The notes under the pieces: model-generated
The model's database searches: none
What the model saw: the letters and a program-made list of their open reading frames with translations, nothing else
Told to the model about the DNA's origin: nothing
Assembly: GCA_016931615.1 (NCBI GenBank)
Contig: JAFGEL010000038.1
Span: forward strand, 1-64,000
Reading direction: 5' to 3'
Origin: Desulfuromonadales bacterium
Lineage (GTDB): Bacteria; Desulfobacterota; Desulfuromonadia; Desulfuromonadales; Geopsychrobacteraceae
DNA: 64,000 nucleotides
Made by a program: the position numbers and the translations under genes
Shown here: one piece after another, positions 1 through 64,000 of the stretch
Layout: the number at the start of each line of letters is the position of its first letter
Numbering within the stretch: position 1 is the stretch's first letter

Positions 1-615
1 ACTGTCTACGCGGTGCGGCTTCCGGGCCATGGCACCACCCCTGACGATCTGGCCCGCCGCACAGCTGAAGAATGGCTGGCAACCTGTCAACGCGGCTATC
101 TGAACCTGAGAGAAACATATCCGTTGATCAGCGCCGTGGGCCTCAGTACCGGAGCACTTCTCGCCATCAAGCTGGCCCTTCACCACTCCCTGGAAAAGTT
201 GATTCTGCTGTCGCCGTTTCTGCGTCTCAAGCACTCCCTGGCACCGTTTGTCAGCTTACTCAGCCCCTTTATTGCCTATCAGAACAAACTGATCTCCCCA
301 GAGGAACAACCCTTTTACTACCAGCAGCGCCCTCTTAAAGGGATCGTCCAGATAGCCCGCCTGAAACGACAGATCAGTTCACAGCTCGTAAAAATTCAGG
401 TACCGACGCTGGTGCTTGCGGCAGAGGGGGACGAGACCATTGCCGCCGGAACCGCCTTGAAACTCTTTTCCAGGTTGGGTTCCCGGGAGAAGATCTTCCA
501 TCTGTACGGCCGGGACGTGCCTCACGTGCTCACCAGCAAGAATAACCCCGAACAGCAAGATGTCCTCAACCGTTGCCGCGATTTTCTCGCCTCTGATAAG
601 GGGATAGCCGGGTAG
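1..615 (+). CDS. alpha/beta hydrolase, 5' end cut by window edge
   Basis: The frame is open from base 1, so the true start lies outside the window; the GTG at 13 is internal. About 204 residues are visible. A serine-hydrolase nucleophile elbow GLSTG (Ser49 of the visible part) follows an HG-containing loop (LPGHGTTPDDL). A catalytic Asp fits in AAEGDET and the His in DVPHVL, in the usual order Ser-Asp-His. The family is that of carboxylesterases and monoacylglycerol-lipase-like enzymes that hydrolyse ester bonds in the cytoplasm. The substrate cannot be told from sequence. Confidence 0.85.
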   Translation, partial: TVYAVRLPGHGTTPDDLARRTAEEWLATCQRGYLNLRETYPLISAVGLSTGALLAIKLALHHSLEKLILLSPFLRLKHSLAPFVSLLSPFIAYQNKLISPEEQPFYYQQRPLKGIVQIARLKRQISSQLVKIQVPTLVLAAEGDETIAAGTALKLFSRLGSREKIFHLYGRDVPHVLTSKNNPEQQDVLNRCRDFLASDKGIAG

Positions 616-679
616 TTCTTTACTTTTATTCAGAATGTGGTTAGGCTTACGGGAAAGCAGATCATGGGAGGGGGCCCCG

Positions 680-1102
680 ATGTATAAATCAATTCAATCA
701 GTTATCCTGTCCGTTTTTTTCCTTACGGTCTTATCAATTCCGGGCTTTGCGGCCGAACCGGACGAGCTCAATGCCATTCGCGCAGCACAGAATTTTCTTG
801 AAATCCTTGACCAATCAGATTTCAGCGTGGCCTGGAACCGCACCAGCATGGTCAATCAGAGCTACACCAATCACCCGGAATGGTTCAGAAAGATCCTGGC
901 CGTCAGGCCCCACCTCGGCCAGGTGTTGGACCGCTCCATGGAAAAAATCAGTCTTCATGACGGCTGGGTAGGACTACCCGATGGGCAGTATCTCAGGGTC
1001 AGCTTCAAGACGGTATTTCTCAATAAAGCAGACAGTCTCGAAACGGTTGTTGTCGTTAAAGAGCAAGGCCGCTGGCTGGTCAGTTCCTACCATCTACGCT
1101 GA
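680..1102 (+). CDS. DUF4019-family exported protein
   Basis: A 140-residue protein with an N-terminal signal peptide (residues 1-24, ending PGFAA). The rest matches the DUF4019 pattern: an AAQNFLEILDQ helix, a VRPHLGQVLDR segment, then LPDGQYLRVSF and a C-terminal GRWLVSSYHLR strand. Function is unknown; the fold resembles small NTF2-like periplasmic domains. I chose the ATG at 680 because the purine-rich GGGAGGGGG lies just upstream and the signal peptide starts there; an in-frame ATG at 635 would add 15 poorly fitting residues. It converges on coaE with only 9 bases between them. Confidence 0.75.
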   Translation: MYKSIQSVILSVFFLTVLSIPGFAAEPDELNAIRAAQNFLEILDQSDFSVAWNRTSMVNQSYTNHPEWFRKILAVRPHLGQVLDRSMEKISLHDGWVGLPDGQYLRVSFKTVFLNKADSLETVVVVKEQGRWLVSSYHLR

Positions 1103-1111
1103 ATCCGTGCC

Positions 1112-1717
1112 TCAGCTCGCGTACTCTTCGAGCAGCCTTTTCCACAACCGGGCCACCTGCTCCTGAGTTTTCTCAAACTCTTCTGAGTTGTCAATAACGT
1201 AGTCGGCCTGTTTAACCTTCTCTTCCTGAGCCATCTGGGCGGCCATCCGCTGCCTGGCCGCACTCTCCGACAGCCCGTCGCGAGCCATCAACCGTTGCAG
1301 TTGTTTTTCTGCAGCGATCTTCACCACCAGCACCCTGTCGACACGTTTTTCCGCGTGCGCCTCAAACAGCAGCGGCGCTTCATAAACAATCAACGGAATG
1401 TCTTTGCGATTCTTCAATGCATTCAGTCGGGCCACGGCCAATGCAGCGATTGCGGGGTGGACTATGGCGTTCAGGCGCGCGCGGGCCTCATCATCGGCAA
1501 AGATCAGCTCCCCCAGGCGCTCCCGGTCCATGGTGCCGTCACCCCGGAGAATCTGCGCGCCGAAAGTGGCAACCAGGGTGGCCAGGGTTTCACTGCCACG
1601 GCCGACAACCTCACGAGCCAGCTGGTCAGCGTCGACAATGACTGCTCCAAGTCTGGCAAATTCACGCGCGACGCTGCTTTTCCCCGAGGCAATATTTCCG
1701 GTGAGGCCAAGAATCAA
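1112..1717 (-). CDS. coaE: dephospho-CoA kinase
   Basis: Phosphorylates the ribose 3'-OH of dephospho-CoA with ATP, the last step of coenzyme A synthesis in the cytosol. The 201-residue length is standard. A P-loop GNIASGKS is at residues 7-14, followed by the DADQLAREVV substrate-site motif and the IVHPAI and EAPLLFE motifs typical of CoaE. No operon partner is visible on the same strand. The start codon is ATG and the frame has no anomalies. Confidence 0.96.
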   Translation of the reverse strand: MILGLTGNIASGKSSVAREFARLGAVIVDADQLAREVVGRGSETLATLVATFGAQILRGDGTMDRERLGELIFADDEARARLNAIVHPAIAALAVARLNALKNRKDIPLIVYEAPLLFEAHAEKRVDRVLVVKIAAEKQLQRLMARDGLSESAARQRMAAQMAQEEKVKQADYVIDNSEEFEKTQEQVARLWKRLLEEYAS

Positions 1718-1848
1718 ACTGTTCTCCTGTGAAAGAGATTGATTTCATGCGTCGTTTAACATAAAGATGAAATCCGGACAATGACGACTAGCTCAGAACA
1801 ATGACAGCGGGACTGAAGCTCATATCAAACCCAGCCGGATGATCATCA

Positions 1849-2700
1849 TTGGATTACGACTTCAAGCACTGCAAACTCTGCCGACAAGCGAGTGCAGAGC
1901 CCCTCTATCAGCTCGGCGATTCCAACGTTTATTGCTGTAAACAGTGCGATTTTCATTTCCTTGATCAGCTGGACAGCCCGCCCGATTCTGTCCCTGAAAA
2001 GAATTTATCGGCTGCATCGCGACGCTACATTGAGAGCAGAAGCAACGAGGGCGCCCATCTTCACCCCAGCCGCTTCGCGCTGCTGCAAAACCTGTCAGGA
2101 ACATCCCCGCTGAAACTGCTGGATATCGGTGCCGGGCTGGGGCAGTTTCAGCTTTTGGCCAAACGCCACGGTTATGAGACTTTCGGTATCGAACCGAGCA
2201 GCCTGCGCCGTCAGTACGCCCGGGAGACCTTTGCCCTGGAGCTTTCCGATCAGTTGGTCGACAGTGATCACTGGCAGATTCATTACTCGGAATTTTTCGA
2301 CCTGATTACCCTCTGGGACGTCATCGAGCATGTCAACTTCCCGCGCGAGACTTGCACCGATGCCCTCAGACTTCTCAAGCCGGGCGGGATCCTGTTGCTC
2401 GACACCCCTTCGCGCAACGTCCTGCCCTACCGCCTGAGTGAACTCACGTACCGGCTCAGTCGTGGCTCGATCAGCCTCTTCCTGCCCGGATTCTATTCTG
2501 CCCTGCCTTTCGGTCACAAACAGATCTTCACCCCGAAACAGCTGGGCAGCCTCCTTGAGGAACTCGGGCTTGAGATCATTCACCAGGCCAAAGCATATCC
2601 CCACCAGCACAAAAAAGATAAAATCATCATAGCCGCAGTGAAGCCGCCGCGATCTGCGGATCAGGCCATCAACTGTCCGCCGTTGACCTCGATAACCTGA
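1849..2700 (+). CDS. class I SAM-dependent methyltransferase with N-terminal zinc ribbon
   Basis: A 283-residue protein. Residues 8-33 carry two Cys pairs (Cys8/Cys11 and Cys29-30/Cys33) that look like a zinc ribbon. The SAM-binding motif I, LDIGAGLGQF, follows near residue 90, then the acidic LWDVIEHV motif and LKPGGILLLDTPS. This layout is common in methyltransferases near surface-polysaccharide or sugar genes, but no such genes are adjacent, so the substrate is open. The start is TTG with a weak ribosome site. The 3' end overlaps the convergent SDR gene by 40 bases. Confidence 0.8.
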   Translation: MDYDFKHCKLCRQASAEPLYQLGDSNVYCCKQCDFHFLDQLDSPPDSVPEKNLSAASRRYIESRSNEGAHLHPSRFALLQNLSGTSPLKLLDIGAGLGQFQLLAKRHGYETFGIEPSSLRRQYARETFALELSDQLVDSDHWQIHYSEFFDLITLWDVIEHVNFPRETCTDALRLLKPGGILLLDTPSRNVLPYRLSELTYRLSRGSISLFLPGFYSALPFGHKQIFTPKQLGSLLEELGLEIIHQAKAYPHQHKKDKIIIAAVKPPRSADQAINCPPLTSIT

Positions 2701-3482
2701 CCGGTCACATAGCCGCTCAAACTTTCCGCGGCAAGATAGAGAGCTGTCCCGACACAATCCTGAGCCTCGCCAAGGCGTTGCATGGGAATGCTCAGGCGTG
2801 TTTTGTCGAGCTTATCCCGACTTGAAAAGCGTTCATGGAAAGCCGTATCAATGGTTCCGGGCGACAGAGCGTTCACGCGGATATTCAATTCTGCCAGTTC
2901 TCTTGCCAGGGAACGGGTCAGGGTATTTACGAAGGCTTTCGACGCACTGTAGATGGAGGATCCGGGGCTTCCGCCGGTGCGCGCTGAAATTGAACTGACG
3001 TTGATGATACAACCTTTTTTCTGCCGGGTGAACACCGGCAAAGCGGCCCGACAGGTCGCAACCACCGAGCGGGCGTTAAGGTTGAACACCTGATCGATGA
3101 ACTGATCGTCAATCTCCGCCAGCCGACGGCGTGCCACCATACTCCCGGCGTTATTGATCAGTACGTCAAGACGGCCGAAATGTTCGACAACCTGATCGAC
3201 CAGCGCTTTACAGCCCTCAACTTCAGCGAAGTCAGCACAAAAGGTCGCCATTTCTCCCCCGGCGGAGGTTATGTCCTGCTTCAGTCCGGCTATTTGAGAC
3301 GGGTCGCTCCGGTAAAAATGCACGGCGACCCTGGCGCCATAGCAGCCAAAGCCCTCAGCAATGGCGGCCCCGATACCACTGCCGCCGCCGGTAACAAGGA
3401 CGACCTGGCCTTTAAGTTCGGCACCCGGAAAATCATGGGGCTGATGCATAATCCGAGCCTCCTGTTCGCTGTTTTCACTCAT
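2661..3482 (-). CDS. short-chain dehydrogenase/reductase (SDR)
   Basis: A classical SDR of 273 residues. The cofactor motif TGGGSGIG is near residue 31, the NNAG motif follows in LDVLINNAG, and the catalytic Ser-Tyr-Lys is present (NVSSIS, then YSASK). It is most like FabG/glucose-dehydrogenase-type enzymes using NAD(P)H. The start overlaps the glpK stop by 4 bases (ATGA), so the two are co-transcribed and translationally coupled. That suggests a polyol or triose substrate, but this is inference from position only. Confidence 0.85.
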
Positions 3483-4963
3483 TCAAGAACCCGTGACACC
3501 GCTTTGTGCCAGCCTTTCAGCAGTTTCTGTCGATGAGCATCATCAATACACGGACTGAACAATGCATCCCGCTGCCAGTGGCTGGTAATGTCGTTTAACG
3601 ACTTGAAAATCCCCAGTTGAATGCCTGTCAGGTAGGCTGCCCCCAGGGCCGTTGTCTCGGTAATTCGCGGACGCTCAACGGGAACCCCGAGCAGGTCAGC
3701 CAGAAACTGCAGGAACCAGTTGTTGGCCGTCATTCCACCATCAACCCGTAATGTCTTGGAAGTCGCCTCACCATCCCCCTGCATCGCCTGCATCAGGTCA
3801 TAAGTCTGGTAGCCGACCGATTCCAGCGTCGCCCGGGCAATTTCGGCAATTCCGGTATCCCGGGTCAAGCCGAATATGGCCCCCCGAGCATTCGGATCCC
3901 AGTATGGGGCACCAAGACCTGTAAAAGCTGGAACCAAATATATTCCCTTGTTTGAATCAAGCGATCCGGCAAGGCCTTCAACTTCAGCGGCTTCACTGAT
4001 TAATTTTATGCCGTCGCGAATCCATTGAATTGCTGCACCAGCAACAAAAATCGATCCCTCGATAGCATAGTGGGTTTTTCCTGCGACACGATAAGCAATT
4101 GTCGTCAACAATTTATTTTTTGATTGAAAAGCTTGTTCACCGGTGTTGAGCAAAACAAAGCAACCGGTGCCGTAGGTACTCTTGATCATTCCCGGTTCAA
4201 AACACGCCTGCCCGATCGCCGCAGCCTGCTGGTCACCAGCGATACCGCCAATCGACAGAGAACGACCAAAGAGCTTTGCGTCACACATGCCGAATTCAGC
4301 GACACAGTCCTTGACCTGGGGCAGCACGGCTGCGGGAATTTCAAACAGCTCAAGTAATTGCTCATCCCATTGCTGAGTGTGAATATTGTACAACAAGGTT
4401 CGCGATGCGTTGGTCACATCGGTGGCGTGAACCGCTCCACCCGTCAGGCGCCAAAGGAGAAAAGAATCGATCGTACCGAAGGCCAATCGCCCTGATTCGG
4501 CTTTGGCCCTGGCGCCATCAATATGATCAAGTATCCAGCGTAGCTTCGTCGCAGAAAAATAGGGGTCGAGCAATAGCCCTGTTTTTTCTACAATGCATTT
4601 TTCCTGCCCTGCATTTTTGAGCTGCGAGCAAAAATCAACCGTCCGCCGATCCTGCCAGACAATGGCATTATAGATAGGTTTTCCAGACTTACGATCCCAG
4701 ACGACCGTCGTTTCACGCTGATTTGTGATGCCTAATCCTGCAACATCGAGGTTTTTATCGTAAGCTTGCCCGAGAGCCTCTCGACAAACCTCAACGACTG
4801 AATTCCAAATTTCCTCCGGATCATGCTCGACCCATCCATCACGGGGATAATACTGGGAAAACTCCTGCTGAGCCATGGCAACACAGTCACCTGACGCAGA
4901 AAATATCATCGCCCTTGAACTGGTTGTCCCCTGATCGATCACAAGAATATGGGGCTTGCTCAT
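3479..4963 (-). CDS. glpK: glycerol kinase
   Basis: Transfers phosphate from ATP to glycerol to give sn-glycerol 3-phosphate in the cytosol. At 494 residues it has the usual FGGY-kinase length. The N-terminal [12 protein letters not shown] phosphate loop, the ITNQRET segment, TDVTNASRT and the C-terminal [12 protein letters not shown] motif are all characteristic of GlpK. It is divergent from glpD, which uses its product, so the 121-base gap between them should carry the control of glycerol use. No glycerol facilitator gene is present here. Confidence 0.96.
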
Positions 4964-5084
4964 AAAAACCCTCCCTTCAGTTAAAGCTAAGAGATGAATT
5001 GGTTTTTCGCTAACTTTGAGAAGCGCATCACATAAACATATTGTATAGTATTTTTAAAAACCTTGCCCACTTCTACATTTTGGA
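4964..5084. promoter_or_regulatory. divergent glpK-glpD promoter region
   Basis: An AT-rich 121-base gap between two divergent glycerol genes must hold both promoters. A stretch around 5036-5060 (ACATATTGTATAGTATTTTT) looks like promoter sequence. I see no convincing palindromic operator, so the regulator is not identified. Confidence 0.45.
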
Positions 5085-5093
5085 TTGTTGCTT

Positions 5094-6710
5094 ATGGGAC
5101 GCATAGAAAACCTCAAAAACCTGAAGCAGAATGATATTTACGACCTTCTGGTCATCGGCGGCGGCGCCACCGGTTGCGGTGTCGCTCTTGATGCAGCCTC
5201 ACGGGGTTTAAAAGTTGCACTGGTCGAAAAGAACGACTTTTCCGAAGGGACCAGCAGTCGCAGTACCAAACTGGTGCATGGCGGGGTTCGTTACCTTGAA
5301 ATGGCGGTAAAAAAGCTCGATCGCGTTCAGTACAACCTGGTCAGGGATGGTCTTCACGAACGCGGCCTGCTGCTGAAAAATGCCCGCCACCTGTCAAACC
5401 GCCTTTCCCTGGTGACGCCGCTCTATAAATGGATTGACGTTCCCTACGTTTTTGCCGGGTTGAAATTTTATGACGTGCTGTCCGGCAAACAGAATATCGG
5501 CCACAGCCGGCTGCTCAGTCGCAAAGAAGCGCTGCGCCGCTTTCCCGGGCTCAAGTCCGAAGGCCTGAAGGCCGGGGTGCTTTACTACGACGGCCAGTTT
5601 CACGATGCGCGCATGGCCCTGGCCCTGGCGTTGACGGCGGCAGAACAAGGAGCCGTCATCAGTAACCATGTCGCGGTCAGCGGAATTATTAAGGAAGACA
5701 ATAAGGTTTCCGGTGCACAATTGACCGACTCGCTAACCGGTGACAGCTGGACCATCAAAGCCCGCGGCGTTATCAATGCCACCGGGCCGTTTGTCGACCA
5801 GATCCGCATGATGGACGATCCCGATGCAGCAAAAATCCTCACCGCCAGTACCGGGATTCATATCATTCTCGATAAACGCTTTGCGCCCCCCGACACCGGC
5901 CTGATGATTCCGGAAACCGAGGATGGACGCGTCCTGTTTGTCTTGCCCTGGGAGGATCACGCTATCGTCGGGACCACCGACGAACCGGCGGAAATCACCG
6001 AACATCCGAAGCCGCTGGAATCGGAAATTGAATATCTTTTACGTCATGTCACCCGCTACTTTAATCTCAGCGTCAAAAAAACCGATATCAAAGCGGTCTG
6101 GTCCGGTCTGAGGCCCCTGGTCTCAGATCCCAAAGCCGCGGATACCGCCCGGCTTGCCCGCGATCATGTGATTGTCGACAGCCCCGACGGGCTGCTGACG
6201 ATTGCCGGCGGAAAATGGACCACCTATCGCAAGATGGCCCTGGATACGGTTGATCATGCCATCAAGGTTTTTAATCTCACGCCCCCCAGAACAACGTGCC
6301 AGACCGAACACCTGGCGATTCTCGGCAGCGCCGCATATCGCGAGGATGGGGATCAAGTCCTGATTGAAAAATACGGCTTTGAGCCTGATGTCGCCGCCTA
6401 CCTCAATCGCACTTACGGCGACCAGGCCGACAAGGTGGCCGAACTCACCCTGCAGGGTTACGCTGCCCGGTTGGTCGATCATCATCCGGTCCTGGAAGCG
6501 GAAATCGTCTTTGCCGCCCGCCACGAACTGGCCGAGCGTGCCATTGACGTCCTGGCACGACGCATGCCTCTTGCGCTTCTCGACACGGAAGCGTCAAAGT
6601 CGGTTCTTCCGAGGGTTCTGGAAATTATGGCGAAAGAGCTGGGCTGGGATGAGCAACGTCGGCAAGAGGAACAACTGTGGACGGAAGAGCGTTTAAGCGA
6701 AGCACTCTAG
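5094..6710 (+). CDS. glpD: aerobic-type glycerol-3-phosphate dehydrogenase
   Basis: A membrane-associated flavoprotein that oxidises glycerol 3-phosphate to dihydroxyacetone phosphate and passes electrons to quinone. The N-terminal FAD dinucleotide motif (VIGGGATGCGVALDAA) lies near residues 20-36. The family motif TSSRSTKLVHGGVRYLE follows, then SGLRPLVSD and a C-terminal DAO_C-type domain. The length of about 538 residues is typical. In-frame TTG codons at 5085 and 5088 precede the ATG at 5094; none has a strong ribosome site, so the start is uncertain by 3 residues. It divides functionally with the divergent glpK. Confidence 0.93.
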   Translation: MGRIENLKNLKQNDIYDLLVIGGGATGCGVALDAASRGLKVALVEKNDFSEGTSSRSTKLVHGGVRYLEMAVKKLDRVQYNLVRDGLHERGLLLKNARHLSNRLSLVTPLYKWIDVPYVFAGLKFYDVLSGKQNIGHSRLLSRKEALRRFPGLKSEGLKAGVLYYDGQFHDARMALALALTAAEQGAVISNHVAVSGIIKEDNKVSGAQLTDSLTGDSWTIKARGVINATGPFVDQIRMMDDPDAAKILTASTGIHIILDKRFAPPDTGLMIPETEDGRVLFVLPWEDHAIVGTTDEPAEITEHPKPLESEIEYLLRHVTRYFNLSVKKTDIKAVWSGLRPLVSDPKAADTARLARDHVIVDSPDGLLTIAGGKWTTYRKMALDTVDHAIKVFNLTPPRTTCQTEHLAILGSAAYREDGDQVLIEKYGFEPDVAAYLNRTYGDQADKVAELTLQGYAARLVDHHPVLEAEIVFAARHELAERAIDVLARRMPLALLDTEASKSVLPRVLEIMAKELGWDEQRRQEEQLWTEERLSEAL

Positions 6711-6793
6711 GTGCATATCTTCATTCAGGTCAGCCACTCCTTTTCGAAGATATTGCTCCGGCAATAAAACAGTGCCGCCGATTGTGTTGGACG

Positions 6794-6817
6794 TCATCCC
6801 CGCCTACGCCGGAATGA
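6794..6817. repeat. REP-like imperfect palindrome
   Basis: TCATCCCCGC, a 4-base loop, then GCCGGAATGA. Eight of ten pairs match. The sequence resembles the dispersed GTCATTCCCGCNNNNGCGGGAAT intergenic elements of many proteobacteria. A single copy is visible in this window. Confidence 0.4.
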
Positions 6818-6904
6818 TCCAGATTGTAAAGCTGCTTCAATATCAGGGGACAGTTATGCTATGCAGCGCTCTGTCAGTTCTTGAAATCGGAGGGAGGAAC
6901 CCTG

Positions 6905-7708
6905 ATGACGGTTTTGCTGCTCTACAAAATCTTTATCACCATGTTCGCAGTTCTGGGACTCTCTTTCGTCGCCGAAAAAATCAGCGCCAGGCTGGCAGGT
7001 CTTCTGTCAGGCTATCCGATAGGCACCGCCATAATCCTGCATTTTTACGGGCTTGAATATGGAGCAGATTTCGCCGCTGAAGCGGCGATCTACAACCTTT
7101 GTGGGTTACTCGCGTCACAATGCTTTGCCTATACATATTACCGGGTGACAGAGCGGACCGCTTCACTCTTCTGGCCTTCGCTCCTTGCTCTGGGTGGTTA
7201 TCTGCTTCCGGCCCTCATGATCAGCCAGACAAAACCTTCCAGGCCGGCGGCTCTGGCACTGGCCGTCTTTGCAACGGCAATCTTCTGTATACTGCTTCGC
7301 AAGCATAAAATGAAAAAGCTGGAAACGCCCCGCTCCTGGTCTTCTCGCCTGATTGCCGAAAGGTTGTTTTTCACCGCGGCTCTGGTTCTTCTGGTGACCG
7401 AGCTTGCCGATATCGTTGGGTCAAGTTGGGCCGGCATCTTTTCAGCCTTTCCCGTAGCCCTCTATCCCCTGGTATTTTTACTGCACAGAGAATCCGGCCC
7501 TGAAACGGTGCGAACGCTACTCGGTAACTTCCCGTACGGCCTCTGGTCAGTGATTGCCTACTCTCTGACGGTGTCACTGGTTTATCCAATCTACGGGGTG
7601 ATATGGGGGACACTGTTCGGCTTCTCGGTTGCGACCGCCGTATTGATGATCGTTGGGATAAAACCTTTGTTGAATTACTGGAAGGATCAGGGACAAAGGA
7701 GCCTATGA
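6905..7708 (+). CDS. hypothetical polytopic membrane protein
   Basis: About 267 residues with roughly eight hydrophobic segments. I do not recognise a family with certainty. The two halves carry similar motifs, LLSGYPIGTAIIL early and IFSAFPVALYPLVFLL late, which suggests an internal duplication as in small two-repeat transporters. The ATG at 6905 is chosen because CGGAGGGAGG lies 8 bases upstream; the in-frame TTG at 6881 has no such site. No neighbour points to a substrate. Confidence 0.7.
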   Translation: MTVLLLYKIFITMFAVLGLSFVAEKISARLAGLLSGYPIGTAIILHFYGLEYGADFAAEAAIYNLCGLLASQCFAYTYYRVTERTASLFWPSLLALGGYLLPALMISQTKPSRPAALALAVFATAIFCILLRKHKMKKLETPRSWSSRLIAERLFFTAALVLLVTELADIVGSSWAGIFSAFPVALYPLVFLLHRESGPETVRTLLGNFPYGLWSVIAYSLTVSLVYPIYGVIWGTLFGFSVATAVLMIVGIKPLLNYWKDQGQRSL

Positions 7709-7862
7709 GTTTCCATGAGCCAGGTATTGACACTCAATGCAGACCAATCGCCTCATTTTCGGCCAGAGCCACCCACCCCTTTTTGTGCAAATCAATGCCG
7801 TCTGGCTATGGGGAAACAGTGGTCCACTATCAAATAATTCACCAGTTTCGAGACTGAATTGA

Positions 7863-7908
7863 TTGACAGATAAGACCCTCCTCGCTATGATGCGCATACA
7901 GTGCGCAT
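7863..7908 (+). promoter_or_regulatory. ccdAB promoter and palindromic operator
   Basis: TTGACA at 7863-7868 and TATGAT at 7886-7891 are 17 bases apart, a near-perfect sigma-70 promoter. A perfect inverted repeat, ATGCGCA (7890-7896), TACAG, TGCGCAT (7902-7908), overlaps the -10 end and runs up to the ribosome site of ccdA. This is the expected place for CcdA/CcdB autorepression. Confidence 0.8.
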
Positions 7909-7918
7909 GGAGGCATTT

Positions 7919-8152
7919 ATGAGAAATACCGCTCGCAAGCAATCGGCCAATCTCAGTATTAGAAGTGATCTTCTGCAGCAGGCCAAAGAATACAAAATCA
8001 ATCTATCAAAAACTCTGGAAGATAGGTTGGAACAGATTCTGAAAGAACGCGATCGTGAAGAATGGTTGAAAAACAATCGCGAAGCGATTACAGCAGCCAA
8101 CGACTATGTTGATTGCAAGGGGCTTTGGAGTGAAGAGTTAAGGCAGTTCTGA
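7919..8152 (+). CDS. ccdA: type II antitoxin CcdA
   Basis: A 77-residue antitoxin. The N-terminal part (ARKQSANLSIRSDLLQQAKEY) matches the ribbon-helix-helix DNA-binding domain of CcdA, and the C-terminal WLKNNREAITAANDYVDCKGLW region matches the toxin-binding tail. It binds and neutralises CcdB and represses its own operon. The ATG at 7919 is preceded by TGGAGG at 7908-7913; an upstream in-frame GTG at 7901 lies inside the operator and is unlikely. It overlaps ccdB by one base (TGATG). Confidence 0.92.
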   Translation: MRNTARKQSANLSIRSDLLQQAKEYKINLSKTLEDRLEQILKERDREEWLKNNREAITAANDYVDCKGLWSEELRQF

Positions 8153-8454
8153 TGGCTAAATTCGATATTTATACCTCGCCATCCAGCAGTGCGGCCTACC
8201 TGGTGGACCTCCAGGATGAACTGATCGATATGCTTTCGACACGAGTCGTTGCGCCCCTGGTTCCCATTGAGGATGTCAACAAAAGGATGAAGACCCTCAA
8301 TCCCGTAATTCGTTATGACGGAACCGATTATATTCTTATGACGCATTTGCTGGCGGCCATACCACTCACGGCCCTGAAAAAGAAAGTTGGCTCTGCAGTT
8401 TCGCAACGTGACGAAATAATAGCTTCGCTGGATTTCCTGTTTACCGGCATTTAA
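8152..8454 (+). CDS. ccdB: type II toxin CcdB (gyrase poison)
   Basis: A 100-residue CcdB homologue, the length of the F-plasmid toxin. Family motifs include YLVDLQDELIDMLSTRVVAPL and the PVIRYDGTDYILMTHLLAAIP core. In known members the C-terminal residues insert at GyrA and poison DNA gyrase. Here the protein ends FTGI rather than the F-plasmid FWGI, so the Trp important in F-CcdB is Thr. I recall similar TGI endings in chromosomal Vibrio homologues, so activity is still plausible. Translation is coupled to ccdA. Confidence 0.92.
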   Translation: MAKFDIYTSPSSSAAYLVDLQDELIDMLSTRVVAPLVPIEDVNKRMKTLNPVIRYDGTDYILMTHLLAAIPLTALKKKVGSAVSQRDEIIASLDFLFTGI

Positions 8455-8578
8455 CTCACGACATTTGAGATGGAATCGCCAACGGACAACCATCAATTCT
8501 GTTGAGGGCATTTTCAACTCTCATATTTTAGTTTAAAATCTTTGATCGCTCTCTCTCAAAAAAGAAGGGACATTTAAA

Positions 8579-9188
8579 TTGAGCCTTCTCACCATACTCG
8601 ATCTGTTGGGAACAATGGCATTTGCCGCCTCCGGAGCTCTGGCAGCGATACGTCGAGATATGGACCTCTTCGGGGTACTGGTGCTGGGTGTTTGTTGTTA
8701 CTGCGACAGGAGGTGGGACTCTCAGAGACATCATTCTTGGTGCCCTCCCACCTTTCTGCATTCAGAATCAAACGTATCTTTATCTGTCGATTTTTGTTTC
8801 GCTAGCGATTTTTTATTTCAACAGAAAACTCGATTTTTTAAAAAGTCCTTTACTCTATTTCGACGCTGTCGGTCTGGGGACTTTCGTTGTCATTGGTACC
8901 AGCAAGGCGCTGAGTTTCAACATTGGTTTTCTGGGAGCGGTCTTGATGGGGGTCATGACGGCCACTGCCGGCGGATTGATAAGGGACATGCTATCCAACC
9001 GAGTCCCGTTAATCCTCTGCAAAGAGGTCTATGCTTCAGCGTGTCTGGCTGGTGGAGCTCTGTTGGCGATACTGAGTTGGACAAACGCCCATTCTGGAAT
9101 TTCGGCATTGCTTTCAGCCACTCTTATAATCGTGCTGAGGCTTTTGGCAATTCGCTATAACTGGTCACTTCCTCGTGCAAGGGAATAA
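8579..9188 (+). pseudogene. TRIC-family membrane channel gene, frameshifted
   Basis: The product would be a UPF0126/TRIC-type membrane protein (two repeats, each ending in a glycine-rich GGGTLRD or GGLIRD motif), thought to be a cation channel. The first 38 residues (MSLLTILDLLGTMAFAASG) are in one frame and the rest, from VTATGGGTLRD to LPRARE, in another. The shift lies at a tandem TGTT duplication, 8689-8692 and 8693-8696. Removing one copy restores LGVVTATGGGTLRD, exactly what the family has there. Start TTG at 8579 with AGAAGGGA upstream. The reading is either a recent mutation, phase variation or an assembly error. Confidence 0.85.
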
Positions 9189-9456
9189 AGTCAAAATACT
9201 GCCCGCAAAACCCGTCTAAAGGTGAAAGACAAATCAAGGAGGATGTGTCTGAATGACCCGTTTTCTTATGATCTGGGAAGAGTCATACAAATCGTCCGGT
9301 TGTTCCAGGACGACATGTCTCCTGTCAAAACAACGTTAAACTTCTGCGATCTGGCAGGCAAGAAAAGGAGCGGCGAGAGAGCTCAAAATCTGATTCATTT
9401 GAATAGCAACGTTTCATATAAATTCCGAAGCGTTGTTATTCAACTTTCGGTCATCG
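9189..9456. other. intergenic stretch, no supported gene
   Basis: An AAGGAGG at 9236-9242 precedes an ATG at 9253 that opens only a 28-codon frame. I see no homology to anything and no clear repeats. It could hold remains of a lost gene. Confidence 0.4.
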
Positions 9457-9639
9457 TTAGGCAGTTGTCTCCCATTTGATAACATCAACGGGACAGACAC
9501 TGTCGCAACTTCCACAATCAGTACAGACTTCTTTGTCGATGACGTGCACATCCCCTTGTTCACTGATTGCAACAACGGGACAAACTTCCGCACAAGCGCC
9601 GCAGTTGATACAGCCTTCATCGATCCAATGAGTTCCCAT
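9457..9639 (-). CDS. 2[4Fe-4S] ferredoxin
   Basis: A 60-residue clostridial-type ferredoxin, a soluble low-potential electron carrier. Two cluster motifs, CINCGACAEVCP and CTDCGSCDSVCP, account for all eight ligand cysteines. I chose the internal ATG at 9639 because AAGGAGG lies directly upstream on the minus strand and ferredoxins of this type begin just before the first cluster. An upstream in-frame start at 9687 would add 16 unrelated residues. It stands alone, downstream of a cupin gene on the same strand. Confidence 0.93.
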   Translation of the reverse strand: MGTHWIDEGCINCGACAEVCPVVAISEQGDVHVIDKEVCTDCGSCDSVCPVDVIKWETTA

Positions 9640-9857
9640 TTCTTCCTCCTTGTCGTAGGTCGTTTTTAATTCTCTGAAGCGTATCACATCCCAGAAAGGT
9701 TACAATGACAGTTAACCAGAGAAAAAGAATCGCTTGCAGAATAACCCCCCCGGCGATATGAAGAGGGTCGCCACCGAGGCGTGTCTGCAGGAAAGACCCT
9801 GATTTGATGACTATTTTTCAAGACACACGATCGCCCATCAAAGCGTTGGCCATCCGT

Positions 9858-9939
9858 AGACAGCATTCATGCTGTCTCTCGCCCTTCCAACAGTTTTGAC
9901 TGTTGTTGTTTTCAGGAATTGATTATGAACTCCTGAAAA
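9858..9939. repeat. three consecutive perfect hairpins
   Basis: AGACAGCA/TGCTGTCT with loop TTCA (9858-9877), AACAGT/ACTGTT with loop TTTG (9889-9904), and TTTTCAGGA/TCCTGAAAA with a 13-base loop (9909-9939). They lie in the 350-base gap between the ferredoxin and cupin genes, where I see no open reading frame. The third ends in an A run on the plus strand, so it is not a clean terminator for the leftward cupin gene. Confidence 0.6.
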
Positions 9940-9991
9940 AAATCTGGCAAACCTTTCATGTCCGGGACATATGTCCCCAACCAATTCGTTG

Positions 9992-10324
9992 TCAGTTACT
10001 GCGGATCATCGTAAGGAGCATCTTGAAACGCTCTTTCGCCTGCAAAGCGTGAGGGATATCGGCCGGCATGACCAACATCTCGCCCGACTGAACTATTTGG
10101 GTCTCTCCTCCGATGGTGATTTCGGCCGCTCCGTCGAGGATTTGAACCACTGCGTCAAAAGGAGCACTATGCTCGCTTAGACCCTGGCCGCTGTCAAAAG
10201 CAAAAAGGGTCAGGTTACTGATCTCCTTTTTCAACAGGGTTTTACTGACAACAGAACCGTCAGCGTAGTCGACGAAGTTTTCCAGATCAAAGGCAGTCCC
10301 TTTTGGGGCGGTCGATTCATTCAT
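9992..10324 (-). CDS. single-domain cupin protein
   Basis: About 110 residues forming one cupin barrel: the first metal motif is represented by SGQGLSEHSAPFDAVVQILDG and the second by SGEMLVMPADIPHAL. Such small cupins bind a metal ion and can be isomerases, dioxygenases or sensors; I cannot say which. The ATG at 10324 has an AAGGA stretch upstream; two earlier in-frame ATGs would add a Lys-rich tail. It is divergent from the hemerythrin gene across a Fur box. Confidence 0.8.
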   Translation of the reverse strand: MNESTAPKGTAFDLENFVDYADGSVVSKTLLKKEISNLTLFAFDSGQGLSEHSAPFDAVVQILDGAAEITIGGETQIVQSGEMLVMPADIPHALQAKERFKMLLTMIRSN

Positions 10325-10497
10325 TTTGTTTTTCCTTTTCGTCATATTGATCAAAAAAATCAGTTTCATTGGAGCAATCGTTGTTTCCTTTCAAGGGTGC
10401 AAACGCTGGTCAAGTTATGGCTGACGTTGTTGCAACTATAAAGTTCATAATACTGCCGAACTACAGCTCACAACTACCCCCCCTCCCCGAAAAAAAA

Positions 10498-10512
10498 TGA
10501 TATTGATTATCA
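10498..10512. promoter_or_regulatory. Fur-box-like site
   Basis: TGATATTGATTATCA matches the 7-1-7 Fur consensus TGATAATNATTATCA at all but one defined position. It lies between the divergent cupin and hemerythrin/PAS genes, about 105 bases before the latter's start. Confidence 0.65.
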
Positions 10513-10617
10513 ATTTTGATGTATGTCAATTTATTTCTTACGCGCGACCTGTAAACTGACAAATATCGGTAGATCGTTACACATTTAAACGAACTCACAT
10601 AGTCAAAGGATCACATC

Positions 10618-11835
10618 ATGTCAGAATTCATCACTAATCGAGACAACAGAGTCAAACAACTGCTCGCCTTTTCGCGTGGAATCATGAATGGTGAGGACGG
10701 TAAAGAACTGATTGAGCGTTATCGGGAGGCAATCGAAAATATGACCCCACACGATATGCTTGCTCTTGAAGATCAACAACTGCAGATGGGGATAACGCCT
10801 CAATCCATCAAAAAAGACATTGAAAAAATCATCAGCACCTTTTTTAAAAGTCTGGAAAAATATCCCTGGGAAAAACCCGGACCTGATACGTTCCTTGGTC
10901 ACCTCATGCAGGAAAATCAAGGATTAGTTGAAAAGTTACAGCAAATCAAAGACGTTCTGAAAAGCTACCGTGGATCGGAGATTGAATCATTTCCGAGCAT
11001 GAAAACTGAGCTGTTACCCAAATTTGATGAGTTACAGGCGTTTGAATCACATTATGTGAAAAAGGAGAACATTCTTTTTCCTTACCTGGAAAAGAAACTG
11101 AATAACTACCGTCCCTTATCCGTGATGTGGTCATTGCACGACGACATTCGTAAAAATCTGAAAGATATTCTGGCCATTCTTAGGAATCCCGAAAGTCGTT
11201 GGGAGCAGTTCAACAAAGTTATGAGTCAATACTTCTTCCTGACTTTTGGCATGATTCAGAAGGAAAATCTGATTGTCTTCCCTGTTGCTGCCGAAACCCT
11301 GTCGGAAGACGAATGGATGGCTATGTATCATCAAAGTTTTGACTATTCGTTCCCATTTATAACACCGCCGATGAAAAAAACGGCTGATTCTGATCAACAG
11401 AAAAAAGCCGGCCAAGCTGGAAAACCAAGTGGTTTTTTATCCGATACGGGGCAGATGAGCTATGAACAAGTCCTCCTGGCTTTCAATCACTTGCCTGTCG
11501 ATATCACCTTTGTCGACGAGCATGACAAAGTCAGATTTTTCAACCGCGCTAAGGATCGTTTTTTCCCGCGCTCACCGGCAATTATCGGTCGGGATGTCAA
11601 AAACTGCCATCCACCGGAGAGTGTCCACATAGTTGAGAAAATCGTCTCCGAGTTCCGCAATGGCAACCGAGATACTGCGGATTTTCGAATAAAAATGCAG
11701 GGCAAATATATCCTCATTCAATATTTTGCCGTCAGGAATGACGCCGGCGAATACCGTGGCGTGATAGAAGTCTCACAGGACATCACAGAAATTGTTGATC
11801 TAAAGGGAGAAAAGCGCTTGTTGGATTGGGAATAA
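10618..11835 (+). CDS. DUF438-hemerythrin-PAS domain protein
   Basis: A 405-residue soluble protein. Residues about 10-85 look like DUF438 (IERYREAIENMTPHDML, LQMGITPQSIKKDIEKI). Residues about 90-235 form a hemerythrin HHE four-helix domain, with iron-ligand candidates in HLMQEN, FESHYVKKENILFPYLE, LHDDIR and QKENLIVFP. Residues about 285-400 form a PAS domain ending VIEVSQDITEIV. Such proteins are thought to sense or bind O2, NO or iron. A Fur-box-like site lies upstream and AAAGGA precedes the ATG. There is no output kinase domain, so it acts through a partner or as a scavenger. Confidence 0.88.
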   Translation: MSEFITNRDNRVKQLLAFSRGIMNGEDGKELIERYREAIENMTPHDMLALEDQQLQMGITPQSIKKDIEKIISTFFKSLEKYPWEKPGPDTFLGHLMQENQGLVEKLQQIKDVLKSYRGSEIESFPSMKTELLPKFDELQAFESHYVKKENILFPYLEKKLNNYRPLSVMWSLHDDIRKNLKDILAILRNPESRWEQFNKVMSQYFFLTFGMIQKENLIVFPVAAETLSEDEWMAMYHQSFDYSFPFITPPMKKTADSDQQKKAGQAGKPSGFLSDTGQMSYEQVLLAFNHLPVDITFVDEHDKVRFFNRAKDRFFPRSPAIIGRDVKNCHPPESVHIVEKIVSEFRNGNRDTADFRIKMQGKYILIQYFAVRNDAGEYRGVIEVSQDITEIVDLKGEKRLLDWE

Positions 11836-11854
11836 AATTCAAAAGACATATCGG

Positions 11855-11910
11855 GGACAACCACATAATAGAAGCGCCCACGATTTTTCAAATGTGGGCG
11901 CTTCTATTTG
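11855..11910. terminator. bidirectional terminator hairpin
   Basis: A perfect 15-bp stem (AATAGAAGCGCCCAC at 11867-11881 with its complement at 11894-11908) and a 12-base loop lie between two convergent genes. T-rich flanks are weak. Confidence 0.75.
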
Positions 11911-11934
11911 ATTGACAAGGTTTAGATTGTAGAA

Positions 11935-13320
11935 TTATTTGCCAAAGATCACCGGTGGCCTCGTTGTATCTCCAGTGGCATTCGGGAAATCTTTATAGAT
12001 ATAGGCTTTTTCACCCGTATTCAAAAGGTGATTTGCCTCCTCCATGAAACCGTTATAGCGATGTTTACACTCGTAGAAACCATGCCACCAGGCATAGTCC
12101 GGTGCCATCATCGCTGTCCCCATACGCGCACGCCGTCCTTCATGGTGCCAGAGCTCATAGAATTCTACTTCAAGGTGTTCATCAAAAAATTTATTCTGGT
12201 CCAGCAATCCCTTGCTGTAAAGGTTATCAAGCATTGATTTTGCAGGTTTAAAGTAAACTTCATTGTATTCTTCCACCACTTTGTCGAGCTTGGTGTAATG
12301 ATCTTCGACCCAGTTTTTCGCATGGCACGCCTTGCAGATATTTTTCATCTTATCCCGCTCAACCTTCCAGTTGCTCTGTGCCGGCAAAGGCTTGAAATTC
12401 TCTGGACGAACGGTCAAAGGAGCCTGCAATTCCCAACTGAGCCGCTCCGTCACGTCGTGAGTCGTCATTTGATCCGCGGCACCACTCATGTGGCAGGAAG
12501 CGCATGTCGGGGCACGGTAATCGACACCAGCAGTCCAGGTCCCAGGAGCTGCATCCCAGTTGTATTCATCGCCAAAAGCATCGTAGATATCGCCGTGTTT
12601 CGATTCGGTGAAAATCTCAATCTGCGGATGATCAGGTCCAAGGTGACATTGACCACAGGCTTCCGGTTTACGCGCTTCTGCAACCGAGAAACGGTGGCGT
12701 GTGTGGCAACTGGTACAGCTTCCCTTGCTCCCGTCAAGGTTAATGCGCCCAACACCGACGTTCGGCCAGGTATCCGAGGATAGGCGCCCACTTTCGTCCT
12801 TTTCCAGAACGGTTCCGTGACAATAGTAACAACCGGCCTGGCGCTCAATATCGGAGTTCATCCCTTTGTTTAACCAGGGATCGATCTTCCACATAATTTC
12901 TACAGTATTGGCGTGCTTACTCCGGCTGTATTCTTTGACTTCATCCGGATGGCAACGCGAGCAATCTTTGGGTGTCACAACTTCACTGATCGGAACCCGG
13001 TATTCTGAGCGTCCCCATTCGGTATCACTCCTTTGATACTGCTTGTAGTGAGTTTCACTGATATCCGGGTCGGTTTCATCGGCTAAATGACAATCAATAC
13101 AGGTAATATTGGCATTGGCATGGCGACTTTCGGCCCAGTCGGAAAAAATCCCAGGGTGTTCTGCCTTGTGGCATTCCAGGCAGGCCTGAGCCTCTTTGGA
13201 CATGCTGCGCTCCAAGCGGAAATCCTTGAGCTTAACCTGATTGGCAGCCAGCACTGTGCCGGCAAAAAACACACTCAACAGGACACTGATGAGTAAAAAT
13301 AGATATCTATATCTTCTCAT
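11935..13320 (-). CDS. octaheme c-type cytochrome, HAO-like
   Basis: A 461-residue periplasmic cytochrome with a signal peptide (residues 1-25, ending VLAA). Eight CXXCH motifs are present in order: CLECH, CIDCH, CSRCH, CYYCH, CTSCH, CGQCH, CASCH, CKACH. The segment CGQCHLGPDHPQIEIFTESKHG and the spacing place it in the hydroxylamine-oxidoreductase family; in epsilonproteobacteria such HAO proteins work with a NapC-type partner, probably on hydroxylamine or nitrite. The gene directly upstream here is such a NapC-type gene. A strong GAGGAGTGGAGG ribosome site precedes the ATG. Substrate is inferred, not shown. Confidence 0.9.
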   Translation of the reverse strand: MRRYRYLFLLISVLLSVFFAGTVLAANQVKLKDFRLERSMSKEAQACLECHKAEHPGIFSDWAESRHANANITCIDCHLADETDPDISETHYKQYQRSDTEWGRSEYRVPISEVVTPKDCSRCHPDEVKEYSRSKHANTVEIMWKIDPWLNKGMNSDIERQAGCYYCHGTVLEKDESGRLSSDTWPNVGVGRINLDGSKGSCTSCHTRHRFSVAEARKPEACGQCHLGPDHPQIEIFTESKHGDIYDAFGDEYNWDAAPGTWTAGVDYRAPTCASCHMSGAADQMTTHDVTERLSWELQAPLTVRPENFKPLPAQSNWKVERDKMKNICKACHAKNWVEDHYTKLDKVVEEYNEVYFKPAKSMLDNLYSKGLLDQNKFFDEHLEVEFYELWHHEGRRARMGTAMMAPDYAWWHGFYECKHRYNGFMEEANHLLNTGEKAYIYKDFPNATGDTTRPPVIFGK

Positions 13321-13388
13321 TCCTCCACTCCTCTCATTTTTTCGGTATAGAGCTCAATCGCTGTTACGCTCCTTTTTTATTGTCAATT

Positions 13389-13916
13389 TCAAAGATCACG
13401 AGAATAGGCATATTGCTGTTTGGGGTTATGAACAAGGTACCGGTGGCAGTCGATACATTTTTTTTCGTACCCATCTCGTGCGTAGATCACCGTCCGATGG
13501 GCGAGCATTGCTCCTCTGTTTTCAGGCATATAGAGAATATTGCGATGACACTTCATGCAGTGATCGTTATCGATATCCTTATAAGCATGTTCCCGGTTTT
13601 TTTCGCGATCGTATTCTTCCAAAAAGATATGCGCGACCACATCCTTCAGGCCGTGATAGGCTTTGGAATAAAAGAAGTCAATTGTGTTATGGGGGGCTGG
13701 AAGGTGGCAGTCCATGCAGTCGGCTACGACCCCATATTCATTGAACCCGTGACTGGATGTTTTCCAGTCGTTATAGGCTGGCTGGATTTCATGACAGAGG
13801 GCACAGAACTGTGGTGTGGAGGTTCGGACCATGGTGTAATATCCCATACTCATCAGGGGCACACCAAGAATGACCCCAACAGCAACGAGCAGTGCAGCTT
13901 TCATCCATCGCTTCAT
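13389..13916 (-). CDS. NapC/NrfH-type tetraheme cytochrome c
   Basis: A 175-residue membrane-anchored tetraheme quinol dehydrogenase. One N-terminal transmembrane helix (about residues 7-27) is followed by four CXXCH motifs: CALCH, CMDCH, CMKCH and CIDCH. Proteins of this family take electrons from menaquinol and hand them to periplasmic reductases. It precedes the HAO-like octaheme gene on the same strand by 68 bases, so the pair probably forms one electron-transfer unit. AAAGGAGGTG precedes the ATG. Confidence 0.92.
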   Translation of the reverse strand: MKRWMKAALLVAVGVILGVPLMSMGYYTMVRTSTPQFCALCHEIQPAYNDWKTSSHGFNEYGVVADCMDCHLPAPHNTIDFFYSKAYHGLKDVVAHIFLEEYDREKNREHAYKDIDNDHCMKCHRNILYMPENRGAMLAHRTVIYARDGYEKKCIDCHRYLVHNPKQQYAYSRDL

Positions 13917-14054
13917 TCACTTCACCTCCTTTCTTTTCAAATTTTATTATGTTCTTTTGTGGTGTAGCTAATTCTTGTAACCTCCTCTCCAAGAAAATTT
14001 AGGATCGTCCTTTGAAGTTTATCTCTTCTGTCCATGTTTTCACGCTTTTATTTC

Positions 14055-14101
14055 AGAAAAATAACAGCTCCCAGCCGCTCTTTTACGAGCGGCCGGAAGC
14101 T
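14055..14101 (-). terminator. Rho-independent terminator of extKL-like gene
   Basis: A 15-bp stem (14087-14101 with 14066-14080, a few G-U pairs) with a 6-base loop is followed on the minus strand by GTTATTTTT. It sits 15 bases past the stop of the selenocytochrome gene, so the NapC/HAO pair downstream likely has its own promoter in 13917-14050. Confidence 0.85.
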
Positions 14102-14116
14102 TTAATACCACTACCT

Positions 14117-15400
14117 TTATTTGTGATTAGCGCGCAATTCCTTGGCTAAATGTTTCACCTCTCCAAGATCTTCTGTCATCATGTTCCAGCCATACCAGTA
14201 GGCATAGTCCGGATTAACATGGAAAAATGCCTGGTAAGCACGCATCCGGTGCTTCATGTACATCCGCACCAAGACCTGATCGATATAGGAGAGATCATCC
14301 AATTTTTCGTTCCAGTTGGCACCGTTGGTGTGCATGAAGGTCAATAGGAATGGATAATTGTGAGGATAACCCTCCGGCTTCTTGATAATCCCGTCCTTGT
14401 AAAGAGCCGCAACGGTTTCAATCGCTTCGGCCATCAGTCGATCGGCCTTGGACAGGATGGCATCACCCATGTCAAGCTGCTCTTTTGCATACTTATAAGA
14501 ATGACACTGGGTACAGGTATCGAGCATCTTCTTGCGCTCTTTCTCCCAGGAAGCTTGGTCGAGCCGCGCCATGTCGACAGCCTTGACCGCATCCAAAATT
14601 GCTGTTGGTTCTCCGGTTTCCGGATCGAGAACACCAAGGGCTTTAAGGATAGTGACCCGGTCGGCAGCAGCTTGTGGATCTTCTGGCAATGGCAGCCGAA
14701 CACCTAAGAAACCCCAGGCTGTGTGGTTTTCATGAGTTCCGTTTGGCAAGTGACAGGTCTGACAAGTCGGTGCGGCTGCCCCCTCAGGAAGATCACCGTC
14801 TTTTTTCGCGAAATAGCGGGCGCCGTGTTTGGAGCTGGACCACATTTCCCACTGCGGGTGATCATAGCCCATATGACATTGTTGGCAGGCTTTCGGATTT
14901 TGGGCTTCCTTAAGCGAAAATGCATGACGGGTATGGCACTCATCACAGGAGTTATTCTGATAGCGATAACCTTTGGCCAGTTGATCCGCCTTTTGCTCCT
15001 CGGTCTTGATTCCCATGTTGTGACAGCCACCACAACCTCGACCGCCTTCGATCAGTTCGTCAGGAGCCATGTGCGTTGCCGGAATCGCGTTCAATACCGT
15101 CCAACCGAAATTATGCTTGCCGTGAGAAAAGGATGTGAACTGCTCTTCATGGCACTGCGCACAGACTTTCTCATCCGGCAATACGGCTTGAGTGTAATCC
15201 GCTGCATTTTTGTGTGCGTCACCGTGGCAGGTTTCTCAGGTAACACCGACACCGGCATGCTTACTGGCTTCCCAGTCTTTTACTTGTCCTGGAGAAATGT
15301 TGCTGTGACAGTCGATACAAACGTCTCCAGCCAGAGCAACTCCTGCAGTCATTAACAGACTGACCAAGCCTGTCAAGCAGGTCAATAGAACTCTCTTCAT
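14117..15400 (-). CDS. extKL: octaheme (seleno)cytochrome c, ExtKL-like, in-frame TGA as Sec
   Basis: One reading frame runs from the ATG at 15400 to 14117, interrupted only by a TGA at 15236-15238 (codon 55). The TGA replaces the first Cys of a heme motif, giving U-E-T-C-H. Read as selenocysteine, the 427-residue product has a signal peptide (residues 1-25) and eight heme sites: CIDCH, UETCH, CAQCH, CGGCH, CDECH, CQQCH, CQTCH, CTQCH. These line up one for one with the neighbouring HAO-like octaheme protein. I recall databases naming such proteins multiheme c-type cytochrome (seleno)protein ExtKL in Geobacter, where the halves were first called ExtK and ExtL. GAGGAGG precedes the ATG. Start-stop gene callers will split it in two. 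Confidence 0.85.
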
Positions 15401-15460
15401 TTCAACCTCCTCTCGAAATGTTGTTAATTGCCGAAATTTCTTATTCGGCAGCAAAATCGA

Positions 15461-15480
15461 ATGTGAATCTATATTCACAT
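15461..15480. promoter_or_regulatory. TetR-type operator upstream of extKL
   Basis: ATGTGAATCTATATTCACAT has perfect 8-base arms around CTAT. The core GTGAAT-N4-ATTCAC recurs at the tetR gene and upstream of the efflux operon. It lies 60-80 bases before the extKL start. Confidence 0.8.
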
Positions 15481-15515
15481 CTTAGGCAAAAAAACTTGCC
15501 AGCTATGTAACTATT

Positions 15516-16151
15516 TTATTTAACGGTAGAAATTCCTTTTATAAATATCTGCCAAGCACTTTCTACCTGAGTTTCTATGTCATAGTAAGCATCCCCAAGC
15601 TGATGGAGAAAAATAGCCGGCTGAATCAACCCCAGAAACATAAACGCCAAGGTATCAGGGTTTTGTCCTTTTTGAATCTGCCCCTTCTGCTGCCCAGAAG
15701 CAAAAATCTCAGCGACACGATTGAGGTAAAGTCGAACGCCCTCAAAGAGTTCCAGTTTCCGCTGTGATCCTTTAGCCAAAGCTCCTGTCGTAAACACATA
15801 ACGAGCAATACCATCGGTTCTAAGTGCTACCTCAACATGCAACAGCAATAACCGATGCAACTGAGTCAGCGGTTCATCGGTTCCCTGACAAGCCTTATGG
15901 ATATTCGCCAGCAGGCGATCCTTTATCAGCCCATTTACAGCCAATAGAATTTCTTTTTTCCCTGGGAAATGTCGATAGATGGCGGAGGGCACAAGCCCTA
16001 TCTGGTCGGCTATATCCGCTATATTCAATGCGGCAGGTCCATTTTCACTGATAAGCTTCAACGCAGCAGCGATAATCTGCTCGCGTCTGATTCCAGTGGC
16101 CAACCGTTGTGATAAACCTTCTGTATCTGGTGAATTATAATTCACATTCAT
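15516..16151 (-). CDS. TetR/AcrR family transcriptional regulator
   Basis: About 211 residues. The N-terminal helix-turn-helix (IIAAALKLISENGPAALNIADIADQIGLVPSAIYRHFPGK, roughly residues 24-65) is typical of TetR, and the C-terminal part is a variable ligand-binding all-helical domain. The gene sits between extKL and the efflux operon. A perfect palindrome of the same type as found near both lies inside its first codons, so it most likely represses itself and both neighbours, with release by an efflux-pump substrate. Start ATG at 16151; an in-frame ATG at 16172 would add 7 residues. Confidence 0.88.
   Translation of the reverse strand: MNVNYNSPDTEGLSQRLATGIRREQIIAAALKLISENGPAALNIADIADQIGLVPSAIYRHFPGKKEILLAVNGLIKDRLLANIHKACQGTDEPLTQLHRLLLLHVEVALRTDGIARYVFTTGALAKGSQRKLELFEGVRLYLNRVAEIFASGQQKGQIQKGQNPDTLAFMFLGLIQPAIFLHQLGDAYYDIETQVESAWQIFIKGISTVK
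16130..16145. promoter_or_regulatory. TetR-type operator at the start of tetR
   Basis: GTGAATTATAATTCAC is a perfect 16-base palindrome covering codons 2-7 of the tetR gene. It shares the GTGAAT-N4-ATTCAC core with the sites at 15461 and 23006, which points to autoregulation by road-block or start-site occlusion. Confidence 0.8.
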
Positions 16152-16238
16152 ACGAATATATATACTGAACAAATATATTTTTACAAGATTATTTCCTTTT
16201 TAAGACAAAATTATTTAACCATTAAATTTCCTATGCAA

Positions 16239-17252
16239 TTAATGACTTAAAAGGTCAATCATGGGGATCAGGCGCTGATAATCCTGATAAACAAGGGCAC
16301 TCTCCCAGTGGCCACTCACCATACCGAGACCGACACCTGCAGCATAGAGCGTCAGCAAAACGACCGGAAACATCCAACGTGGCAGAGGGTTACGCAAACC
16401 ACGCATGGACATGGCCAGAGAATTGTGCGGACAGGCCTCGACGCAACTCAGGCAGCCAGTACATTCGGCATTCATGACACGGGTTCGGCTATGGACACTG
16501 ATTCGTGATGGACAGGTGCGAGTACATGCCCGGCAGTTGGTGCAGGTAGTCGTATCTCGTCGAATTTTGAACGGACTCACGAGACTGACCAGACCGAGTA
16601 GGGCGCCATAGGGACAGAGGTAGCGACACCAGAAGTTTTTGATGAACAGCGACAGGACAATCACGACCGTTAACACGATCAATGTCGTCAGCGACATCTG
16701 GGTGAAAAAATTCAGCATTTTCACATCACTGAGAGCCCAGTACGGCGCTTTCAAAAACGCGGCGATAGCTGCGGAGGGCATATCGATCAGCACGATTTTG
16801 ACGAAAAAAGCCAGCAGCAGGTATTTCGTCCCACGCAACAGGACATCCAGCCAACGCCACAGGGTTAGAGAACGACCGAACAAACGTGTACCCAGCTTCC
16901 AGGCCCCTTCCGACAGGGTTCCAACCGGACAGAGCCAGGAACAGAAGGATTTCTTGGCCGCCAGACTCATGAGCAGGAAAGTCACAAGCAGAACCAGGGC
17001 CGCCGGGTGCAAGGTGTCAAACTGACCGGTGGTCAGCAGCAGCTTGAGGCTGGCCAGCCCGCCGATCGGCAGGAAGCCGTCTACCCCGCTGGGACGAGCG
17101 ACAAAGGGAGCCACTCCCTGACTGGTGAAATGCTGAACGAACTGACCGAAACGGATCCCGAGGTAGAGAACCCAGCAAAAGAAACTCCATTGGACCAGAT
17201 TCCGCCAGAGTGTTGTGTTTTTCCAAAGTAATTTCAGACTCATCTTCATCAT
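16239..17252 (-). CDS. NapH/NosR-like polyferredoxin membrane protein
   Basis: About 337 residues with several transmembrane helices, the paired CSWLCPVG and CRYLCPYG motifs on the cytoplasmic side, and two [4Fe-4S] motifs, CTNCRACTRTCP and CTGCLSCVEACP. This is the NapH/NosR/RdxA-type architecture, which moves electrons between quinol or cytoplasm and periplasmic partners. It follows the RND-TolC fusion gene closely, so it is probably the last gene of that operon; an electron-transfer protein beside a drug pump is unusual. The start is uncertain: GTG at 17297, ATG at 17288 or ATG at 17252. Confidence 0.85.
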   Translation of the reverse strand: MMKMSLKLLWKNTTLWRNLVQWSFFCWVLYLGIRFGQFVQHFTSQGVAPFVARPSGVDGFLPIGGLASLKLLLTTGQFDTLHPAALVLLVTFLLMSLAAKKSFCSWLCPVGTLSEGAWKLGTRLFGRSLTLWRWLDVLLRGTKYLLLAFFVKIVLIDMPSAAIAAFLKAPYWALSDVKMLNFFTQMSLTTLIVLTVVIVLSLFIKNFWCRYLCPYGALLGLVSLVSPFKIRRDTTTCTNCRACTRTCPSRISVHSRTRVMNAECTGCLSCVEACPHNSLAMSMRGLRNPLPRWMFPVVLLTLYAAGVGLGMVSGHWESALVYQDYQRLIPMIDLLSH

Positions 17253-17299
17253 ACCTGCACTTTCATTGTACTTTGCACCTGAATTCATCTGCAGCACCG

Positions 17300-20200
17300 T
17301 TACCTGATGCTCACATATTCTGAGTTAATACCTATATTCCCGCGGGCAAGCGAGAGTGCCAACCGAGCGATACCGACGGCTGCTTTCGCTTCCGTTACGA
17401 GACTTTGTGTTTTTAAAAAATCGGCCTCAGAATCCAGAACACTGGTTATGGTGCCTTTGCCTACTTCGTACTTGAGTTGCTCAATCCGCTGTGCTTCCTG
17501 GGCCTGGATAACCATCCGACGCGTCACTTCAAGTTTTGCCCGGGAACTTTCAAGATCGCTGTGTGCAATTTCAAACTCTTCATGAACCGCAATCCGTTTG
17601 TGCTTAAGCTGCTGTTTAATGGTTTCCTGATTGGCCTTGGACTGAATCAGCTTTCCGTTTCTGAAATGGCCGTCCAGAAGCGGAATTGTAAGGCGAATAC
17701 CGACGGTCACATCATCCTCCCACTTCTCACCGGCCGCTTGCATAGCTGAGTCCATGGGATCCTCAGCACCATAAATCCCGGCACTCCCCCAAAGTTCGAG
17801 TTCTGGCCTAAACCGCAGCTGAGCTTCTTTAATCAGGAACTGAGATGCTTTCAGATCTTCTTCGAGAGCGGCAACATCCGCACGTTGACCTGGATCAACC
17901 TTGATCTTCGTCGAAAAAGGAGAAGACAACAGTTTATGCTCCCCGCTTATCGGCAAGAGCGGCGGCAAGCTGCCTTCGAGACCCAGCAAACCAGCCAGAA
18001 CAGCTCTTCGTTTACGCTTTACGCTGCGATAATCAACCAGAACATTTTCAATTTCCGCCAGTTGAATTTGAATCTTCAGGCGATCAATTTGTGGGACCTT
18101 CCCCTGTGAAACCAACAGATCAATCTTTTGCGCCAGGGAGTAAAGACTTTTGCGAGAGGCTTCTGCAGCCTGGACCAAATCATCGAGTGCCAGTATCGTG
18201 AGATACTCCCTTGCGACAGAAAAAATAATTTCCTGCTTACGCCTTTGCTCCAGCAAGAGGCTTGCATTTTTATTTGCTGTTGCGGCCTCCAGAGCCGCCC
18301 GGGTCCGTCCGAAGTCGGTCAATAAAAACCGGGCGGATAATATGGTTTGAAAAATTTGCCTGTCAAATATCTGGCCGGCGGGAGCTAAACCGGGAACAAC
18401 AGCATGACTCTCTTTCGAACTGCTGATCCCACTTTCCAGGTTGACTTGCAGTTTTCTGGGAGCGGCGGCGACAAGGATCTTTCCTTTATGCAAAGTCGTC
18501 TGTGCCTGAACCTGGCCAAGGTCCGGATTGTTTTGAAGCGCAATTTCCACGGCTTTTTCGAATGAAAGCTTTGCCGGCAGTTGCATAGCACGAACCTGGT
18601 GTCCTGAAAATAAAAAGAAAATCAGAAGCAGTCCCATGCTGACAGGAATTTTTTTCCTTTTATTCAAAAGAGAGCCCAAACAGTCTGTTAAGGAATCCAG
18701 CGCCGAATAAATAACCGGGATAATAACCAGAGTGACGACTGTACCGAACAACAGCCCGGATGCCGCGGCAATGCCGAGAGGACTCATCCTCTCCAGTCCA
18801 ACAGCCATCTCAAAAATCAACGGTGAAAACCCGACAACTGTTGACACGGCGGTCATGAGAATCGGTCGTAAGCGCAACTGTACAGATTGCAATATAGCCT
18901 CATCCTTTGATATCCCCGAACGCCGTGCAGCAAGGATAAAGTCCAGCATCAGGATGGCATTATTGACGATAGTTCCGCCCAGGAGAATAATACCCATCAG
19001 AGCGGGCATACAGAAAGGTTTATTGAAGGCCAGCAAGCCCCACATCCCTCCCGCGGCGGCCAGGGGAATCGACAGCATGATCGTGAACGGGTGAATGAAG
19101 GACCTGAACAGAGCCAGCAACAGAATGAACAGCAGCACCAGACCGATGATCAGTGCCTGACCCAGTTCCTGTCCACTTTCATTCATATCACGTAGTGTGC
19201 CGGCTATTTCCATCGTATATCCGGCCGGAAGCGGGAGATCTTTCAGGCGATGCTGGGATTGCCGAGTCACTTCCGCGATGGTCAAAACCTGATTGCCTCC
19301 GGTAATATCGATTGTATTGGTGAGATTTTCTCGCGTCAGAAATGGTTGATCACGGTTTTCTTTTATACTGGCCAGGTTGTTCAAAGGCACCGGCCCATAA
19401 GAGGTCGGTACAGAAACCTGTTCCAATTGGGAGATATTCTGAACCTGGTCAGACTGATAGCGCACCCGGATAGGAATATCGAGATAGTTCTCCAAGGCCA
19501 TAGTGGATGCAACTCGTCCCTGCACGGCTGTACGTAAAACAGTCGCCACTGATGCCGGTGAAGTCGCATAAAGGCTGGCTAACTCATGGTCCACTACAAC
19601 TTTCTGTTCAGCTTTGTCCTGGTACCATGTTCGTCGCAAATCCTGCAATCCTGGTGTACCGCGTAGCAGCCGCAGAGTCTTATCCGCCAAACGATCTAAA
19701 ACCCGGGTGTCGGGTCCGGAAAGAACGATATTGAAAGGAGCCTTGGTTGTAGAGACCGGTGTCGCCCCGTACTCTGAGACGCGAAAAGTTCTCAAACCTT
19801 CGATCAAAGGTAACTGTTGTCGCCAGTCCTCCTCAATCTGCCAGATAGACCGGGATCGTTCCGTGCGGGGCGACAGGTGGACAGTTATTTTGGCCGCCTG
19901 GGCGGTCCCGCCACCACCGCCGAAGCTGATGGCATCAATCTCTGATCCTACTACCGCTGAAAGCGATTCAACCTCCGGGGTCCTCTGCAGCATGCTTTCC
20001 ACACGGGTCAAAACCGCTTCGACCCGTTGGGGTTGCAAAGATGAATTGGTATCAAATTCAACGATCGCAATTCCAGTGTCCATGGGCGGCATCTGTTCTC
20101 CACCTAACAATGGTTTCACAACCCGCATGGTGAAGATCAAAAAAATAACCGTGATGCCGAGAAACAGGATTCTATGGTTGATTGCGGTCTTGACCAAACC

Positions 20201-21766
20201 GAGGTAGAGCTTAGTCAACAGGTCCAGCGTGGTCGTCATCGGTTTGGTGAGAAGCTGATAGATCTTCCGCTCCCGTCGAGCTTTACCCAACAAACGGGAT
20301 GCCATGATGGGAATAACCGATAAAGAAATCAACAGTGATGCCACCAGCGTAGAGATAATCATAATATTGAGCGGTTGCATGATTTGACCGGTGTATCCCC
20401 CGGCAAAGAGCACCGGAATCAACACGATCACGGTTGTCAGCATCCCGGCGGTAATCGGGGCGGCAACTTGTTGTGCTCCTAGAACTGCTGCATCGCGACT
20501 GGATAATGAAGAATCGTCGGCATAATGGCGGTAGATATTTTCCAGCACCACGACCGAGGCATCGACTACCATACCAACCGCGACGATAAGCCCCGACAGA
20601 GTGACCATATTGAGTGTATAGGGGCTGAACCAGAGAACGACCATCGCCGACAGGAAAGACAAAGGGATGGCGACACTGACGACACCGGCTGCGCGGAGAT
20701 TGGAAAGAAACGCTAATATCACCAGTACCGTCAGGACGACCGCCTGCCAGAGAGAAGACCGCATGCCGCTGACATTGAGATCGATCAGAGGCTGTTGATC
20801 ATCTGTAATGGCGAAATGGATATCGGGATACCTCTTTTGAATGTCGGGAAGAACCTGCTTTAAATTGTTTATCGCTGCGACAGTTTGCCCTTTCTCAGGA
20901 CGCAGCACATTTACGGCAACAGCATTTATACCATTGCCGTGATAGATACTGCGTCGATCGGCGGTCCCCAGCTCGACGGAGGCTATATTGCGCAGGTAAA
21001 CCCTTCCCCCTGCGGGTGTCTTCAGGGGAAGGTTGCTTAAAGAATCCAGCCGGTCAAACTCACCGGCAATACGGATCAAATGCTCTCTATCAGTCGTATA
21101 AACCGTACCGCCGGGAGCACTGACATTCTGCAGAGCCAAAAGACTGATCACATCGCTAAGCGTCAGGTTATAGGCGATTAAGGCATCGCGATCAACGTGC
21201 ACCTCGACCTCATGACGATACCCGCCAAACACCTGGACGTCTCCGACTCCGGAAATGGACAGCAGCCGGTCTTTCAAGTCGTTTTCAGCCAACAGTCTGA
21301 TGTCCGCCAAACTCTTAAGACTCTCCGCGCCCGGGCTCAAGGCGAGTGTGACCAAAGGACGGGTAGCGTCGGTAATCCGATAGAGACCAGGTTCCGCGGT
21401 GTCTTGCGGTAAATCGCCACGGATCCTGGAGATCGCATTCTGGACATCAATAACCGCTTCACCGATGGACTTTGCGTAAACAAACTCGACATTGATCGAT
21501 GAGACCTCATCCCGTGAGGTGGAGACGATTCTCTTGAGGCCGGACAGGCTGACCAATTCTTTTTCGATGATCCTGGTAATGTTATTCGTCACATCGCGAG
21601 CCGCGGCGCCCGGTTGGGCGGTCACAATGACGACCTGGGGCGGAACTGTGTCTGGAAACAGGTCGGTCGGAACCCGCCAGAACGCAAAACTTCCCAGGCT
21701 GATGATGACCAGGGCCAAGGCAATGATGATGTAAGTATTTTTAAGGGAAAATTCAGGCAGGCTCAT
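17300..21766 (-). CDS. RND efflux permease fused to a TolC-type outer-membrane factor
   Basis: A single uninterrupted frame of 1488 codons. Residues 1 to about 1030 are an RND permease: N-terminal TM1, two periplasmic porter halves, and the TM4 motif [14 protein letters not shown] with one relay Asp. From Met1044 (18637) there is a signal-peptide-like stretch (MGLLLIFFLFSG, ending QVRA) followed by about 425 residues of TolC-like outer-membrane factor (SFEKAVEIALQNNPDLGQVQAQ; coiled coils; LKYEVGKGTITSVLDSEADF). The KRKK before the hydrophobic stretch fits an internal signal sequence after a cytoplasmic RND C-terminus. No good ribosome site precedes Met1044. It overlaps the upstream MFP gene by 4 bases. 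Confidence 0.88.
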   Translation of the reverse strand: MSLPEFSLKNTYIIIALALVIISLGSFAFWRVPTDLFPDTVPPQVVIVTAQPGAAARDVTNNITRIIEKELVSLSGLKRIVSTSRDEVSSINVEFVYAKSIGEAVIDVQNAISRIRGDLPQDTAEPGLYRITDATRPLVTLALSPGAESLKSLADIRLLAENDLKDRLLSISGVGDVQVFGGYRHEVEVHVDRDALIAYNLTLSDVISLLALQNVSAPGGTVYTTDREHLIRIAGEFDRLDSLSNLPLKTPAGGRVYLRNIASVELGTADRRSIYHGNGINAVAVNVLRPEKGQTVAAINNLKQVLPDIQKRYPDIHFAITDDQQPLIDLNVSGMRSSLWQAVVLTVLVILAFLSNLRAAGVVSVAIPLSFLSAMVVLWFSPYTLNMVTLSGLIVAVGMVVDASVVVLENIYRHYADDSSLSSRDAAVLGAQQVAAPITAGMLTTVIVLIPVLFAGGYTGQIMQPLNIMIISTLVASLLISLSVIPIMASRLLGKARRERKIYQLLTKPMTTTLDLLTKLYLGLVKTAINHRILFLGITVIFLIFTMRVVKPLLGGEQMPPMDTGIAIVEFDTNSSLQPQRVEAVLTRVESMLQRTPEVESLSAVVGSEIDAISFGGGGGTAQAAKITVHLSPRTERSRSIWQIEEDWRQQLPLIEGLRTFRVSEYGATPVSTTKAPFNIVLSGPDTRVLDRLADKTLRLLRGTPGLQDLRRTWYQDKAEQKVVVDHELASLYATSPASVATVLRTAVQGRVASTMALENYLDIPIRVRYQSDQVQNISQLEQVSVPTSYGPVPLNNLASIKENRDQPFLTRENLTNTIDITGGNQVLTIAEVTRQSQHRLKDLPLPAGYTMEIAGTLRDMNESGQELGQALIIGLVLLFILLLALFRSFIHPFTIMLSIPLAAAGGMWGLLAFNKPFCMPALMGIILLGGTIVNNAILMLDFILAARRSGISKDEAILQSVQLRLRPILMTAVSTVVGFSPLIFEMAVGLERMSPLGIAAASGLLFGTVVTLVIIPVIYSALDSLTDCLGSLLNKRKKIPVSMGLLLIFFLFSGHQVRAMQLPAKLSFEKAVEIALQNNPDLGQVQAQTTLHKGKILVAAAPRKLQVNLESGISSSKESHAVVPGLAPAGQIFDRQIFQTILSARFLLTDFGRTRAALEAATANKNASLLLEQRRKQEIIFSVAREYLTILALDDLVQAAEASRKSLYSLAQKIDLLVSQGKVPQIDRLKIQIQLAEIENVLVDYRSVKRKRRAVLAGLLGLEGSLPPLLPISGEHKLLSSPFSTKIKVDPGQRADVAALEEDLKASQFLIKEAQLRFRPELELWGSAGIYGAEDPMDSAMQAAGEKWEDDVTVGIRLTIPLLDGHFRNGKLIQSKANQETIKQQLKHKRIAVHEEFEIAHSDLESSRAKLEVTRRMVIQAQEAQRIEQLKYEVGKGTITSVLDSEADFLKTQSLVTEAKAAVGIARLALSLARGNIGINSEYVSIR

Positions 21767-22950
21767 TGCATCACCTCGACAAATTCACCGGCCGAGAGAC
21801 GGTTCCAGCCTAAAAATGTCGTTCGGACAACATGAGTACCGACAGGCAGCCCTGCTATCGCAGCCATTTCATCTTTAACAGCGAGAAGTTTGACGAAAAT
21901 CGGTCGCGTCACGCCATTTTCAACAATGAATACTGCTTTTTTGCCTTGAGGTGTTGATATCAGGCAATCTTCGGGAACCAACAGCACATCATCAAATTTT
22001 TCCAGCACAACGTCCACCAGAATATAACTGCCGGCCCGTATCGACAAATCAGAGGGGAGGTCAATTTCCACTGTCAGCGTTCGATCCTGATTCAGTGCAG
22101 GATGGACCCTGGAAATGTGGAGATGTGCATCTGTTTCAAATCCTTTGACCTTTACACTCAGCCCCTGTCTGATTGAAAGAGCTTCCTCCTGAGGAATGGT
22201 GAAGACCAATTTGGAGCAGGTCCCATCTTCGATTTCCAGGAGCTTCACACCAGTCAATGCAAGATCACCGGGATCAGCCATCCGCTTTCTGACCACTCCA
22301 TCGAAGGGAGCTGTTAAGTTAGTATACGAGAGCTTGATAACGGCCTGATCCAATCTTTTTTCAGCAACATTTATCTGTTCCTTCATTGCCCTGAGTGAGT
22401 GCTCAGTTGACTTGAGCCGCCCCTCGACCTCATGCAACCGATCAACTGTCGCATCCGCTTCAGACCGGGCGAGAGCACCTTCGCCAGCCAGAAAAGTGTT
22501 CCTTTGCTCTTCCTGTCTCCAGAAATCAAGATTCTTTTTTTGGGACTCTAAGGTTGCCTGTAAAGCAGCCGCCTGTTCGTGACTTTCACTCAATTGGGCA
22601 CGGGCCTGGTCAACGGCAGATTTTAGTTCACGACTCTCCAGCTGAATTAAGAGTTGACCTTTGCGAACCTGATCCCCCTCAGCAGCCAGAATCCTGGTGA
22701 TTTGAGATGTCAATCGACTTGATATATGACTGACACGGCAGGATTCGACTTCTGACAAATATGAGTAACCCTGTATCAACGATCCACGCTCAACTGTTGC
22801 CATTCTGACCGGAACCGGACGCTTGGAGTTCATCGTAGCTGTCGACAACTGCTGTTTTTTCTTAATAACCAAAAATCCTGCCGCGCCAATAAAGCAAAGA
22901 ATCATCACAGCAATAATGATACTTTTCATCTGGCCTTTTGCACTGCTCAT
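21763..22950 (-). CDS. RND efflux membrane fusion (periplasmic adaptor) protein
   Basis: About 395 residues. An N-terminal anchor helix (IIIAVMILCFIGAAGFLVI) is followed by a lipoyl-like half motif (LTSQITRILAAEGDQVRKGQLLIQLE), a long coiled-coil hairpin (about residues 100-180), the second half motif (TAPFDGVVRKRMADPGDLA) and beta-barrel domains. This is the HlyD/AcrA architecture that links the pump to the outer-membrane channel. It is the first gene of the operon and overlaps the pump gene by ATGA. The ATG at 22950 follows a GAGAGGG; an in-frame ATG at 22998 would start almost at the operator. Confidence 0.9.
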   Translation of the reverse strand: MSSAKGQMKSIIIAVMILCFIGAAGFLVIKKKQQLSTATMNSKRPVPVRMATVERGSLIQGYSYLSEVESCRVSHISSRLTSQITRILAAEGDQVRKGQLLIQLESRELKSAVDQARAQLSESHEQAAALQATLESQKKNLDFWRQEEQRNTFLAGEGALARSEADATVDRLHEVEGRLKSTEHSLRAMKEQINVAEKRLDQAVIKLSYTNLTAPFDGVVRKRMADPGDLALTGVKLLEIEDGTCSKLVFTIPQEEALSIRQGLSVKVKGFETDAHLHISRVHPALNQDRTLTVEIDLPSDLSIRAGSYILVDVVLEKFDDVLLVPEDCLISTPQGKKAVFIVENGVTRPIFVKLLAVKDEMAAIAGLPVGTHVVRTTFLGWNRLSAGEFVEVMQ

Positions 22951-23005
22951 CTCAAACCCTCTCTTCCAGAGCACATTTACAGGTCTTATTCCCCACATTC
23001 CCCAT

Positions 23006-23021
23006 GTGAATTATCATTCAC
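23006..23021. promoter_or_regulatory. TetR-type operator upstream of the efflux operon
   Basis: GTGAATTATCATTCAC has perfect 6-base arms around TATC and matches the sites at 15461 and 16130. It lies 56 bases before the MFP start and just beyond the hcp terminator. Confidence 0.8.
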
Positions 23022-23030
23022 CTAAAGTTC

Positions 23031-23066
23031 AAAAATAAGCGGGCAACCGAAAAGCTGCCCGCTTGG
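23031..23066 (-). terminator. hcp terminator
   Basis: Stem AAGCGGGCA (23037-23045) with TGCCCGCTT (23056-23064), followed by ATTTTT on the minus strand and GGTTTTT on the plus strand, so it may serve both directions. It ends the leftward hcp gene before the efflux operon begins. Confidence 0.88.
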
Positions 23067-23101
23067 TTTTTACTTGATTCAGATCAACTGGTCTCTGAAT
23101 C

Positions 23102-24730
23102 TCAGTTCCCGGCCATGATCGCAGCCACGTCCGCTTCGACCTCGCCGATCGGCTTGATGTCGAAGTTCTCGACCAACACTTTTGCCACATTGGGTGACAG
23201 GAACGCAGGGAGTGTCGGTCCCAGGCGGATGTGTTTGACACCGAGAGCCAGCAGCGCCAGCAACACCACGACCGCTTTCTGCTCGTACCAGGCGATATCG
23301 TAGGAGATCGGCAGGTCGTTGATATCATCCAGCTCGAAAACTTCTTTCAGCTTCAGCGCAATGTAGGCCAGCGAATAGGAGTCGTTGCACTGACCGGCAT
23401 CGAGAACCCGCGGAATACCGCCAATATCGCCGAGGTCGAGCTTGTTGTAGCGATACTTGGCGCAACCTGCGGTGAGGATAACACTGTCGTTCGGCAACGC
23501 TTCGGCAACCTCTGTGTAGTAGTTACGAGTGGTGTGACGGCCGTCGCACCCGGCCATGACCACGAAACGCTTGATCGCGCCGGTCTTGACCGCATCGACC
23601 ACTTTGTCGGCCAGGGCCATCACCTGGGCATGGGCAAATCCACCAACGATCTCACCGGTTTCGATTTCAACCGGAGGTGCGCAGGTTTTGGCCTGTTCGA
23701 TAATTGCAGAGAAATCCTTGCTGCCGCCTTCAGGACGCTCAGGAACATGTGTAGCGCCCGGCCAGCCGGCCATGCCGGTGGTGTAGATGCGGTCACGGTA
23801 GGCGTCCTTGACCGGAGTGATGCAGTTAGTGGTCATCAGGATCGGCCCGTTGAAAGAGGCAAACTCCTTGTCCTGCTGCCACCAGGCGTTACCGTAGTTG
23901 CCGACGAAATGATCATATTTCTTGAACGCCGGGTAATAGTTGGCCGGCAGCATCTCACTGTGGGTGTAAACATCCACGCCGGTGCCTTCGGTTTGTTTGA
24001 GCAGCTCTTCCATATCCTTGAGATCGTGACCGGAGATCAGAATTCCGGGGTTGCCACGCACACCGAGGTTGACCTTGGTAATTTCCGGATTGCCGTAGGT
24101 CGAGGTGTTGGCCTCGTCGAGCAGGGCCATCGCTGTCACAGCAACCTCACCGCATTTCAGAACCTGGCCGGTCATCTCGTCAACGCTCAGATCCTGGGTG
24201 GTCGATGCCAAGGCGGAGACCATATACTCGTAGACTTCAGGTTTCTCGAAACCAAGCATCGCCGCATGGTCAGTGTAGGCGGCCATCCCTTTCAGACCAT
24301 AGATCAGGAGTTCGCGCAGGGAACGCACATCTTCGTTCGGCTGGGACAACACCCCGACTTCAGCCGCCTTGGCGGCGTATTCGGATTCATCTCCGTTCCA
24401 GTTGACGACATCGGCATCGCTGCTGAAACCGATCGCCAGTTTCAGAGCATCACGCTTGGCGATAGTCGCCTTGATCAGTTCCTTGATGCGTTGATTGTCA
24501 AAGTTCGCATTGGTGATAGTCGCGAACAGGGCCTGGCAGATGAACAACCCAACCGAATTGTCCAACTTGCCCTGCTGCTTAGCTTCTTCAGCCACCAAGG
24601 CCAGGCCTTTCAGGTTGTGAACCAGCAGATCCTGCAGGTTCGCGGTGTCCTCCTTCTTGCCACAGACTCCAGCGACGGTACAGCCGGTTCCTTTAGCTGT
24701 TTCCTGACATTGAAAACAAAACATGCTCAT
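23102..24730 (-). CDS. hcp: hybrid cluster protein (hydroxylamine reductase), class I
   Basis: A 542-residue iron-sulfur enzyme carrying a 4Fe cluster and the hybrid 4Fe-2O-2S cluster. It reduces hydroxylamine in vitro and is tied to NO detoxification and protein S-nitrosylation. The N-terminal cysteines are spaced CX2CX8CX5C (Cys5, Cys8, Cys17, Cys23), as in class I proteins of strict anaerobes. Hybrid-cluster ligands are visible in [46 protein letters not shown] and [11 protein letters not shown]. No hcr reductase gene is linked. Two FNR/HcpR-like boxes lie upstream, shared with a divergent four-gene cassette. Confidence 0.97.
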
Positions 24731-24840
24731 GAAATGTGCTCCTTTCGTTCCGGGTTATAGGTGATGACTTTAAATGTAACCTCAATTCGTGAGGGTTCAA
24801 CTTTGTGGGCAAAACATCCCATAATTTCAAAGAGAAAAAA

Positions 24841-24854
24841 TTGATCTAGGTCAA
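24841..24854. promoter_or_regulatory. FNR/HcpR-type box 1
   Basis: TTGATCTAGGTCAA, a TTGAY-N4-RTCAA dyad of the CRP/FNR superfamily, 111 bases from the hcp start and just upstream of the divergent cassette. Confidence 0.7.
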
Positions 24855-24885
24855 AAATAAAAAATATAACTTTTTTTGTTAGATT

Positions 24886-24899
24886 TTGACTTAGATCAA
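24886..24899. promoter_or_regulatory. FNR/HcpR-type box 2
   Basis: TTGACTTAGATCAA, the mirror-like counterpart of the box at 24841, 45 bases away and 58 bases before the ATG of the cassette's first gene. HcpR proteins bind TTGAC-N4-GTCAA-like sites upstream of hcp in deltaproteobacteria, so both promoters are probably NO- or redox-controlled. Confidence 0.7.
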
Positions 24900-24956
24900 T
24901 TAATTCTTTTCTTTGTCGGTTTAGACTCACAACATAAACAGAAAGGAGAACGAATC

Positions 24957-26189
24957 ATGACAACAGCAACACTCCATAAAGATATGACCGTCAAAGATGT
25001 ATTAAATAACTGGCCAGAGACCCTGGATGTTTTTATCGCCAACGGGTTTGAAAACTTCCGCGAACAAAAACAGCGTGACGCAGTCGCCGCCTACCTGAAA
25101 CTGGAGCGTGCGGCCAAAACCAAAAACTACGACCTCGATAACTTCATGGGCTTGCTTCAGGAAAAAATCAATGAACAGCTCAACCTGGCTGATGTCACTA
25201 TGAAGCAAACCCGAAAAAAAGATTCCGATGTCAATGTCGCCGGTTTACTTCCCTGCCCGGTTCGACTGCCTTTGCTGGAAGGTTTCGACAACTTCATTGA
25301 AAATTACACGGCACAGACAGGTCATACTGTCAGTTACAAGCTGGAAGCAGCCTCGGTAGGATCCGACTGGATTGAAGCGAACCTGAAAGGGATCGACAAT
25401 GTCGATGAATTGCCTGATGTTTTTCTTTCTGCAGGGTTTGAAACCTTCTTCGATAAAAAAACGATCGGCAACTTTAAGGACCAGGGAGTTTTTACTGATA
25501 TCACCGGAGATCAGGTCAATGCTGCTTTTGCCGGTGTCGACATCAAGGATCCGAAGCGGGATTACTCCATTATCGCTGCGGTCCCTGCGGTCTTCATGGT
25601 CAACCATGATGTTCTTGGCGATCTGCCGGTACCACGACGCTGGTCCGACCTGCTCAAGCCGGAATATGAGCAACGGGTCGCCTTGCCGGTCGGAGACTTT
25701 GACCTGTTCAACGCAATTCTGCTCGCGATTCACAAAGAGCATGGCGAAGACGGCGTCAAAAAGCTGGGGCGCTGCATGTTAAAATCGATGCATCCCTCAC
25801 AGATGGTCAAGAATGCCAAGCGCGTGGCTGAGGAGAAACCGCTGGTCACCATCATGCCCTATTTCTTCACAAAGATGGCGCGCACAGTTCAAAGTCTGGA
25901 AATCGTCTGGCCGCAGGATGGGGCTGTAGTCAGCCCGATTTTCATGCTGACAAAAAAAGCAAGCATGGACAAGGTCAAGCCGATCGCCGAGTTCCTCTCC
26001 AGTAAGCTTGTTGGAGAGATTCTGGCCCATAAAGGGTTGTTCCCCTCTCTTCATCCCGAGGTGGACAATCAGCTCAATTCTGACCACCCGTGGAAGTGGG
26101 TCGGCTGGGACTATATCTACAATAATGACATCGGTGAGCTGATCCACCGGACGAATGATATTTTTGAAACCTCCATGAATGCGGTGTAA
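24957..26189 (+). CDS. DUF1858 domain plus solute-binding-like protein, no signal peptide
   Basis: About 410 residues. Residues 10-60 match DUF1858 (MTVKDVLNNWPETLDVFIANGFENF). From about residue 95 the protein resembles a type 2 periplasmic solute-binding protein of the Fe3+/molybdate kind (GLLPCPVRLPLLEGF, LPDVFLSAGFETFF, AVPAVFMVNHDVL, WSDLLKPEYEQRVALP). It has neither signal peptide nor lipobox, so it should stay in the cytoplasm. The start is ATG at 24957, with AAAGGAG upstream. It opens a four-gene unit divergent from hcp, 9 bases before a GTPase gene. A cytosolic metal or anion carrier or sensor is plausible; the ligand is unknown. Confidence 0.82.
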   Translation: MTTATLHKDMTVKDVLNNWPETLDVFIANGFENFREQKQRDAVAAYLKLERAAKTKNYDLDNFMGLLQEKINEQLNLADVTMKQTRKKDSDVNVAGLLPCPVRLPLLEGFDNFIENYTAQTGHTVSYKLEAASVGSDWIEANLKGIDNVDELPDVFLSAGFETFFDKKTIGNFKDQGVFTDITGDQVNAAFAGVDIKDPKRDYSIIAAVPAVFMVNHDVLGDLPVPRRWSDLLKPEYEQRVALPVGDFDLFNAILLAIHKEHGEDGVKKLGRCMLKSMHPSQMVKNAKRVAEEKPLVTIMPYFFTKMARTVQSLEIVWPQDGAVVSPIFMLTKKASMDKVKPIAEFLSSKLVGEILAHKGLFPSLHPEVDNQLNSDHPWKWVGWDYIYNNDIGELIHRTNDIFETSMNAV

Positions 26190-26198
26190 GGATAAAAC

Positions 26199-26882
26199 AT
26201 GAGATTTCTGACTGTGTCCGGGCCACCATCGTCCGGAAAAACTTCGGTCATCCTTCGGGTCATTGAAGCTCTTCAGGCCCGCCAACGAAAAATCGGCGTA
26301 GTCAAATTCGACTGTTTGCTGACCGATGACGATAAACGCTATGCTCAGAAAGGGGTGCTGGTCAAGAAAGGACTCTCCGGGGCACTGTGTCCGGATCACT
26401 ACTTCGTCAGCAACATTGAATCCTGCGTTACCTGGGGACATGAAAACGGCTGCGAGTATCTGATCAGCGAAAGCGCCGGGCTCTGCAACCGCTGCTCACC
26501 GCACATCAACGAGATTACCGCAGTCTGCGTCATCGACAACTTGAGCGGCATCAACACCCCGCGCAAAATCGGTCCAATGCTCAAATCGGCGGATATCGTG
26601 GTGATCACCAAGGGGGATATCGTCTCACAGGCCGAGCGTGAAGTCTTCGCCTCACGAGTCAAGCAGGTCAATCCCGGGGCAGTCATCATGCATGTCAACG
26701 GAATCACCGGCCAGGGTGCCTTTGAGTTGACCAGCCTGTTCGAAGAAGCTTCGGATATTGAAACCCTGAAAGGCAAAACCTTACGTTTTTCCATGCCGTC
26801 GGCGCTCTGCTCTTACTGTTTGGGGGAAACCCGGATCGGTGAAGAGCACCAAACCGGCAATATCAGAAAGATGGATATTTAG
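26199..26882 (+). CDS. HypB/UreG-like P-loop GTPase
   Basis: A 227-residue nucleotide-binding protein. Walker A is GPPSSGKTS at residues 8-16, a switch-like SESAGLCNRCSPH segment lies near residue 90, and TKGD fits the base-recognition motif. The closest families are the SIMIBI GTPases HypB, UreG and CobW, which load metal into enzymes. Two cysteine pairs (CNRC in the middle and CSYC near the C-terminus) could bind metal or a cluster. It lies between the solute-binding-like gene and the ABC ATPase gene (gap of 2 bases), so it is clearly part of the same unit. Its client may be Hcp, which is inference. Confidence 0.8.
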   Translation: MRFLTVSGPPSSGKTSVILRVIEALQARQRKIGVVKFDCLLTDDDKRYAQKGVLVKKGLSGALCPDHYFVSNIESCVTWGHENGCEYLISESAGLCNRCSPHINEITAVCVIDNLSGINTPRKIGPMLKSADIVVITKGDIVSQAEREVFASRVKQVNPGAVIMHVNGITGQGAFELTSLFEEASDIETLKGKTLRFSMPSALCSYCLGETRIGEEHQTGNIRKMDI

Positions 26883-26884
26883 AA

Positions 26885-27883
26885 ATGAAAGACACAGCTA
26901 TTTTTCACCAGTCACTGGCCCAGATCCTGGAAGACCATCCATATATCGAGGATTTCCTCAACTCTTTCGGTTTGGAGATCAAGCCGACCGGTGACAGTTT
27001 GCAGCATTTTTTAGACAACCTTAATCCAGATGACCTGGAAGACCTGGGCGTCAGCAACGATCAGTTGAGATCTAATTTGAATGATTTTCTCGATGGCATG
27101 CTAGCGATTCAGCATCCGCTGGACAAAGTTGAATCATTGACAATCATTGGCGGACATAACAAATCAGGAGAAGCGGAAAACCTCGAATTTACCCTTCGGC
27201 CTGGTGAAGTGGTCTGCATTGTCGGTCCGACAGGTTCGGGTAAAAGCCGCCTGCTGGCCGATATCGAATGGGTCGCACAGGGGGATACGCCAACCGGGCG
27301 AAAAATCATGATCAACGGTCAGATGCCCGATGGAAAATGGCGTTTTTCCACCGAGCACAAGCTGGTCGCCCAATTGTCCCAAAACATGAACTTTGTCATG
27401 GATCTTTCCGCAGAGGAATTCATCCGGATGCACGCTGAAAGCCGTCTCATTCCTGATCCCGAACGGAAAGTTCGACAAATTCTGGAGCAAGCCAACGAAT
27501 TGGCCGGAGAACAATTTACTCCCGACACACCAGTCACCTCACTAAGTGGAGGCCAGTCACGGGCGCTTATGATCGCCGACATGGCATTTTTAAGCAAATC
27601 CCCGATCGCTTTGATTGATGAAATCGAAAATGCAGGCATTGATCGCAAGAAAGCGCTGGAGTTACTGGTACGTGAGGAAAAAATTATCCTCATGGCCACC
27701 CATGATCCGATCCTGGCGCTCATGGGGGACCGCAGACTGGTGATCAAGAATGGAGGCATCGCCAGAATCATTGAATCCAGTGACATGGAGCGGAAAAATC
27801 TCCAGCAGTTGGAAGAATTAGATAATAAACTACTCGCCCTGAGAAACCGAATCCGGTTGGGCGATACCCTTGAACAGATTTAA
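26885..27883 (+). CDS. ABC-type ATPase with N-terminal DUF1858-like domain, no permease partner
   Basis: A 332-residue protein. The first 80 residues resemble DUF1858 (LAQILEDHPYIEDFLNSFGLEI), as in the first gene of the unit. Residues about 85-300 form a complete ABC ATPase: Walker A GPTGSGKS, signature LSGGQSRALMIAD, Walker B PIALIDEIENAG and switch His in MATHDP. A C-terminal helical tail follows. No transmembrane permease is encoded in this unit or nearby, so the ATPase probably acts in the cytoplasm, as in SufC or other non-transport ABC proteins. Confidence 0.83.
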   Translation: MKDTAIFHQSLAQILEDHPYIEDFLNSFGLEIKPTGDSLQHFLDNLNPDDLEDLGVSNDQLRSNLNDFLDGMLAIQHPLDKVESLTIIGGHNKSGEAENLEFTLRPGEVVCIVGPTGSGKSRLLADIEWVAQGDTPTGRKIMINGQMPDGKWRFSTEHKLVAQLSQNMNFVMDLSAEEFIRMHAESRLIPDPERKVRQILEQANELAGEQFTPDTPVTSLSGGQSRALMIADMAFLSKSPIALIDEIENAGIDRKKALELLVREEKIILMATHDPILALMGDRRLVIKNGGIARIIESSDMERKNLQQLEELDNKLLALRNRIRLGDTLEQI

Positions 27884-27893
27884 GGAGAAGAAT

Positions 27894-28136
27894 ATGCATG
27901 ACGGATGTAATGGTCGTTTTCTCAATGGCGCTCAAATTGTCAACAAATTAAGGCAGATGGGTTTCAGTGGCTATACGATGCCGATTCCTGTTGAGATGAA
28001 ATGTGAAGGTTGTGAAGATGTGTTTACCATGCAGACAATGGAAGATCGCTGCGACAATTGTGGCATGGTCTATGGCGTAACCCCCTGCCATGCTACTGAT
28101 GCGACCAGTATTCAGCCGGCTGGTATTGATTATTGA
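27894..28136 (+). CDS. small zinc-ribbon protein
   Basis: An 80-residue protein. A double CXXC (CEGC and CDNC) about 17 residues apart makes a zinc ribbon or rubredoxin-like knuckle, with further Cys residues near the N-terminus (HDGC) and in VTPCHA. The ribosome site AAGGAGA overlaps the ABC ATPase stop codon and the ATG is at 27894, so translation is coupled to it. It closes the four-gene cassette. No family is recognised; a metal chaperone or adaptor would fit the neighbours. Confidence 0.75.
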   Translation: MHDGCNGRFLNGAQIVNKLRQMGFSGYTMPIPVEMKCEGCEDVFTMQTMEDRCDNCGMVYGVTPCHATDATSIQPAGIDY

Positions 28137-28222
28137 TCGTACGGTATCCAGATAGATTGAAACCTTCTTCTAGGCTGGTAAATTGTCTATACAAATAACT
28201 CTCTAATAAGGGAGGGCCTGTT

Positions 28223-28657
28223 TTGACACCACTGACAGAAAAAGATTTGTTTCATCGGATTCTCGAAGGAACTCCAGATGGTGTCCTTTTTGCTGACCAA
28301 GAAGGTATCATCCGCTACTGGAATGAAGGAGCTCGCAGGATTTTTGGCTATTCCAAAGAAGAAGCGCTTGGCGCGTCTCTTGATCTCATTATTCCAGAGA
28401 AACTGCGAGATCGGCATTGGTCTGGATATCACCATGTCATGGAAACCGGTGTCAGTCGCTACAGTACAGAACTGCTGTTAGTCCCTGCCTTGCATAAGGA
28501 CGGACATCAATTATCCTGTGAGTTTTCAATCGTGATGATTCATGATGATTCGGGAAGAATTATCGGGTTTGCCTCGATCATGCGGGATGTCACTGAGCGT
28601 TGGGAAAAAGAAAAAGAACTGAGGAAGCAGTTAGCCGCTTGTAAGAAAACACAATAA
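28223..28657 (+). CDS. stand-alone PAS domain protein
   Basis: A 144-residue protein made of a single PAS domain (ILEGTPDGVLFADQEGIIRYWNEGARRIFGYS) ending in the PAC motif GFASIMRDVTERWEKEKEL. There is no output domain, so it would act by protein contact. Start TTG at 28223 with GGGAGGG upstream. It follows the hcp-divergent cassette by 86 bases on the same strand and could belong to it or be separate. Confidence 0.85.
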   Translation: MTPLTEKDLFHRILEGTPDGVLFADQEGIIRYWNEGARRIFGYSKEEALGASLDLIIPEKLRDRHWSGYHHVMETGVSRYSTELLLVPALHKDGHQLSCEFSIVMIHDDSGRIIGFASIMRDVTERWEKEKELRKQLAACKKTQ

Positions 28658-28913
28658 TCAGCGAGAGAACAGATCGATACCTCAAAGCGGGGCCAGTCAT
28701 GTGTGCTCCGCTTTCTGCCAAATTGTCACCTCTAATGTCTGGACATTTGATTGATGACAAGCCCATAGGTCAGCCCCAATCAATGACCATCTCATATCTT
28801 GCCTCAAAATCAGCTACAAAAGTCCTTAGAAGTTGATGACAGCCTGAGCGACTGTTTTCCATCGCAATATTATTTGGAAGATCGCTTTAAGTATTTTTTC
28901 AGTATTCAAACGT
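28658..28913. other. intergenic stretch between convergent genes
   Basis: A short stem, AAAGCGG (28684-28690) with CCGCTTT (28708-28714), may end the PAS gene transcript, although no T run follows. I see no gene in the rest. Confidence 0.4.
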
Positions 28914-29315
28914 TCATTCCCAACGTCCATCGCGACGACGGCGCAATTCGATATCCATCGTTTCAATACGCCCCTGGTTATTGACGAACAGGCTCAACAG
29001 CCAGCTCACCGAACTGATGATCAGTGACCCGAGCAGCGCGGCACCGAAGCCGTCCACCATCAGACCGCCGATGAGGCCGGAGGTCATCAACAGCAGCATG
29101 GCGTTGATGACAAAGGTGAACAATCCCAGGGTCAGAACATTGATCGGCAGGGTCAAGATCAACAGGATGGGACGAAACAGCGCGTTGAGAATTCCCAGCG
29201 TAAGAGCTGCAAACAGCGCGGTAACAAACCCGTCGACGCGAATGCCGTCAACCACATAGGCAGCGGCCATGACGGCGACAGCCAGTGCCAGCCACTTGAA
29301 AAGCAAACCCTTCAC
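28914..29315 (-). CDS. phage-holin-family (YvlD-like) membrane protein
   Basis: A 133-residue protein with four hydrophobic helices and the family motif LGILNALFRPILLILTLPINVLTLGLFTFVINA. This is the PF04020-type family found in many bacteria without phage context; its role is unclear. It overlaps the DUF169 gene by 4 bases and is the last gene of the leftward operon that begins with the chelatase. Confidence 0.88.
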   Translation of the reverse strand: MKGLLFKWLALAVAVMAAAYVVDGIRVDGFVTALFAALTLGILNALFRPILLILTLPINVLTLGLFTFVINAMLLLMTSGLIGGLMVDGFGAALLGSLIISSVSWLLSLFVNNQGRIETMDIELRRRRDGRWE

Positions 29316-30145
29316 GCTGGGTCCCCTCCTTTGTCCGCAGCCAAGGCATTCCAGGTATGGCGCTGCAGAAAGGAACCCTCAACCTGCCCTTCCATAGTCA
29401 AAAACATCTGCCAGGGAAGCGCCATACTCATCACATGGGCACCAAACTGTTGGCGCAGGTACAACCGGGCGGAAAGGTCCATAGGCCCGGCTACCGCCCG
29501 AGGCCGCTCGCTTTCTGCCTCGCGGTAGGAATAGAGCCCAATCGCCTGGCAACCGGCGGCAAAGGGGAAAATCACATTGTCATTGCCTGGGAAACTGTAA
29601 TTGGCCAGCACCCCGATGGCGGAAAACTGATCGGGATCACTGAAAAACACCACGCTGACCGGTGTTTCGACATCAGGATCAACCAATGACAACGGTTTAT
29701 AGATCACGTATTGCGTCGGAATATCCCGAATCGGCAGCTCATGAATGAACTCCTCCACCGCCTGCGGATCTTTCAGGTAGCGCTCTCCTTCAAGAAACTC
29801 CTCGATAAATTCGCCGCGAGCTTTGCCCTGAAGTTTCGCAGCGACCGCCTCGCCCTGTTCCGTACCGGCATTTCCACTTGAAAGAAACCGGCAAAAGCAG
29901 TCAACACCACCCGGAAAATTAACATATTGGTCACCGAATCCGACCCCGGTTCCGCCGCCGTGACAACCAAAAGTCTCGCGGCTGCAGGCGGCGACCTGTC
30001 CCTTGGCCGCTGCGGCCAGCAGCCACATGACACAGCCCCAGGCCTGTTCCTTGAACATCTTGGCCTGCGGCGGTTTTTCATCACTCCAGAGGATGGCGAC
30101 GGGCTGATGGGGTAATCTGATCGCTGCGGCAATTTGACTCTGCAT
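29312..30145 (-). CDS. DUF169 family protein
   Basis: About 277 residues matching DUF169: an N-terminal HQPVAILWSDEKPPQA, Cys-rich motifs WGCVMWLLAAAAKGQVAACSRETFGCHGG, and a late FPFAAGCQAIGLYSY. Conserved cysteines suggest a metal or cluster site. Such genes often occur in methanogens and anaerobes with one-carbon or metal-enzyme genes. The ATG at 30145 has TGGAGG upstream. Function is not known. Confidence 0.85.
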   Translation of the reverse strand: MQSQIAAAIRLPHQPVAILWSDEKPPQAKMFKEQAWGCVMWLLAAAAKGQVAACSRETFGCHGGGTGVGFGDQYVNFPGGVDCFCRFLSSGNAGTEQGEAVAAKLQGKARGEFIEEFLEGERYLKDPQAVEEFIHELPIRDIPTQYVIYKPLSLVDPDVETPVSVVFFSDPDQFSAIGVLANYSFPGNDNVIFPFAAGCQAIGLYSYREAESERPRAVAGPMDLSARLYLRQQFGAHVMSMALPWQMFLTMEGQVEGSFLQRHTWNALAADKGGDPA

Positions 30146-30194
30146 GGGCACCTCCAATCAGGTTTTGGGACTCAGGCCATGACTGACATCCTGT

Positions 30195-30884
30195 TCATAA
30201 GGGATTTTTCAAATACCGATAATAGCTGTCGTACTGGTAAATAGCCGCCAGTGGGTTGTGAGCCAGCAAGCGGTCTTTGGACGCCAGAACCGTATTATAG
30301 GCTTCGGCATACTTGAAAAACAGCGCATCATGGCCGACACAGACGCCGAACAGCACATTCAGGTCGGATTTGTGTTCATTGGCCGTCAACGCCTGCAGGA
30401 TCGGGTTGCACATCGCCTCAAAAGTGGTCGGATCGATCTGCTGTTCGCGCAGCAGGCCGATCTCTTCTTTCGAAATCGCTCCCGCTTTGCACATCACCGA
30501 GATCGTCTCAAAGCCATTATTGGTAAAAATTTCATGGATAATTTCAGCCTCTTTGCGCATGCCGATACAGAAGATCAGACAGATCCGTTTGAATTTCATC
30601 TTTTTGGCAAACTCAATGGTTTCCTGAATGCGCGGTTTCACCGGGCGAATATTCGCGTATCCCTTATCCTTATCTCCGTAGCCTTCACCTTCCTGAATCG
30701 ATGCCTGGCGCACCATCTCCATGACGCCTGGATCTTTGAGGATTTCCAGGGTTTTCCTGATGACCTCGGGCGACCGGGTCGAAGGACAGTTACTCGGAGC
30801 TTTGCCTTTTTCCTGGCGGCAGATGCGTTGCGGAACCTCTACCGGGCAGACGGCACAGGTTGGTAATGGAATTTCTTTGGACAT
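30195..30884 (-). CDS. DUF1847 family metal-binding-like protein
   Basis: A 229-residue protein. It begins with conserved cysteines (CAVCPVEVPQRICRQEKGKAPSNCP) and carries the DUF1847 core ICLIFCIGMRKEAEIIHEIFTNNGFETISVMCKAGAIS and FGVCVGHDALFFKYAEA. The repeated Cys/His pattern points to a bound metal or iron-sulfur cluster. Known only from anaerobes and without an assigned role. It lies between the LarA homologue (126 bases) and DUF169 (49 bases), in the same direction. Confidence 0.85.
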   Translation of the reverse strand: MSKEIPLPTCAVCPVEVPQRICRQEKGKAPSNCPSTRSPEVIRKTLEILKDPGVMEMVRQASIQEGEGYGDKDKGYANIRPVKPRIQETIEFAKKMKFKRICLIFCIGMRKEAEIIHEIFTNNGFETISVMCKAGAISKEEIGLLREQQIDPTTFEAMCNPILQALTANEHKSDLNVLFGVCVGHDALFFKYAEAYNTVLASKDRLLAHNPLAAIYQYDSYYRYLKNPL

Positions 30885-31016
30885 GAAAAGTCTCCCTTAG
30901 TATTTGTTGAAAAACGGCACACAAACCTGCCGTATTTTGAAAGCCAGACCGGGTTTACGCGTCCCTGAAAATGGAATCGTCAACCGCAATTGGAGCGCAG
31001 TCGATACCAGAAATCT

Positions 31017-32291
31017 TTAGGTCACCCTCAGGATCAGCATTGGACCATCCGGCACAATGGCCCAGCGGGCATCGTTCCCAAAGCGCTCAAGAAGTTCATT
31101 GATCGCTGTTTCCACGTTTTCAACCGCACGGAAATGAAATTGCTCCAGCGTTGCCGCGTCAAGGCCATCGGTATACAACCAGATCTCATTCTTCAGCCGG
31201 ACCTGGTAGGTTTCCTGCGCGCACCATTGGTCAAGCACGAAAAATTCCTTGTTCATAATCTTATCGATAAACGCCTGCGGGCTGGTGGCATGATTGAAAA
31301 CTTCACGGTATTCGTCGCTGCCGAACCCTTCGGGGCATTCGCTGGCCATCAGAATCACCCCGCCTTCCCGGGTCGCTCCCATCACCCCCGACAGACCTTT
31401 CGAACTCTGGTAAAGATTACAGTCCAAGGGCGCACCCGAGTTGGTCGTCACGACAAAATCAAGCGGCCGATCAAGCGCCTTCATACAGTGCCGGGAAAGA
31501 AATTCCACCCCCTCAAGATGCGCCTTGACCGGATCACCACAGAAAATCCCGGTGACCTGCTTATCGGTATCCAGCGTGACATTGACAACAAAATCAGCCC
31601 CGGCCTTGGCCATGATTTCGAGTCCGGCCTCGTGAAACGGGTTACCGTCAAGGACTCCGTAAACGGTTTTAGGATGGGCCACCATCTCCGGCCCATGCAT
31701 GAATTCAAGGGTCTGCGCGGAGGAGATTCCCGGCAGAATTGATTTTCTCCCGCCGGAAAACCCGGCCCACATGTGCGGCTCGATAAATCCGGTCAGAATT
31801 TTAAGATCGGCCTGCACATAGTGCTTGTTGACATAGGCTGGCACACCATCACCGATCTCACCGACCAGAACCATGTCCTCATGATTTTTGGAAAAGTGAT
31901 TGATGACGCGATAGTTTTCGGCAATCTCCCGACCGACCAGCTGAACCAGTTCCTCACCTTCGTTGGGCCGATGAATTCCGGTGGCGATCAGAATCGTCAC
32001 CTGCTCAGCACCCAGCCCGGCGGTTTCGAGTTGCCGCAGGATTTCCGGCAGCAACAGGCGGTTCGGCACCGGCCGGGTGATATCGCTGATGACGATGACC
32101 GCATCCTTACGGCCCCGGGCAATCTTCTGCAATGGCTCAGATTCAATCGGCTGCAGCAATGATTGTTGAAGAACCGCCTGTGGATTTTCCAGGGTCGCAA
32201 CCTGTTCAGGATAAAGCACCCCCTGAAAATTTGGCGTTTCGGGATAATTTATGACCAGGCCGTCCGTTCCGTATTTCAATTTGACCTGCAT
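31017..32291 (-). CDS. larA: LarA-family nickel-pincer racemase/epimerase
   Basis: A 424-residue homologue of the nickel-dependent lactate racemase. The residues known in Lactobacillus plantarum LarA are found at matching spacing: Arg73, His107 (in GIHRPN), His173, Lys183 (in SGGRKSILPG, pincer attachment), His199 (nickel ligand) and Gln295/Lys298 (in LYQSSKG). So the cofactor and hydride-transfer chemistry should be intact. The substrate may be lactate or another 2-hydroxy acid, since the family is broad. The cofactor genes larB, larC and larE are not in the window. Confidence 0.92.
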   Translation of the reverse strand: MQVKLKYGTDGLVINYPETPNFQGVLYPEQVATLENPQAVLQQSLLQPIESEPLQKIARGRKDAVIVISDITRPVPNRLLLPEILRQLETAGLGAEQVTILIATGIHRPNEGEELVQLVGREIAENYRVINHFSKNHEDMVLVGEIGDGVPAYVNKHYVQADLKILTGFIEPHMWAGFSGGRKSILPGISSAQTLEFMHGPEMVAHPKTVYGVLDGNPFHEAGLEIMAKAGADFVVNVTLDTDKQVTGIFCGDPVKAHLEGVEFLSRHCMKALDRPLDFVVTTNSGAPLDCNLYQSSKGLSGVMGATREGGVILMASECPEGFGSDEYREVFNHATSPQAFIDKIMNKEFFVLDQWCAQETYQVRLKNEIWLYTDGLDAATLEQFHFRAVENVETAINELLERFGNDARWAIVPDGPMLILRVT

Positions 32292-32325
32292 AGGAATCCT
32301 CCTTCAGCAGAAAATCGTGATCCAA

Positions 32326-32664
32326 TCAGCTCCCTCGGGGCGGCTCATAACGTTCATAATAACCGATCAGGGCGCCGCTCTTCGAGCGGACCGCACGCAT
32401 ATAAATCCGGTATTTTTTATTGTCGGTAATCAGTTCTTCGTCCAGCCCCTGCTCCATGCGCTTTACAATCTCGATCATCTGTTGACATGATTGCTCATTG
32501 TGACAGTCGAGCAGCGAGCTGCCGAGCAATGCACGCCCTCCGCTGTAGAAAGCTTCAGCGGCTTTATTAAGATAGATCACTTTATGGTTCAGATCTGCAA
32601 CCAGTGTGGGATTTTTCAGACTGTCAAGCAGGTCAAGTGCCATTTCAAAAGATATAGTGTTCAC
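32326..32664 (-). CDS. small PAS domain protein
   Basis: A 112-residue single PAS domain (LDSLKNPTLVADLNHKVIYLNKAAEAFY) with a Cys-containing segment, LLDCHNEQSCQQM, resembling the PAS_10 type linked to DUF438/hemerythrin proteins. It is 3 bases after the VWA gene and 34 bases before larA, hence in the same operon. No output domain is present. Confidence 0.82.
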   Translation of the reverse strand: MNTISFEMALDLLDSLKNPTLVADLNHKVIYLNKAAEAFYSGGRALLGSSLLDCHNEQSCQQMIEIVKRMEQGLDEELITDNKKYRIYMRAVRSKSGALIGYYERYEPPRGS

Positions 32665-32667
32665 TTA

Positions 32668-33480
32668 CTATTCCATTTCATCTTTATTGTTTTTTTCTTT
32701 TTCGTTCCAGATCAGGTCCAACAGTTGTCTGCCGGTCAGCTCCCTCACGTGTCGATAGCGCCCTTCCAGTGCCCCGGCAAGACGTCGCAGCAGGGCGCTG
32801 CCCCGCGCTCCTGCGTGTGTATCTACAATCATAGTCCGTAACTGCTCGCCGCGCAAAAGGCGCGCCAGGGTCAGCAGTTCGCTGGCGACATCAACACCGG
32901 AAGATAACGGCACATTGGCATCGCCATCCGAAACGACAATCACCAGTGGGACAATGCCCGGCTGTTTCTGTCGAGCGATTCTTACCAGCTGACCGGCCTT
33001 GGCTAATCCGTCCGCAAGCGGGGTCGCACCGCCAACAGCCAGTTGCCGCAAGCGCTGACGAGCAAGCAGAATACTGGTCGTCGGTGGCAACAACAGCTTT
33101 GCCCGGTGCCCCCTGAAGGCGATCAGGGCAACCTGGTCACGTTGCTGATAAGCAGCGGTCAACCACCCGAGAACAGCCCCCTTCGCGGCCTTCATTCTGG
33201 CAACAGTCCCTTCCCCCATGGAATCGGAAGCATCAACGACGAAGACAAACAGGGATTTGTGTTTTTTGCGGAAAACTTTTTGTCTCAGATCCGCCATTCG
33301 CAGCTGGTTCAGAGAAAAACCGGCCCCGTGACGTAACAGCCCGGTGACCAGCGTCGCGGCATAATCGAGCCTGAAATCCCTGCCCTGGCGTCCGAGCGGC
33401 ACACTGCGCAGATGACGCCCTGAAGCAGCTGAAAATCTCGAGCGACGGGACTTCCCCCCCTGAGGGTGGGTCAACGTCAA
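32668..33480 (-). CDS. chlD: VWA (ChlD) domain of Mg/Co-chelatase, made by -1 frameshift
   Basis: The von Willebrand A domain of an ATP-dependent chelatase subunit D. The metal-ion-dependent adhesion motif DASDSMG is visible with later Thr/Asp residues (GGATPLADGL, VVSDGDAN). The only in-frame start near the N-terminus is a TTG at 33480 without a ribosome site, yet the frame stays open, with sensible residues (SERLINLADEQCLAPLDLAG), back to a nine-A run at 33543-33551 inside the upstream ChlI-like gene. A -1 slip there joins the two into a 676-residue ChlI-ChlD protein, as described for chlD genes elsewhere. Confidence 0.85.
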   Translation of the reverse strand: MTLTHPQGGKSRRSRFSAASGRHLRSVPLGRQGRDFRLDYAATLVTGLLRHGAGFSLNQLRMADLRQKVFRKKHKSLFVFVVDASDSMGEGTVARMKAAKGAVLGWLTAAYQQRDQVALIAFRGHRAKLLLPPTTSILLARQRLRQLAVGGATPLADGLAKAGQLVRIARQKQPGIVPLVIVVSDGDANVPLSSGVDVASELLTLARLLRGEQLRTMIVDTHAGARGSALLRRLAGALEGRYRHVRELTGRQLLDLIWNEKEKNNKDEME

Positions 33481-33527
33481 ACCCGCGAGATCGAGAGGGG
33501 CAAGACATTGCTCATCGGCCAGATTGA

Positions 33528-34697
33528 TCAGGCGTTCTGAAGTTTTTTTTTAAACGTTTCAAACAGCATACTGCCGGCTGCCGCGGAACCGGGGAACTCA
33601 ATGTCATGACAATAATCATCGGCTTCAAGCTCATGATCGCTGTCCGTGCCCGGCAAGGTTGCGTAGCCTTCCAATCCGGCTTGCAGCGTTTTTTCCACCT
33701 GTGCGGCATCCATCAGCAGACCACCGGGCAGACGGTGGGGAAAGACCAACCAGGCGAGGTGACGGATATCGACGAGGTCCAGCCGTGACTTATCCATAAG
33801 AGCCGCGTAAGCCCTGGCCGCTTTAAGCAGGATAATGTCGGCACGATGCCCCTGAACCTTGAAGGTCAAGGCCAGACGGGTGACCAGGTCAAGCGCTTCC
33901 TGCGGGACATCGATGGTAGTCAAGTGCTGCCGCGCAGACACAATCTGGCGGGAAAGAAAATCTTCCTCCGCCTTGTGCTCAAGACAAAAAGCCCGGGGAT
34001 TCTGTTCATAGCTCAGACGCTCGGCGACCAGCTGCCGGCGCTGGCTTGGCTCGTCCAGGCCTTCAACCGTGACCACCAGGCCGAAACGATCAAGAAATTG
34101 GGGTCGCAACTCTCCTTCCTCAGGATTCATCGTGCCGATCAGCATGAAGCGGGACGGATAGGTCACGCAAAACCCTTCCCGCTCGACGCGATTCACTCCC
34201 GAAGCGGCGGCGTCAAGCAACAGGTCGACAAGATGATCCTCAAGCAGATTGACCTCATCGACGTAAAGAATACCCCGGTTGGCTGCAGCCAGCAGGCCCG
34301 GCTCAAACTGCCTTTGGCCGGTTTTCAAGGTATTTTCAAGCTGCAGGCTGCCGACCACCCGGTCTTCTGTCGCTCCCAGCGGCAGCTCAACCAAAGGTGT
34401 CGCTATCCGCTCTACATCCAGTGCCTCGCCACGGTTGAAACGCTCAAGACAGTCATCGTGCATATGCTCAGGTTGATCGGCAGGACAATGATAAGGACAG
34501 CCGCGAACCACCTCAATTTCGGGTAGCAATGCGGCCAGGGCCCGCGCCGCCGTCGATTTGGCCGTGCCCTTATGGCCGCGAATCAGCACCCCACCGATCG
34601 TCGGGTCGACGGCATTCAGCAGCAACGCCGTTTTCATGGCGTCCTGACCGACAATAGCGCTGAAAGGGTACGGAACAGAATTCATCAACACATCCAT
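33528..34697 (-). CDS. chlI: ChlI-like AAA+ ATPase of Mg/Co-chelatase
   Basis: A 389-residue AAA+ protein. Walker A is GHKGTAKST, followed by the family's Cys pair GCPYHC, Walker B ILYVDEVNLLEDHLVDLLLD, sensor 1 GTMNPEEGELRPQFLDRF and a C-terminal arginine-finger and lid region. Such subunits power metal insertion (Mg or Co) into tetrapyrroles together with ChlD and a CobN/BchH-type subunit, which is not in the window. It is the first gene of a leftward operon with PAS, larA, DUF1847, DUF169 and a membrane protein. The stop lies 15 bases past the slippery A run. Confidence 0.9.
   Translation of the reverse strand: MDVLMNSVPYPFSAIVGQDAMKTALLLNAVDPTIGGVLIRGHKGTAKSTAARALAALLPEIEVVRGCPYHCPADQPEHMHDDCLERFNRGEALDVERIATPLVELPLGATEDRVVGSLQLENTLKTGQRQFEPGLLAAANRGILYVDEVNLLEDHLVDLLLDAAASGVNRVEREGFCVTYPSRFMLIGTMNPEEGELRPQFLDRFGLVVTVEGLDEPSQRRQLVAERLSYEQNPRAFCLEHKAEEDFLSRQIVSARQHLTTIDVPQEALDLVTRLALTFKVQGHRADIILLKAARAYAALMDKSRLDLVDIRHLAWLVFPHRLPGGLLMDAAQVEKTLQAGLEGYATLPGTDSDHELEADDYCHDIEFPGSAAAGSMLFETFKKKLQNA
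33541..33554 (-). promoter_or_regulatory. programmed -1 frameshift site (nine A)
   Basis: On the minus strand TTTAAAAAAAAACT places three Lys codons before CTT CAG AAC GCC TGA. Slipping back one base at the A run reads ACT TCA GAA CGC and enters the VWA frame. Termination gives a 389-residue ChlI-like product; slipping gives 676 residues. Confidence 0.75.
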
Positions 34698-34754
34698 AGT
34701 GACGTTACAGCAGAGGCGATTTTATCACAGCAGCCCCGGTGAATGATGGAGAAA

Positions 34755-34790
34755 GAACAAAACCCCCAGTCACTAAAGCGTGGCCGGGGG
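34755..34790 (-). terminator. ssb terminator
   Basis: A hairpin built on CCCCC and GGGGG (34763-34790) with further CAC/GTG pairing is followed on the minus strand by TTTTGTTC. It separates ssb from the chelatase operon. Confidence 0.8.
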
Positions 34791-34824
34791 CATAGGTTAT
34801 CTGCACAAACACAAAAATTTACGA

Positions 34825-35307
34825 CTAGAAGGGTATTTCGTCATCCGGGTTAAAAACCGGATCTTCAAAATCGCTCTCCTGTTTAGCTCCACCCCGCTTA
34901 TCCTGACTTGCCGGTCTGTAGTCCTGGCCACCCTGATTATAACTCTGACCAGAACCGTAACCACCCCCCTGGCTGTCGTCACGGCTGCCGAGCATCTGCA
35001 TCTGATCGACAACGATCTCGGTGATATAGCGCTTGTTCCCATCGCGATCATCGTAGGAACGGGTCTGGATTTTACCCTCAATATAAACCTGCTTGCCCTT
35101 GTGGAGAAATTTGCCGCAGATTTCCGCCAGCTGCCGCCAGGCCACGATATTGTGCCACTCGGTCTTTTCCTGCCGGTTGCCGTCACGATCCTTGTAACGT
35201 TCGGTCGTTGCGAGGGAAAAAGTCGCAACGGCCGTACCCGAAGGCGTGTAGCGCAGCTCGGGATCTTTTCCCAAATTGCCCACAAGAATAACTTTATTGA
35301 CTGACAT
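34825..35307 (-). CDS. ssb: single-stranded DNA-binding protein
   Basis: A 160-residue SSB that coats single-stranded DNA in replication, repair and recombination. The OB fold starts [24 protein letters not shown], a Gly/Gln-rich linker follows ([14 protein letters not shown]), and the acidic tail DDEIPF, which binds partner proteins, is intact. The ATG at 35307 has AGGAGG directly upstream; an in-frame start at 35328 is less likely. Confidence 0.97.
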
Positions 35308-35656
35308 GGGACCTCCTGTTGAGTTCAATATGATAAAAAATTCAGTGTCTTATCGGAGAGATCATAGTACAGGTTTCAAGTGCTCACGAACAGTAAAATC
35401 CCTTTAACCTGGCTGCGATCATTCAGGATTTATTGAGTGAAGACACCTTAGTCAGCACCATGATCCCACCCCTTTCCCTGGGCTGTTACCTGAAAAAGAC
35501 CAAAGAACTCCTGCCCTGAAACACTTGCATATCGCTTGGTAAAAAAGACTTGGGGGGGTTGTATCTTGCGGCCGTCTCCGTTACAACATCAGCGGCAGTT
35601 GTTTTATCTCGATGGCTGTTTGACCGGCCGACTTTTCAAATTCTCTGGATCTCGAC
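35308..35656. other. divergent intergenic region, ssb and epd promoters
   Basis: No convincing gene. The region must hold the ssb and epd promoters. A G-run (35551-35558) near TTGTAT is noted, but no operator is recognised. Confidence 0.35.
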
Positions 35657-36670
35657 ATGAGCTACCGCATCGCCATCAACGGTTACGGACGCATCGGCCA
35701 GAGTGTTCTGCGGGCACTCTACACCAATCAGCACTACCACGATCTCAAGGTTGTTGCCATCAATGAACTGGCCGACCTTGAAACCCTGACTTACCTGACC
35801 CGCTATGATACCACCCATGGACGTTTTCCGGTCGCCGTCAAGAACGACGGGTCTCAGCTGTTGATCAACGGTGATGCCATCAAAGTTTTCAATGAGCAGC
35901 AGCCCGAAAATCTGCCCTGGGAACAACTCGGCATCGATCTGGTTTGCGAGTGCAGCGGCAGCTATACCGATCGGGCAACAGCCGAAAAACACCTCGAGTC
36001 CGGAGCCGGAAAACTGCTCTTTTCTCAACCGGCCGACGATAACATCGACGTGACGGTGGTTTTTGGCTTTAACCATGCCGAGCTCAAAGCGGACCACAAG
36101 ATCGTTTCCAACGCCTCATGTACCACCAATTGCGTTGTTCCGGTCTTAAACCTTCTCGATCAGCATTTCGGCATCACCAACGGTGTCAGCACCACCATCC
36201 ATTCGGTTATGAATGATCAGCCGGTGATCGACCGCTACCATCAGAGCGATCTGCGCCTGACCCGTAGTGCCATGCATTCAATGATTCCCGTGGAAACCGG
36301 CCTGAGCCTGGGCATCGCCAAATTCCTCCCCCATCTGCGGGGCAAGATCGAATGTCTGCACCTGCGCGTTCCGACCATCAACGTGTCACTGATGGATCTG
36401 GCTATCAACCTGCGCACGCCCACCGACTCTCACAGCATCAATGCACTTTTTAAACAGGCCTCCTCAGCGGAGCTCGCAGGACTGGTCGGCTACAGTGAAG
36501 AACCCCACGCCTCCGTCGATTTCAACACCGACTCGCGCTCGGCTGTCGTTGACGGCACCCAAACCCGGGTCAGTGACGGCCAGCTGGTGAAATTAATGGT
36601 CTGGTTTGACAACGAATGGAGTTACGCTAACCGCATGCTCGACGTTGCCGGCTACTGGCTGAGCCGCTAA
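35657..36670 (+). CDS. epd: erythrose-4-phosphate dehydrogenase (GapA-like family)
   Basis: A 337-residue NAD-dependent aldehyde dehydrogenase of the GAPDH superfamily. The NAD loop NGYGRIGQ is at residues 8-15, the catalytic Cys155 is in SNASCTTNC and His182 lies in TTIHSVMND. The segment HSVMNDQPVIDRYHQSDLRLTRSAMHSMIPVETG matches Epd rather than glycolytic GAPDH, which has a TADQRLVD-type loop there. Epd oxidises erythrose 4-phosphate to 4-phosphoerythronate for pyridoxal phosphate synthesis. A GAPDH-like role is a less likely alternative. Confidence 0.85.
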   Translation: MSYRIAINGYGRIGQSVLRALYTNQHYHDLKVVAINELADLETLTYLTRYDTTHGRFPVAVKNDGSQLLINGDAIKVFNEQQPENLPWEQLGIDLVCECSGSYTDRATAEKHLESGAGKLLFSQPADDNIDVTVVFGFNHAELKADHKIVSNASCTTNCVVPVLNLLDQHFGITNGVSTTIHSVMNDQPVIDRYHQSDLRLTRSAMHSMIPVETGLSLGIAKFLPHLRGKIECLHLRVPTINVSLMDLAINLRTPTDSHSINALFKQASSAELAGLVGYSEEPHASVDFNTDSRSAVVDGTQTRVSDGQLVKLMVWFDNEWSYANRMLDVAGYWLSR

Positions 36671-36717
36671 AAACTGCTGAGCAGTTACCTTTCCCGGATT
36701 GGGTCTCTGTTCATCGC

Positions 36718-37185
36718 TCATGCTTCTCTTAAACATGGCAACTCATGATTGATGCGGGATTCAAAGACAATCGATGTTTCAATCCGTGTCACCCCCGGTC
36801 GACTGGTGAACTGATCGAAACCCAGATTTTTCAGATGGAAGGTATCGCGAACGACAACATGCACAATGAGGTCGAAATGCCCGGTCACCAGATGGGCCGA
36901 TTTCACCTCGGGGATATTCAGCATCTCATCCATGATCTGATCGACGATCCCGCGTTCGTGCCGTGACAGTTGAATCATAAACAGCGCTTCCAAACCAACC
37001 CCCATAGCCTTGGCATCCACCTCCGCATGGGCACCGACCAGAACCCCGCTGTCCCATAATCTTTTGAGCCGTTCATAGACGCTGGACGGGGCCAGCTCCA
37101 CTTCAGCGGCGATCTGCTTGTTCGACAGCCGTGCATTGTTCTGCAAAAGCCGAATTATTTCGATGTCGATTCGGTCAAGCTTCAT
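36718..37185 (-). CDS. Lrp/AsnC family transcriptional regulator
   Basis: About 155 residues. An N-terminal helix-turn-helix (LDRIDIEIIRLLQNNARLSNKQIAAEVELAPSSVYERLKRL) is followed by an AsnC ligand-binding domain (ALFMIQLSRHERGIVDQI, TGHFDLIVHVVV). It is divergent from methionine gamma-lyase; in Pseudomonas putida an Lrp-type protein, MdeR, controls mdeA, so a similar role is likely. The start at 37185 has AAAGGG just upstream; an ATG at 37200 would add five residues. Confidence 0.9.
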   Translation of the reverse strand: MKLDRIDIEIIRLLQNNARLSNKQIAAEVELAPSSVYERLKRLWDSGVLVGAHAEVDAKAMGVGLEALFMIQLSRHERGIVDQIMDEMLNIPEVKSAHLVTGHFDLIVHVVVRDTFHLKNLGFDQFTSRPGVTRIETSIVFESRINHELPCLREA

Positions 37186-37320
37186 CCCACACCCTTTCAT
37201 CCGAAAATAATTTTATTAACTAGCAATATATTCATAAATTATACTTATCGATATCAAATTTAACAAATTATCTTTTGTATAAAGAAACAATAAAGGAATA
37301 TTATTCGTAAGGATAAATCA
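37186..37320. promoter_or_regulatory. divergent lrp / methionine gamma-lyase promoter region
   Basis: A strongly AT-rich 135-base gap between a regulator and the enzyme gene it probably controls. Lrp-type sites are degenerate and AT-rich, and I cannot fix an exact operator. AAGGA precedes the lyase ATG. Confidence 0.5.
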
Positions 37321-38517
37321 ATGAGTCACTCGGAGCAGAACAAAAAGGGCTTTACCACCCGAGCCATACATCACGGCTACGACCCCTACTCCGGATACGG
37401 AGCGCTGAACCCTCCCCTGCACATGAGCTCAACCTACTGCTTCCCCACGGTTGATGAAGGCAGTGCGCGATTCGCCGGAGAAAAGGAAGGTTTCGTTTAC
37501 TCGCGCGTCGGCAACCCCACCACCGGTCTTCTGGAACAGCGCCTTGCCGTACTCGAAAACGGCGAGGCAGCCCTGGTCACGGCCTCGGGGATGGGGGCCA
37601 CCACCTCACTGTTGTGGACCCTGCTCGCTCCGGGCGATGAGATCATTGCCGATACCACCCTGTATGGCTGCACCTATGCCTTCTTCAATCACGGGTTGAC
37701 AAAATTCGGCGTCAAAGTCACTCATGCCGACCTGACTGACCCTGCCAACCTGGCCAACACCATCAGCGAAAAAACCAGGGCGGTTTTTTTCGAATCGCCC
37801 GCCAATCCCAACATGCGCCTGGTCGATATCGCGGCCATTGTTGCAATCGCCCGCAAGCACCACTGCCAGGTGATCGTGGATAACACTTATTGCACCCCCT
37901 ATCTGCAGCGTCCCCTTGAACTGGGCGCGGACTATGTTGTGCATTCCGCAACCAAGTACCTTGGCGGGCATGGCGACCTGATCGCCGGAGCCATCGTCGG
38001 GCCGAAGGAAGCGCTCGACCAGGTGCGCTTCTACGGCATCAAGGATATGACCGGCGCGGTCCTCTCCTCCCAGGATGCTTTCCTGGTCCTGCGCGGGTTG
38101 AAAACCCTGGCGTTGCGCATGGAACGCCATTGCCAAAACGCGCAAGCCGTTGCCGAATACCTGAGCGCCCATCCCAAGGTTGAAATCTGCCACTATCCCG
38201 GTTTGAAAACCTTTGCGCAAAAAAAACTGGCCGAGCGCCAGATGTCCCTGCCGGGCGGGATGATCGCCTTCGAGCTGAAAGGCGGGTTCGAAGCCGGCCG
38301 CCGCTTCATGGACGCACTGCAGCTGATCACCAGGGCCGTCAGCCTGGGTGATGCGGAAAGCCTTGCGCAGCACCCGGCGAGCATGACCCATGCGACCTAT
38401 TCTCCCGAGGAGCGCCGGGAACACCTGATCAGCGAGGGGTTGGTCAGAATCTCTGCCGGGCTGGAGGATCAGGACGATCTTCTCAGCGATATCGATCAGG
38501 CACTGGCAGCTATCTGA
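37321..38517 (+). CDS. megL: methionine gamma-lyase
   Basis: A 398-residue PLP enzyme of the Cys/Met metabolism family. It cleaves L-methionine to methanethiol, ammonia and 2-oxobutyrate. The PLP lysine is Lys212 in SATKYLGGHGD. Cys117 in TLYGCTYAF corresponds to the Cys116 that distinguishes methionine gamma-lyases from cystathionine lyases. Other family landmarks are YSRVGNPTT and VDNTYCTPYLQRP. The divergent Lrp gene fits methionine-responsive control. A cystathionine or homocysteine lyase activity is a weaker alternative. Confidence 0.9.
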   Translation: MSHSEQNKKGFTTRAIHHGYDPYSGYGALNPPLHMSSTYCFPTVDEGSARFAGEKEGFVYSRVGNPTTGLLEQRLAVLENGEAALVTASGMGATTSLLWTLLAPGDEIIADTTLYGCTYAFFNHGLTKFGVKVTHADLTDPANLANTISEKTRAVFFESPANPNMRLVDIAAIVAIARKHHCQVIVDNTYCTPYLQRPLELGADYVVHSATKYLGGHGDLIAGAIVGPKEALDQVRFYGIKDMTGAVLSSQDAFLVLRGLKTLALRMERHCQNAQAVAEYLSAHPKVEICHYPGLKTFAQKKLAERQMSLPGGMIAFELKGGFEAGRRFMDALQLITRAVSLGDAESLAQHPASMTHATYSPEERREHLISEGLVRISAGLEDQDDLLSDIDQALAAI

Positions 38518-38591
38518 AGCTGATCTAGCAGGGAAAAGCCAGTACGGCAAAAAAGGCCGGAATTGGGCGATGGAACTAACCGCACGGGAGA

Positions 38592-39437
38592 CTAGTGACT
38601 GATCCGCAGCAGGATAATGCCCAGCATCGTCAGCAGGGTGGCAATGATCTTTGCCCCGCTCAGCCGCTCCTTAAGGAAGCAGGTGCCGAACAGCAGAACG
38701 AAAACAATGCTGGTTTCGCGCAAAGCCGTAACCAGGGCAATCGGCGCCCGGGTGAAAGCCCAGGTGATCGAAGCGTAGGCGGCGAACGACAGGCCGCCGC
38801 CGAGCAAAGTCAAAGGCAAGTTCTGGAATACTGTTTTTTTGAGGCTTCCTGGCCGCGCGCGCTCAACCAGGCCAGCAAAAATGACCGCATTGAGCAGAGA
38901 CAGCCAACCGTAATACCCGACCGCCGTTCCAGCCGTGCGGGCTCCCAGCCCGTCCGTCAACGAATAAGCGGCGATAAAGCAGCCTGTCGCCAAAGCCAGC
39001 ACCACCGGTTTGAACTGTCGTAATCCATCAGCCTGGCGGACGTAAGAGAGGCTCATAATCCCGCATCCGATCATGAAAATCGCCGCCAGTTGCCCGCCAG
39101 ACAGACTCACCCCCAGGAAAAGCAGGGAGAACCCCGTGACCAGCATCGGTGCGACACCCCGGGCCAGCGGGTAAACCTGACTTAAATCTCCGACCCGATA
39201 AGAATTGAGCAGGAAGAACTGATAGCAGGTGTGCAGACCGGCACTGAAGATGAGATAGGGCAGCGCAACAGTCAACGGCAAGGGAGCGATCATAATCGCA
39301 GCCAGCGAGAAGGGAACATGGCCGATCACCACTGCGCTCATGCTGATAAACTTATCCGGAATCCGTTTGACCATGAAATTCCAGGAGGCGTGCAAAATTG
39401 CAGCACAGAGCACGATGGCCATGATGGACAGAGACAT
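38592..39437 (-). CDS. EamA/DMT family transporter
   Basis: A 281-residue inner-membrane protein with about ten transmembrane helices in two EamA repeats (LCAAILHASWNFMVKR at the start; ALVTALRETSIVFVLLFGTCFLKERLSGAKI near the end). Family members export metabolites such as amino acids. It lies just after the methionine gamma-lyase gene on the opposite strand; no substrate can be assigned. Confidence 0.88.
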   Translation of the reverse strand: MSLSIMAIVLCAAILHASWNFMVKRIPDKFISMSAVVIGHVPFSLAAIMIAPLPLTVALPYLIFSAGLHTCYQFFLLNSYRVGDLSQVYPLARGVAPMLVTGFSLLFLGVSLSGGQLAAIFMIGCGIMSLSYVRQADGLRQFKPVVLALATGCFIAAYSLTDGLGARTAGTAVGYYGWLSLLNAVIFAGLVERARPGSLKKTVFQNLPLTLLGGGLSFAAYASITWAFTRAPIALVTALRETSIVFVLLFGTCFLKERLSGAKIIATLLTMLGIILLRISH

Positions 39438-39773
39438 GGTAGGTCCCGATATGATGTAGAATAATGAATCGCACCCAGATTCGGACAGAACCGGCCAGCC
39501 AAGATTTTTTCAATCATAACACAGCGAAGTGTTCGTACAATTCAAGGGCTGAGGGGCTTTTAAATTAACGAAGCGACTCGATTTATTTTTTGACTTTAGT
39601 GTCTGATTTTCACAGGATGAGGGTTCGTGGAAGAGCCAGAAAACCATACGATCCAGATCAAACTTTTCAAGCTGAGCCCCATCAAGGAGCAGATGTCTGG
39701 GGAATATTGCTGGCTGTATTTTGCCCATAACCGTGCGTGTAAAACAGGGCTATTAACAGTGGAAAGAGCGACT
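39438..39773. other. divergent intergenic region
   Basis: A 336-base gap between the EamA gene and the rightward SDR gene. The frame of the SDR is open back to 39627, but that extension has no SDR-like sequence and its start has no ribosome site. I see no RNA gene or repeat. Confidence 0.4.
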
Positions 39774-40568
39774 ATGAATGACTTCACCGGAAAGACCGTC
39801 TGGATCACCGGCGCTTCATCGGGTATCGGCGCCGCATTAGCGCGATTACTGGCCGCGAAAGGGGCCAGGCTGATTCTCTCGGCGCGCTCCGTCGACAAGC
39901 TGGAAGCGGTCCGACAGAGTTGCCTCAACCCCGCTGACCAGTTGTGCCTGCCCCTCGACCTTGCCGACCCCGCTTCGATCGAAGCAGCCTGGAATCATTT
40001 GCAGGAGATACCCCGTGATGTGGATATCCTGATCAACAACGCCGGGATGACCCAGCGTGCCCGCGTGCTTGACACTCGAATGGAGGTTTACCGGCAGCTG
40101 CTGGAGGTCAATTTCATGGCCGCAGTCGATTTGACCAAAAAGGTCCTGCCGGGCATGATCGAGCGCGGCACAGGACAGATCGTTGCAATCAGCAGCCTGA
40201 TGGGTAAGTTCGCCTCGCCGCAACGGTCCGGCTACGCCGCCGCCAAACACGCGTTGCAGGGTTTTATGGACTCCTTAAGCGCTGAGGTTCATTCCACTGG
40301 TATTCGGGTGCTGGTCGCTTCGCCCGGTTTTGTCAACACCGATGTCTCGCTTAATGCCCTGCGCGGCGACGGCACCCTTCACGGTAAGATGGACCCGGAA
40401 CAGGCAGCGGCCATTTCTGCCGAAAAATGTGCCGAACAGATTGTTGCCGCCATGATCAAAGGACGTGCCGAGGTTTTCCCCGGCGGCAAAGAACGCATCG
40501 GGCTGCTGTTGCACCGGATTTCGCCGGCGCTGTTACGGCGGGTAATGCGCAAGCTTCAGGCAAACTGA
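39774..40568 (+). CDS. short-chain dehydrogenase/reductase (SDR), DhrB/DltE-like
   Basis: A 264-residue classical SDR with the cofactor motif TGASSGIGAA near residue 12, NNAGMTQRA near residue 87, and the Ser-Tyr-Lys triad (ISSLMG, YAAAKHALQG). The C-terminal RISPALLRRVMRKL is typical of membrane-peripheral SDRs acting on lipids or steroids. The ATG at 39774 follows GGAAAGAG. A GFA-type gene follows on the same strand 49 bases later. Confidence 0.87.
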   Translation: MNDFTGKTVWITGASSGIGAALARLLAAKGARLILSARSVDKLEAVRQSCLNPADQLCLPLDLADPASIEAAWNHLQEIPRDVDILINNAGMTQRARVLDTRMEVYRQLLEVNFMAAVDLTKKVLPGMIERGTGQIVAISSLMGKFASPQRSGYAAAKHALQGFMDSLSAEVHSTGIRVLVASPGFVNTDVSLNALRGDGTLHGKMDPEQAAAISAEKCAEQIVAAMIKGRAEVFPGGKERIGLLLHRISPALLRRVMRKLQAN

Positions 40569-40617
40569 TCTGAGATTGCCTGAACAGAACAGGAAGAATC
40601 GGGAAAAAGGATTGAAA

Positions 40618-41118
40618 ATGCTTTCCAGCGAAAATTCATTCGGAGCTGAATATGCTTCCCCTGATGATCCGGAATTTATTCCGAAATACCGGGCTGCCTG
40701 TTTTTGCGGCGGCGTTCGCTACGAGGTGAGCGCCGATCCCGTGGATGTGAAAATCTGCCATTGCCGGGCCTGTCAGACCCTGCACGGAGCTCCCATGCAG
40801 TGGGCTGCCATCTTTCACAAGCGTCATGTCAGGGTCACTGCCGGCCTGGATCTCCTGCACTTCTACAACAGCGAGCAGGACCGGGATGAACGCATTTTAC
40901 CCTGTAAAATCAGCTGCAGCCGCTGTGGCACCCCGATCGCCGATGAAGGGCGCAGGATGTGGCTGGCCTTTCCCACGCTGTTCGATTTCGGTCCGGGCAA
41001 CGAGGTGCCGGATGCATTCAAACCGACCTGCCATCTTTTCTACGGCCTGCGTGTGGCGGACATGCGGGACGATTTGCCCAAGTGGTCCGGGCATAAGAAC
41101 CATTCCGACCGACTGTAA
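40618..41118 (+). CDS. GFA/CENP-V-type zinc protein
   Basis: About 166 residues with the GFA zinc ligands CFCGGVRYEV, CHCRACQ and CSRCGTP in order. The family was named for glutathione-dependent formaldehyde-activating enzyme, though most members have no proven activity. The ATG at 40618 follows AAAAAGGA. Its 3' end is repeated in degraded form at 42983, on the far side of the hipBA module. Confidence 0.85.
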   Translation: MLSSENSFGAEYASPDDPEFIPKYRAACFCGGVRYEVSADPVDVKICHCRACQTLHGAPMQWAAIFHKRHVRVTAGLDLLHFYNSEQDRDERILPCKISCSRCGTPIADEGRRMWLAFPTLFDFGPGNEVPDAFKPTCHLFYGLRVADMRDDLPKWSGHKNHSDRL

Positions 41119-41190
41119 ACAGGAGGAAAACCGAAGAACATCCCTATTTCATGCGTCTGGTGTTTTCCGGAAAAGTTTTCTCCCCGCTCA

Positions 41191-41210
41191 ATATATCCGA
41201 ACGGATATAT
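41191..41210. promoter_or_regulatory. hipBA operator 1
   Basis: ATATATCCGAACGGATATAT, with perfect 8-base arms around GAAC. It contains the TATCC and GGATA halves known from E. coli HipB operators, though the spacing is shorter (4 rather than 8 bases). Confidence 0.75.
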
Positions 41211-41240
41211 TCTTACCCTTTACCCCGACCTCCTCTCAAT

Positions 41241-41258
41241 TATGTCTGTTCGGACATA
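41241..41258. promoter_or_regulatory. hipBA operator 2
   Basis: TATGTCTGTTCGGACATA, six-base arms TATGTC and GACATA, a variant of the same dyad. It ends 4 bases before a TTGACT (41263-41268) that could be the -35 box. Confidence 0.75.
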
Positions 41259-41289
41259 TTTCTTGACTTTCCCGCTGCTTCCGTAGGAA

Positions 41290-41305
41290 TATGTCTGAAC
41301 GGATA
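41290..41305. promoter_or_regulatory. hipBA operator 3, over the -10 region
   Basis: TATGTCTGAACGGATA, a hybrid of the two other dyads. It overlaps the likely -10 region 17 bases past TTGACT and lies 29 bases before the hipB ATG. Binding here would block transcription. Confidence 0.72.
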
Positions 41306-41333
41306 AATTTTACTCTTCAAAGAAAGAATTAAT

Positions 41334-41609
41334 ATGACTGCACGCGGCGATTCAATCAGTCATGATCAGGACTACGGCCGGATTTCCTCGGTAGCGGATA
41401 TCGGGCGGCTGGTGCGACTCAAACGTAAGCAGCTCGGCGTGCTGCAGGAGGATGCCGCCGGCCTCTCCGCAGTGGGCACCAAATTTTTGTCGCAACTGGA
41501 AAACGGCAAGGAAAGCGCTGAAATCGGCCTGGTGCTGCAAGTTCTGAAATCGATGGGGCTGGAAGTTTACATCTATCCCCGTGGCAACGATCCGTTGAAA
41601 AGGCGTTAG
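41334..41609 (+). CDS. hipB: HipB-type antitoxin and repressor
   Basis: A 91-residue helix-turn-helix protein of the Xre type (DIGRLVRLKRKQLGVLQEDAAGLSAVGTKFLSQLENGKESAEIGLVLQVLKSMGLEVYIYP). It would bind the three upstream dyads and hold the HipA kinase inactive. The stop is directly followed by the hipA ATG, so the two are tightly coupled. Confidence 0.9.
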   Translation: MTARGDSISHDQDYGRISSVADIGRLVRLKRKQLGVLQEDAAGLSAVGTKFLSQLENGKESAEIGLVLQVLKSMGLEVYIYPRGNDPLKRR

Positions 41610-42866
41610 ATGGAAACCCTTGATGTTTACCTGAATCGCTTGCCGGTCGGCCGCTTGACGCATGAGGCGGGAAGGTTGTCGTTCCGTTATCTGCCGGAGT
41701 ATCAGTCAGCGCCGCAGGCGTTACCGTTATCGCGCCATCTGCCGCTGAATCATGACCTGGCGACAGTGGGGTTCGACGATGCGGCCAGCCGCGCGTTTTT
41801 CGAGAACCTGCTGCCGGAAGGAAACTTGCGGACGCAGATTGTCCGCAGATTGGGAATCTCGCCGGAAAATATTTTTGCCCTGTTGAACGAACTGGGCGGC
41901 GACTGCGCCGGTGCGGTGCGCCTGCTGCCGCAGGGGCAGGGTCCGAGGGAGCATGGCGGCTACCGCCTGCTCAGCGAAACGGCGCTGACGAAGCGACTGG
42001 CGAACCTGCCTGTGCATCCCATGCTGGCTGACGAAGACGGGGTGCGCTTGTCGCTGGCCGGTGCGCAGAACAAATTGCCATTACATTACGACGGCGAAAA
42101 TTTTTTTATCCCTGAAAAGGATGCGCCTTCCACCCACATCCTCAAAACACCGATTGAGCGGTTGGACAATACGGTTGTCAATGAAGCCTTCTGCATGAAC
42201 CTGGCGCAGCGAACCGGATTGAAGGTTCCCGTCGCAACGGTGGTTGAGATCGACGGCTCAGCCGTCTATCTGGTGGAACGCTATGATCGGCGACGGACTG
42301 ATGATGGTTTCATCCGCTTGCATCAGGAGGATTTTTGTCAGGCGCTCGGGGTGGAATCGGCCGGAAAATACGAGAAAGAGGGCGGACCGGGTTTTGCCGC
42401 CTGCTTTGGGCTGCTGCGCGAGTGGTCCGATGAGCCGTTGGCCGACGTCGCCGCACTGCTGCGCTGGGCGCTGTTCAATTTTTTGATCGGCAACGCCGAT
42501 GCCCATGGTAAAAACATTTCCTTTTTGTACGCCGACGGCGAGGTGCGGCTGGCCCCTTTCTACGACCTGATTTCCACTGCTGTTTATGAGGACCAGATCA
42601 ACAACAAATTCGCCATGCGCATGGGTGGGCGGAAAGACCCGCGCTATCTGGTAAAGAGCGATCTGGAAAAATTTGCCGCCGAGATCGGCATCGGTTTGCG
42701 GGGCGTTACAAGGGAGTTGGCGCGTTTGCTGGCGGAAATAGAACCCGCCGCCGCAATCTTGGCAGAGGAATATCACCGGAAATATGCCGACCCGCCGGTT
42801 GTCGGGCGGATCAGGCAGGTTTTGCAACAACGCATGGACAAAGCTGAATTTTTATTGAGCCGGTAA
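41610..42866 (+). CDS. hipA: HipA-type serine/threonine kinase toxin
   Basis: A 418-residue HipA homologue. E. coli HipA phosphorylates glutamyl-tRNA synthetase and causes persistence. Motifs include the N-terminal HipA_N region (YQSAPQALPLSRHLPL), the P-loop-like SLAGAQNKLPLHY, the catalytic FLIGNADAHGKNISFLY with its Asp, and the metal-binding Asp in LAPFYDLIST. All appear intact, so the kinase should be active. The module is inserted between a GFA gene and a remnant of its 3' end. Confidence 0.93.
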   Translation: METLDVYLNRLPVGRLTHEAGRLSFRYLPEYQSAPQALPLSRHLPLNHDLATVGFDDAASRAFFENLLPEGNLRTQIVRRLGISPENIFALLNELGGDCAGAVRLLPQGQGPREHGGYRLLSETALTKRLANLPVHPMLADEDGVRLSLAGAQNKLPLHYDGENFFIPEKDAPSTHILKTPIERLDNTVVNEAFCMNLAQRTGLKVPVATVVEIDGSAVYLVERYDRRRTDDGFIRLHQEDFCQALGVESAGKYEKEGGPGFAACFGLLREWSDEPLADVAALLRWALFNFLIGNADAHGKNISFLYADGEVRLAPFYDLISTAVYEDQINNKFAMRMGGRKDPRYLVKSDLEKFAAEIGIGLRGVTRELARLLAEIEPAAAILAEEYHRKYADPPVVGRIRQVLQQRMDKAEFLLSR

Positions 42867-42982
42867 GCAGGAGTTGAGAGAAAATATTCATCACATGAGC
42901 TTGAACGCCTACGAACCATGAACGACTCATCAGGAAACTCAGGGGACAGCATGAAATGGGACTATATCGTATCCCGGATGTT

Positions 42983-43113
42983 TAGCTGCGGCACCCCGAT
43001 TGCTGATGAAGGTCAAACCAACCTGCCAGCTTTTCGCCGGCCTGCGGGTTATAAATATGCGGGACGATCTGCCCAAGTGGTCCGGGCATAAGGACCATTC
43101 TGCCCGGCTGTAA
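42983..43113 (+). pseudogene. remnant copy of the GFA gene 3' end
   Basis: TTTAGCTGCGGCACCCCGAT at 42983 matches the zinc-ligand region of the GFA gene at 40618, and 43057-43113 repeats its last 19 codons with about 90% identity, including the stop. The middle part is deleted and the frame is broken. It is a degraded duplicate, not a working gene. Confidence 0.8.
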
Positions 43114-43433
43114 AACAGTGGAGAAAGGGCAACAGTTAATTCAATGGAGTTGTTTTTCATTGTCCCTTTACCATTCTGGGTGAGTGTTTCACTCGATACT
43201 CCTGTTACACCGGCATAGGATCATCGCGTCGCTGTATTCGATTTTTTGCCCACTTCCACGAAAAAAACAAATCAATCATTTCAAGGAAGTAACCTCCCAG
43301 ATAACGAATTATTAGCTGGATGGACAAAAAAAATTAACAATATATACTGTTTGGCAGAGGGGTCCCGCAAAATCGGCACGTACCCGTAGGTGTTCACTGG
43401 CGATTTGGAGATAACTCTTAAGATGGTGCTGGA
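43114..43433. other. intergenic stretch before the histidine kinase
   Basis: No gene is supported. GAGTGTTTCACTC at about 43181-43193 is a small hairpin. The last 60 bases should hold the promoter of the kinase gene, but no clear boxes are seen. Confidence 0.35.
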
Positions 43434-46400
43434 ATGAGTATTAACGACTCGCTGATCACAGATTATGCACAAACATTGGATGTTTGCAGCAAGCGCATCG
43501 ACCTTTATCATGTTTCCCTGCAATTTTTCTTAAAGCTCGGCTTCTCTAAAATTGCTGTTTGTATTCCCGATGCGACCCTGGACGGCAAACTGGTGGTTCG
43601 CCTGAGTTACGGCATTCCCGGGGCCAGCAACAAAATCCTTAAAGCGGCAAAGTTGGGCCAGGTTGCTGCGCTTGAAGCATATAGAAAAAACAAACAGATT
43701 CATGTCGAACACTTTCCTTCACAAGACAAGTATGTGCGTACCGACCTGGAATTGCATGCCGATATTGAAGCTGCCATCTATCTGCCCTTGACTTCAAGTC
43801 GTTCCAGCAAGTTAGAGGGGCTGTTGATCGCCGGAAACGGGCAGCGCACTGATTTTCCGGAAGAACTGATTCAAACAGCTGAGTCCATGGCTCAAACCTT
43901 TGCCGATCATCTCTCCCAGCATCCGGTCAAACTGGTGCATCGGCAGGAAGAGCTGGAACAGGGTTCAACCATGATTTCCATGACCGACCTGTCCGCAGCT
44001 CTTCAAAAGTGTGTCAATACGCAGGATCTTCATGAATTGTCAGACGTCACCATGAGCCAATGTCTGCAATTCACGCAAAGTGAATACGGATTTGTCGGCT
44101 ATATCGACCCGAACACAGGATTTTTAGTCGCCCCCACCCTGACAAAAGAAATCTTTCCACTGTCCGAGGTTGAAGGGAAAACCCAGACATTTGAAAAGCC
44201 CGGCGGCTTGGGAGGACTTGCTCTCGACACCAACCAGGTGGTGGTTGCCAATGACCCGATGAATCATCCCTCCAGTGTCGGCACACCACCCGGGCACCTG
44301 CCGATTCGACGTTTCCTGGGCGTGCCCTGTATGCTCCATGATGAAAAGATCGGCATGATTGCTTTAGCAAACAAGCAGACCGACTATACTGAAGCCGATG
44401 TACAATGCGTTAAAACCTTCGCCAGTCTGTACGCCACTTCTGTCGCCAATTTATTAGCCCGGCAAAATCTCCAGGAAACAAAAGATAAATATCTGAACCT
44501 CTATAACAATGCACCGGTCTGCTACTTCACCATGGAAACCGACGGTACGATTTCCGACATAAATGATTCCGGTCGGGCGTTATTTGGAGTCAGCAGTAAA
44601 CAAAAAATAGATTTCAATAGCTACTTATCCGAACCGGACAAAGCCCTACTGAATCGTTGGCTCGTTTCATACGAATGTTCCGGAGCCTCTTTAGAGTTGA
44701 GCTTAAACGCACGAGAGCGTCAGATTCCGGTCCTCTTCTCCGCCAGACCCCATTGTGACGAACATGAATATGTACAGCACTACCATTGCAGCCTGGTCGA
44801 TATCACCGACCGCAAACAGGCCGAGATCGAACTCAAAGAGAAAAACGATCAACTGCAAATCAGTCAGCAGATTATCGCATCAGTTTCAGAGTTGTTGTCG
44901 TTTGTCGATAACGATTACATTTACCAATCGGTTAATGCCGCTTATTGCCGTTATCACGGCACAACATACCAAAATATCATCGGCCGGTCCGTGGCGGAGG
45001 TGAATGGTGAAGAGGCCTTCCAAACCATCATCAAACCGGAAATTGATCGGGCATTAAATGGAGAGAAAATTGCTTATGAAGCCTGGTTTGAATATGCCGA
45101 GGTCGGTCGGCGTTATGTCATGGTTGAGTACACGCCTTGTCATGACAATCAAGGAAAATTCTTGGGTGTTGTCGTTCTGGTGAAAGATATCACCGAGCGG
45201 AAACTGGCCGAAGAAACATTGAGTAGAACAGAAGAATTGCAACGCACGTTGCTGAATTCAACTCCGGACATCATCTGTTTCAAAGATGGTCATGGCCACT
45301 GGTTATTGGCGAATCAGGCTGACCTGGAACTTTTCCAACTCACCGGAGTTGATTACCAGGGCAAAACTGATGTTGAGTTGGCTCCATACAGTCCGTTTTA
45401 TGCAAAGGCCTTTATGACCTGCAAAGCCACGGACGAAAAAGCCTGGGAATCCAGAAAGATATCCATTGTGGAAGAGGTTATTGCCACTCCTGAAGACGGC
45501 AATCAGATTTATGAAGTAATTAAACACCCGCTGTTCTATCCCGATGGCAGCCGTAAAGCTTTAGTCGTAATCGGTCGCAAAATCACTGAACGCAAAAAAA
45601 TTGAGCAGAAATTACAAGCCAACGAAGCGAAATTTCGTACCCTTCTCGACCGGCTCGAACATATACCCATTCAGGGTTATGACGAGGAACGGCGAGTTGT
45701 TTACTGGAATGCCGCCAGTACAGCTGTCTATGGTTATTCACATGAAGAAGCTCTGGGCCGCAAACTGGAGGAGCTGATTATTCCATCGCACATGCGTGAG
45801 GAAGTGGTCAAATCCGTTCAAAACTGGCTGGACGGGGGGGAGCCTATTCCTTCCGGAGAATTGACTCTGTGCGATAAAGAAGGCAACGACGTTCCGGTCT
45901 TTTCCTCTCATGTCATGCACGTTTTAACCACCGGCCAGCAGGAGATGTTCTGTATCGATATTGATCTGCGCATGCTGCATAGCGCCGAGGAACAACTCCG
46001 GCGCTTGGCTGCAGCAGTTGAGCAAACCGGCGAAACCATTGTGATTACCGATCCGGACGCCAACATTGTTTATGTCAACCCGGACTTTACTGAAGTCACC
46101 GGATACACTCGTGAAGAAGCTTTGGGTCAAAATCCCCGCATTCTGCAAAGCGGAGAGGTGGATGAATCAGTTTATAGCGAAATGTGGCAGACACTGCTTG
46201 ATAAACAAACCTGGAAAGGACGTCTGTTCAATAAAAAGAAGAATGGTGATTCATTCATCGAAGATGTAAACATAACACCGATCCTGAATTCCGCTGGCGA
46301 CATTGTTAACTATGTAGCTGCTAAAAGGGATATAACGGACCAACTGTCGATCGAAGAGCAATACCGACAATCGCAAAAACTGGAAGCCGTCGGCCAACTG

Positions 46401-47495
46401 GCCGGAGGCGTTGCCCATGACTTTAACAATATGCTGGCGATTATTATCGGTCAGACCGAAATTGCCCTGAGAAAGATTCAGGCAGAAGACCCTTTAACCC
46501 AGCGCTTGCAAAACATCAAAAAGGCTGCTCAGCGTTCCTCGAATCTGACACAGCAACTGCTCGGTTTCGCCCGCAAACAACCGAGCCAACCTCGGGTGCT
46601 CAATATAAATGAGATCATCAGCGGAACATTAAAAATGCTGCAGCGGCTTGTGGGAGAAAACATCAATTTAGGTTGGCAGTCGGCAACTGAAAACATCCCG
46701 GTTAAGATCGACCCCAGTCATCTGGATCAGGTGTTGACGAATCTGGTGATTAATGCCCGTGATGCCATAAAAAACACCGGATTTATTTCCGTTTCCACCA
46801 GCTACAAAGTGATAGATGAAACTTTCTGTAAAAAGAACCCGGGGTTAAACCCTGGGGATTATGTGCAGTTAACCGTCCGTGACAATGGCTGTGGGATGAC
46901 CCCTGAGGTTCTGAATAAAATTTTTGATCCATTTTTTACCACCAAGCAATCGGGACAAGGGACCGGCCTGGGGCTGGCCATGGTTTTCGGCCTGGTTAAA
47001 CAGAATAAAGGCTATATCACAGTCAACAGCGTCAGCAACGAGGGAACCACTTTCAATCTCTATTTCCCGGTAGAACATACTGTTGAAAGCAAATTGTTAG
47101 ACAATCACGAGAGAGAAATGATTCCCGGAACAGAAACCATACTGATCGTTGAAGACGAAGCTGATTTGCTCGATATTTCAACATCTATATTACAGGAGGC
47201 AGGTTATACCGTGTTATTCTCCCAAGACCCTGCCAAAGCCGTTGAGATTGCAAAAGAATACAAAGGGACAATCCATCTTTTACTCAGCGATATGGTCATG
47301 CCCAACATGACAAGTCTGGAACTGCATAACGCTTTGCAAAAAATCCGGCCCGGCATAAAAACTCTGTACATGTCGGGATATCCAAAAGAAACCCATAGCC
47401 AACCGCAACAACAATTCGTTAACGAGCAACTGCTGATGAAGCCGTTTTCGATTTACAAATTGACTAAAAAAGTTCGCGAAGTTCTGGACAGTTAA
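43434..47495 (+). CDS. hybrid sensor histidine kinase, GAF-PAS-REC
   Basis: A 1353-residue soluble signalling protein with no transmembrane segments. Two GAF-like domains (about residues 15-165 and 180-345) are followed by about five PAS/PAC units (about 345-975). HisKA has the phospho-acceptor His995 in [10 protein letters not shown]. The HATPase region follows with [17 protein letters not shown] and [15 protein letters not shown], then a C-terminal receiver with phosphorylation site Asp1286 ([10 protein letters not shown]). So phosphate would pass from His995 to Asp1286 and on to an unlinked partner. Its gene is convergent with the next one, overlapping by 4 bases. The stimulus cannot be read. 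Confidence 0.93.
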
Positions 47496-48454
47496 CCGCC
47501 AACGGAACAACCGTCGATAAACTGTAGTGCCCTTTTTTCAGACCAATAGCGCCTACTGTCCTTCGCTCCAATAAACCCGACATGCCCACCGTATCGGGTT
47601 ATTTCTACGGTCAGGTTTGAATTACTGTTACATTCTTCTTGCGGATAGCAGCCGCCCTGCAAAAAGGGATCGTCTATGGAATTGACGATCAGGGTGGGCA
47701 CGTCGATCTGCCGAAGCCAGGGTCGACAACTGCATTTCCGCCAGTAATCCTCAGCGCTGTCAAAACCGTGGATCGGCGCAGTATAACGATCATCGAAATC
47801 CTTGAAAGTTTTCAGTTGGTCATAATTGCAGTCGTCGATGCACTCGGGATAGAGCTGCATTTTCATCCTGACCTTTTCATGCAGCAAGCGCAGAAAGCGT
47901 TTCATATAGATAGAGTTCTCACGGCGCTCAAGGGCCACCGCTGCATCGCTCAAATCACAGGGGACCGAAAAGGTCACACAGCCTTTGATTGCCGGTGAGA
48001 TGCTGAATTCCTGTTTGCCCAGATAAAGCAGGCTGATATTCCCACCCATACTGAATCCGACCAGATAAATTGTGGCGTAACTTTTTGCAGCATGTTCAAT
48101 CACTGAATGAAGGTCATCGGTGGCGCCATTATGATAAAGCCGGAACTGACGATTGGCCTCGCCACTGCAGCCGCGAAAATTCCAGGCCAGGGCGTCAATC
48201 CCCTCCTCATTCATGGCCCTGACCATACCTTTGACATAGGCACGATCCGTATGTCCTTCGAGCCCATGAGATATAATCGCAATCCTGTCACTTCCGATAA
48301 CCGACCAATCAAGGTCAAGGAAGTCATCATCCGGTGTTATTATTCGCTCGCGGCGATAGCTGACACCTGCAACTTTACGAAACAGGGTCGGATAGATGGT
48401 ATGGACGTGGCCGTTACGAAATAACAGGGGAGCCTTATAAGCGGAATTGATCAT
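47492..48454 (-). CDS. YheT-type alpha/beta hydrolase
   Basis: About 320 residues. The family start (YKAPLLFRNGHVHTIYPTLFRK) is typical of YheT/AB-hydrolase 4 proteins. The nucleophile is in GFSMGGN, the Asp in NSIDDPF and the His in YGGHVGFIG, giving a full triad. Substrates are unknown, though some homologues are esterases. ATG at 48454 lies 11 bases after the stop of the upstream DUF454 gene, so the two are co-transcribed. Confidence 0.88.
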   Translation of the reverse strand: MINSAYKAPLLFRNGHVHTIYPTLFRKVAGVSYRRERIITPDDDFLDLDWSVIGSDRIAIISHGLEGHTDRAYVKGMVRAMNEEGIDALAWNFRGCSGEANRQFRLYHNGATDDLHSVIEHAAKSYATIYLVGFSMGGNISLLYLGKQEFSISPAIKGCVTFSVPCDLSDAAVALERRENSIYMKRFLRLLHEKVRMKMQLYPECIDDCNYDQLKTFKDFDDRYTAPIHGFDSAEDYWRKCSCRPWLRQIDVPTLIVNSIDDPFLQGGCYPQEECNSNSNLTVEITRYGGHVGFIGAKDSRRYWSEKRALQFIDGCSVGG

Positions 48455-48464
48455 CTGAAACCCA

Positions 48465-48842
48465 TCATTCCTCACGCATTGGCAACCGCAACAGGTAAAT
48501 CGTAACGCACAGACCAATGGCAATGAGAAAAACTTTCACCCAGACAAGTGGTATCAGAAAAAGCACAGAGATGGCTATCGATAGCCAGATCATGCCGATA
48601 GCCATGATTTTAGCGCGCAGCGGAATCCCCTGCCCATCCATGTAGTCCCGAATCATCGGCCCAAGAGCCGGGTGTCCCAGCAGCCAGTTGTGAAAACGTT
48701 CGGAACTGCGGGCAAAGCAGGCTGCCGCCAACAGTAACAGCGGGACAGTCGGCAGAAGCGGCACAAAAATCCCGATAACCCCGACAGCCGTACTGACCAG
48801 ACCGATCGCAGTCAGAGATATGCGAACAAGTGAAGCCTTCAT
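48465..48842 (-). CDS. YbaN/DUF454 inner-membrane protein
   Basis: A 125-residue protein with three or four helices and the DUF454 pattern GVIGIFVPLLPTVPLLLLAAACFARSSERFHNWLLGH, with a Pro-rich first loop. Function unknown. It precedes the YheT-type hydrolase and lies just past the ygeW terminator. Confidence 0.88.
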   Translation of the reverse strand: MKASLVRISLTAIGLVSTAVGVIGIFVPLLPTVPLLLLAAACFARSSERFHNWLLGHPALGPMIRDYMDGQGIPLRAKIMAIGMIWLSIAISVLFLIPLVWVKVFLIAIGLCVTIYLLRLPMREE

Positions 48843-48879
48843 AACATTTGAGACTAGCGTCTGCTTAAGCTCGCTGACA

Positions 48880-48912
48880 AGAGAAAACCCGGACAGAATA
48901 AACCTGCCCGGG
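48880..48912 (-). terminator. terminator after ygeW
   Basis: Stem CCCGGACAG (48888-48896) with CTGCCCGGG (48904-48912), one mismatch, followed on the minus strand by TTTTCTCTTG. It ends the long leftward operon. Confidence 0.85.
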
Positions 48913-48938
48913 CTGGTTGTTCCTTAATAAGTCGAAAG

Positions 48939-50126
48939 TTAACGAATTCGCCGAGGGCCTTCCTGCAACAGTGCAGAGAGTTTTCCAGCCGGGTCCTTGA
49001 ACTTCGCGAGGAACATCATCGCCGCGATGACATACGGCTTATAGCTGGCTTCCATATAAAGCGGGTCACGGTAACGCTCAAAAACCGAAGCCGCAACTTC
49101 ACCCTGCTCGCAACTGACAGCGGTAATATCCGCCGGCAGGCAGTGCATGTACAGAGCGCTCTCGTCCCGAGTCAACGCCATCAGCTCTTCAGTGCACTCC
49201 CACTCCTGGTATTCGGCGTTTTGCTTGAGCAGTTCCTTTTCCAACACCTTGATAGCGTCCATGTCTCCTGCACCATACAGGTTGGTGCGCTTCTCCATGG
49301 CCGCAAAGGGCGCCCAACTCTTGGGATAAACGATATCAGCGCCGTCAAAAGCTTCAGCCATGGAACCGGTTTTGGTGAATGAACCGCCGGAAGCAGCAGC
49401 ATTTTTACGGGCAATGTCTTCCACTTCAGGCATGACTTCATAGCCTTCCGGATGAGCCAGAACGACATCCATGCCGAAGCGGGTCATCAGGCCGATAATC
49501 CCCTGTGGCACCGAGAGGGGCTTGCCGTAAGAGGGGGAATAAGCCCAGGACATGGCGATCTTTTTCCCCTTGAGATTTTCCAGCCCGCCGAAATGCTGAA
49601 TCAGATGCATGCTGTCGGCCATTGACTGAGTCGGATGATCGATATCGCACTGCAGATTGACCAGGGTCGGACGCTGTTCAAGAATACCGGCATCGAACCC
49701 CTGTTGAACCGCTTCAGCGACCTCGCGCATATAAGCGTTCCCCTTGCCGATGTACATGTCGTCACGGATGCCGATAACGTCAGCCATGAAGGAAATCATG
49801 TTAGCTGTCTCGCGCACGGTCTCTCCATGGGCGATCTGCGATTTGCCCTCATCCAGATCCTGAACTTCGAGGCCGAGCAGATTGGCGGCACTGGAAAAGC
49901 TGAAGCGCGTGCGGGTCGAATTGTCGCGGAACAGCGACACCGCCAGCCCGCTGTCAAAAACGCGCGGCGAAATATTGCTCTTACGCATATCTCTCAGGAT
50001 ATCGGCAACCTTGAAAACCGCAGCAATTTCGTCGTCGCTACGATCCCAGGTGAGCAGAAAATCGTCAAAATACATGCCCGTTGAATCCAGCTCGGCCAGT
50101 TGTTTAATTTTTGTTTCAATCGACAT
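48939..50126 (-). CDS. ygeW: knotted carbamoyltransferase YgeW
   Basis: A 395-residue member of the aspartate/ornithine carbamoyltransferase superfamily. The carbamoyl-phosphate loop is SLFRDNSTRTRFSFSSAANLLG and the YgeW-specific blocks are QRPTLVNLQCDIDHPTQSMAD and MHCLPADI. Crystal studies of E. coli YgeW describe a knotted, catabolic-type transcarbamylase without a firmly known substrate. Here it is the last gene of an operon with carbamate kinase and YgeY, which fits the reverse reaction: phosphorolysis of a ureido compound to carbamoyl phosphate and an amine. Start ATG at 50126 (MSIETK) preferred over the one at 50138. Confidence 0.92.
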   Translation of the reverse strand: MSIETKIKQLAELDSTGMYFDDFLLTWDRSDDEIAAVFKVADILRDMRKSNISPRVFDSGLAVSLFRDNSTRTRFSFSSAANLLGLEVQDLDEGKSQIAHGETVRETANMISFMADVIGIRDDMYIGKGNAYMREVAEAVQQGFDAGILEQRPTLVNLQCDIDHPTQSMADSMHLIQHFGGLENLKGKKIAMSWAYSPSYGKPLSVPQGIIGLMTRFGMDVVLAHPEGYEVMPEVEDIARKNAAASGGSFTKTGSMAEAFDGADIVYPKSWAPFAAMEKRTNLYGAGDMDAIKVLEKELLKQNAEYQEWECTEELMALTRDESALYMHCLPADITAVSCEQGEVAASVFERYRDPLYMEASYKPYVIAAMMFLAKFKDPAGKLSALLQEGPRRIR

Positions 50127-50169
50127 ATAGTTCTCCATTCGATAGGTCGCAATACAGAAGTCAGAAGAT

Positions 50170-50215
50170 AGAATTCAGGAGAAAAGCAGCTTCAAACTTC
50201 TATATCCTGAATTCT
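50170..50215. repeat. perfect 11-bp inverted repeat between operon genes
   Basis: AGAATTCAGGA (50170-50180) and TCCTGAATTCT (50205-50215), with a 24-base loop, fill the 80-base gap between the PLP enzyme gene and ygeW. There is no T run, so a processing or mRNA-stability element is more likely than a terminator. Confidence 0.6.
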
Positions 50216-50219
50216 GCCT

Positions 50220-51680
50220 TTATAACAGGCCAACCCGATCGTTGAATGCCCTGATCAGCTCATCAATCTCATCCACCTGATCGAACATCGGGTACCAGTA
50301 GTTGTCATTGTCGTACCACTGAGCATTGAGCTCATCGATATCCCGCCCCTGCTGCTCGATCCAGGTGTAGTATTTGAGGTTATGAATCGCTTTTCGGTCG
50401 TAATAAGACAGCTCTTTGGTATGGTCGATAGCCACGCTATGCAGCAGCTCAATATCGCGCTGCGCGTCAGCCGGCGAATAAACCCCGCGCTCCTGCTCCA
50501 GTTCACCCAGACGTGAGCCATAGAGCTGCATTGAATCGGTGGCAATCGACACGACATAATCATCTTCGGTCAGTTCGTTATATTTCGCGTACTTGATCGC
50601 TGCCAGCATGTTTCCGACCCCGGAAATCCCCAACAGATCAAGTTGTTCAACCAGAGCGCTGTCCACACCTTCTTCGATCAGCGCCTGGCGTCCGACCTTT
50701 TCATTGAACAGGCGGATTAAACGCATCGGCGCCTCGTCGTCGACTGCGACGGCAAAATCAGTATCCTTGCAGTTATGCACCCAGGGGATATGTTTGTCGC
50801 CGATTCCTTCGATGCGGTGCCCGCCGAAACCGTTGTAAAGCAGAGTCGGGCACTGCAACGCTTCCGCGGCAACTACCTGCGAACGGGGAAAGCGGCGTTT
50901 GAGATAATAACCGGCACCCAGGGTACCGCCGGAACCGGAGGACGAGACATAACCGGCGTAGCGCTTGCCTGCTGTCAGGTAACGCTCGAGCAGGGTTTCG
51001 ACCGCACTGCCGGTCACCGAATAGTGCCACATCGGATTACCCATCTCGTCAAACTGATTGAAGATCTGCAGATCCTGGCCCGAACCACGCAGTTCCCAGC
51101 ATTTATCGAAAATTTCTTTGACGTTGGACTCGCAGCCAGGTGTGGCAATCACCTCACCGGCGATCTCACTGAGCCAGTCGAAGCGCTCCTGTGACATCTC
51201 TTCCGGCAGGATAGCGATGGCGTTGCTGGCCAGCAGCGCCGAAATATAGGCCCCGCCGCGACAGTAGTTGCCGGTTGACGGCCAGACGGCCTTGGTCTGC
51301 TGCGGATCAAACTGACCGGTCACCAGCCGCGGCACCAGACAGCCATAGGTAGCACCTACCTTGTGTGCCCCGGTCGGAAACCAGCGGCCCGCGAGCATAA
51401 TGATCGTCGCCCGGCAGCCGGTCAGCTCCGGTGGCAGCAGAAAGTGATTGACATCACCGTAAAGGCCACCTTTCTCCGTCGCGGCATTTTTCCAGGTAAT
51501 CCGGTAGAGGTTGGCTGAGTCAAGATCCCACAGGCCGGTATTTTTCAATCGTTCCCTGATCTTTTCCGGCACCTTTTCCGGATGGCGCATCATCTCAAAG
51601 GTCGGCAGGGTAATCCCCTTTTCTCGGCAGTAGGCGGCATTTTTTTCCAGGGTTTCCGGATTTAAAGTCAAATCGATCAC
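50220..51680 (-). CDS. fold-type II PLP enzyme, cysteine-synthase/TrpB-like
   Basis: A 486-residue PLP-dependent enzyme. The Schiff-base lysine is in RWFPTGAHKVGATYG, and the phosphate-binding glycine loop is SSSGSGGTLGAGYYLKRRF; both are typical of fold-type II. The extended N-terminus (about 100 residues) and a long aromatic C-terminal tail (NAQWYDNDNYWYPMFDQ) make it longer than cysteine synthase. It lies between ygeW and a threonine-synthase-like gene. By position it should act on a beta-substituted amino acid such as a ureido or diamino compound; the reaction is not known. Confidence 0.82.
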   Translation of the reverse strand: MIDLTLNPETLEKNAAYCREKGITLPTFEMMRHPEKVPEKIRERLKNTGLWDLDSANLYRITWKNAATEKGGLYGDVNHFLLPPELTGCRATIIMLAGRWFPTGAHKVGATYGCLVPRLVTGQFDPQQTKAVWPSTGNYCRGGAYISALLASNAIAILPEEMSQERFDWLSEIAGEVIATPGCESNVKEIFDKCWELRGSGQDLQIFNQFDEMGNPMWHYSVTGSAVETLLERYLTAGKRYAGYVSSSGSGGTLGAGYYLKRRFPRSQVVAAEALQCPTLLYNGFGGHRIEGIGDKHIPWVHNCKDTDFAVAVDDEAPMRLIRLFNEKVGRQALIEEGVDSALVEQLDLLGISGVGNMLAAIKYAKYNELTEDDYVVSIATDSMQLYGSRLGELEQERGVYSPADAQRDIELLHSVAIDHTKELSYYDRKAIHNLKYYTWIEQQGRDIDELNAQWYDNDNYWYPMFDQVDEIDELIRAFNDRVGLL

Positions 51681-51695
51681 GTGTTTATCCTCTTT

Positions 51696-52871
51696 CTATA
51701 GTATGTCGCTCAGGGAGCTGATCAGCTCCTGCGGCATATGAATGCCGCGTTGGGCAGACTGACTGTCTTTAAGACCGTTGCCGGTCGTCAACACGACAAT
51801 GGTCTGTTGCCGGTCCAGCCCGGGTGCAGCTTTAAGAAACCCGGCAAAGGCGGCTGCCCCGGCCGGTTCGGTAAAGAGTCCGGTAGATGCCGACAGGCGG
51901 GCCTGGGCGGCGAGAATTTCTTCATCGCTGACGGTCATCAGTTCACCGTTGAAAGTTTGAATCTGGGTCAGCGCGTGCAGACCGTTACTCGGCACATCGA
52001 CACAGATGGAATCAGCGACGGTTGAAGTTGCTTCAGGAGTAAATTCTCCTGTGCGCAGCGCCCGGTAGATTGCCGCGGAATTTTCGGCCTGAACACCGAT
52101 CACCTTCGGAATCTCGCTGATGAAACCAAGCTGTTTCAGATCCCTGAATCCTTTATACACCCCGGAGAGGATGCAGCCGTCACCCACGGCAACAAAAACG
52201 CTGTCCGGAGCCCTGCCGAGCGTCTTGAACAATTCCAGGGAAACGGTCTTCTTCCCCTCAAGCGTCATCGGGTTATAGGCGGTGTTGCGGTTCATTCCCC
52301 CCTTGCGGCGGGAATACTCCAGTGAAATTTGAAAAGCCTGGTCGTATGAACCATCGACCCGATAGACCCTGGCGCCATACTGCAGTGCCTGAACCAGCTT
52401 GGCGATAGGAGCCGTTTTCGGCAGAAACAGGGTGATCTTCTGCCCCGCAGCGGCTCCGATACCGGCCATGGATGAACCGGCGTTACCGGTTGAAGCCAGA
52501 GCAATCTCCTCAATTCCGCATTTTTTTGCGAAAGCAGACACCAGGTAGGAAGCCCGGTCCTTGAAAGAAGACGTCGGGTTACTGCCGTCATCCTTGATAT
52601 AGAGTTTTTCAAAACCAAGCTGACTGCGCAGGTTCAGTGGTTCCCAAAGCGGCGTATCGCCGACCGGAGCCGGGGGGAAATAGCTCCGTTCAACCGGCAA
52701 CAGATCAAAAATATCCAGCTCAGAGCCGACAGTCCCCTCAAGTTCGACCTCCAGAATGCCGTGGAGTGGCTGATCCGGCAGTTGAAGTGCAGAGCATTCA
52801 GGACAGAGCGTCAGCTCCGGTACGATGGTGTAGCGCCGTTGACACAGACTGCAACGGTAGAAAAACTCCAT
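51696..52871 (-). CDS. threonine-synthase-like PLP enzyme with N-terminal zinc ribbon
   Basis: A 391-residue fold-type II PLP enzyme. Residues 7-30 hold two CXXC pairs (CSLC and CPEC), a zinc ribbon. The PLP lysine is in NPTSSFKDRAS and the glycine loop is STGNAGSSMAGIG, as in threonine synthase. A full biosynthetic role is unlikely because no threonine genes are near; instead it lies in a catabolic-looking operon beside a second PLP enzyme. It may do beta- or gamma-elimination, as diaminopropionate ammonia-lyase does in the E. coli yge cluster, but it is not a close YgeX homologue. Confidence 0.82.
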   Translation of the reverse strand: MEFFYRCSLCQRRYTIVPELTLCPECSALQLPDQPLHGILEVELEGTVGSELDIFDLLPVERSYFPPAPVGDTPLWEPLNLRSQLGFEKLYIKDDGSNPTSSFKDRASYLVSAFAKKCGIEEIALASTGNAGSSMAGIGAAAGQKITLFLPKTAPIAKLVQALQYGARVYRVDGSYDQAFQISLEYSRRKGGMNRNTAYNPMTLEGKKTVSLELFKTLGRAPDSVFVAVGDGCILSGVYKGFRDLKQLGFISEIPKVIGVQAENSAAIYRALRTGEFTPEATSTVADSICVDVPSNGLHALTQIQTFNGELMTVSDEEILAAQARLSASTGLFTEPAGAAAFAGFLKAAPGLDRQQTIVVLTTGNGLKDSQSAQRGIHMPQELISSLSDIL

Positions 52872-52999
52872 TGTTTCTCCCGCACAAACAGTTGAGAAGT
52901 GATAGCGTTCTATCCCCTTGTCTTAAAAGCAAAAAAGGGAGTACGGAACAAGAGCCAGACAAACGCCGACCCGATCTTCCCCGGTCAAAGGGAAGATAA

Positions 53000-53029
53000 A
53001 CCTCCCGAAGGCCGAAACCTTCGGGAGGT
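53000..53029 (-). terminator. strong hairpin after dctP
   Basis: A perfect 12-bp stem (ACCTCCCGAAGG at 53000-53011 with CCTTCGGGAGGT at 53018-53029) lies 10 bases past the dctP stop. A moderate T-rich tract (TTATCTT) follows on the minus strand. It may cut expression of the downstream genes or protect dctP mRNA. Confidence 0.8.
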
Positions 53030-53038
53030 GTCTATTAT

Positions 53039-54067
53039 CTAGTTGGATGCGGCTTCGATAAAGGCGTTCATCATTTCCTCGCCCTCGGCACCAAATTTTT
53101 CCACGATCAGCTTTTTGACGGCCGGAACCGCGACGCGCTTGAATTCTTCCTTTTCAGCGGCGGTCAGAGCATTCACTTTCATCGTCTTTGACAATTCGGC
53201 AAGGCCGCGATCAGACGCTTCAATGGCCCGGCCCATACCGCGTCCGGCCACGATAGCCGACTTGGCTGCATAGTTGATGACATCTTTTTCGCTATCGCTG
53301 AGGCTGTTCCAGAAGTCCTGGTTCATCACCCAGACGTAGGGTGCAAAAATATGCCCGGTCAGAGTGAGATATTTCTGGACTTCCTGGAACTTGGCAAACG
53401 CAATGATCGGAATCGGGTTCATCTGACCATCGGCAACCCCGGTCTGCAGTGCGGTGTAGACCTCTGACCAGGAAATAGCGGCAGGCTGACCACCCATAGC
53501 GCTGATAATCGCCTTGTGGGTATCCAGACCCATGGTGCGAATCTTCAGACCCTTCATGTCCGCCGGGCTGTGAATCGGACGCTTGGAGTTGGTGATCTGG
53601 AAAAAACCGCCCGAATCGCCGAAGCCCAGGGTGTGCAGGCCGGTCTTTTTATCGATATCAGCGGCCAGTTTGGCTCCGAACGGCCCGTCAAACACTTCAT
53701 AGGTCTTGCTGATGTTGGGAAAAGCGAAAGGAATGTCGATAATGCCGATCAGCGGGTAAACCGAGGCAAAACCACCGACCGAATGGATGCCTGCCTGAAT
53801 GACACCCGCCTTGACCTGCTGAACGACATCCTTATCTTTGCCCAGCTGACCACTTGGGAAGATCTGAACGGTAACTGAACCGTTAGTCCCGGCTTCCACG
53901 AGACTCTTGAAAACAGTCGCCATGGCACCGGTCGGATTGTCGAACGGATCATCCTTGTTGAGGTGATGCAACTTGATGGTTTTTGCCGCCATTGCCGTTC
54001 CAGTTATGCTTGCAACAGCGAACATGGCGACCATAAGCACGACCAACATCTGTTTTACAGCTTTCAT
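53039..54067 (-). CDS. dctP: TRAP transporter substrate-binding protein DctP
   Basis: A 342-residue periplasmic binding protein of a tripartite ATP-independent transporter. A clear signal peptide (residues 1-27, ending AMAA) is followed by the TRAP fold, with the conserved carboxylate-binding Arg in DMKGLKIRTMG and the motif YTALQTGVADGQ. So the ligand is most likely an organic acid or amino acid. The small and large membrane subunits dctQ and dctM lie just upstream. A strong hairpin follows the stop. Confidence 0.92.
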   Translation of the reverse strand: MKAVKQMLVVLMVAMFAVASITGTAMAAKTIKLHHLNKDDPFDNPTGAMATVFKSLVEAGTNGSVTVQIFPSGQLGKDKDVVQQVKAGVIQAGIHSVGGFASVYPLIGIIDIPFAFPNISKTYEVFDGPFGAKLAADIDKKTGLHTLGFGDSGGFFQITNSKRPIHSPADMKGLKIRTMGLDTHKAIISAMGGQPAAISWSEVYTALQTGVADGQMNPIPIIAFAKFQEVQKYLTLTGHIFAPYVWVMNQDFWNSLSDSEKDVINYAAKSAIVAGRGMGRAIEASDRGLAELSKTMKVNALTAAEKEEFKRVAVPAVKKLIVEKFGAEGEEMMNAFIEAASN

Positions 54068-54150
54068 CCTAGCCTCCTGACAAGTTGTGGCAACCCGGGT
54101 TGCCGGTTATGGACAAACGTTGCTGACGGAACTTACGTCCGGAAAAATCC

Positions 54151-55428
54151 TCACATCAACAGCCTCGGGATAAACAGGGTCAGATCATCCCAGAAGGCGA
54201 CGATGAACAGGATCAGAACTTCAACAATCAAAAACGGAATCAGCGAGTAACTTATTTTTTCAATTCTTTCACCCGTGACCGACGACATGACAAACAGGCA
54301 GGCTCCGACCGGCGGGGTCATCAGCGAAATGTTCAGGGCCAGCACAATCATGATCCCGGCATGAACCGGGTCCATGCCGATCGTCGTCGTCAACGGCCCG
54401 AGAACCGGAGCCAGAATAATCAAGGCGGCATTGATGTCCATGAACATCCCGACCGCCAAAAGCAGCAGCAGAATCAGGGCGATGATGACGTTGGGGTTAC
54501 TCGACAGAAAAAGAAAGAAAGAGGCGATCTTCTGGGGAATCTGCATAAAGGTCATCCACCAGCTCAGAATCGAGGCGCTGGCAATGATCAGGAACACGAT
54601 CCCGGTGATGCGTGCGGTACGGATCAGCATATCGACGATATCGGAGAATTTAAGGGCCCGGTACACCACCACACTGATGAACAGGGCATAGAAAACCGCA
54701 ATCGCCGCTGCTTCCGTGGGCGTCACAATGCCGAAGAGGATACCGCCGAGAATTATTCCCGGCATCAGAATCGCCAGAAAACTTGATTTAAACGCCCAGA
54801 CAATCTTCAGCAGACTGAAACGCTCTTTACTTTTGGGCAGTTTCCAGCGCCCGCCGAAGATGGCGATCACGGCCATGCACAGAGCGCAGATCAGCAGACC
54901 GGGAAGAATCCCGGCAGCAAAAAGGCCGGCGATGGAAACCCCCATCAGCGAACCGTAGATAACCATCAGGTTGGACGGAGGAATAGTTGGCCCGATGATC
55001 GATCCGGCGACTGTTACCGCGCAGGAAAAAGGCCGTGAGTAACCTTCTTTCACCATCGCCGGGACCAGCGTATTGCCGAAGGCGGCAGTGTCGGCAACGG
55101 CGGCTCCGGTCATTCCGGCAAAGAGAACCGAAGCAATCATATTCGAATGGGCCAGCCCACCGCGCAGATGGCCGACCAGCGCATCGGCAAACGCCGCCAG
55201 ACGCTCCGTAATTCCGGAACGATTCATGATTTCTCCGGCGAGAATGAAAAACGGCATGGCCATGAAGGTAAACAGGTCGAGCCCTTCGAAATAGCGTTTC
55301 GGGGCCATCATCAGGAAATTGTCCCCGCCGATTTGCACCAGTCCGACAACCCCGGCAACCCCAAGAGTCACACCGATAGGAAGACCGATCAGGATGAAGA
55401 AGAAAAAAATCACCAGTACCAGGGTCAT
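54151..55428 (-). CDS. dctM: TRAP transporter large permease DctM
   Basis: A 425-residue membrane protein with about twelve helices, the length and motifs of DctM: PFFILAGEIMNRSGITERL, GMTGAAVADTAAFGNTLVPAM and SGSIIGPTIPPSNLMVIYG-type loops. It uses the sodium or proton gradient to import the DctP ligand. Ten bases separate it from dctQ. Confidence 0.94.
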   Translation of the reverse strand: MTLVLVIFFFFILIGLPIGVTLGVAGVVGLVQIGGDNFLMMAPKRYFEGLDLFTFMAMPFFILAGEIMNRSGITERLAAFADALVGHLRGGLAHSNMIASVLFAGMTGAAVADTAAFGNTLVPAMVKEGYSRPFSCAVTVAGSIIGPTIPPSNLMVIYGSLMGVSIAGLFAAGILPGLLICALCMAVIAIFGGRWKLPKSKERFSLLKIVWAFKSSFLAILMPGIILGGILFGIVTPTEAAAIAVFYALFISVVVYRALKFSDIVDMLIRTARITGIVFLIIASASILSWWMTFMQIPQKIASFFLFLSSNPNVIIALILLLLLAVGMFMDINAALIILAPVLGPLTTTIGMDPVHAGIMIVLALNISLMTPPVGACLFVMSSVTGERIEKISYSLIPFLIVEVLILFIVAFWDDLTLFIPRLLM

Positions 55429-55438
55429 GATATCCGTC

Positions 55439-55957
55439 CTATTGTGTCGTTATCGGTGAAGCGGTCGATTTCTGCCCGCGCAACATCGCGGAAAAAATCT
55501 GAAACGCCGTCAAAGCTGAAGACACCGGAACCGCCGCGAAAGGAATCGTCATTTTCATGCCGAAGATGGTCGCATACTGCCCCATACCGGCTTTGGTCAT
55601 GCCGATTCCGTACCAGGCAAGAAACACAAAAAAGGCGATACTGATCAGGTCGAGGGAAATCATCAACCAGTGCCCCAAGCGCACCGGAAGAAATCCCCGG
55701 ACAATATCCAGACCGATATGTTCACGGTAAAAAGCACCACAGGAAACCGCCAGCAAAGCCGCCCAGATCATCACGTAACGGGACAATTCTTCGGTCCAGG
55801 TCATCCCCAGATGCAGGAAATAACGCTCGATGACCCCGAACCAGATCACGACAACCATGACGCCGATCAGCAGGGCACAGACCCTTTCGACGGTCCAGTT
55901 CAAACGGTAAGCAAATCTGTCCAGTGCTGTGCCTTCGACCTTATTCATGAATAGCAA
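55439..55957 (-). CDS. dctQ: TRAP transporter small permease DctQ
   Basis: A 172-residue membrane protein with four helices and the DctQ pattern WTEELSRYVMIWAALLAVSCGAFYREHIGLDIV. It completes the transporter with dctM and dctP. Its start lies 55 bases after the carbamate kinase stop, in the same direction. Confidence 0.92.
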   Translation of the reverse strand: MLFMNKVEGTALDRFAYRLNWTVERVCALLIGVMVVVIWFGVIERYFLHLGMTWTEELSRYVMIWAALLAVSCGAFYREHIGLDIVRGFLPVRLGHWLMISLDLISIAFFVFLAWYGIGMTKAGMGQYATIFGMKMTIPFAAVPVSSALTAFQIFSAMLRGQKSTASPITTQ

Positions 55958-56012
55958 TCTCCAGTCCCTTCAAGCTGTTACCGACGTCGATCTGCTGCCT
56001 GATCTGCCCTCT

Positions 56013-56972
56013 CTAGAGAACAATATGTGTTCCACTTTTCTTGACAATCGCATCAACCAGGTTTTCTGCCGAGGTAATGACGGCCCGACGGCCGCCACGA
56101 CGCAGGAAATTGACCGCGGCCTGAACTTTCGGTCCCATGCTTCCCGTGGCGAAATGGCCGGCCTGCAGATACTGTTCGGCTTCTGCTGCGGTCATGAAAC
56201 TGATCACCTGCTGTTGCGGGGTGTTGAAATTAAGGAAGACGTTGTCGACCGCAGTCAGAATAACCAGCATATCGGCAGCCAGCTCATTGGCCAGTAGGGC
56301 CGAGGAAAGATCTTTGTCGATAACGGCGTTAACCCCGCTCAGACTGCCGTCAGCTTCAACAACCACAGGAATACCCCCGCCGCCTGAGGCGATAACGCAG
56401 TGCCCCGCTTCCATCAGGGTCCGGATTACCGCGCTTTCAATGACCCGTTTCGGTTCAGGCGAAGGAACCACTCTGCGGTAGCCCTTGCCATCCTGAAACA
56501 CCAGGTTCCAGTCGGGATGACCAGCTTTGATCAAATCAATTTTATCTTCGGGATAAAACACCCCGATCGGCTTGGTTGGAGTTTGAAAGGATGGGTCGTC
56601 GGCATCAACTTCAACCATGGTGACCAGCGTTGCAGCACTCTTTTTCATGCCTCGGCGTCTGAAGCTGTTGTGAAGTGACTCCTGCAGCTGGTAGCCGATC
56701 GCCCCCTGGGTGTCGGCAACACAATTCTTCAAAGGGACGAAGTGCAGTTCCCCCGCTTCGAACGCAAGTTCAGAGCGCCGCAGAATAAAACCGACCTGGG
56801 GCCCGTTGCCGTGAGTCAGCACGACCTCGTAGCCGAGAGCGATAAAATCGGCAATATACCCGGCGGTTTCCTGGGCCGAGCGCAGCTGTTGATAAATTTC
56901 GTGTTGACCATCATTCCTGATCAGGGCATTACCGCCGATCGCCACAACAACGCGCTTAATAAACAGTGACAT
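56013..56972 (-). CDS. arcC: carbamate kinase
   Basis: Makes ATP from carbamoyl phosphate and ADP, releasing ammonia and CO2. The 319-residue length is standard. Motifs are VVVAIGGNALIRND at the start, THGNGPQVGFI, the catalytic SGGGGIPVV and DKDLSSALLANEL. In the same operon are YgeW, which can supply carbamoyl phosphate, and YgeY. There is no arginine deiminase here, so the carbamoyl phosphate is likely to come from a ureido compound rather than from arginine. GGGGAGAG precedes the ATG. Confidence 0.95.
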   Translation of the reverse strand: MSLFIKRVVVAIGGNALIRNDGQHEIYQQLRSAQETAGYIADFIALGYEVVLTHGNGPQVGFILRRSELAFEAGELHFVPLKNCVADTQGAIGYQLQESLHNSFRRRGMKKSAATLVTMVEVDADDPSFQTPTKPIGVFYPEDKIDLIKAGHPDWNLVFQDGKGYRRVVPSPEPKRVIESAVIRTLMEAGHCVIASGGGGIPVVVEADGSLSGVNAVIDKDLSSALLANELAADMLVILTAVDNVFLNFNTPQQQVISFMTAAEAEQYLQAGHFATGSMGPKVQAAVNFLRRGGRRAVITSAENLVDAIVKKSGTHIVL

Positions 56973-56998
56973 GCAAGTCTCTCCCCGGATTTACTCGG

Positions 56999-58210
56999 CT
57001 ATTGACAAAAATTCTCTACATAGACTTGCGGAATCGCTGCGTACATGGCAGCCGCCTTGACCAGTTCATCCTTCCAGGTCACTTCATTCGGGGCGTGGGC
57101 CTGGTCCTCGTGCCCTGGTCCGAAACCGATACAGGGAATATTGTAGCGCCCCATGATCGATACTCCGTTGGTCGAAAAAGTCCACTTGTCGACAACCGGA
57201 TCGGCGTTGAACAAGCCCTGGTAACTTGCGACCAGAGCTCGACAGGCTGCGTGGTCTTCATCCAGGACCCAGCAGGGGAAATAACACTCGGTCGGATAGC
57301 TCAGCCCGGTGTAGGAAGGACGGTCATAGTTGTACATGCTGACCTTTGCCCCGGCCTTTTTGACCGCAGGCAGCTGACGGATTTCCTCCAGGGCGCCTTC
57401 CCAGGTTTCCCCGTATGTCAAGCGGCGATCGATGGAAATGGCACAGCCGTCGGCAACGGCACAGCGCGAAGGCGAAGTGGAAAAAATCTCCGAAACCGTG
57501 AGTGAACCTTTCCCGAGGAAAGGATCGTCCTTAAGACGCAGATGCAGACCCTGAAGCTCCTCAAGGATCGGGGCCATCTTGAAGATGGCGTTGTCACCGC
57601 GCTCGGGCGCCGAGCCGTGAGCGCTGACCCCATCGACCTCAACACGGATCTCCATGCGTCCCCGCTGGCCGCGGTAAATCCCCAGGGAGGTCGGTTCGGT
57701 AGAGACCACAAACTCAGGCTTAATACCATTTTCTTCGATAATGTACTGCCAGCACAGGCCGTCGCAATCCTCTTCCTGCACGGTCCCGGTCACCAGCAGG
57801 GTATAATCGCCTTCCAGATCGAGGTCTTTAATAATTCGAGCGGCGTAGACCATGGAAGCCATCCCCCCCTCCTGATCGCTGCCGCCGCGGCCGTAAATGA
57901 TTTCATCGTCTTCGTAGCCGGTGTAGGGATCATGGGTCCAGTTATCCCGGTTGCCGATCCCCACGGTGTCAATATGGGCATCCATGGCAATCAGGTGCCT
58001 GCCGTTGCCGATGTAACCGAGGATGTTCCCCATCGGGTCGATCTCGATCCGATCAAAACCGACCTTTTCCATCTCCTGCCTGATCCGCAAGATGACTTTC
58101 TCTTCTTCACAGCTTTCACTGGGAATAGCAATCATATCACGTAAAAAGGCACTGATCTGGGGACGATAAGCCTCTGCTTTTTCGACAATCCGGTTAAAAT
58201 CAAGGGACAT
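56999..58210 (-). CDS. ygeY: YgeY-type M20 metallohydrolase
   Basis: A 403-residue M20 dinuclear zinc peptidase/deacylase homologue. Metal ligands are seen in [34 protein letters not shown] and STEPTS. YgeY proteins were named as selenium-metabolism-linked hydrolases because they co-occur with selenium genes; their role in the yge purine cluster is hydrolysis of an amide or ureido intermediate. A selenocytochrome gene elsewhere in this window fits that link. It lies between gntR (18 bases) and arcC. Confidence 0.93.
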
Positions 58211-58228
58211 AATAAAAACTCCGTAAAA

Positions 58229-58939
58229 TTATAGCTGCAGGATCGATTCAGGCTGACGCTCAGTGTCAGCCTGATCTTTAATAATCGTTCTTAAGCGTTT
58301 AAGACTGTTCTGCCAGTTGGTGCCGACCACCCGTTGAACCTCGGTCAGGTTGCCGACCTGAAGAGCATCCAGGATCAGGTTGTGTTCATTGACCGAATCC
58401 TGGGCCAGGGCTGAGCCACCAAAATAAGCAACTTCGATGCGACGACAGCGAATCTTCAGATCGTTAACGATATTGATCAGAAAGGGATTCTCACTGCGGG
58501 TCATAAAAACCCCGTGAAAGCGGGCATCAGCCCGCGAGGCGCGGACAGGATCATTCTCGACCAAGGCGTTCTCCAGGTCTGCATTTGCCGCCTTCATGAC
58601 CTCCAGGTCAGTCGCAGCTAATCTGGGGAAAGCCGAACCGATCGCCAGTTCTTCGAGCGTCCAGATGATCGGATAGATCATTTCCGGTTCTTCAATGGCG
58701 ATTTCGGCGACGCGGGTCCAACGGTTGGCGGCGGATTCGACCAGCTGTTTATCTTCCAGGCGGCGCATCGCCTCGCGAACCGGGGTCCGGCTGACGCCCA
58801 TCTTTTCGGCCAGATCCTTATCGAGAATCTTTTCGCCGGGCCGCAGAACCCCTTCCATAATCCATTCAAGCAGCGTGTTGTAAACTTCCTCACGCATACT
58901 GAAGCGACTGATCGGCCTGAGATTGTCCGGTATCGGCAT
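58229..58939 (-). CDS. GntR/FCD family transcriptional regulator
   Basis: A 236-residue FadR-subfamily regulator. The winged helix-turn-helix is at residues about 15-75 (VYNTLLEWIMEGVLRPGEKILDKDLAEKMGVSRTPVREAMRRLE), followed by the all-helical FCD ligand domain (LEELAIGSAFPRLA, ADARFHGVF, VNEHNLILDAL). FCD domains bind organic acids, and here the operon product is the likely inducer. It heads the operon, so it probably controls its own transcription, with repeats upstream as binding sites. Confidence 0.9.
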   Translation of the reverse strand: MPIPDNLRPISRFSMREEVYNTLLEWIMEGVLRPGEKILDKDLAEKMGVSRTPVREAMRRLEDKQLVESAANRWTRVAEIAIEEPEMIYPIIWTLEELAIGSAFPRLAATDLEVMKAANADLENALVENDPVRASRADARFHGVFMTRSENPFLINIVNDLKIRCRRIEVAYFGGSALAQDSVNEHNLILDALQVGNLTEVQRVVGTNWQNSLKRLRTIIKDQADTERQPESILQL

Positions 58940-58962
58940 GCATCATCCGGTCTTGAGTTGAA

Positions 58963-58997
58963 ATATTGAATGTGATTTTAATGATATTGGATGTGAT
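58963..58997. promoter_or_regulatory. tandem repeats upstream of the gntR operon
   Basis: ATATTGAATGTGAT (58963-58976) and ATATTGGATGTGAT (58984-58997) are 13 of 14 identical and 21 bases apart, about two helical turns. A TGATATATCA palindrome overlaps the second copy's end. This is a plausible operator of the regulator just downstream. The rest of the 197-base gap shows nothing clear. Confidence 0.55.
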
Positions 58998-59136
58998 ATA
59001 TCAGTTGTCGGGAAGTGTCAAGAACCGGAAAATTATTTCCGACTAAACAACTCCGCTTTCAAGCACCGACAATAAATGGCAACAGCGGCAAGAGAGCCAT
59101 CACCCGACTCAAACAACTGCCGGCGATGGCTGGGGA

Positions 59137-60774
59137 TCACCGGAATTGATCTGCCGTCGCCCGGGTCTCAACCACGATTCCACGCCGGTCGAGCAAGCTG
59201 CCTTCCATCAGGTAAAGATCGACCAGAGCCACACGATAATTGACCACCGCCTCAATCTCATTGATTTGTGCCTGCAACAGATCACGCTGAGCCTGGGCAA
59301 CTTGAAGCGCGGTGCTGCTGCCGACCTCAAAACGTTCCTGTTCTGCAGCCAGGGTCTGCTGTTGAAATATCCGGGTGGCCCGGCTTGCCGCAATCTGCTG
59401 ACGATTACGTTCCAGCTCGTTGACCGCCAGGCGAACATCCAGGTGGATCAGCTGCCTGAGGTTGGCCAGCGCCTCGCGCATCTGTTGCCGCGTAGCCCGG
59501 GCGGCCATGTCGCGCGCCCGAGCTGTGCGATTACCCAACAGATACTCCAAGCGCAGACCGGCACCCAGATCATAGGTCTTGCCGTCCAGCTCATCAAAGG
59601 AGCGGGAAAAACTCTCGGCAAACCCGGTTTTTCCCAGGGTGACGAAAAAATCGAGCCGCGGTAGAAGACCGTTACGGGTCACAACCGTTTCGAGGCGCTG
59701 TTGATCCAGCCTTAATTGCGCTTCGTGAAGATCGGCACGCGATTCTTCCGCCAAAGACAGACGGTCGTGTAAATCTGCCGGTGGGATGGGTTCCATCCGC
59801 GGGTCACTGACGGCTGTGAGCTGCTGGTCATAATCCGCCCCCTCTTCCGAACTGATCAGGCGCAACAGGCGCAGGCGCTGTTCTTCCAGCAAGCTCCGCG
59901 CGTTGATCAGCGCCTGAACCCGCAGGGCCTCTTCAGCTCGGGCTGCGGCCGCCTCGATGTCGGGTAACAGACCGACGTCAATGCGCAATTCAACCTCTTC
60001 ACGCTGCTGCCTGGCAAGAGCGAGCGAGGTCTCAAAAATCGCAATCTCTTCTTTGGCGAGGATATAATTCCAGTAGGTTTTTTCGGTATCGGCCAGCAGC
60101 GCTTCGACGAAAGCACGTAATTCGTAGCGACTCGCCAGAGTCTCAAGTTCGGCCTGCTGAACACTGGCAAGGTTGACGGCGGGACCCAGGCCACGCAGCA
60201 GAGATTGCGTCAGGCTCAAACCGACACGTGCCCTCTGCTGTTCGGGAGCGCGGTCAGAAATGCTGCGCTCCTGGCTGATTGTCGTCTCAAGGGTTGCCCC
60301 GCTGATCAGACGTCGGCGCAAGCCGACTTCAGACACCACCTCATTACCGGAAACGCTGAACCGGTCGCCGCTGGAGCGCGAGGTCTCATTGGCCCGCTCA
60401 CGAAAATAAGTACTTTCAGCAAACAGCTCAGCATCAAACCGGCCGTGCTCCAGCTGTTCAAAAGCCCCGCTGATGACCGGCCCCTGCTGCCTGACTTTCA
60501 GGTCACGATTGTTGTGCAGCGCCAGAAAAACCGCTTTTTCCAGCGACAGATCGGCCAGGCCGACCGTCAGTTCCGGCTTTGCCGTAGGGGTGAGAGAACT
60601 CTGGTGAAGCTGAATCGCCTCCAGGGACGGGAGCACAGTTTGATCAATGTCCCTGAGCTGATCCTTGCTCAGAATAATTCTTCGGTCAGCGGACAGGCAA
60701 CCACTCAATAACCCGAGACAGAGAAACAGTGAAAACCATGACAGAGCTCGACCCCTCAACCTGAAAGCCATCAC
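59137..60774 (-). CDS. TolC-family outer-membrane efflux lipoprotein
   Basis: A 545-residue outer-membrane factor. It begins with a lipoprotein signal peptide (lipobox LLSGC, Cys about residue 26). Two TolC repeats follow, with long helical hairpins ([36 protein letters not shown]) and [22 protein letters not shown] near the end. It is the last gene of an RND operon and overlaps the permease by ATGA. Compare the other RND operon in this window, where the same module is fused to the permease. Confidence 0.9.
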
Positions 60775-63700
60775 TGACGTCCTTTCGCATCCTGATGAAA
60801 CAGCGAGTAAACCGCCGGAATCAGCACAAGGGTTATCAATGTCGAAGCACTCAGGCCGCCGACCACGGCCCTGGCCAGCGGAGCCTGGGCATCGGCACCT
60901 TCACCGAAGCCGAAGGCCAGCGGCAGGAGGGCGAGAATGGTTGTCAGGGTCGTCATCAGAATCGGCCGCAGCCGTCTGCGCCCCGCCTCAGCAACGGCTT
61001 CCTGAACGGGCAGCCCCGAGTGCATCAAGCGGCCGGCCTGATCAACCAGCAGAATGGCATTGTTAACCACGATCCCACCGAGCATGATACAGCCGATATA
61101 AGACTGAAGGTTCAAGGTCGTCCCGGTCAGGTACAGGGTGGTCAGCACTCCCACGGCGGCCACCGGGACCGAGGCCATGACCACGATCGGGTCGCGCAGT
61201 GATTCATACTGACAGGCCAGCACCATATAGACCAGCAACAGCGCCAGCAGCAGCGAAATGATCAATTCATGAAAGGCCTTCTGCTGCTCTTCGAAGTTTC
61301 CGGCGACACTCAGATCATACCCGACGGGCCGGGGAATCTGATCCAGCACAGCCTGAACCTCTGTCGCTACTGAGCCGAGGTCGCGGTCAACGATATTAGC
61401 CTTGAGCGTCACCAGCCGCTGCTGGTCCTTACGATCAATCACGATCGGTCCTCGGCTCGCCACACTGGTGACCAGATTACGCAGTGCCACCTGTTCACCG
61501 TTCGGCGTCAGCAGGGTCAGATCCAGAATCTCATCCAGCGTAAGCCTCTCGACGTCCTTCAATTGCATGAAAATGCGGTAGGAATTCCCCCGGGCGCGAA
61601 ATTCACCGGCTTTTGACCCGGCGACGGCGGTTTCCAGAGCCTCCGTAACATCCCGAACACTCAGACCCAGGTCGGCAACCTTATCGCGATCGACACGAAT
61701 ATCCTGCTGCGGAATGCCGGCCGCCTGACTGCTGTCGATATCGGTCACCCCGGGGATGCCGACAAGCTGCTGAGCGACCCTGGCGGCCAGCGAATCGAGA
61801 ACGGACAGTTCAAAACCACGAATATCAACGCTCAGGCCTTCGTCACCACCAAGCAGCCGCTCAAGCAGAAACTGTCCCTGGGGAGCCCGAGTACGAATTG
61901 TCATCCCGGGAATTTTTCCGGCGAGCTGCTTTCTCAGGTCATTGGCAATCTGGCTGTTTGAACGCCGACGCTCGGAGACCGGCAGCAGGGCAAGGCGAAT
62001 TTCCGTTTTGGCAGCGTCACCGGGTCGCCAACCGGAGGAACCGACACTGATCACCGAAGACACCATTTCGGGCACGGCAGCATACACCAGCGCTTCCATT
62101 TTTGCGGCCTGCAGGTCGAGCAGATCGAGACGGGTGCCGATCTCCATTTCCCCGGTGACCCGCACTTCACCCTCATCACTGGGAGGAAGAAATTCGCTGC
62201 CGATGAAAGGCAACAGCAGAAGACTGAGACCGAGAACCAGCGCAGCCAGAAAGACTGTCCGCAGACGATAGCGCAGCACCAGCTGCAATAGCCGCCGATA
62301 GGCCGTATCGAGCCGTCCGAACAGGCCATCGGACCAGTCAATGAGACGCTCAATCCAGGCCGCCCGGCGCACGCGCAGCTGCTCGGGGGTTTCCAGCAGT
62401 TTTGAAGCGAGCATCGGCAACAGGCTGAGTGATACCAGCAGGGAACAGATCAGGGAGAAGATAATGACAAAGGCGAGCTCCTGAAAGAGCACATCGGCCA
62501 CCCCACGGACAAAAACCAGCGGGAGAAAGATCACCAGAGTGGTGATGGTGCTGGCAACAATTGCCGCACCGACTTCACGTGCCCCCTCGACTGCAGCAAC
62601 CTCGGGCTGCTCACGGTTTTCAACGCGGCGGCGAAAAATATTCTCCAGCACCACGACCGAACTGTCGACCATCATGCCAACGCCGAGAGCCAAGCCCCCC
62701 AGGGTCATCAGGTTAAGGGTCAAACCACCGAAGTAAATCATTGCAAAGGTCGCAACAATCGAAATCGGAATCGCCAGAGAGATCACCAGGGTTGAACGGA
62801 TATTACGCAGAAAAAACAGCAGCACCAGGATGGACAGTCCGCCGCCGTAAAGAACCGATTGCGCCACGTTGGCAATGGAACGTTCAATAAAATTGCCCTG
62901 ATTGATCACGGGGATGATCCGCATCTGGGGAAGGGCCCGGTTGATTTCATCAATCTCGTTGAGAATCGCTTTGGCCACTTCCACGGTGTTGGCGTCGGCC
63001 TGCTTACGAATCGCAACGCGCAACCCGCGTTCACCGTTGACCCTGACTATGCGGCTCTTTTTTTCATAGGAATCGCGCACCCGGGCCACCTGACCCAGGG
63101 TGATCGCCGCACCTTCCCGCTGAACAATAACCGTATGACGAATCTGATCGAGACTGCTGAATTCAGCTGGAGCCCGCAGGGTGACCTCGTAACGCCCCTG
63201 CTCGATTTTACCGGCGGGCAGATCGAGATTGGCATTGCGCAAAGCCGAAAGAATCTGGTGCAGTGAGAGCCCGAGAGCCTTGATCTGCTCCGCATCAAGT
63301 TCAACCCGAACTTCCCGCTTGTATTCACCCCACATATCAACCTGGGCGACCCCAGGCAACCGCCCGAAGCGGTAACGCACCTGGTTGTCGACCAGTTCGG
63401 TCAGTTCAACCGGATCGAGGTGACTGGAAATCCCCAGAATGACGACAGGGTAGCTGGCGATATCAAATTTTCTGATGCGCGGACGAACGATATCATCGGG
63501 AAATTCATTGATCTCATTTTCAAGAATCGACCTGACATCCTGGGCAGCGGTATCGAGATCCGTTCCCCAGCCAAAACTCACCCGAACCGTACTGCTGCCT
63601 TCCGAAGATTCTGAAGACATATCCTCGACACCGGGGACAGTTGCGACAACCTCCTCGACGATCTGGGTCACCAGGCGCTCCATCACCTCCGGACTGGCCC

Positions 63701-63857
63701 CCGCGTACTCGGTTCTGATGGTCAGGGTCGGAAGCTCAATTTCCGGAAGCAGGTCGATCTGCAGGCGGGAAACGGAAAAAATCCCGATGATGATGACGAT
63801 CAGGGTGATCATCGTCGTGAATACCGGACGACGAACACTGAAACCGGGAAGATTCAT
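60771..63857 (-). CDS. RND efflux permease
   Basis: A 1028-residue inner-membrane RND transporter of normal length. TM1 ([35 protein letters not shown]), two porter domains, and the TM4 proton-relay motif [17 protein letters not shown] are clear. Its second half has [17 protein letters not shown] in the matching place. It overlaps the MFP gene upstream and the TolC gene downstream by ATGA, so all three are coupled. Substrate unknown; the sequence is HAE1-like rather than the metal-exporting CzcA type. Confidence 0.93.
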
Positions 63858-64000
63858 CGCTGCCCTGCTTGTTTATCGCCGCCCGGCGCAGCTTGCTGCT
63901 CGGCGGGGATAGTGATGGCGGAACCGTCATTGAGCAACTGCTGACCCAGCACGACAACCCGGCCGAAGAGCTCGGCACCGGCCACCTGCACCCGGTCGCC
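63854..64000 (-). CDS. C-terminal end of RND membrane fusion protein, cut by window edge
   Basis: The minus strand is open from 64000 to a TGA at 63854-63856 that overlaps the permease ATG. The 48 residues ([20 protein letters not shown] to the end) fit the last beta strands of a HlyD/AcrA-type adaptor, expected as the first gene of this operon. Only the tail is visible. Confidence 0.75.

Follow-up and report, generated by a model that had tools for sequence, protein, structure and literature searches.

A dyad, GTGAAT-N4-ATTCAC, found at three sites around a tetR gene was identified as the predicted operator of the adjacent TetR-family regulator, with a rough probability of 0.9. Sequence comparison makes it very probable, if slightly less so, that TetR is an autorepressor that acts through this dyad and represses three units: tetR itself, an efflux pump operon and the gene for an HAO-like octahaem cytochrome (OCC1). 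TetR autorepressors that control efflux pumps are a known kind; the predicted novelty lies in a regulon that includes an HAO-like octahaem cytochrome and in an operator conserved across phyla. The in silico evidence comprises the three sites, the lack of further exact copies in the genome, the conservation of the sites together with the regulator and, across the family, the geometry of the -10 box and the operator.

The locus was characterized within the window, the whole stretch of 64,000 nucleotides that was analyzed. Read along the minus strand, it contains hcp, a terminator, operator 3 and the genes for the periplasmic adaptor (MFP), the RND/OMF fusion and a NapH-like protein, followed by operator 2 at the tetR start, tetR, operator 1, OCC1, a hairpin, an NrfH-like gene and OCC2. 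The tripartite RND pump is complete. The MFP adaptor gene (21763-22950; PF16576, with TIGR01730 above its cut-off) was given its start at 22950 by our own reading, the longest open reading frame beginning at 22998. The RND permease (PF00873) and the outer-membrane channel (PF02321) are fused in one open reading frame of 1488 aa (17300-21766), and the same fusion is present in Malonomonas rubra (L054). The last gene of the pump operon (16239-17297) encodes a NapH-like 4Fe-4S membrane protein (PF12801 and Fer4), whose top NCBIfam match, the NapH/MauN subfamily, fell under the cut-off. The tetR gene (15516-16151), with a start codon placed by comparison with orthologs, encodes a regulator of 211 aa (PF00440, E 2.8e-14).

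OCC1 (14117-15400; PF13447) is directly followed by a strong terminator-like hairpin of 15 pairs (14066-14101), suggesting that it is transcribed alone. Beyond the hairpin are the genes for an NrfH/NapC-type tetrahaem cytochrome (13389-13916; PF03264) and a second octahaem HAO-like cytochrome, OCC2 (11935-13320; PF13447; nearest PDB entry 4qo5, E 3e-47). At the other end, the gene for the hybrid cluster protein, hcp (23102-24730; PF03063), is separated from the pump operon by the terminator at 23064-23037. The terminators point to three units under TetR, namely the pump operon, OCC1 and tetR itself, and the NrfH-OCC2 pair and hcp are each probably transcribed on their own. Divergent from hcp, the stretch 24951-27883 encodes a DUF1858-solute-binding protein, a CobW/HypB-like GTPase and an ABC ATPase. 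In another genome, G078, what is apparently the same set separates the pump from tetR (L057 5784-8700).

All three dyads lie near the starts of minus-strand genes. Operator 1 (15463-15478; GTGAATATAGATTCAC on the minus strand) is about 60 bp upstream of the OCC1 ATG at 15400. Operator 2 (16130-16145; GTGAATTATAATTCAC) is at the tetR start, 6 bp past the likely ATG at 16151. Operator 3 (23006-23021; GTGAATGATAATTCAC) is just past the hcp terminator and about 55 bp upstream of the likely MFP adaptor ATG (about 22950). The three copies listed in the preliminary description were confirmed as exact, the first of them with a start 2 bases above the 15461 given there. That description proposed a genome-wide scan for the dyad and held that frequent, patternless occurrence elsewhere would tell against a shared operator; the 2,938,963 bases of the assembly contained only these three exact copies, all around tetR. 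The reversed pattern had no copy in the whole assembly (2.94 Mb). Five one-mismatch dyads were found elsewhere in the assembly, and about six are expected by chance by simple arithmetic over the 12 fixed positions. A shuffled-window control that allowed up to three mismatches gave 20 dyads vs. 30 expected and was uninformative at this tolerance. The dyad positions are kept in other genera, which argues that the sites in the window are more than chance. A literature search of open-access text found no paper on the dyad motif. A sigma-70 consensus scan of the window gave no match at the pump site and, near tetR, no match on the correct strand, and the -10 and -35 matches beside the window's operators were weak.

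Orthologs of TetR (48-57% identity) were rare in the class, being detected in six other genomes among 277. The arrangement in Malonomonas rubra DSM 5091 (G028; L138 is the same contig) is that of the window, with hcp, an operator, the adaptor, the pump, the tetR operator and the OCC1 operator, and a NapH-like match in its pump-tetR gap is limited to a 204-bp piece. Genome G078 contains the same three operators, with one mismatch each at tetR and at OCC1. The counterpart of operator 3 lies between hcp and the adaptor gene in both genomes (L054 1515 in G028 and L066 1501 in G078), and operators 1 and 2 occupy the same places in L054, L055-L057 and L059. Exact dyads were detected at tetR and OCC1 in G074, one-mismatch dyads at both genes in G070 and G077, and two-mismatch copies at tetR and downstream, beside the RIC iron-sulfur repair gene, in G124. 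None of 24 close OCC1 homologs without this TetR alongside had a dyad within one mismatch. It is the regulator, not the cytochrome, that the dyad tracks. Malonomonas rubra also has a second copy of OCC1, 87% identical, away from the TetR locus (G028:C25:234957-236231). In G077 and G078, an exact dyad precedes the gene for a chemotaxis receptor with a PilJ-type N-terminal domain (L056 16219-17952; L078 1501-1516), about 8-11 kb from OCC1, which is a possible further target.

The same association was detected well beyond the class. A scan of named genomes gave a wider family of 79 TetR loci (28-57% identity), with hosts among the Planctomycetes (including anammox genera), Acidobacteria, Verrucomicrobia, Nitrospirae, Desulfobacteraceae, Geobacter relatives, Sporomusa and others. 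Exact dyads numbered 53 in 82 family loci (1.24 Mb) vs. 0.0 in mononucleotide shuffles, and dyads with up to one mismatch numbered 109 vs. 3.2. The dyad was present at the tetR start in 58 of the 79 loci, just downstream of tetR in 35 and at both places in 32; the reversed pattern was found at neither place in any of the 79. The extended operator consensus across the family is AT-GTGAATNNNNATTCAC-AT. At 25 of the 58 tetR-start sites, the end of a TATAAT-like hexamer (5 or 6 of 6) coincided exactly with the edge of the operator, an abutment by which a bound dimer would cover the transcription start, and a TTGACA-like hexamer was present at 16-18 bp in 29 of the 58 (one when shuffled). This geometry was weaker at downstream sites (4/36 and 1/36). 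As in TetR-family autorepressors, the palindromic operator stands at the regulator's own promoter and is conserved with the regulator. The proposal that tetR, the cytochrome gene and the pump share one operator type, with TetR as its likely reader, is upheld by the uniqueness of the dyad in the genome and by its conservation among orthologs and across the family.

Exact dyads were detected in 41 of the 277 genomes of the class. When 40 regions with an exact dyad were fetched from elsewhere in the class, 14 proved to be at another TetR of the family and 26 were without one, which means that the motif alone is no proof of a target; the background of dyads without a family TetR is about 0.1 per genome (277 genomes). 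A flavodiiron gene and the gene for a different octahaem cytochrome flank an exact dyad in G020 and G022 (L227 3896-3911; L228 763-778), where the fetched stretch contained no TetR of the family.

The presence of hcp next door would fit a dyad read not by TetR but by a global regulator of the CRP/FNR type, such as HcpR. In delta-proteobacteria, HcpR controls hcp and other nitrogen-oxide stress genes, in a network that includes cytochrome- and hemerythrin-like genes (PMC1274295). The published HcpR consensus, wTGTGAnnnnnnTCACAw (PMC1274295), had no match at the three operators, however, and the dyad tracks the TetR gene across phyla. HcpR-like motifs were found elsewhere, before hcp and before a hemerythrin-cupin pair. 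These have the form TTTGA-N6-TCAAA, which is close to the HcpR motif with T instead of G as the third base (PMC1274295), and they lie at 24840-24855 and 24885-24900, between hcp and its divergent neighbor, and at 10515-10530, between the cupin and hemerythrin-PAS genes; with up to one mismatch, this form occurs four times in the window vs. 3.6 expected, a chance number overall. HcpR is a most improbable reader of the dyad. The hcp gene itself is not behind a dyad and has the different, HcpR-like motif in its upstream region, suggesting that HcpR is its more likely regulator and that it stands beside the TetR regulon rather than within it. The locus and the HcpR regulon are alike in hcp and nitrogen-oxide stress genes, and HcpR likely acts on hcp beside the locus; HcpR differs in its protein family and its motif, and its published network names no TetR (0 occurrences, PMC1274295). 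A cupin gene of the window (9995-10369), near OCC2, encodes a product similar to a small cupin protein found after a tetR-type operator in a Desulfobacteraceae MAG (L118 10854-11192).

OCC1 is, by prediction from its sequence, an octahaem relative of hydroxylamine oxidoreductase. It has the PF13447 domain and the eight haem motifs of HAO-like octahaem cytochromes; all eight are present in its orthologs, and the window's OCC1 has seven plus one with a TGA. The Malonomonas ortholog matched hydroxylamine oxidoreductase structures at E 1.5e-25 to 5e-22 (6t5e at 1.5e-25 and 4n4j at 1.7e-24). A CHMG-DH-W stretch is conserved, and the C-terminal alignment is weak where the cross-linked Tyr, which is present in oxidases and not in reductases, would fall. 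Little is known of what HAO-like octahaem cytochromes do in organisms other than nitrifiers and anammox bacteria.

The preliminary description had identified the cytochrome as extKL and proposed that the regulator joins extracellular electron transfer and efflux, with a flavin or quinone shuttle as a possible inducer. The cytochrome is indeed multihaem, its nearest named ortholog is that of Malonomonas rubra, and the host organism is related to metal-respiring Desulfuromonadales. Geobacter ExtKL is also a multihaem cytochrome with a TGA in the reading frame, but it is pentahaem, belongs to family NF040886 and is encoded in an ext cluster with a porin (PMC5877670). The model specific to ExtKL, NF040886 (PMC13188914), was absent from the NCBIfam matches of the TGA-read-through OCC1 protein, which has eight haem motifs and not five and has hydroxylamine oxidoreductases as its best structural relatives. 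OCC1 is not ExtKL, and the pairing of extracellular electron transfer and efflux was not supported. No evidence pointed to a flavin or quinone inducer. The partners of the regulator across the family, efflux systems with a minority of nitrosative-stress genes, favor a signal of nitrosative or xenobiotic stress rather than an electron shuttle, and we consider the electron-shuttle proposal very unlikely.

The further description of OCC1 as a selenocytochrome concerns an in-frame TGA (15236-15238). This TGA is codon 55 and stands where haem motif 2 would have its first Cys. Cys occupies this position in 29 of 29 other homologs compared, and the nearest homolog (L090) is identical in the haem motif 2 stretch save for TGT vs. 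TGA. The machinery for selenocysteine is present, with SelB and tRNA-Sec above cut-off. Against this, the 59 nt from the TGA folded no better than shuffles (z +0.8) and gave no SECIS-like fold, although folding alone could miss a weak SECIS, and the TGA falls at an otherwise invariant haem cysteine, leaving the selenocytochrome unproven. The TGA is possibly a selenocysteine codon, a nonsense mutation or an assembly error, and OCC1 may not be made in this strain.

The regulator has a TetR_N helix-turn-helix (PF00440, 53.1 bits vs. a cut-off of 24), and its AlphaFold2 model, computed with 51 family members as input, was confident (pLDDT 89). Bacillus FadR 3whc headed the fold matches (Z 19.8; 2.4 A, 187 residues), although several other TetR proteins tied with it. 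The operator half-site of Bacillus FadR, TGAAT, is that of the dyad, with another spacing. A FadR-like sensor of acyl-CoA or fatty acids, with a pump that exports amphiphiles, would be consistent with the fold match, as 3whc is B. subtilis FadR with stearoyl-CoA, and with the best PDB sequence matches, which were also FadR. The identity was 21%, however, and the score against the FadR model NF053878 was 48.6 bits, under its cut-off of 200. Bacillus FadR (3whb, 3whc) shares the fold and differs in having fatty-acid targets; no fatty-acid genes were noticed in the TetR regulon, and the TetR fold is common to sensors of very different ligands. Sensing of acyl-CoA by this regulator is unlikely. 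Residues invariant in the 51 family sequences were R22, the recognition-helix IYRH (58-61), H105 and W200. No cysteine was invariant among them, arguing against a thiol or Fe-S sensor common to the family.

The neighbors of the regulator were compared across the family. Efflux systems, of the ABC/ABC-2, MacAB-TolC, RND or MMPL-like type, were the usual companions at the 79 loci. At least one of hcp, the flavodiiron protein, RIC, NrfH and octahaem HAO-like cytochromes was found in the fetched flank of 15 of the 79 named loci, and the remaining 64 had none of the nitrosative-stress queries of the single panel used. The hcp gene adjoins the pump in the window, in Malonomonas rubra and in G078. 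In G273 (L261), hcp and OCC1 are divergent from tetR-OMF-MFP-RND, with an exact operator. A flavodiiron protein gene and then a protoglobin gene lie past OCC1 in G070, G077 and G078 (families tested on G077). Flavodiiron genes also lie behind an exact dyad in L120 and past the RND gene in L121; at dyad loci without the TetR, a flavodiiron gene was near 2 of 26. A hemerythrin gene lies past the RND gene in L167 and L174 (Pfam test on L167), and NrfH-OCC2 lies past tetR in L156. In other families and among Nitrospirae, the regulator is again associated with cytochromes of the same kind (L166, L184, L261, and L262).

These neighbors bear on the signal, and the identity of the inducer is the least certain part of the explanation. 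An ordinary TetR repressor of multidrug or xenobiotic efflux, with a cytochrome acquired by chance and a hydrophobic toxicant unrelated to nitrogen oxides as inducer, would have the same operator assignment and would differ only in the signal. The varying efflux systems that are the usual companion over the 79 loci, together with the 64 loci without a nitrosative-stress match, favor such a repressor; the cytochromes linked to the regulator at L166, L184, L261, and L262 do not, nor does the recurrence of hcp, the flavodiiron protein, RIC or hemerythrin beside it. We place its likelihood a little short of even. The recurrent partners, efflux in most loci and hcp, flavodiiron, RIC, hemerythrin and HAO-like proteins in a minority, led us to prefer a nitrosative or related toxic-compound signal, and the most likely class of inducer is a compound tied to nitrosative stress, or else a toxic organic substance that the cell encounters under such stress. 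Tentatively, then, a TetR subfamily of many phyla with one nearly invariant operator may sense something produced under nitrosative or hydroxylamine stress, and may couple the efflux of damaged or nitrosated compounds to a reduction carried out by octahaem cytochromes, beside the known HcpR, NsrR and NorR systems. This proposal is held only as a possibility because most loci have efflux systems only and the neighbor counts are without a formal background.

We infer a mechanism of binding, repression and derepression. A TetR dimer would occupy the three operators, in the -10 region or immediately downstream of it, and would block RNA polymerase, so that tetR, the MFP-RND/OMF-NapH operon and OCC1 are kept low. 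A small inducer would enter the FadR-like ligand domain and release TetR, and the release would turn on export and a multihaem cell-envelope enzyme together.

Parts of this arrangement have precedents. MSMEG_3765/Rv1685c is a mycobacterial TetR repressor of an ABC efflux pump that is induced in acid-nitrosative stress (PMC5660060). By description, it shares with the regulator predicted here autoregulation, an efflux target and a nitrosative context, as well as a palindrome that overlaps the TATA box and runs into the coding sequence; it differs in its 36-bp mycobacterial motif, in its ABC pump and in having no cytochrome in the described operon. Among RND pumps, MdtEF and MexEF-OprN are the nitrosative-stress precedents (PMC10333786). 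The pump of the window may resemble them by analogy, as RND pumps that respond to or protect from nitrosative stress (PMC10333786). They differ in their regulators, MexT for MexEF-OprN and EvgA for mdtEF, and no TetR dyad or HAO-like cytochrome is described for them (PMC10333786).

With these comparisons, a motif spotted by eye becomes a testable regulon, in which TetR targets can be predicted from a single short operator in hosts ranging from Desulfuromonadia to anammox planctomycetes, acidobacteria and Sporomusa. Should the inducer be a reactive nitrogen product, a TetR branch would be added to nitrosative-stress control in strict anaerobes, and HAO-like octahaem cytochromes would gain a physiological setting beside a drug pump.

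Follow-up and report, generated by a model that had tools for sequence, protein, structure and literature searches.

The stretch of DNA analyzed here (the window) comprises 64,000 nucleotides of a Desulfuromonadales contig and contains, at 24957-28136, four rightward genes that face hcp and are separated by intergenic gaps of 9, 2 and 10 bases (Table 1). The preliminary description of the locus had placed four rightward genes opposite hcp, and all four were found there. The parts of this cassette are those of metal-insertion factors and transporters, without the membrane part. The product of the neighboring hcp gene is a full hydroxylamine reductase/Hcp, as its matches to TIGR01703/PRK05290 were far above the cut-off.

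Table 1. Features of the cassette locus in the window, with positions counted from the first base of the window.
Feature	Position	Strand	Evidence or remark
hcp, hybrid cluster protein (clade A)	23102..24730	-	TIGR01703/PRK05290, Hcp tree
HcpR/FNR-type palindrome TTGATCTAGGTCAA	24841..24854	none	perfect TTGAY-N4-RTCAA
HcpR/FNR-type palindrome TTGACTTAGATCAA	24886..24899	none	perfect TTGAY-N4-RTCAA
SBP-like protein, 410 aa	24957..26189	+	DUF1858 and SBP_bac_6 Pfam matches, AF2 model
G3E (UreG/HypB-like) GTPase, 227 aa	26199..26882	+	PF02492, invariant motifs, AF2 model
Soluble ABC ATPase, 332 aa	26885..27883	+	PF00005, alignment, hhalign of N-terminus
Zinc-ribbon protein, 80 aa	27894..28136	+	weak HypA-like match, conserved Cys in homologues
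PAS protein	28223-28657		downstream of cassette in the window

The gene order of the cassette was kept in related genomes, and the unit formed by hcp and the cassette was present twice in the genome of the window, the second copy being located at locus L033 of contig C82. Since the order is conserved in relatives and the cassette was duplicated together with hcp, the arrangement is not a product of chance. A misassembly was rejected as the source of the second copy, which sits at the ancestral locus of the relatives beside dnaB, hisG and rplI; this position and a protein identity of 72-96% make it look like a real paralogue. The GC content was checked for a mobile origin of the window copy, and no deviation stood out.

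We found five TTGAY-N4-RTCAA sites in the window, against 0.39 expected, two of which lie between hcp and the cassette. The HcpR consensus in Geobacter/Desulfuromonas is wyTTGACnnnnGTCAArw (PMC1274295). Upstream of the cassette in relatives, HcpR-type sites numbered 61 versus 5.2 expected, while those upstream of nif/mod-class cassettes numbered 2. Perfect core palindromes were present in all tested loci of Desulfuromonadia, Deferribacteres and Acidobacteriota save L035, which showed one mismatch, and many cassettes were adjoined by Rrf2 or CRP regulators. The earlier proposal that hcp and the cassette have boxes in common thus agrees with the two predicted HcpR-type palindromes and with the enrichment in relatives.

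The SBP-like protein was found to be composed of two parts. Residues 7-64 matched DUF1858 (Pfam PF08984) above the cut-off (E 2e-14), with a further match to the structure 2fi0, and the protein also matched SBP_bac_6 in Pfam (E 3e-82). In the AF2 model (pLDDT 86.5), residues ~91-409 adopted a ferric-binding-protein-type (type II periplasmic-binding) fold, for which the best PDB matches were FbpA/FutA, with a Z-score of about 23 and an rmsd of 3.5 over 288 residues. FbpA and FutA are the periplasmic SBPs of iron ABC importers, and they have both this fold and the SBP_bac_6 family in common with the cassette protein. In contrast, we read the cassette protein as cytosolic, with DUF1858 in front. 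In the window protein, neither a signal peptide nor a hydrophobic N-terminus was found (KD 0.31 over the first 45 residues; the first 60 residues of HlyD, used as a control, gave 3.03), and the N-termini were no more than weakly hydrophobic among 101 family members. These results bear out the original reading of a DUF1858/solute-binding-like protein that lacks a signal peptide. The family alignment revealed C100, H279, P301, F303 and F304 to be invariant. Cys100 and His279 further set the protein apart from FbpA/FutA, as does Phe303-Phe304, which stands at the expected strand-helix junction, the probable position of the Fe-binding tyrosines. TIGR03980, the hybrid cluster protein-associated redox disulfide domain, is likewise of the DUF1858 type and associated with hcp, but it matched the SBP-like N-terminus weakly (E 4e-4, below the cut-off), and the window DUF1858 differs from it in having no Cys pair and in being fused to the SBP.

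The GTPase matched PF02492 (CobW/HypB/UreG) above the cut-off (E 7e-13), and the top Foldseek matches of its AF2 model (pLDDT 89.4) were UreG (4hi0) and HypB (2hf8), so that these two ranked first by sequence as well as by fold, as had been anticipated. It was the most conserved subunit of the cassette. Among 45 members, the P-loop GPPSSGKT and the guanine motif TKGD were conserved, with invariant core residues. The protein also carries CPDH (C64-H67), LCNRC (C96, C99) and C204-x2-C207; the first of these, a putative metal site, was invariant in the same 45 members and aligns with the CPH metal motif of UreG, which, like the CH of HypB, precedes switch II. Five cysteines together with D66 and H67 were invariant across all cassette classes. 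In addition to the fold, the TKGD/NKxD motif is common to the cassette GTPase and UreG/HypB, and a cysteine at switch II is found in HypB likewise. The differences are that the cassette GTPase adds CxRC and a C-terminal CxxC, that it falls below the HypB equivalog cut-off (TIGR00073, 52 bits against 121.2), and that its partners include an ABC ATPase and an SBP-like carrier; moreover, unlike HypA/HypB and UreG, the nitric-oxide-class cassette does not adjoin hydrogenase or urease structural genes.

The fourth gene product can be likened to HypA, a small zinc ribbon, although its HypA-like match was weak (E 0.012, below the cut-off). Its cysteine pattern, HDGC ... CxxC ... CxxC ... TPCHA, was conserved in homologues, in line with the zinc-ribbon protein described initially. 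The gene was present in 52 of the 80 nearest cassette loci and limited to the nitric-oxide class; it was not detected beside nif/mod-type cassettes.

The ABC ATPase (PF00005, E 2e-17) was complete in Walker A, Q-loop, LSGGQ, Walker B and H-loop, with an unusual DEIENAG following Walker B. Its N-terminus (residues ~8-72) gave no match in a Pfam search for DUF1858, yet the profile-profile comparison with the DUF1858 of the SBP-like protein yielded an hhalign probability of 95% (E 4e-8), which supports the DUF1858-like domain ascribed to it. Across 75 loci, no permease was found between the cassette genes or consistently beside them, and the multi-TM same-strand neighbors seen in 11 of these loci were of varied kinds. 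SufC of the SUF system, too, is an ABC ATPase that belongs to a metallocofactor context and has no membrane partner. The cassette ATPase may be of the SufC type; SufC was absent from the best 25 of 161 NCBIfam matches, and no SufB/SufD was recognized among the recurrent cassette neighbors. The cassette ATPase differs from SufC in its DUF1858-like N-terminus and GTPase partner. The maturases CooC/CooJ/CooT perform nucleotide-driven metal insertion for CODH, a relative of Hcp, but CooC is a MinD-type ATPase and neither an ABC ATPase nor an SBP is known to take part there (PMC13056359, PMC6006190).

The cassette is a widespread family, of which no description was found in NCBIfam or in the open PMC text searched. 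In the GTPase tree (129 rows), a nitric-oxide clade of 92 rows (SH-aLRT 96) had hcp, ygbA, flavodiiron and CRP/Rrf2 regulator genes as neighbors. Two further clades were of the nif/mod type (SH-aLRT 100 and 97), and in these 19 of 22 adjoined nif, mod or nitrogenase-associated genes; the modABC sets next to nif-class cassettes come with their own ModC. A hypDE clade (SH-aLRT 99, three rows of it without hyp neighbors) and a deep-branching iscS/Rrf2/FeS-protein clade (SH-aLRT 100) were also present; the hyp and FeS classes are each based on no more than 4 loci, and their long branches make the exact placement unsure. Because sister versions adjoin nitrogenase, hydrogenase-maturation and iron-sulfur genes, the cassette probably delivers or repairs metal centers in cells. 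Tentatively, the classes may represent one phylum-spanning family of cytosolic carrier-GTPase-ABC machines, each paralogue of which would serve a different complex metalloenzyme: nitrogenase/FeMo-co in the nif/mod class, Hcp and the nitric-oxide response in the class of the window, hydrogenase maturation in the hypDE class, and general Fe-S assembly in the iscS class, which has no carrier. If this is true, the family would represent a novel type of metallocofactor insertase, powered by an ABC ATPase but not engaged in transport. The sister cassettes within nif clusters suggest that a factor that handles the nitrogenase cofactor or molybdenum has been overlooked, which would be of interest for moving nitrogen fixation to new hosts.

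Co-occurrence with hcp in other genomes had been proposed as a check. We found hcp within 10 kb of the cassette in 29 of the 80 nearest loci, and in 20 of the 45 loci whose two flanks each spanned 4.5 kb or more. Over half of the nearest loci had no hcp nearby. The linkage extended over Desulfuromonadia, Bacillota, Spirochaetota and Cloacimonadota in varying orientation. Of the two outcomes that were to overturn the maturation idea, neither came about: no permease turned out to belong to the unit, and the association with hcp recurred elsewhere. In Deferribacteres and Bacteroidota, cassettes have ygbA or flavodiiron neighbors and no adjoining hcp; where hcp is not near, these genes may be the true partners.

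Cassette genomes of many phyla in which hcp did not adjoin the cassette encoded a clade-A Hcp elsewhere in 32 of 39 cases. Clade-A Hcp was present in 10/10 cassette genomes of a clostridial class sample (p 1e-6, or 0.004 among hcp holders) and in 19/26 of Desulfuromonadia (odds ratio 52, p 3e-13), with kinship ignored in both tests. Among the cassette genomes without it were G259, G459, G473, G534 and G537, and a few had only another Hcp clade. A maturation factor for Hcp would be required for, or always accompany, its client; yet 43 of 53 genomes of a clostridial sample and 6 of 25 of a Desulfuromonadia sample had clade-A Hcp and no cassette. Because the cassette is so often missing where clade-A Hcp is encoded, Hcp maturation can proceed in its absence, and Hcp is not an obligate client. 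The link is one-way, in that the cassette implies clade-A Hcp, and an accessory or repair role fits better than obligatory maturation. The idea that a missing cassette accounts for the Hcp type was rejected as an absolute rule, clade-A Hcp without the cassette being common.

We consider it about an even bet (roughly 0.5) that the products of the four genes act together as a soluble device, driven by ATP and GTP, for the delivery or rebuilding of a metal center under nitric-oxide stress. It would most likely serve the Hcp type of the opposite gene, though not that type alone; clade-A Hcp is its likeliest client. We infer its cargo, direction, partner contacts and client as follows. The cytosolic SBP-like protein would hold iron or an Fe-S-type species, with Cys100/His279 as ligands in place of the tyrosines that ferric-binding proteins use. 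GTP would gate a dimer of the UreG/HypB-like GTPase, in which the cysteines of CPDH, CxRC and CxxC may pass the metal on. Having no membrane partner, the ABC ATPase might dock by the DUF1858 domain that it has in common with the SBP-like protein and spend ATP on opening either the carrier or the client. The zinc-ribbon protein would play the adaptor part that HypA has for HypB, and HcpR would switch on the cassette together with hcp. A point against this reading is that the fold matched to ferric-binding proteins appears to lack their Fe-binding Tyr pair. The metal or cluster delivery machine of the preliminary description is thus retained on account of the GTPase and of the paralogues by nif/mod, hypDE and iscS, whereas an obligatory role in Hcp maturation is not supported. 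The client suggested there was Hcp or another NO-sensitive enzyme; on the counts above, Hcp is not supported as the one client. Hcp is a main anaerobic nitric-oxide scavenger, an enzyme that destroys nitric oxide. No dedicated factor for building or keeping its hybrid cluster under nitric oxide was found in open PMC text, and a conserved, co-regulated accessory machine offers defined genes for deletion and purification work. If the proposal holds, the partnership of a soluble ABC ATPase, a UreG-type GTPase and a cytosolic binding protein would extend the roles ascribed to ABC and SBP proteins.

A less likely explanation, though one with several observations behind it, is that the cassette repairs nitric-oxide damage to iron or Fe-S species in general without ever acting on Hcp, both merely belonging to one HcpR/NsrR regulon and the clade match arising from shared ecology and joint transfer. 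The cassettes adjoining ygbA or flavodiiron genes, the clade-A Hcp found without a cassette, the frequent Rrf2/CRP regulators and the deep-branching clade beside iscS and an Fe-S protein gene are all consistent with this. The preference for one Hcp clade, seen in the unlinked genomes and in both class samples, speaks against it, because co-regulation alone does not predict such a preference. That the cassette is a remnant ABC importer, its ATPase pairing with a permease from elsewhere and its SBP exported by an unusual route, is improbable. The SBP_bac_6 and ABC_tran domains and the mod permease genes beside some nif-class cassettes would suit an importer, but the missing signal peptide, the DUF1858 at the N-terminus of SBP and ATPase alike, the want of a conserved permease neighbor, the GTPase as the most conserved subunit and the ModC supplied by the modABC sets themselves all argue otherwise. 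Least probable of all is a sensor or switch, with nitrite, iron or an iron-nitrosyl as the small ligand of the SBP and with the NTPases passing the signal on to regulators such as the downstream PAS protein. That gene and the response-regulator genes downstream in many relatives (clusters c14 and c19) would suit such a role. However, the PAS gene is not a conserved neighbor of the cassette, control is already explained by dedicated HcpR/Rrf2 regulators and by the boxes, and the predicted metal-binding cysteines and nif/isc paralogues would be left unexplained.

The preliminary description of four rightward genes divergent from hcp proved accurate, and the four genes are separated by gaps of 9, 2 and 10 bases. 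No signal peptide was detected in the sequence of the window SBP-like protein (SBP). Pfam DUF1858 was not matched in the first 80 residues of the ABC ATPase; a profile-profile comparison of this N-terminus with the DUF1858 profile of gene 1 gave a probability of 95% (E 4e-8). SBP and ATPase both bear DUF1858, which hints at docking between the two or onto one common partner, and since a permease is absent, the ATPase must act on a soluble partner.

Features of the cassette and its flanks in the window
Feature	Position	Strand	Remarks
hcp	23102-24730	minus	left-hand neighbour of cassette
Predicted HcpR-type box 1	24841-24854		
Predicted HcpR-type box 2	24886-24899		
Gene 1, SBP-like, 410 aa	24957-26189	rightward	DUF1858 and SBP_bac_6 domains
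Gene 2, GTPase	26199-26882	rightward	CobW/HypB/UreG family
Gene 3, ABC ATPase	26885-27883	rightward	Walker A, Q-loop, LSGGQ, Walker B and H-loop all intact
Gene 4, zinc-ribbon protein, 80 aa	27894-28136	rightward	weak HypA-like match
PAS protein gene	28223-28657		right-hand neighbour of cassette

The predicted, cofactor-free GTPase structure (pLDDT 89) had UreG and HypB as its nearest matches, with C64-P-D-H67 aligned to the CPH nickel/zinc motif of UreG and E91-S-A-G-L-C96-N-R-C99 to the switch-II stretch of UreG/HypB. Residues C64, D66, H67, C96, C99, C204 and C207 were invariant in every class of the cassette. The SBP model (pLDDT 86.5) revealed a ferric-binding-protein fold (Z about 23), in which C100 opens the first long helix; in an alignment of 46 members from the nitric-oxide, nif and hyp classes, C100 and H279 were invariant. 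Where ferric-binding proteins carry a tyrosine pair, at a strand-helix junction, the SBP has P301-x-F303-F304, with F303-F304 at the pair's presumed position. The cofactor-free model therefore points to a likely thiol and imidazole cleft rather than a tyrosine site. By analogy with HypA/HypB, UreG, CooC and SufC, the SBP would carry a cargo that the GTPase and ATPase would pass to an apo- or damaged metalloenzyme.

More than 550 GTPase relatives were found among the matches listed (one genome per species). In the 80 nearest loci, whose fractions are valid for the near family, the SBP-GTPase-ABC order was nearly constant, and a zinc ribbon followed in 52. Their hosts include Desulfuromonadia, Deferribacteres, Bacillota, Bacteroidota, Spirochaetota, Fusobacteriota and Cloacimonadota, among others. 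The cassette was patchy in a sample of the window's phylum (20 of 395 genomes), which suggests horizontal spread. A second complete hcp and cassette copy is present in the same genome (contig C82), at the site where relatives hold their cassette.

The cassette is linked to hcp in other genomes too: by a strict rule, hcp adjoined the cassette in 29 of the 80 loci, and in 20 of the 45 whose flanks each reach 4.5 kb or more. Desulfuromonadia have the gene in divergent orientation; it follows the cassette on the same strand in Tepidibacter, Petrocella, Anaerophilus, Marinisporobacter, Cloacimonadota and one spirochaete; other loci had YgbA-family, flavodiiron, CRP or Rrf2 genes nearby. The HcpR motif of Geobacter and Desulfuromonas has the palindromic core TTGAY-N4-RTCAA (PMC1274295). 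Every locus tested from Desulfuromonadia, Deferribacteres and Acidobacteriota carried this core ahead of the cassette (with one mismatch in locus L035), mostly as two sites where hcp is divergent, and both proposed shared boxes are present in the window. The nitric-oxide class had 61 sites in total versus 5.2 expected; the nif/mod class had 2 in 30. Three more perfect sites lie in the window, at 10516-10529, 17885-17898 (within an RND-TolC frame) and 23074-23087 (just downstream of hcp).

Of 78 Hcp proteins placed in a tree, 62 formed a single clade (clade A, the window type; SH-aLRT 100). It took in the 30 linked Hcps without exception, and 32 whose genomes have the cassette at another locus. 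Outside it fell 13 of 13 Hcps from genomes lacking the nitric-oxide cassette, one from genome G259 and two second Hcps of genome G009. The latter are nearly identical clade-B genes (G009:C2:722200-724200 and G009:C2:2935300-2937300; L208, L209) that coexist with a linked clade-A hcp. Clade-A Hcps encoded away from the cassette showed about 59-83% identity to the window Hcp, versus 47-52% for the other type. Among 146 Desulfuromonadia-class genomes, 19 had both cassette and clade-A Hcp, 6 this Hcp only, 7 the cassette only (two fragmented) and 114 neither (Fisher p 3e-13; by genus 1e-7; both too small because genomes are not independent). Among 196 genomes of one clostridial class, 53 had a clade-A-type Hcp (by identity) and 10 the cassette, all 10 with such an Hcp (p 1e-6; 0.004 among hcp holders; both too small owing to kinship).

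The relation is one-way. The earlier proposal of Hcp as client gains support from clade-A Hcps in 32 of the 39 genomes whose cassette lacks an adjoining hcp; against it, 43 of the 53 clostridial genomes manage without the cassette, and Hcp as such therefore does not need it. Clade-A Hcp is the likeliest client, but a general role in repairing Fe-S centres damaged by nitric oxide comes close to it in likelihood.

Deeper GTPase branches adjoin other metallocofactor genes. The nitric-oxide clade, which includes the window, contained 92 rows (SH-aLRT 96). Two clades in nif/mod settings contained 22 (SH-aLRT 100 and 97), 19 of them with nif/mod-type neighbours, counting L200 by its resemblance to L201: nifB, nifX, nifEN-type, nifH, nifV, modE-modABC or the nitrogenase-associated ArsC-like TIGR01616. 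At these Desulfuromonadia loci (L034, L036-L039, L145, L148, L186, L187, L190-L194, L196, L197, L200-L202) a seemingly undescribed sister cassette lies in or adjoins nif and modE/modABC clusters, and its SBP has an additional cysteine (FCHA/FCET) in a binding-cleft helix. Between the nitric-oxide and nif classes, identity was highest for the GTPase (62-65%) and lowest for the SBP (27-30%), a pattern that would fit an SBP that sets specificity. The hyp and FeS classes are each represented by four loci. In the hyp clade, hypD, hypE and an Nramp metal transporter gene adjoin the cassette at L149-L152, in one family of the window's phylum; three further rows lack them. In the FeS clade (SH-aLRT 100), GTPase and ABC adjoin an Fe-S-domain protein without an SBP, with an Rrf2 regulator and IscS-type desulfurase nearby at some loci. 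The conserved grouping of Rrf2, ABC ATPase, CxRC-type GTPase, IscS-type desulfurase and Fe-S-domain protein (L161:6335-10426, L203:7146-11200, partly L159 and L160) is a possible undescribed Fe-S assembly module.

None of SBP, GTPase and ABC has an equivalog in NCBIfam, and the GTPase scored under its HypB cut-off. A link between DUF1858-type domains and hcp was already known to the NCBI curators, as TIGR03980 shows. No account of the cassette was found in open full text; an earlier report may exist in subscription papers or supplements.

Two other window features were observed. A single 1488-aa frame (17300-21766, minus) encodes a complete RND pump (ACR_tran 5-1023) followed by a TolC-like outer membrane protein (OEP 1295-1473); the two meet at a stretch resembling a signal peptide, and the frame is either a rare fusion or the product of a lost stop codon. 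A row of DUF169, DUF1847, LarA-like lactate racemase, PAS, VWA and Mg-chelatase-type AAA genes (29312-34697, minus) may be a further metal-linked cluster; LarA-type racemases usually depend on a nickel-pincer cofactor.
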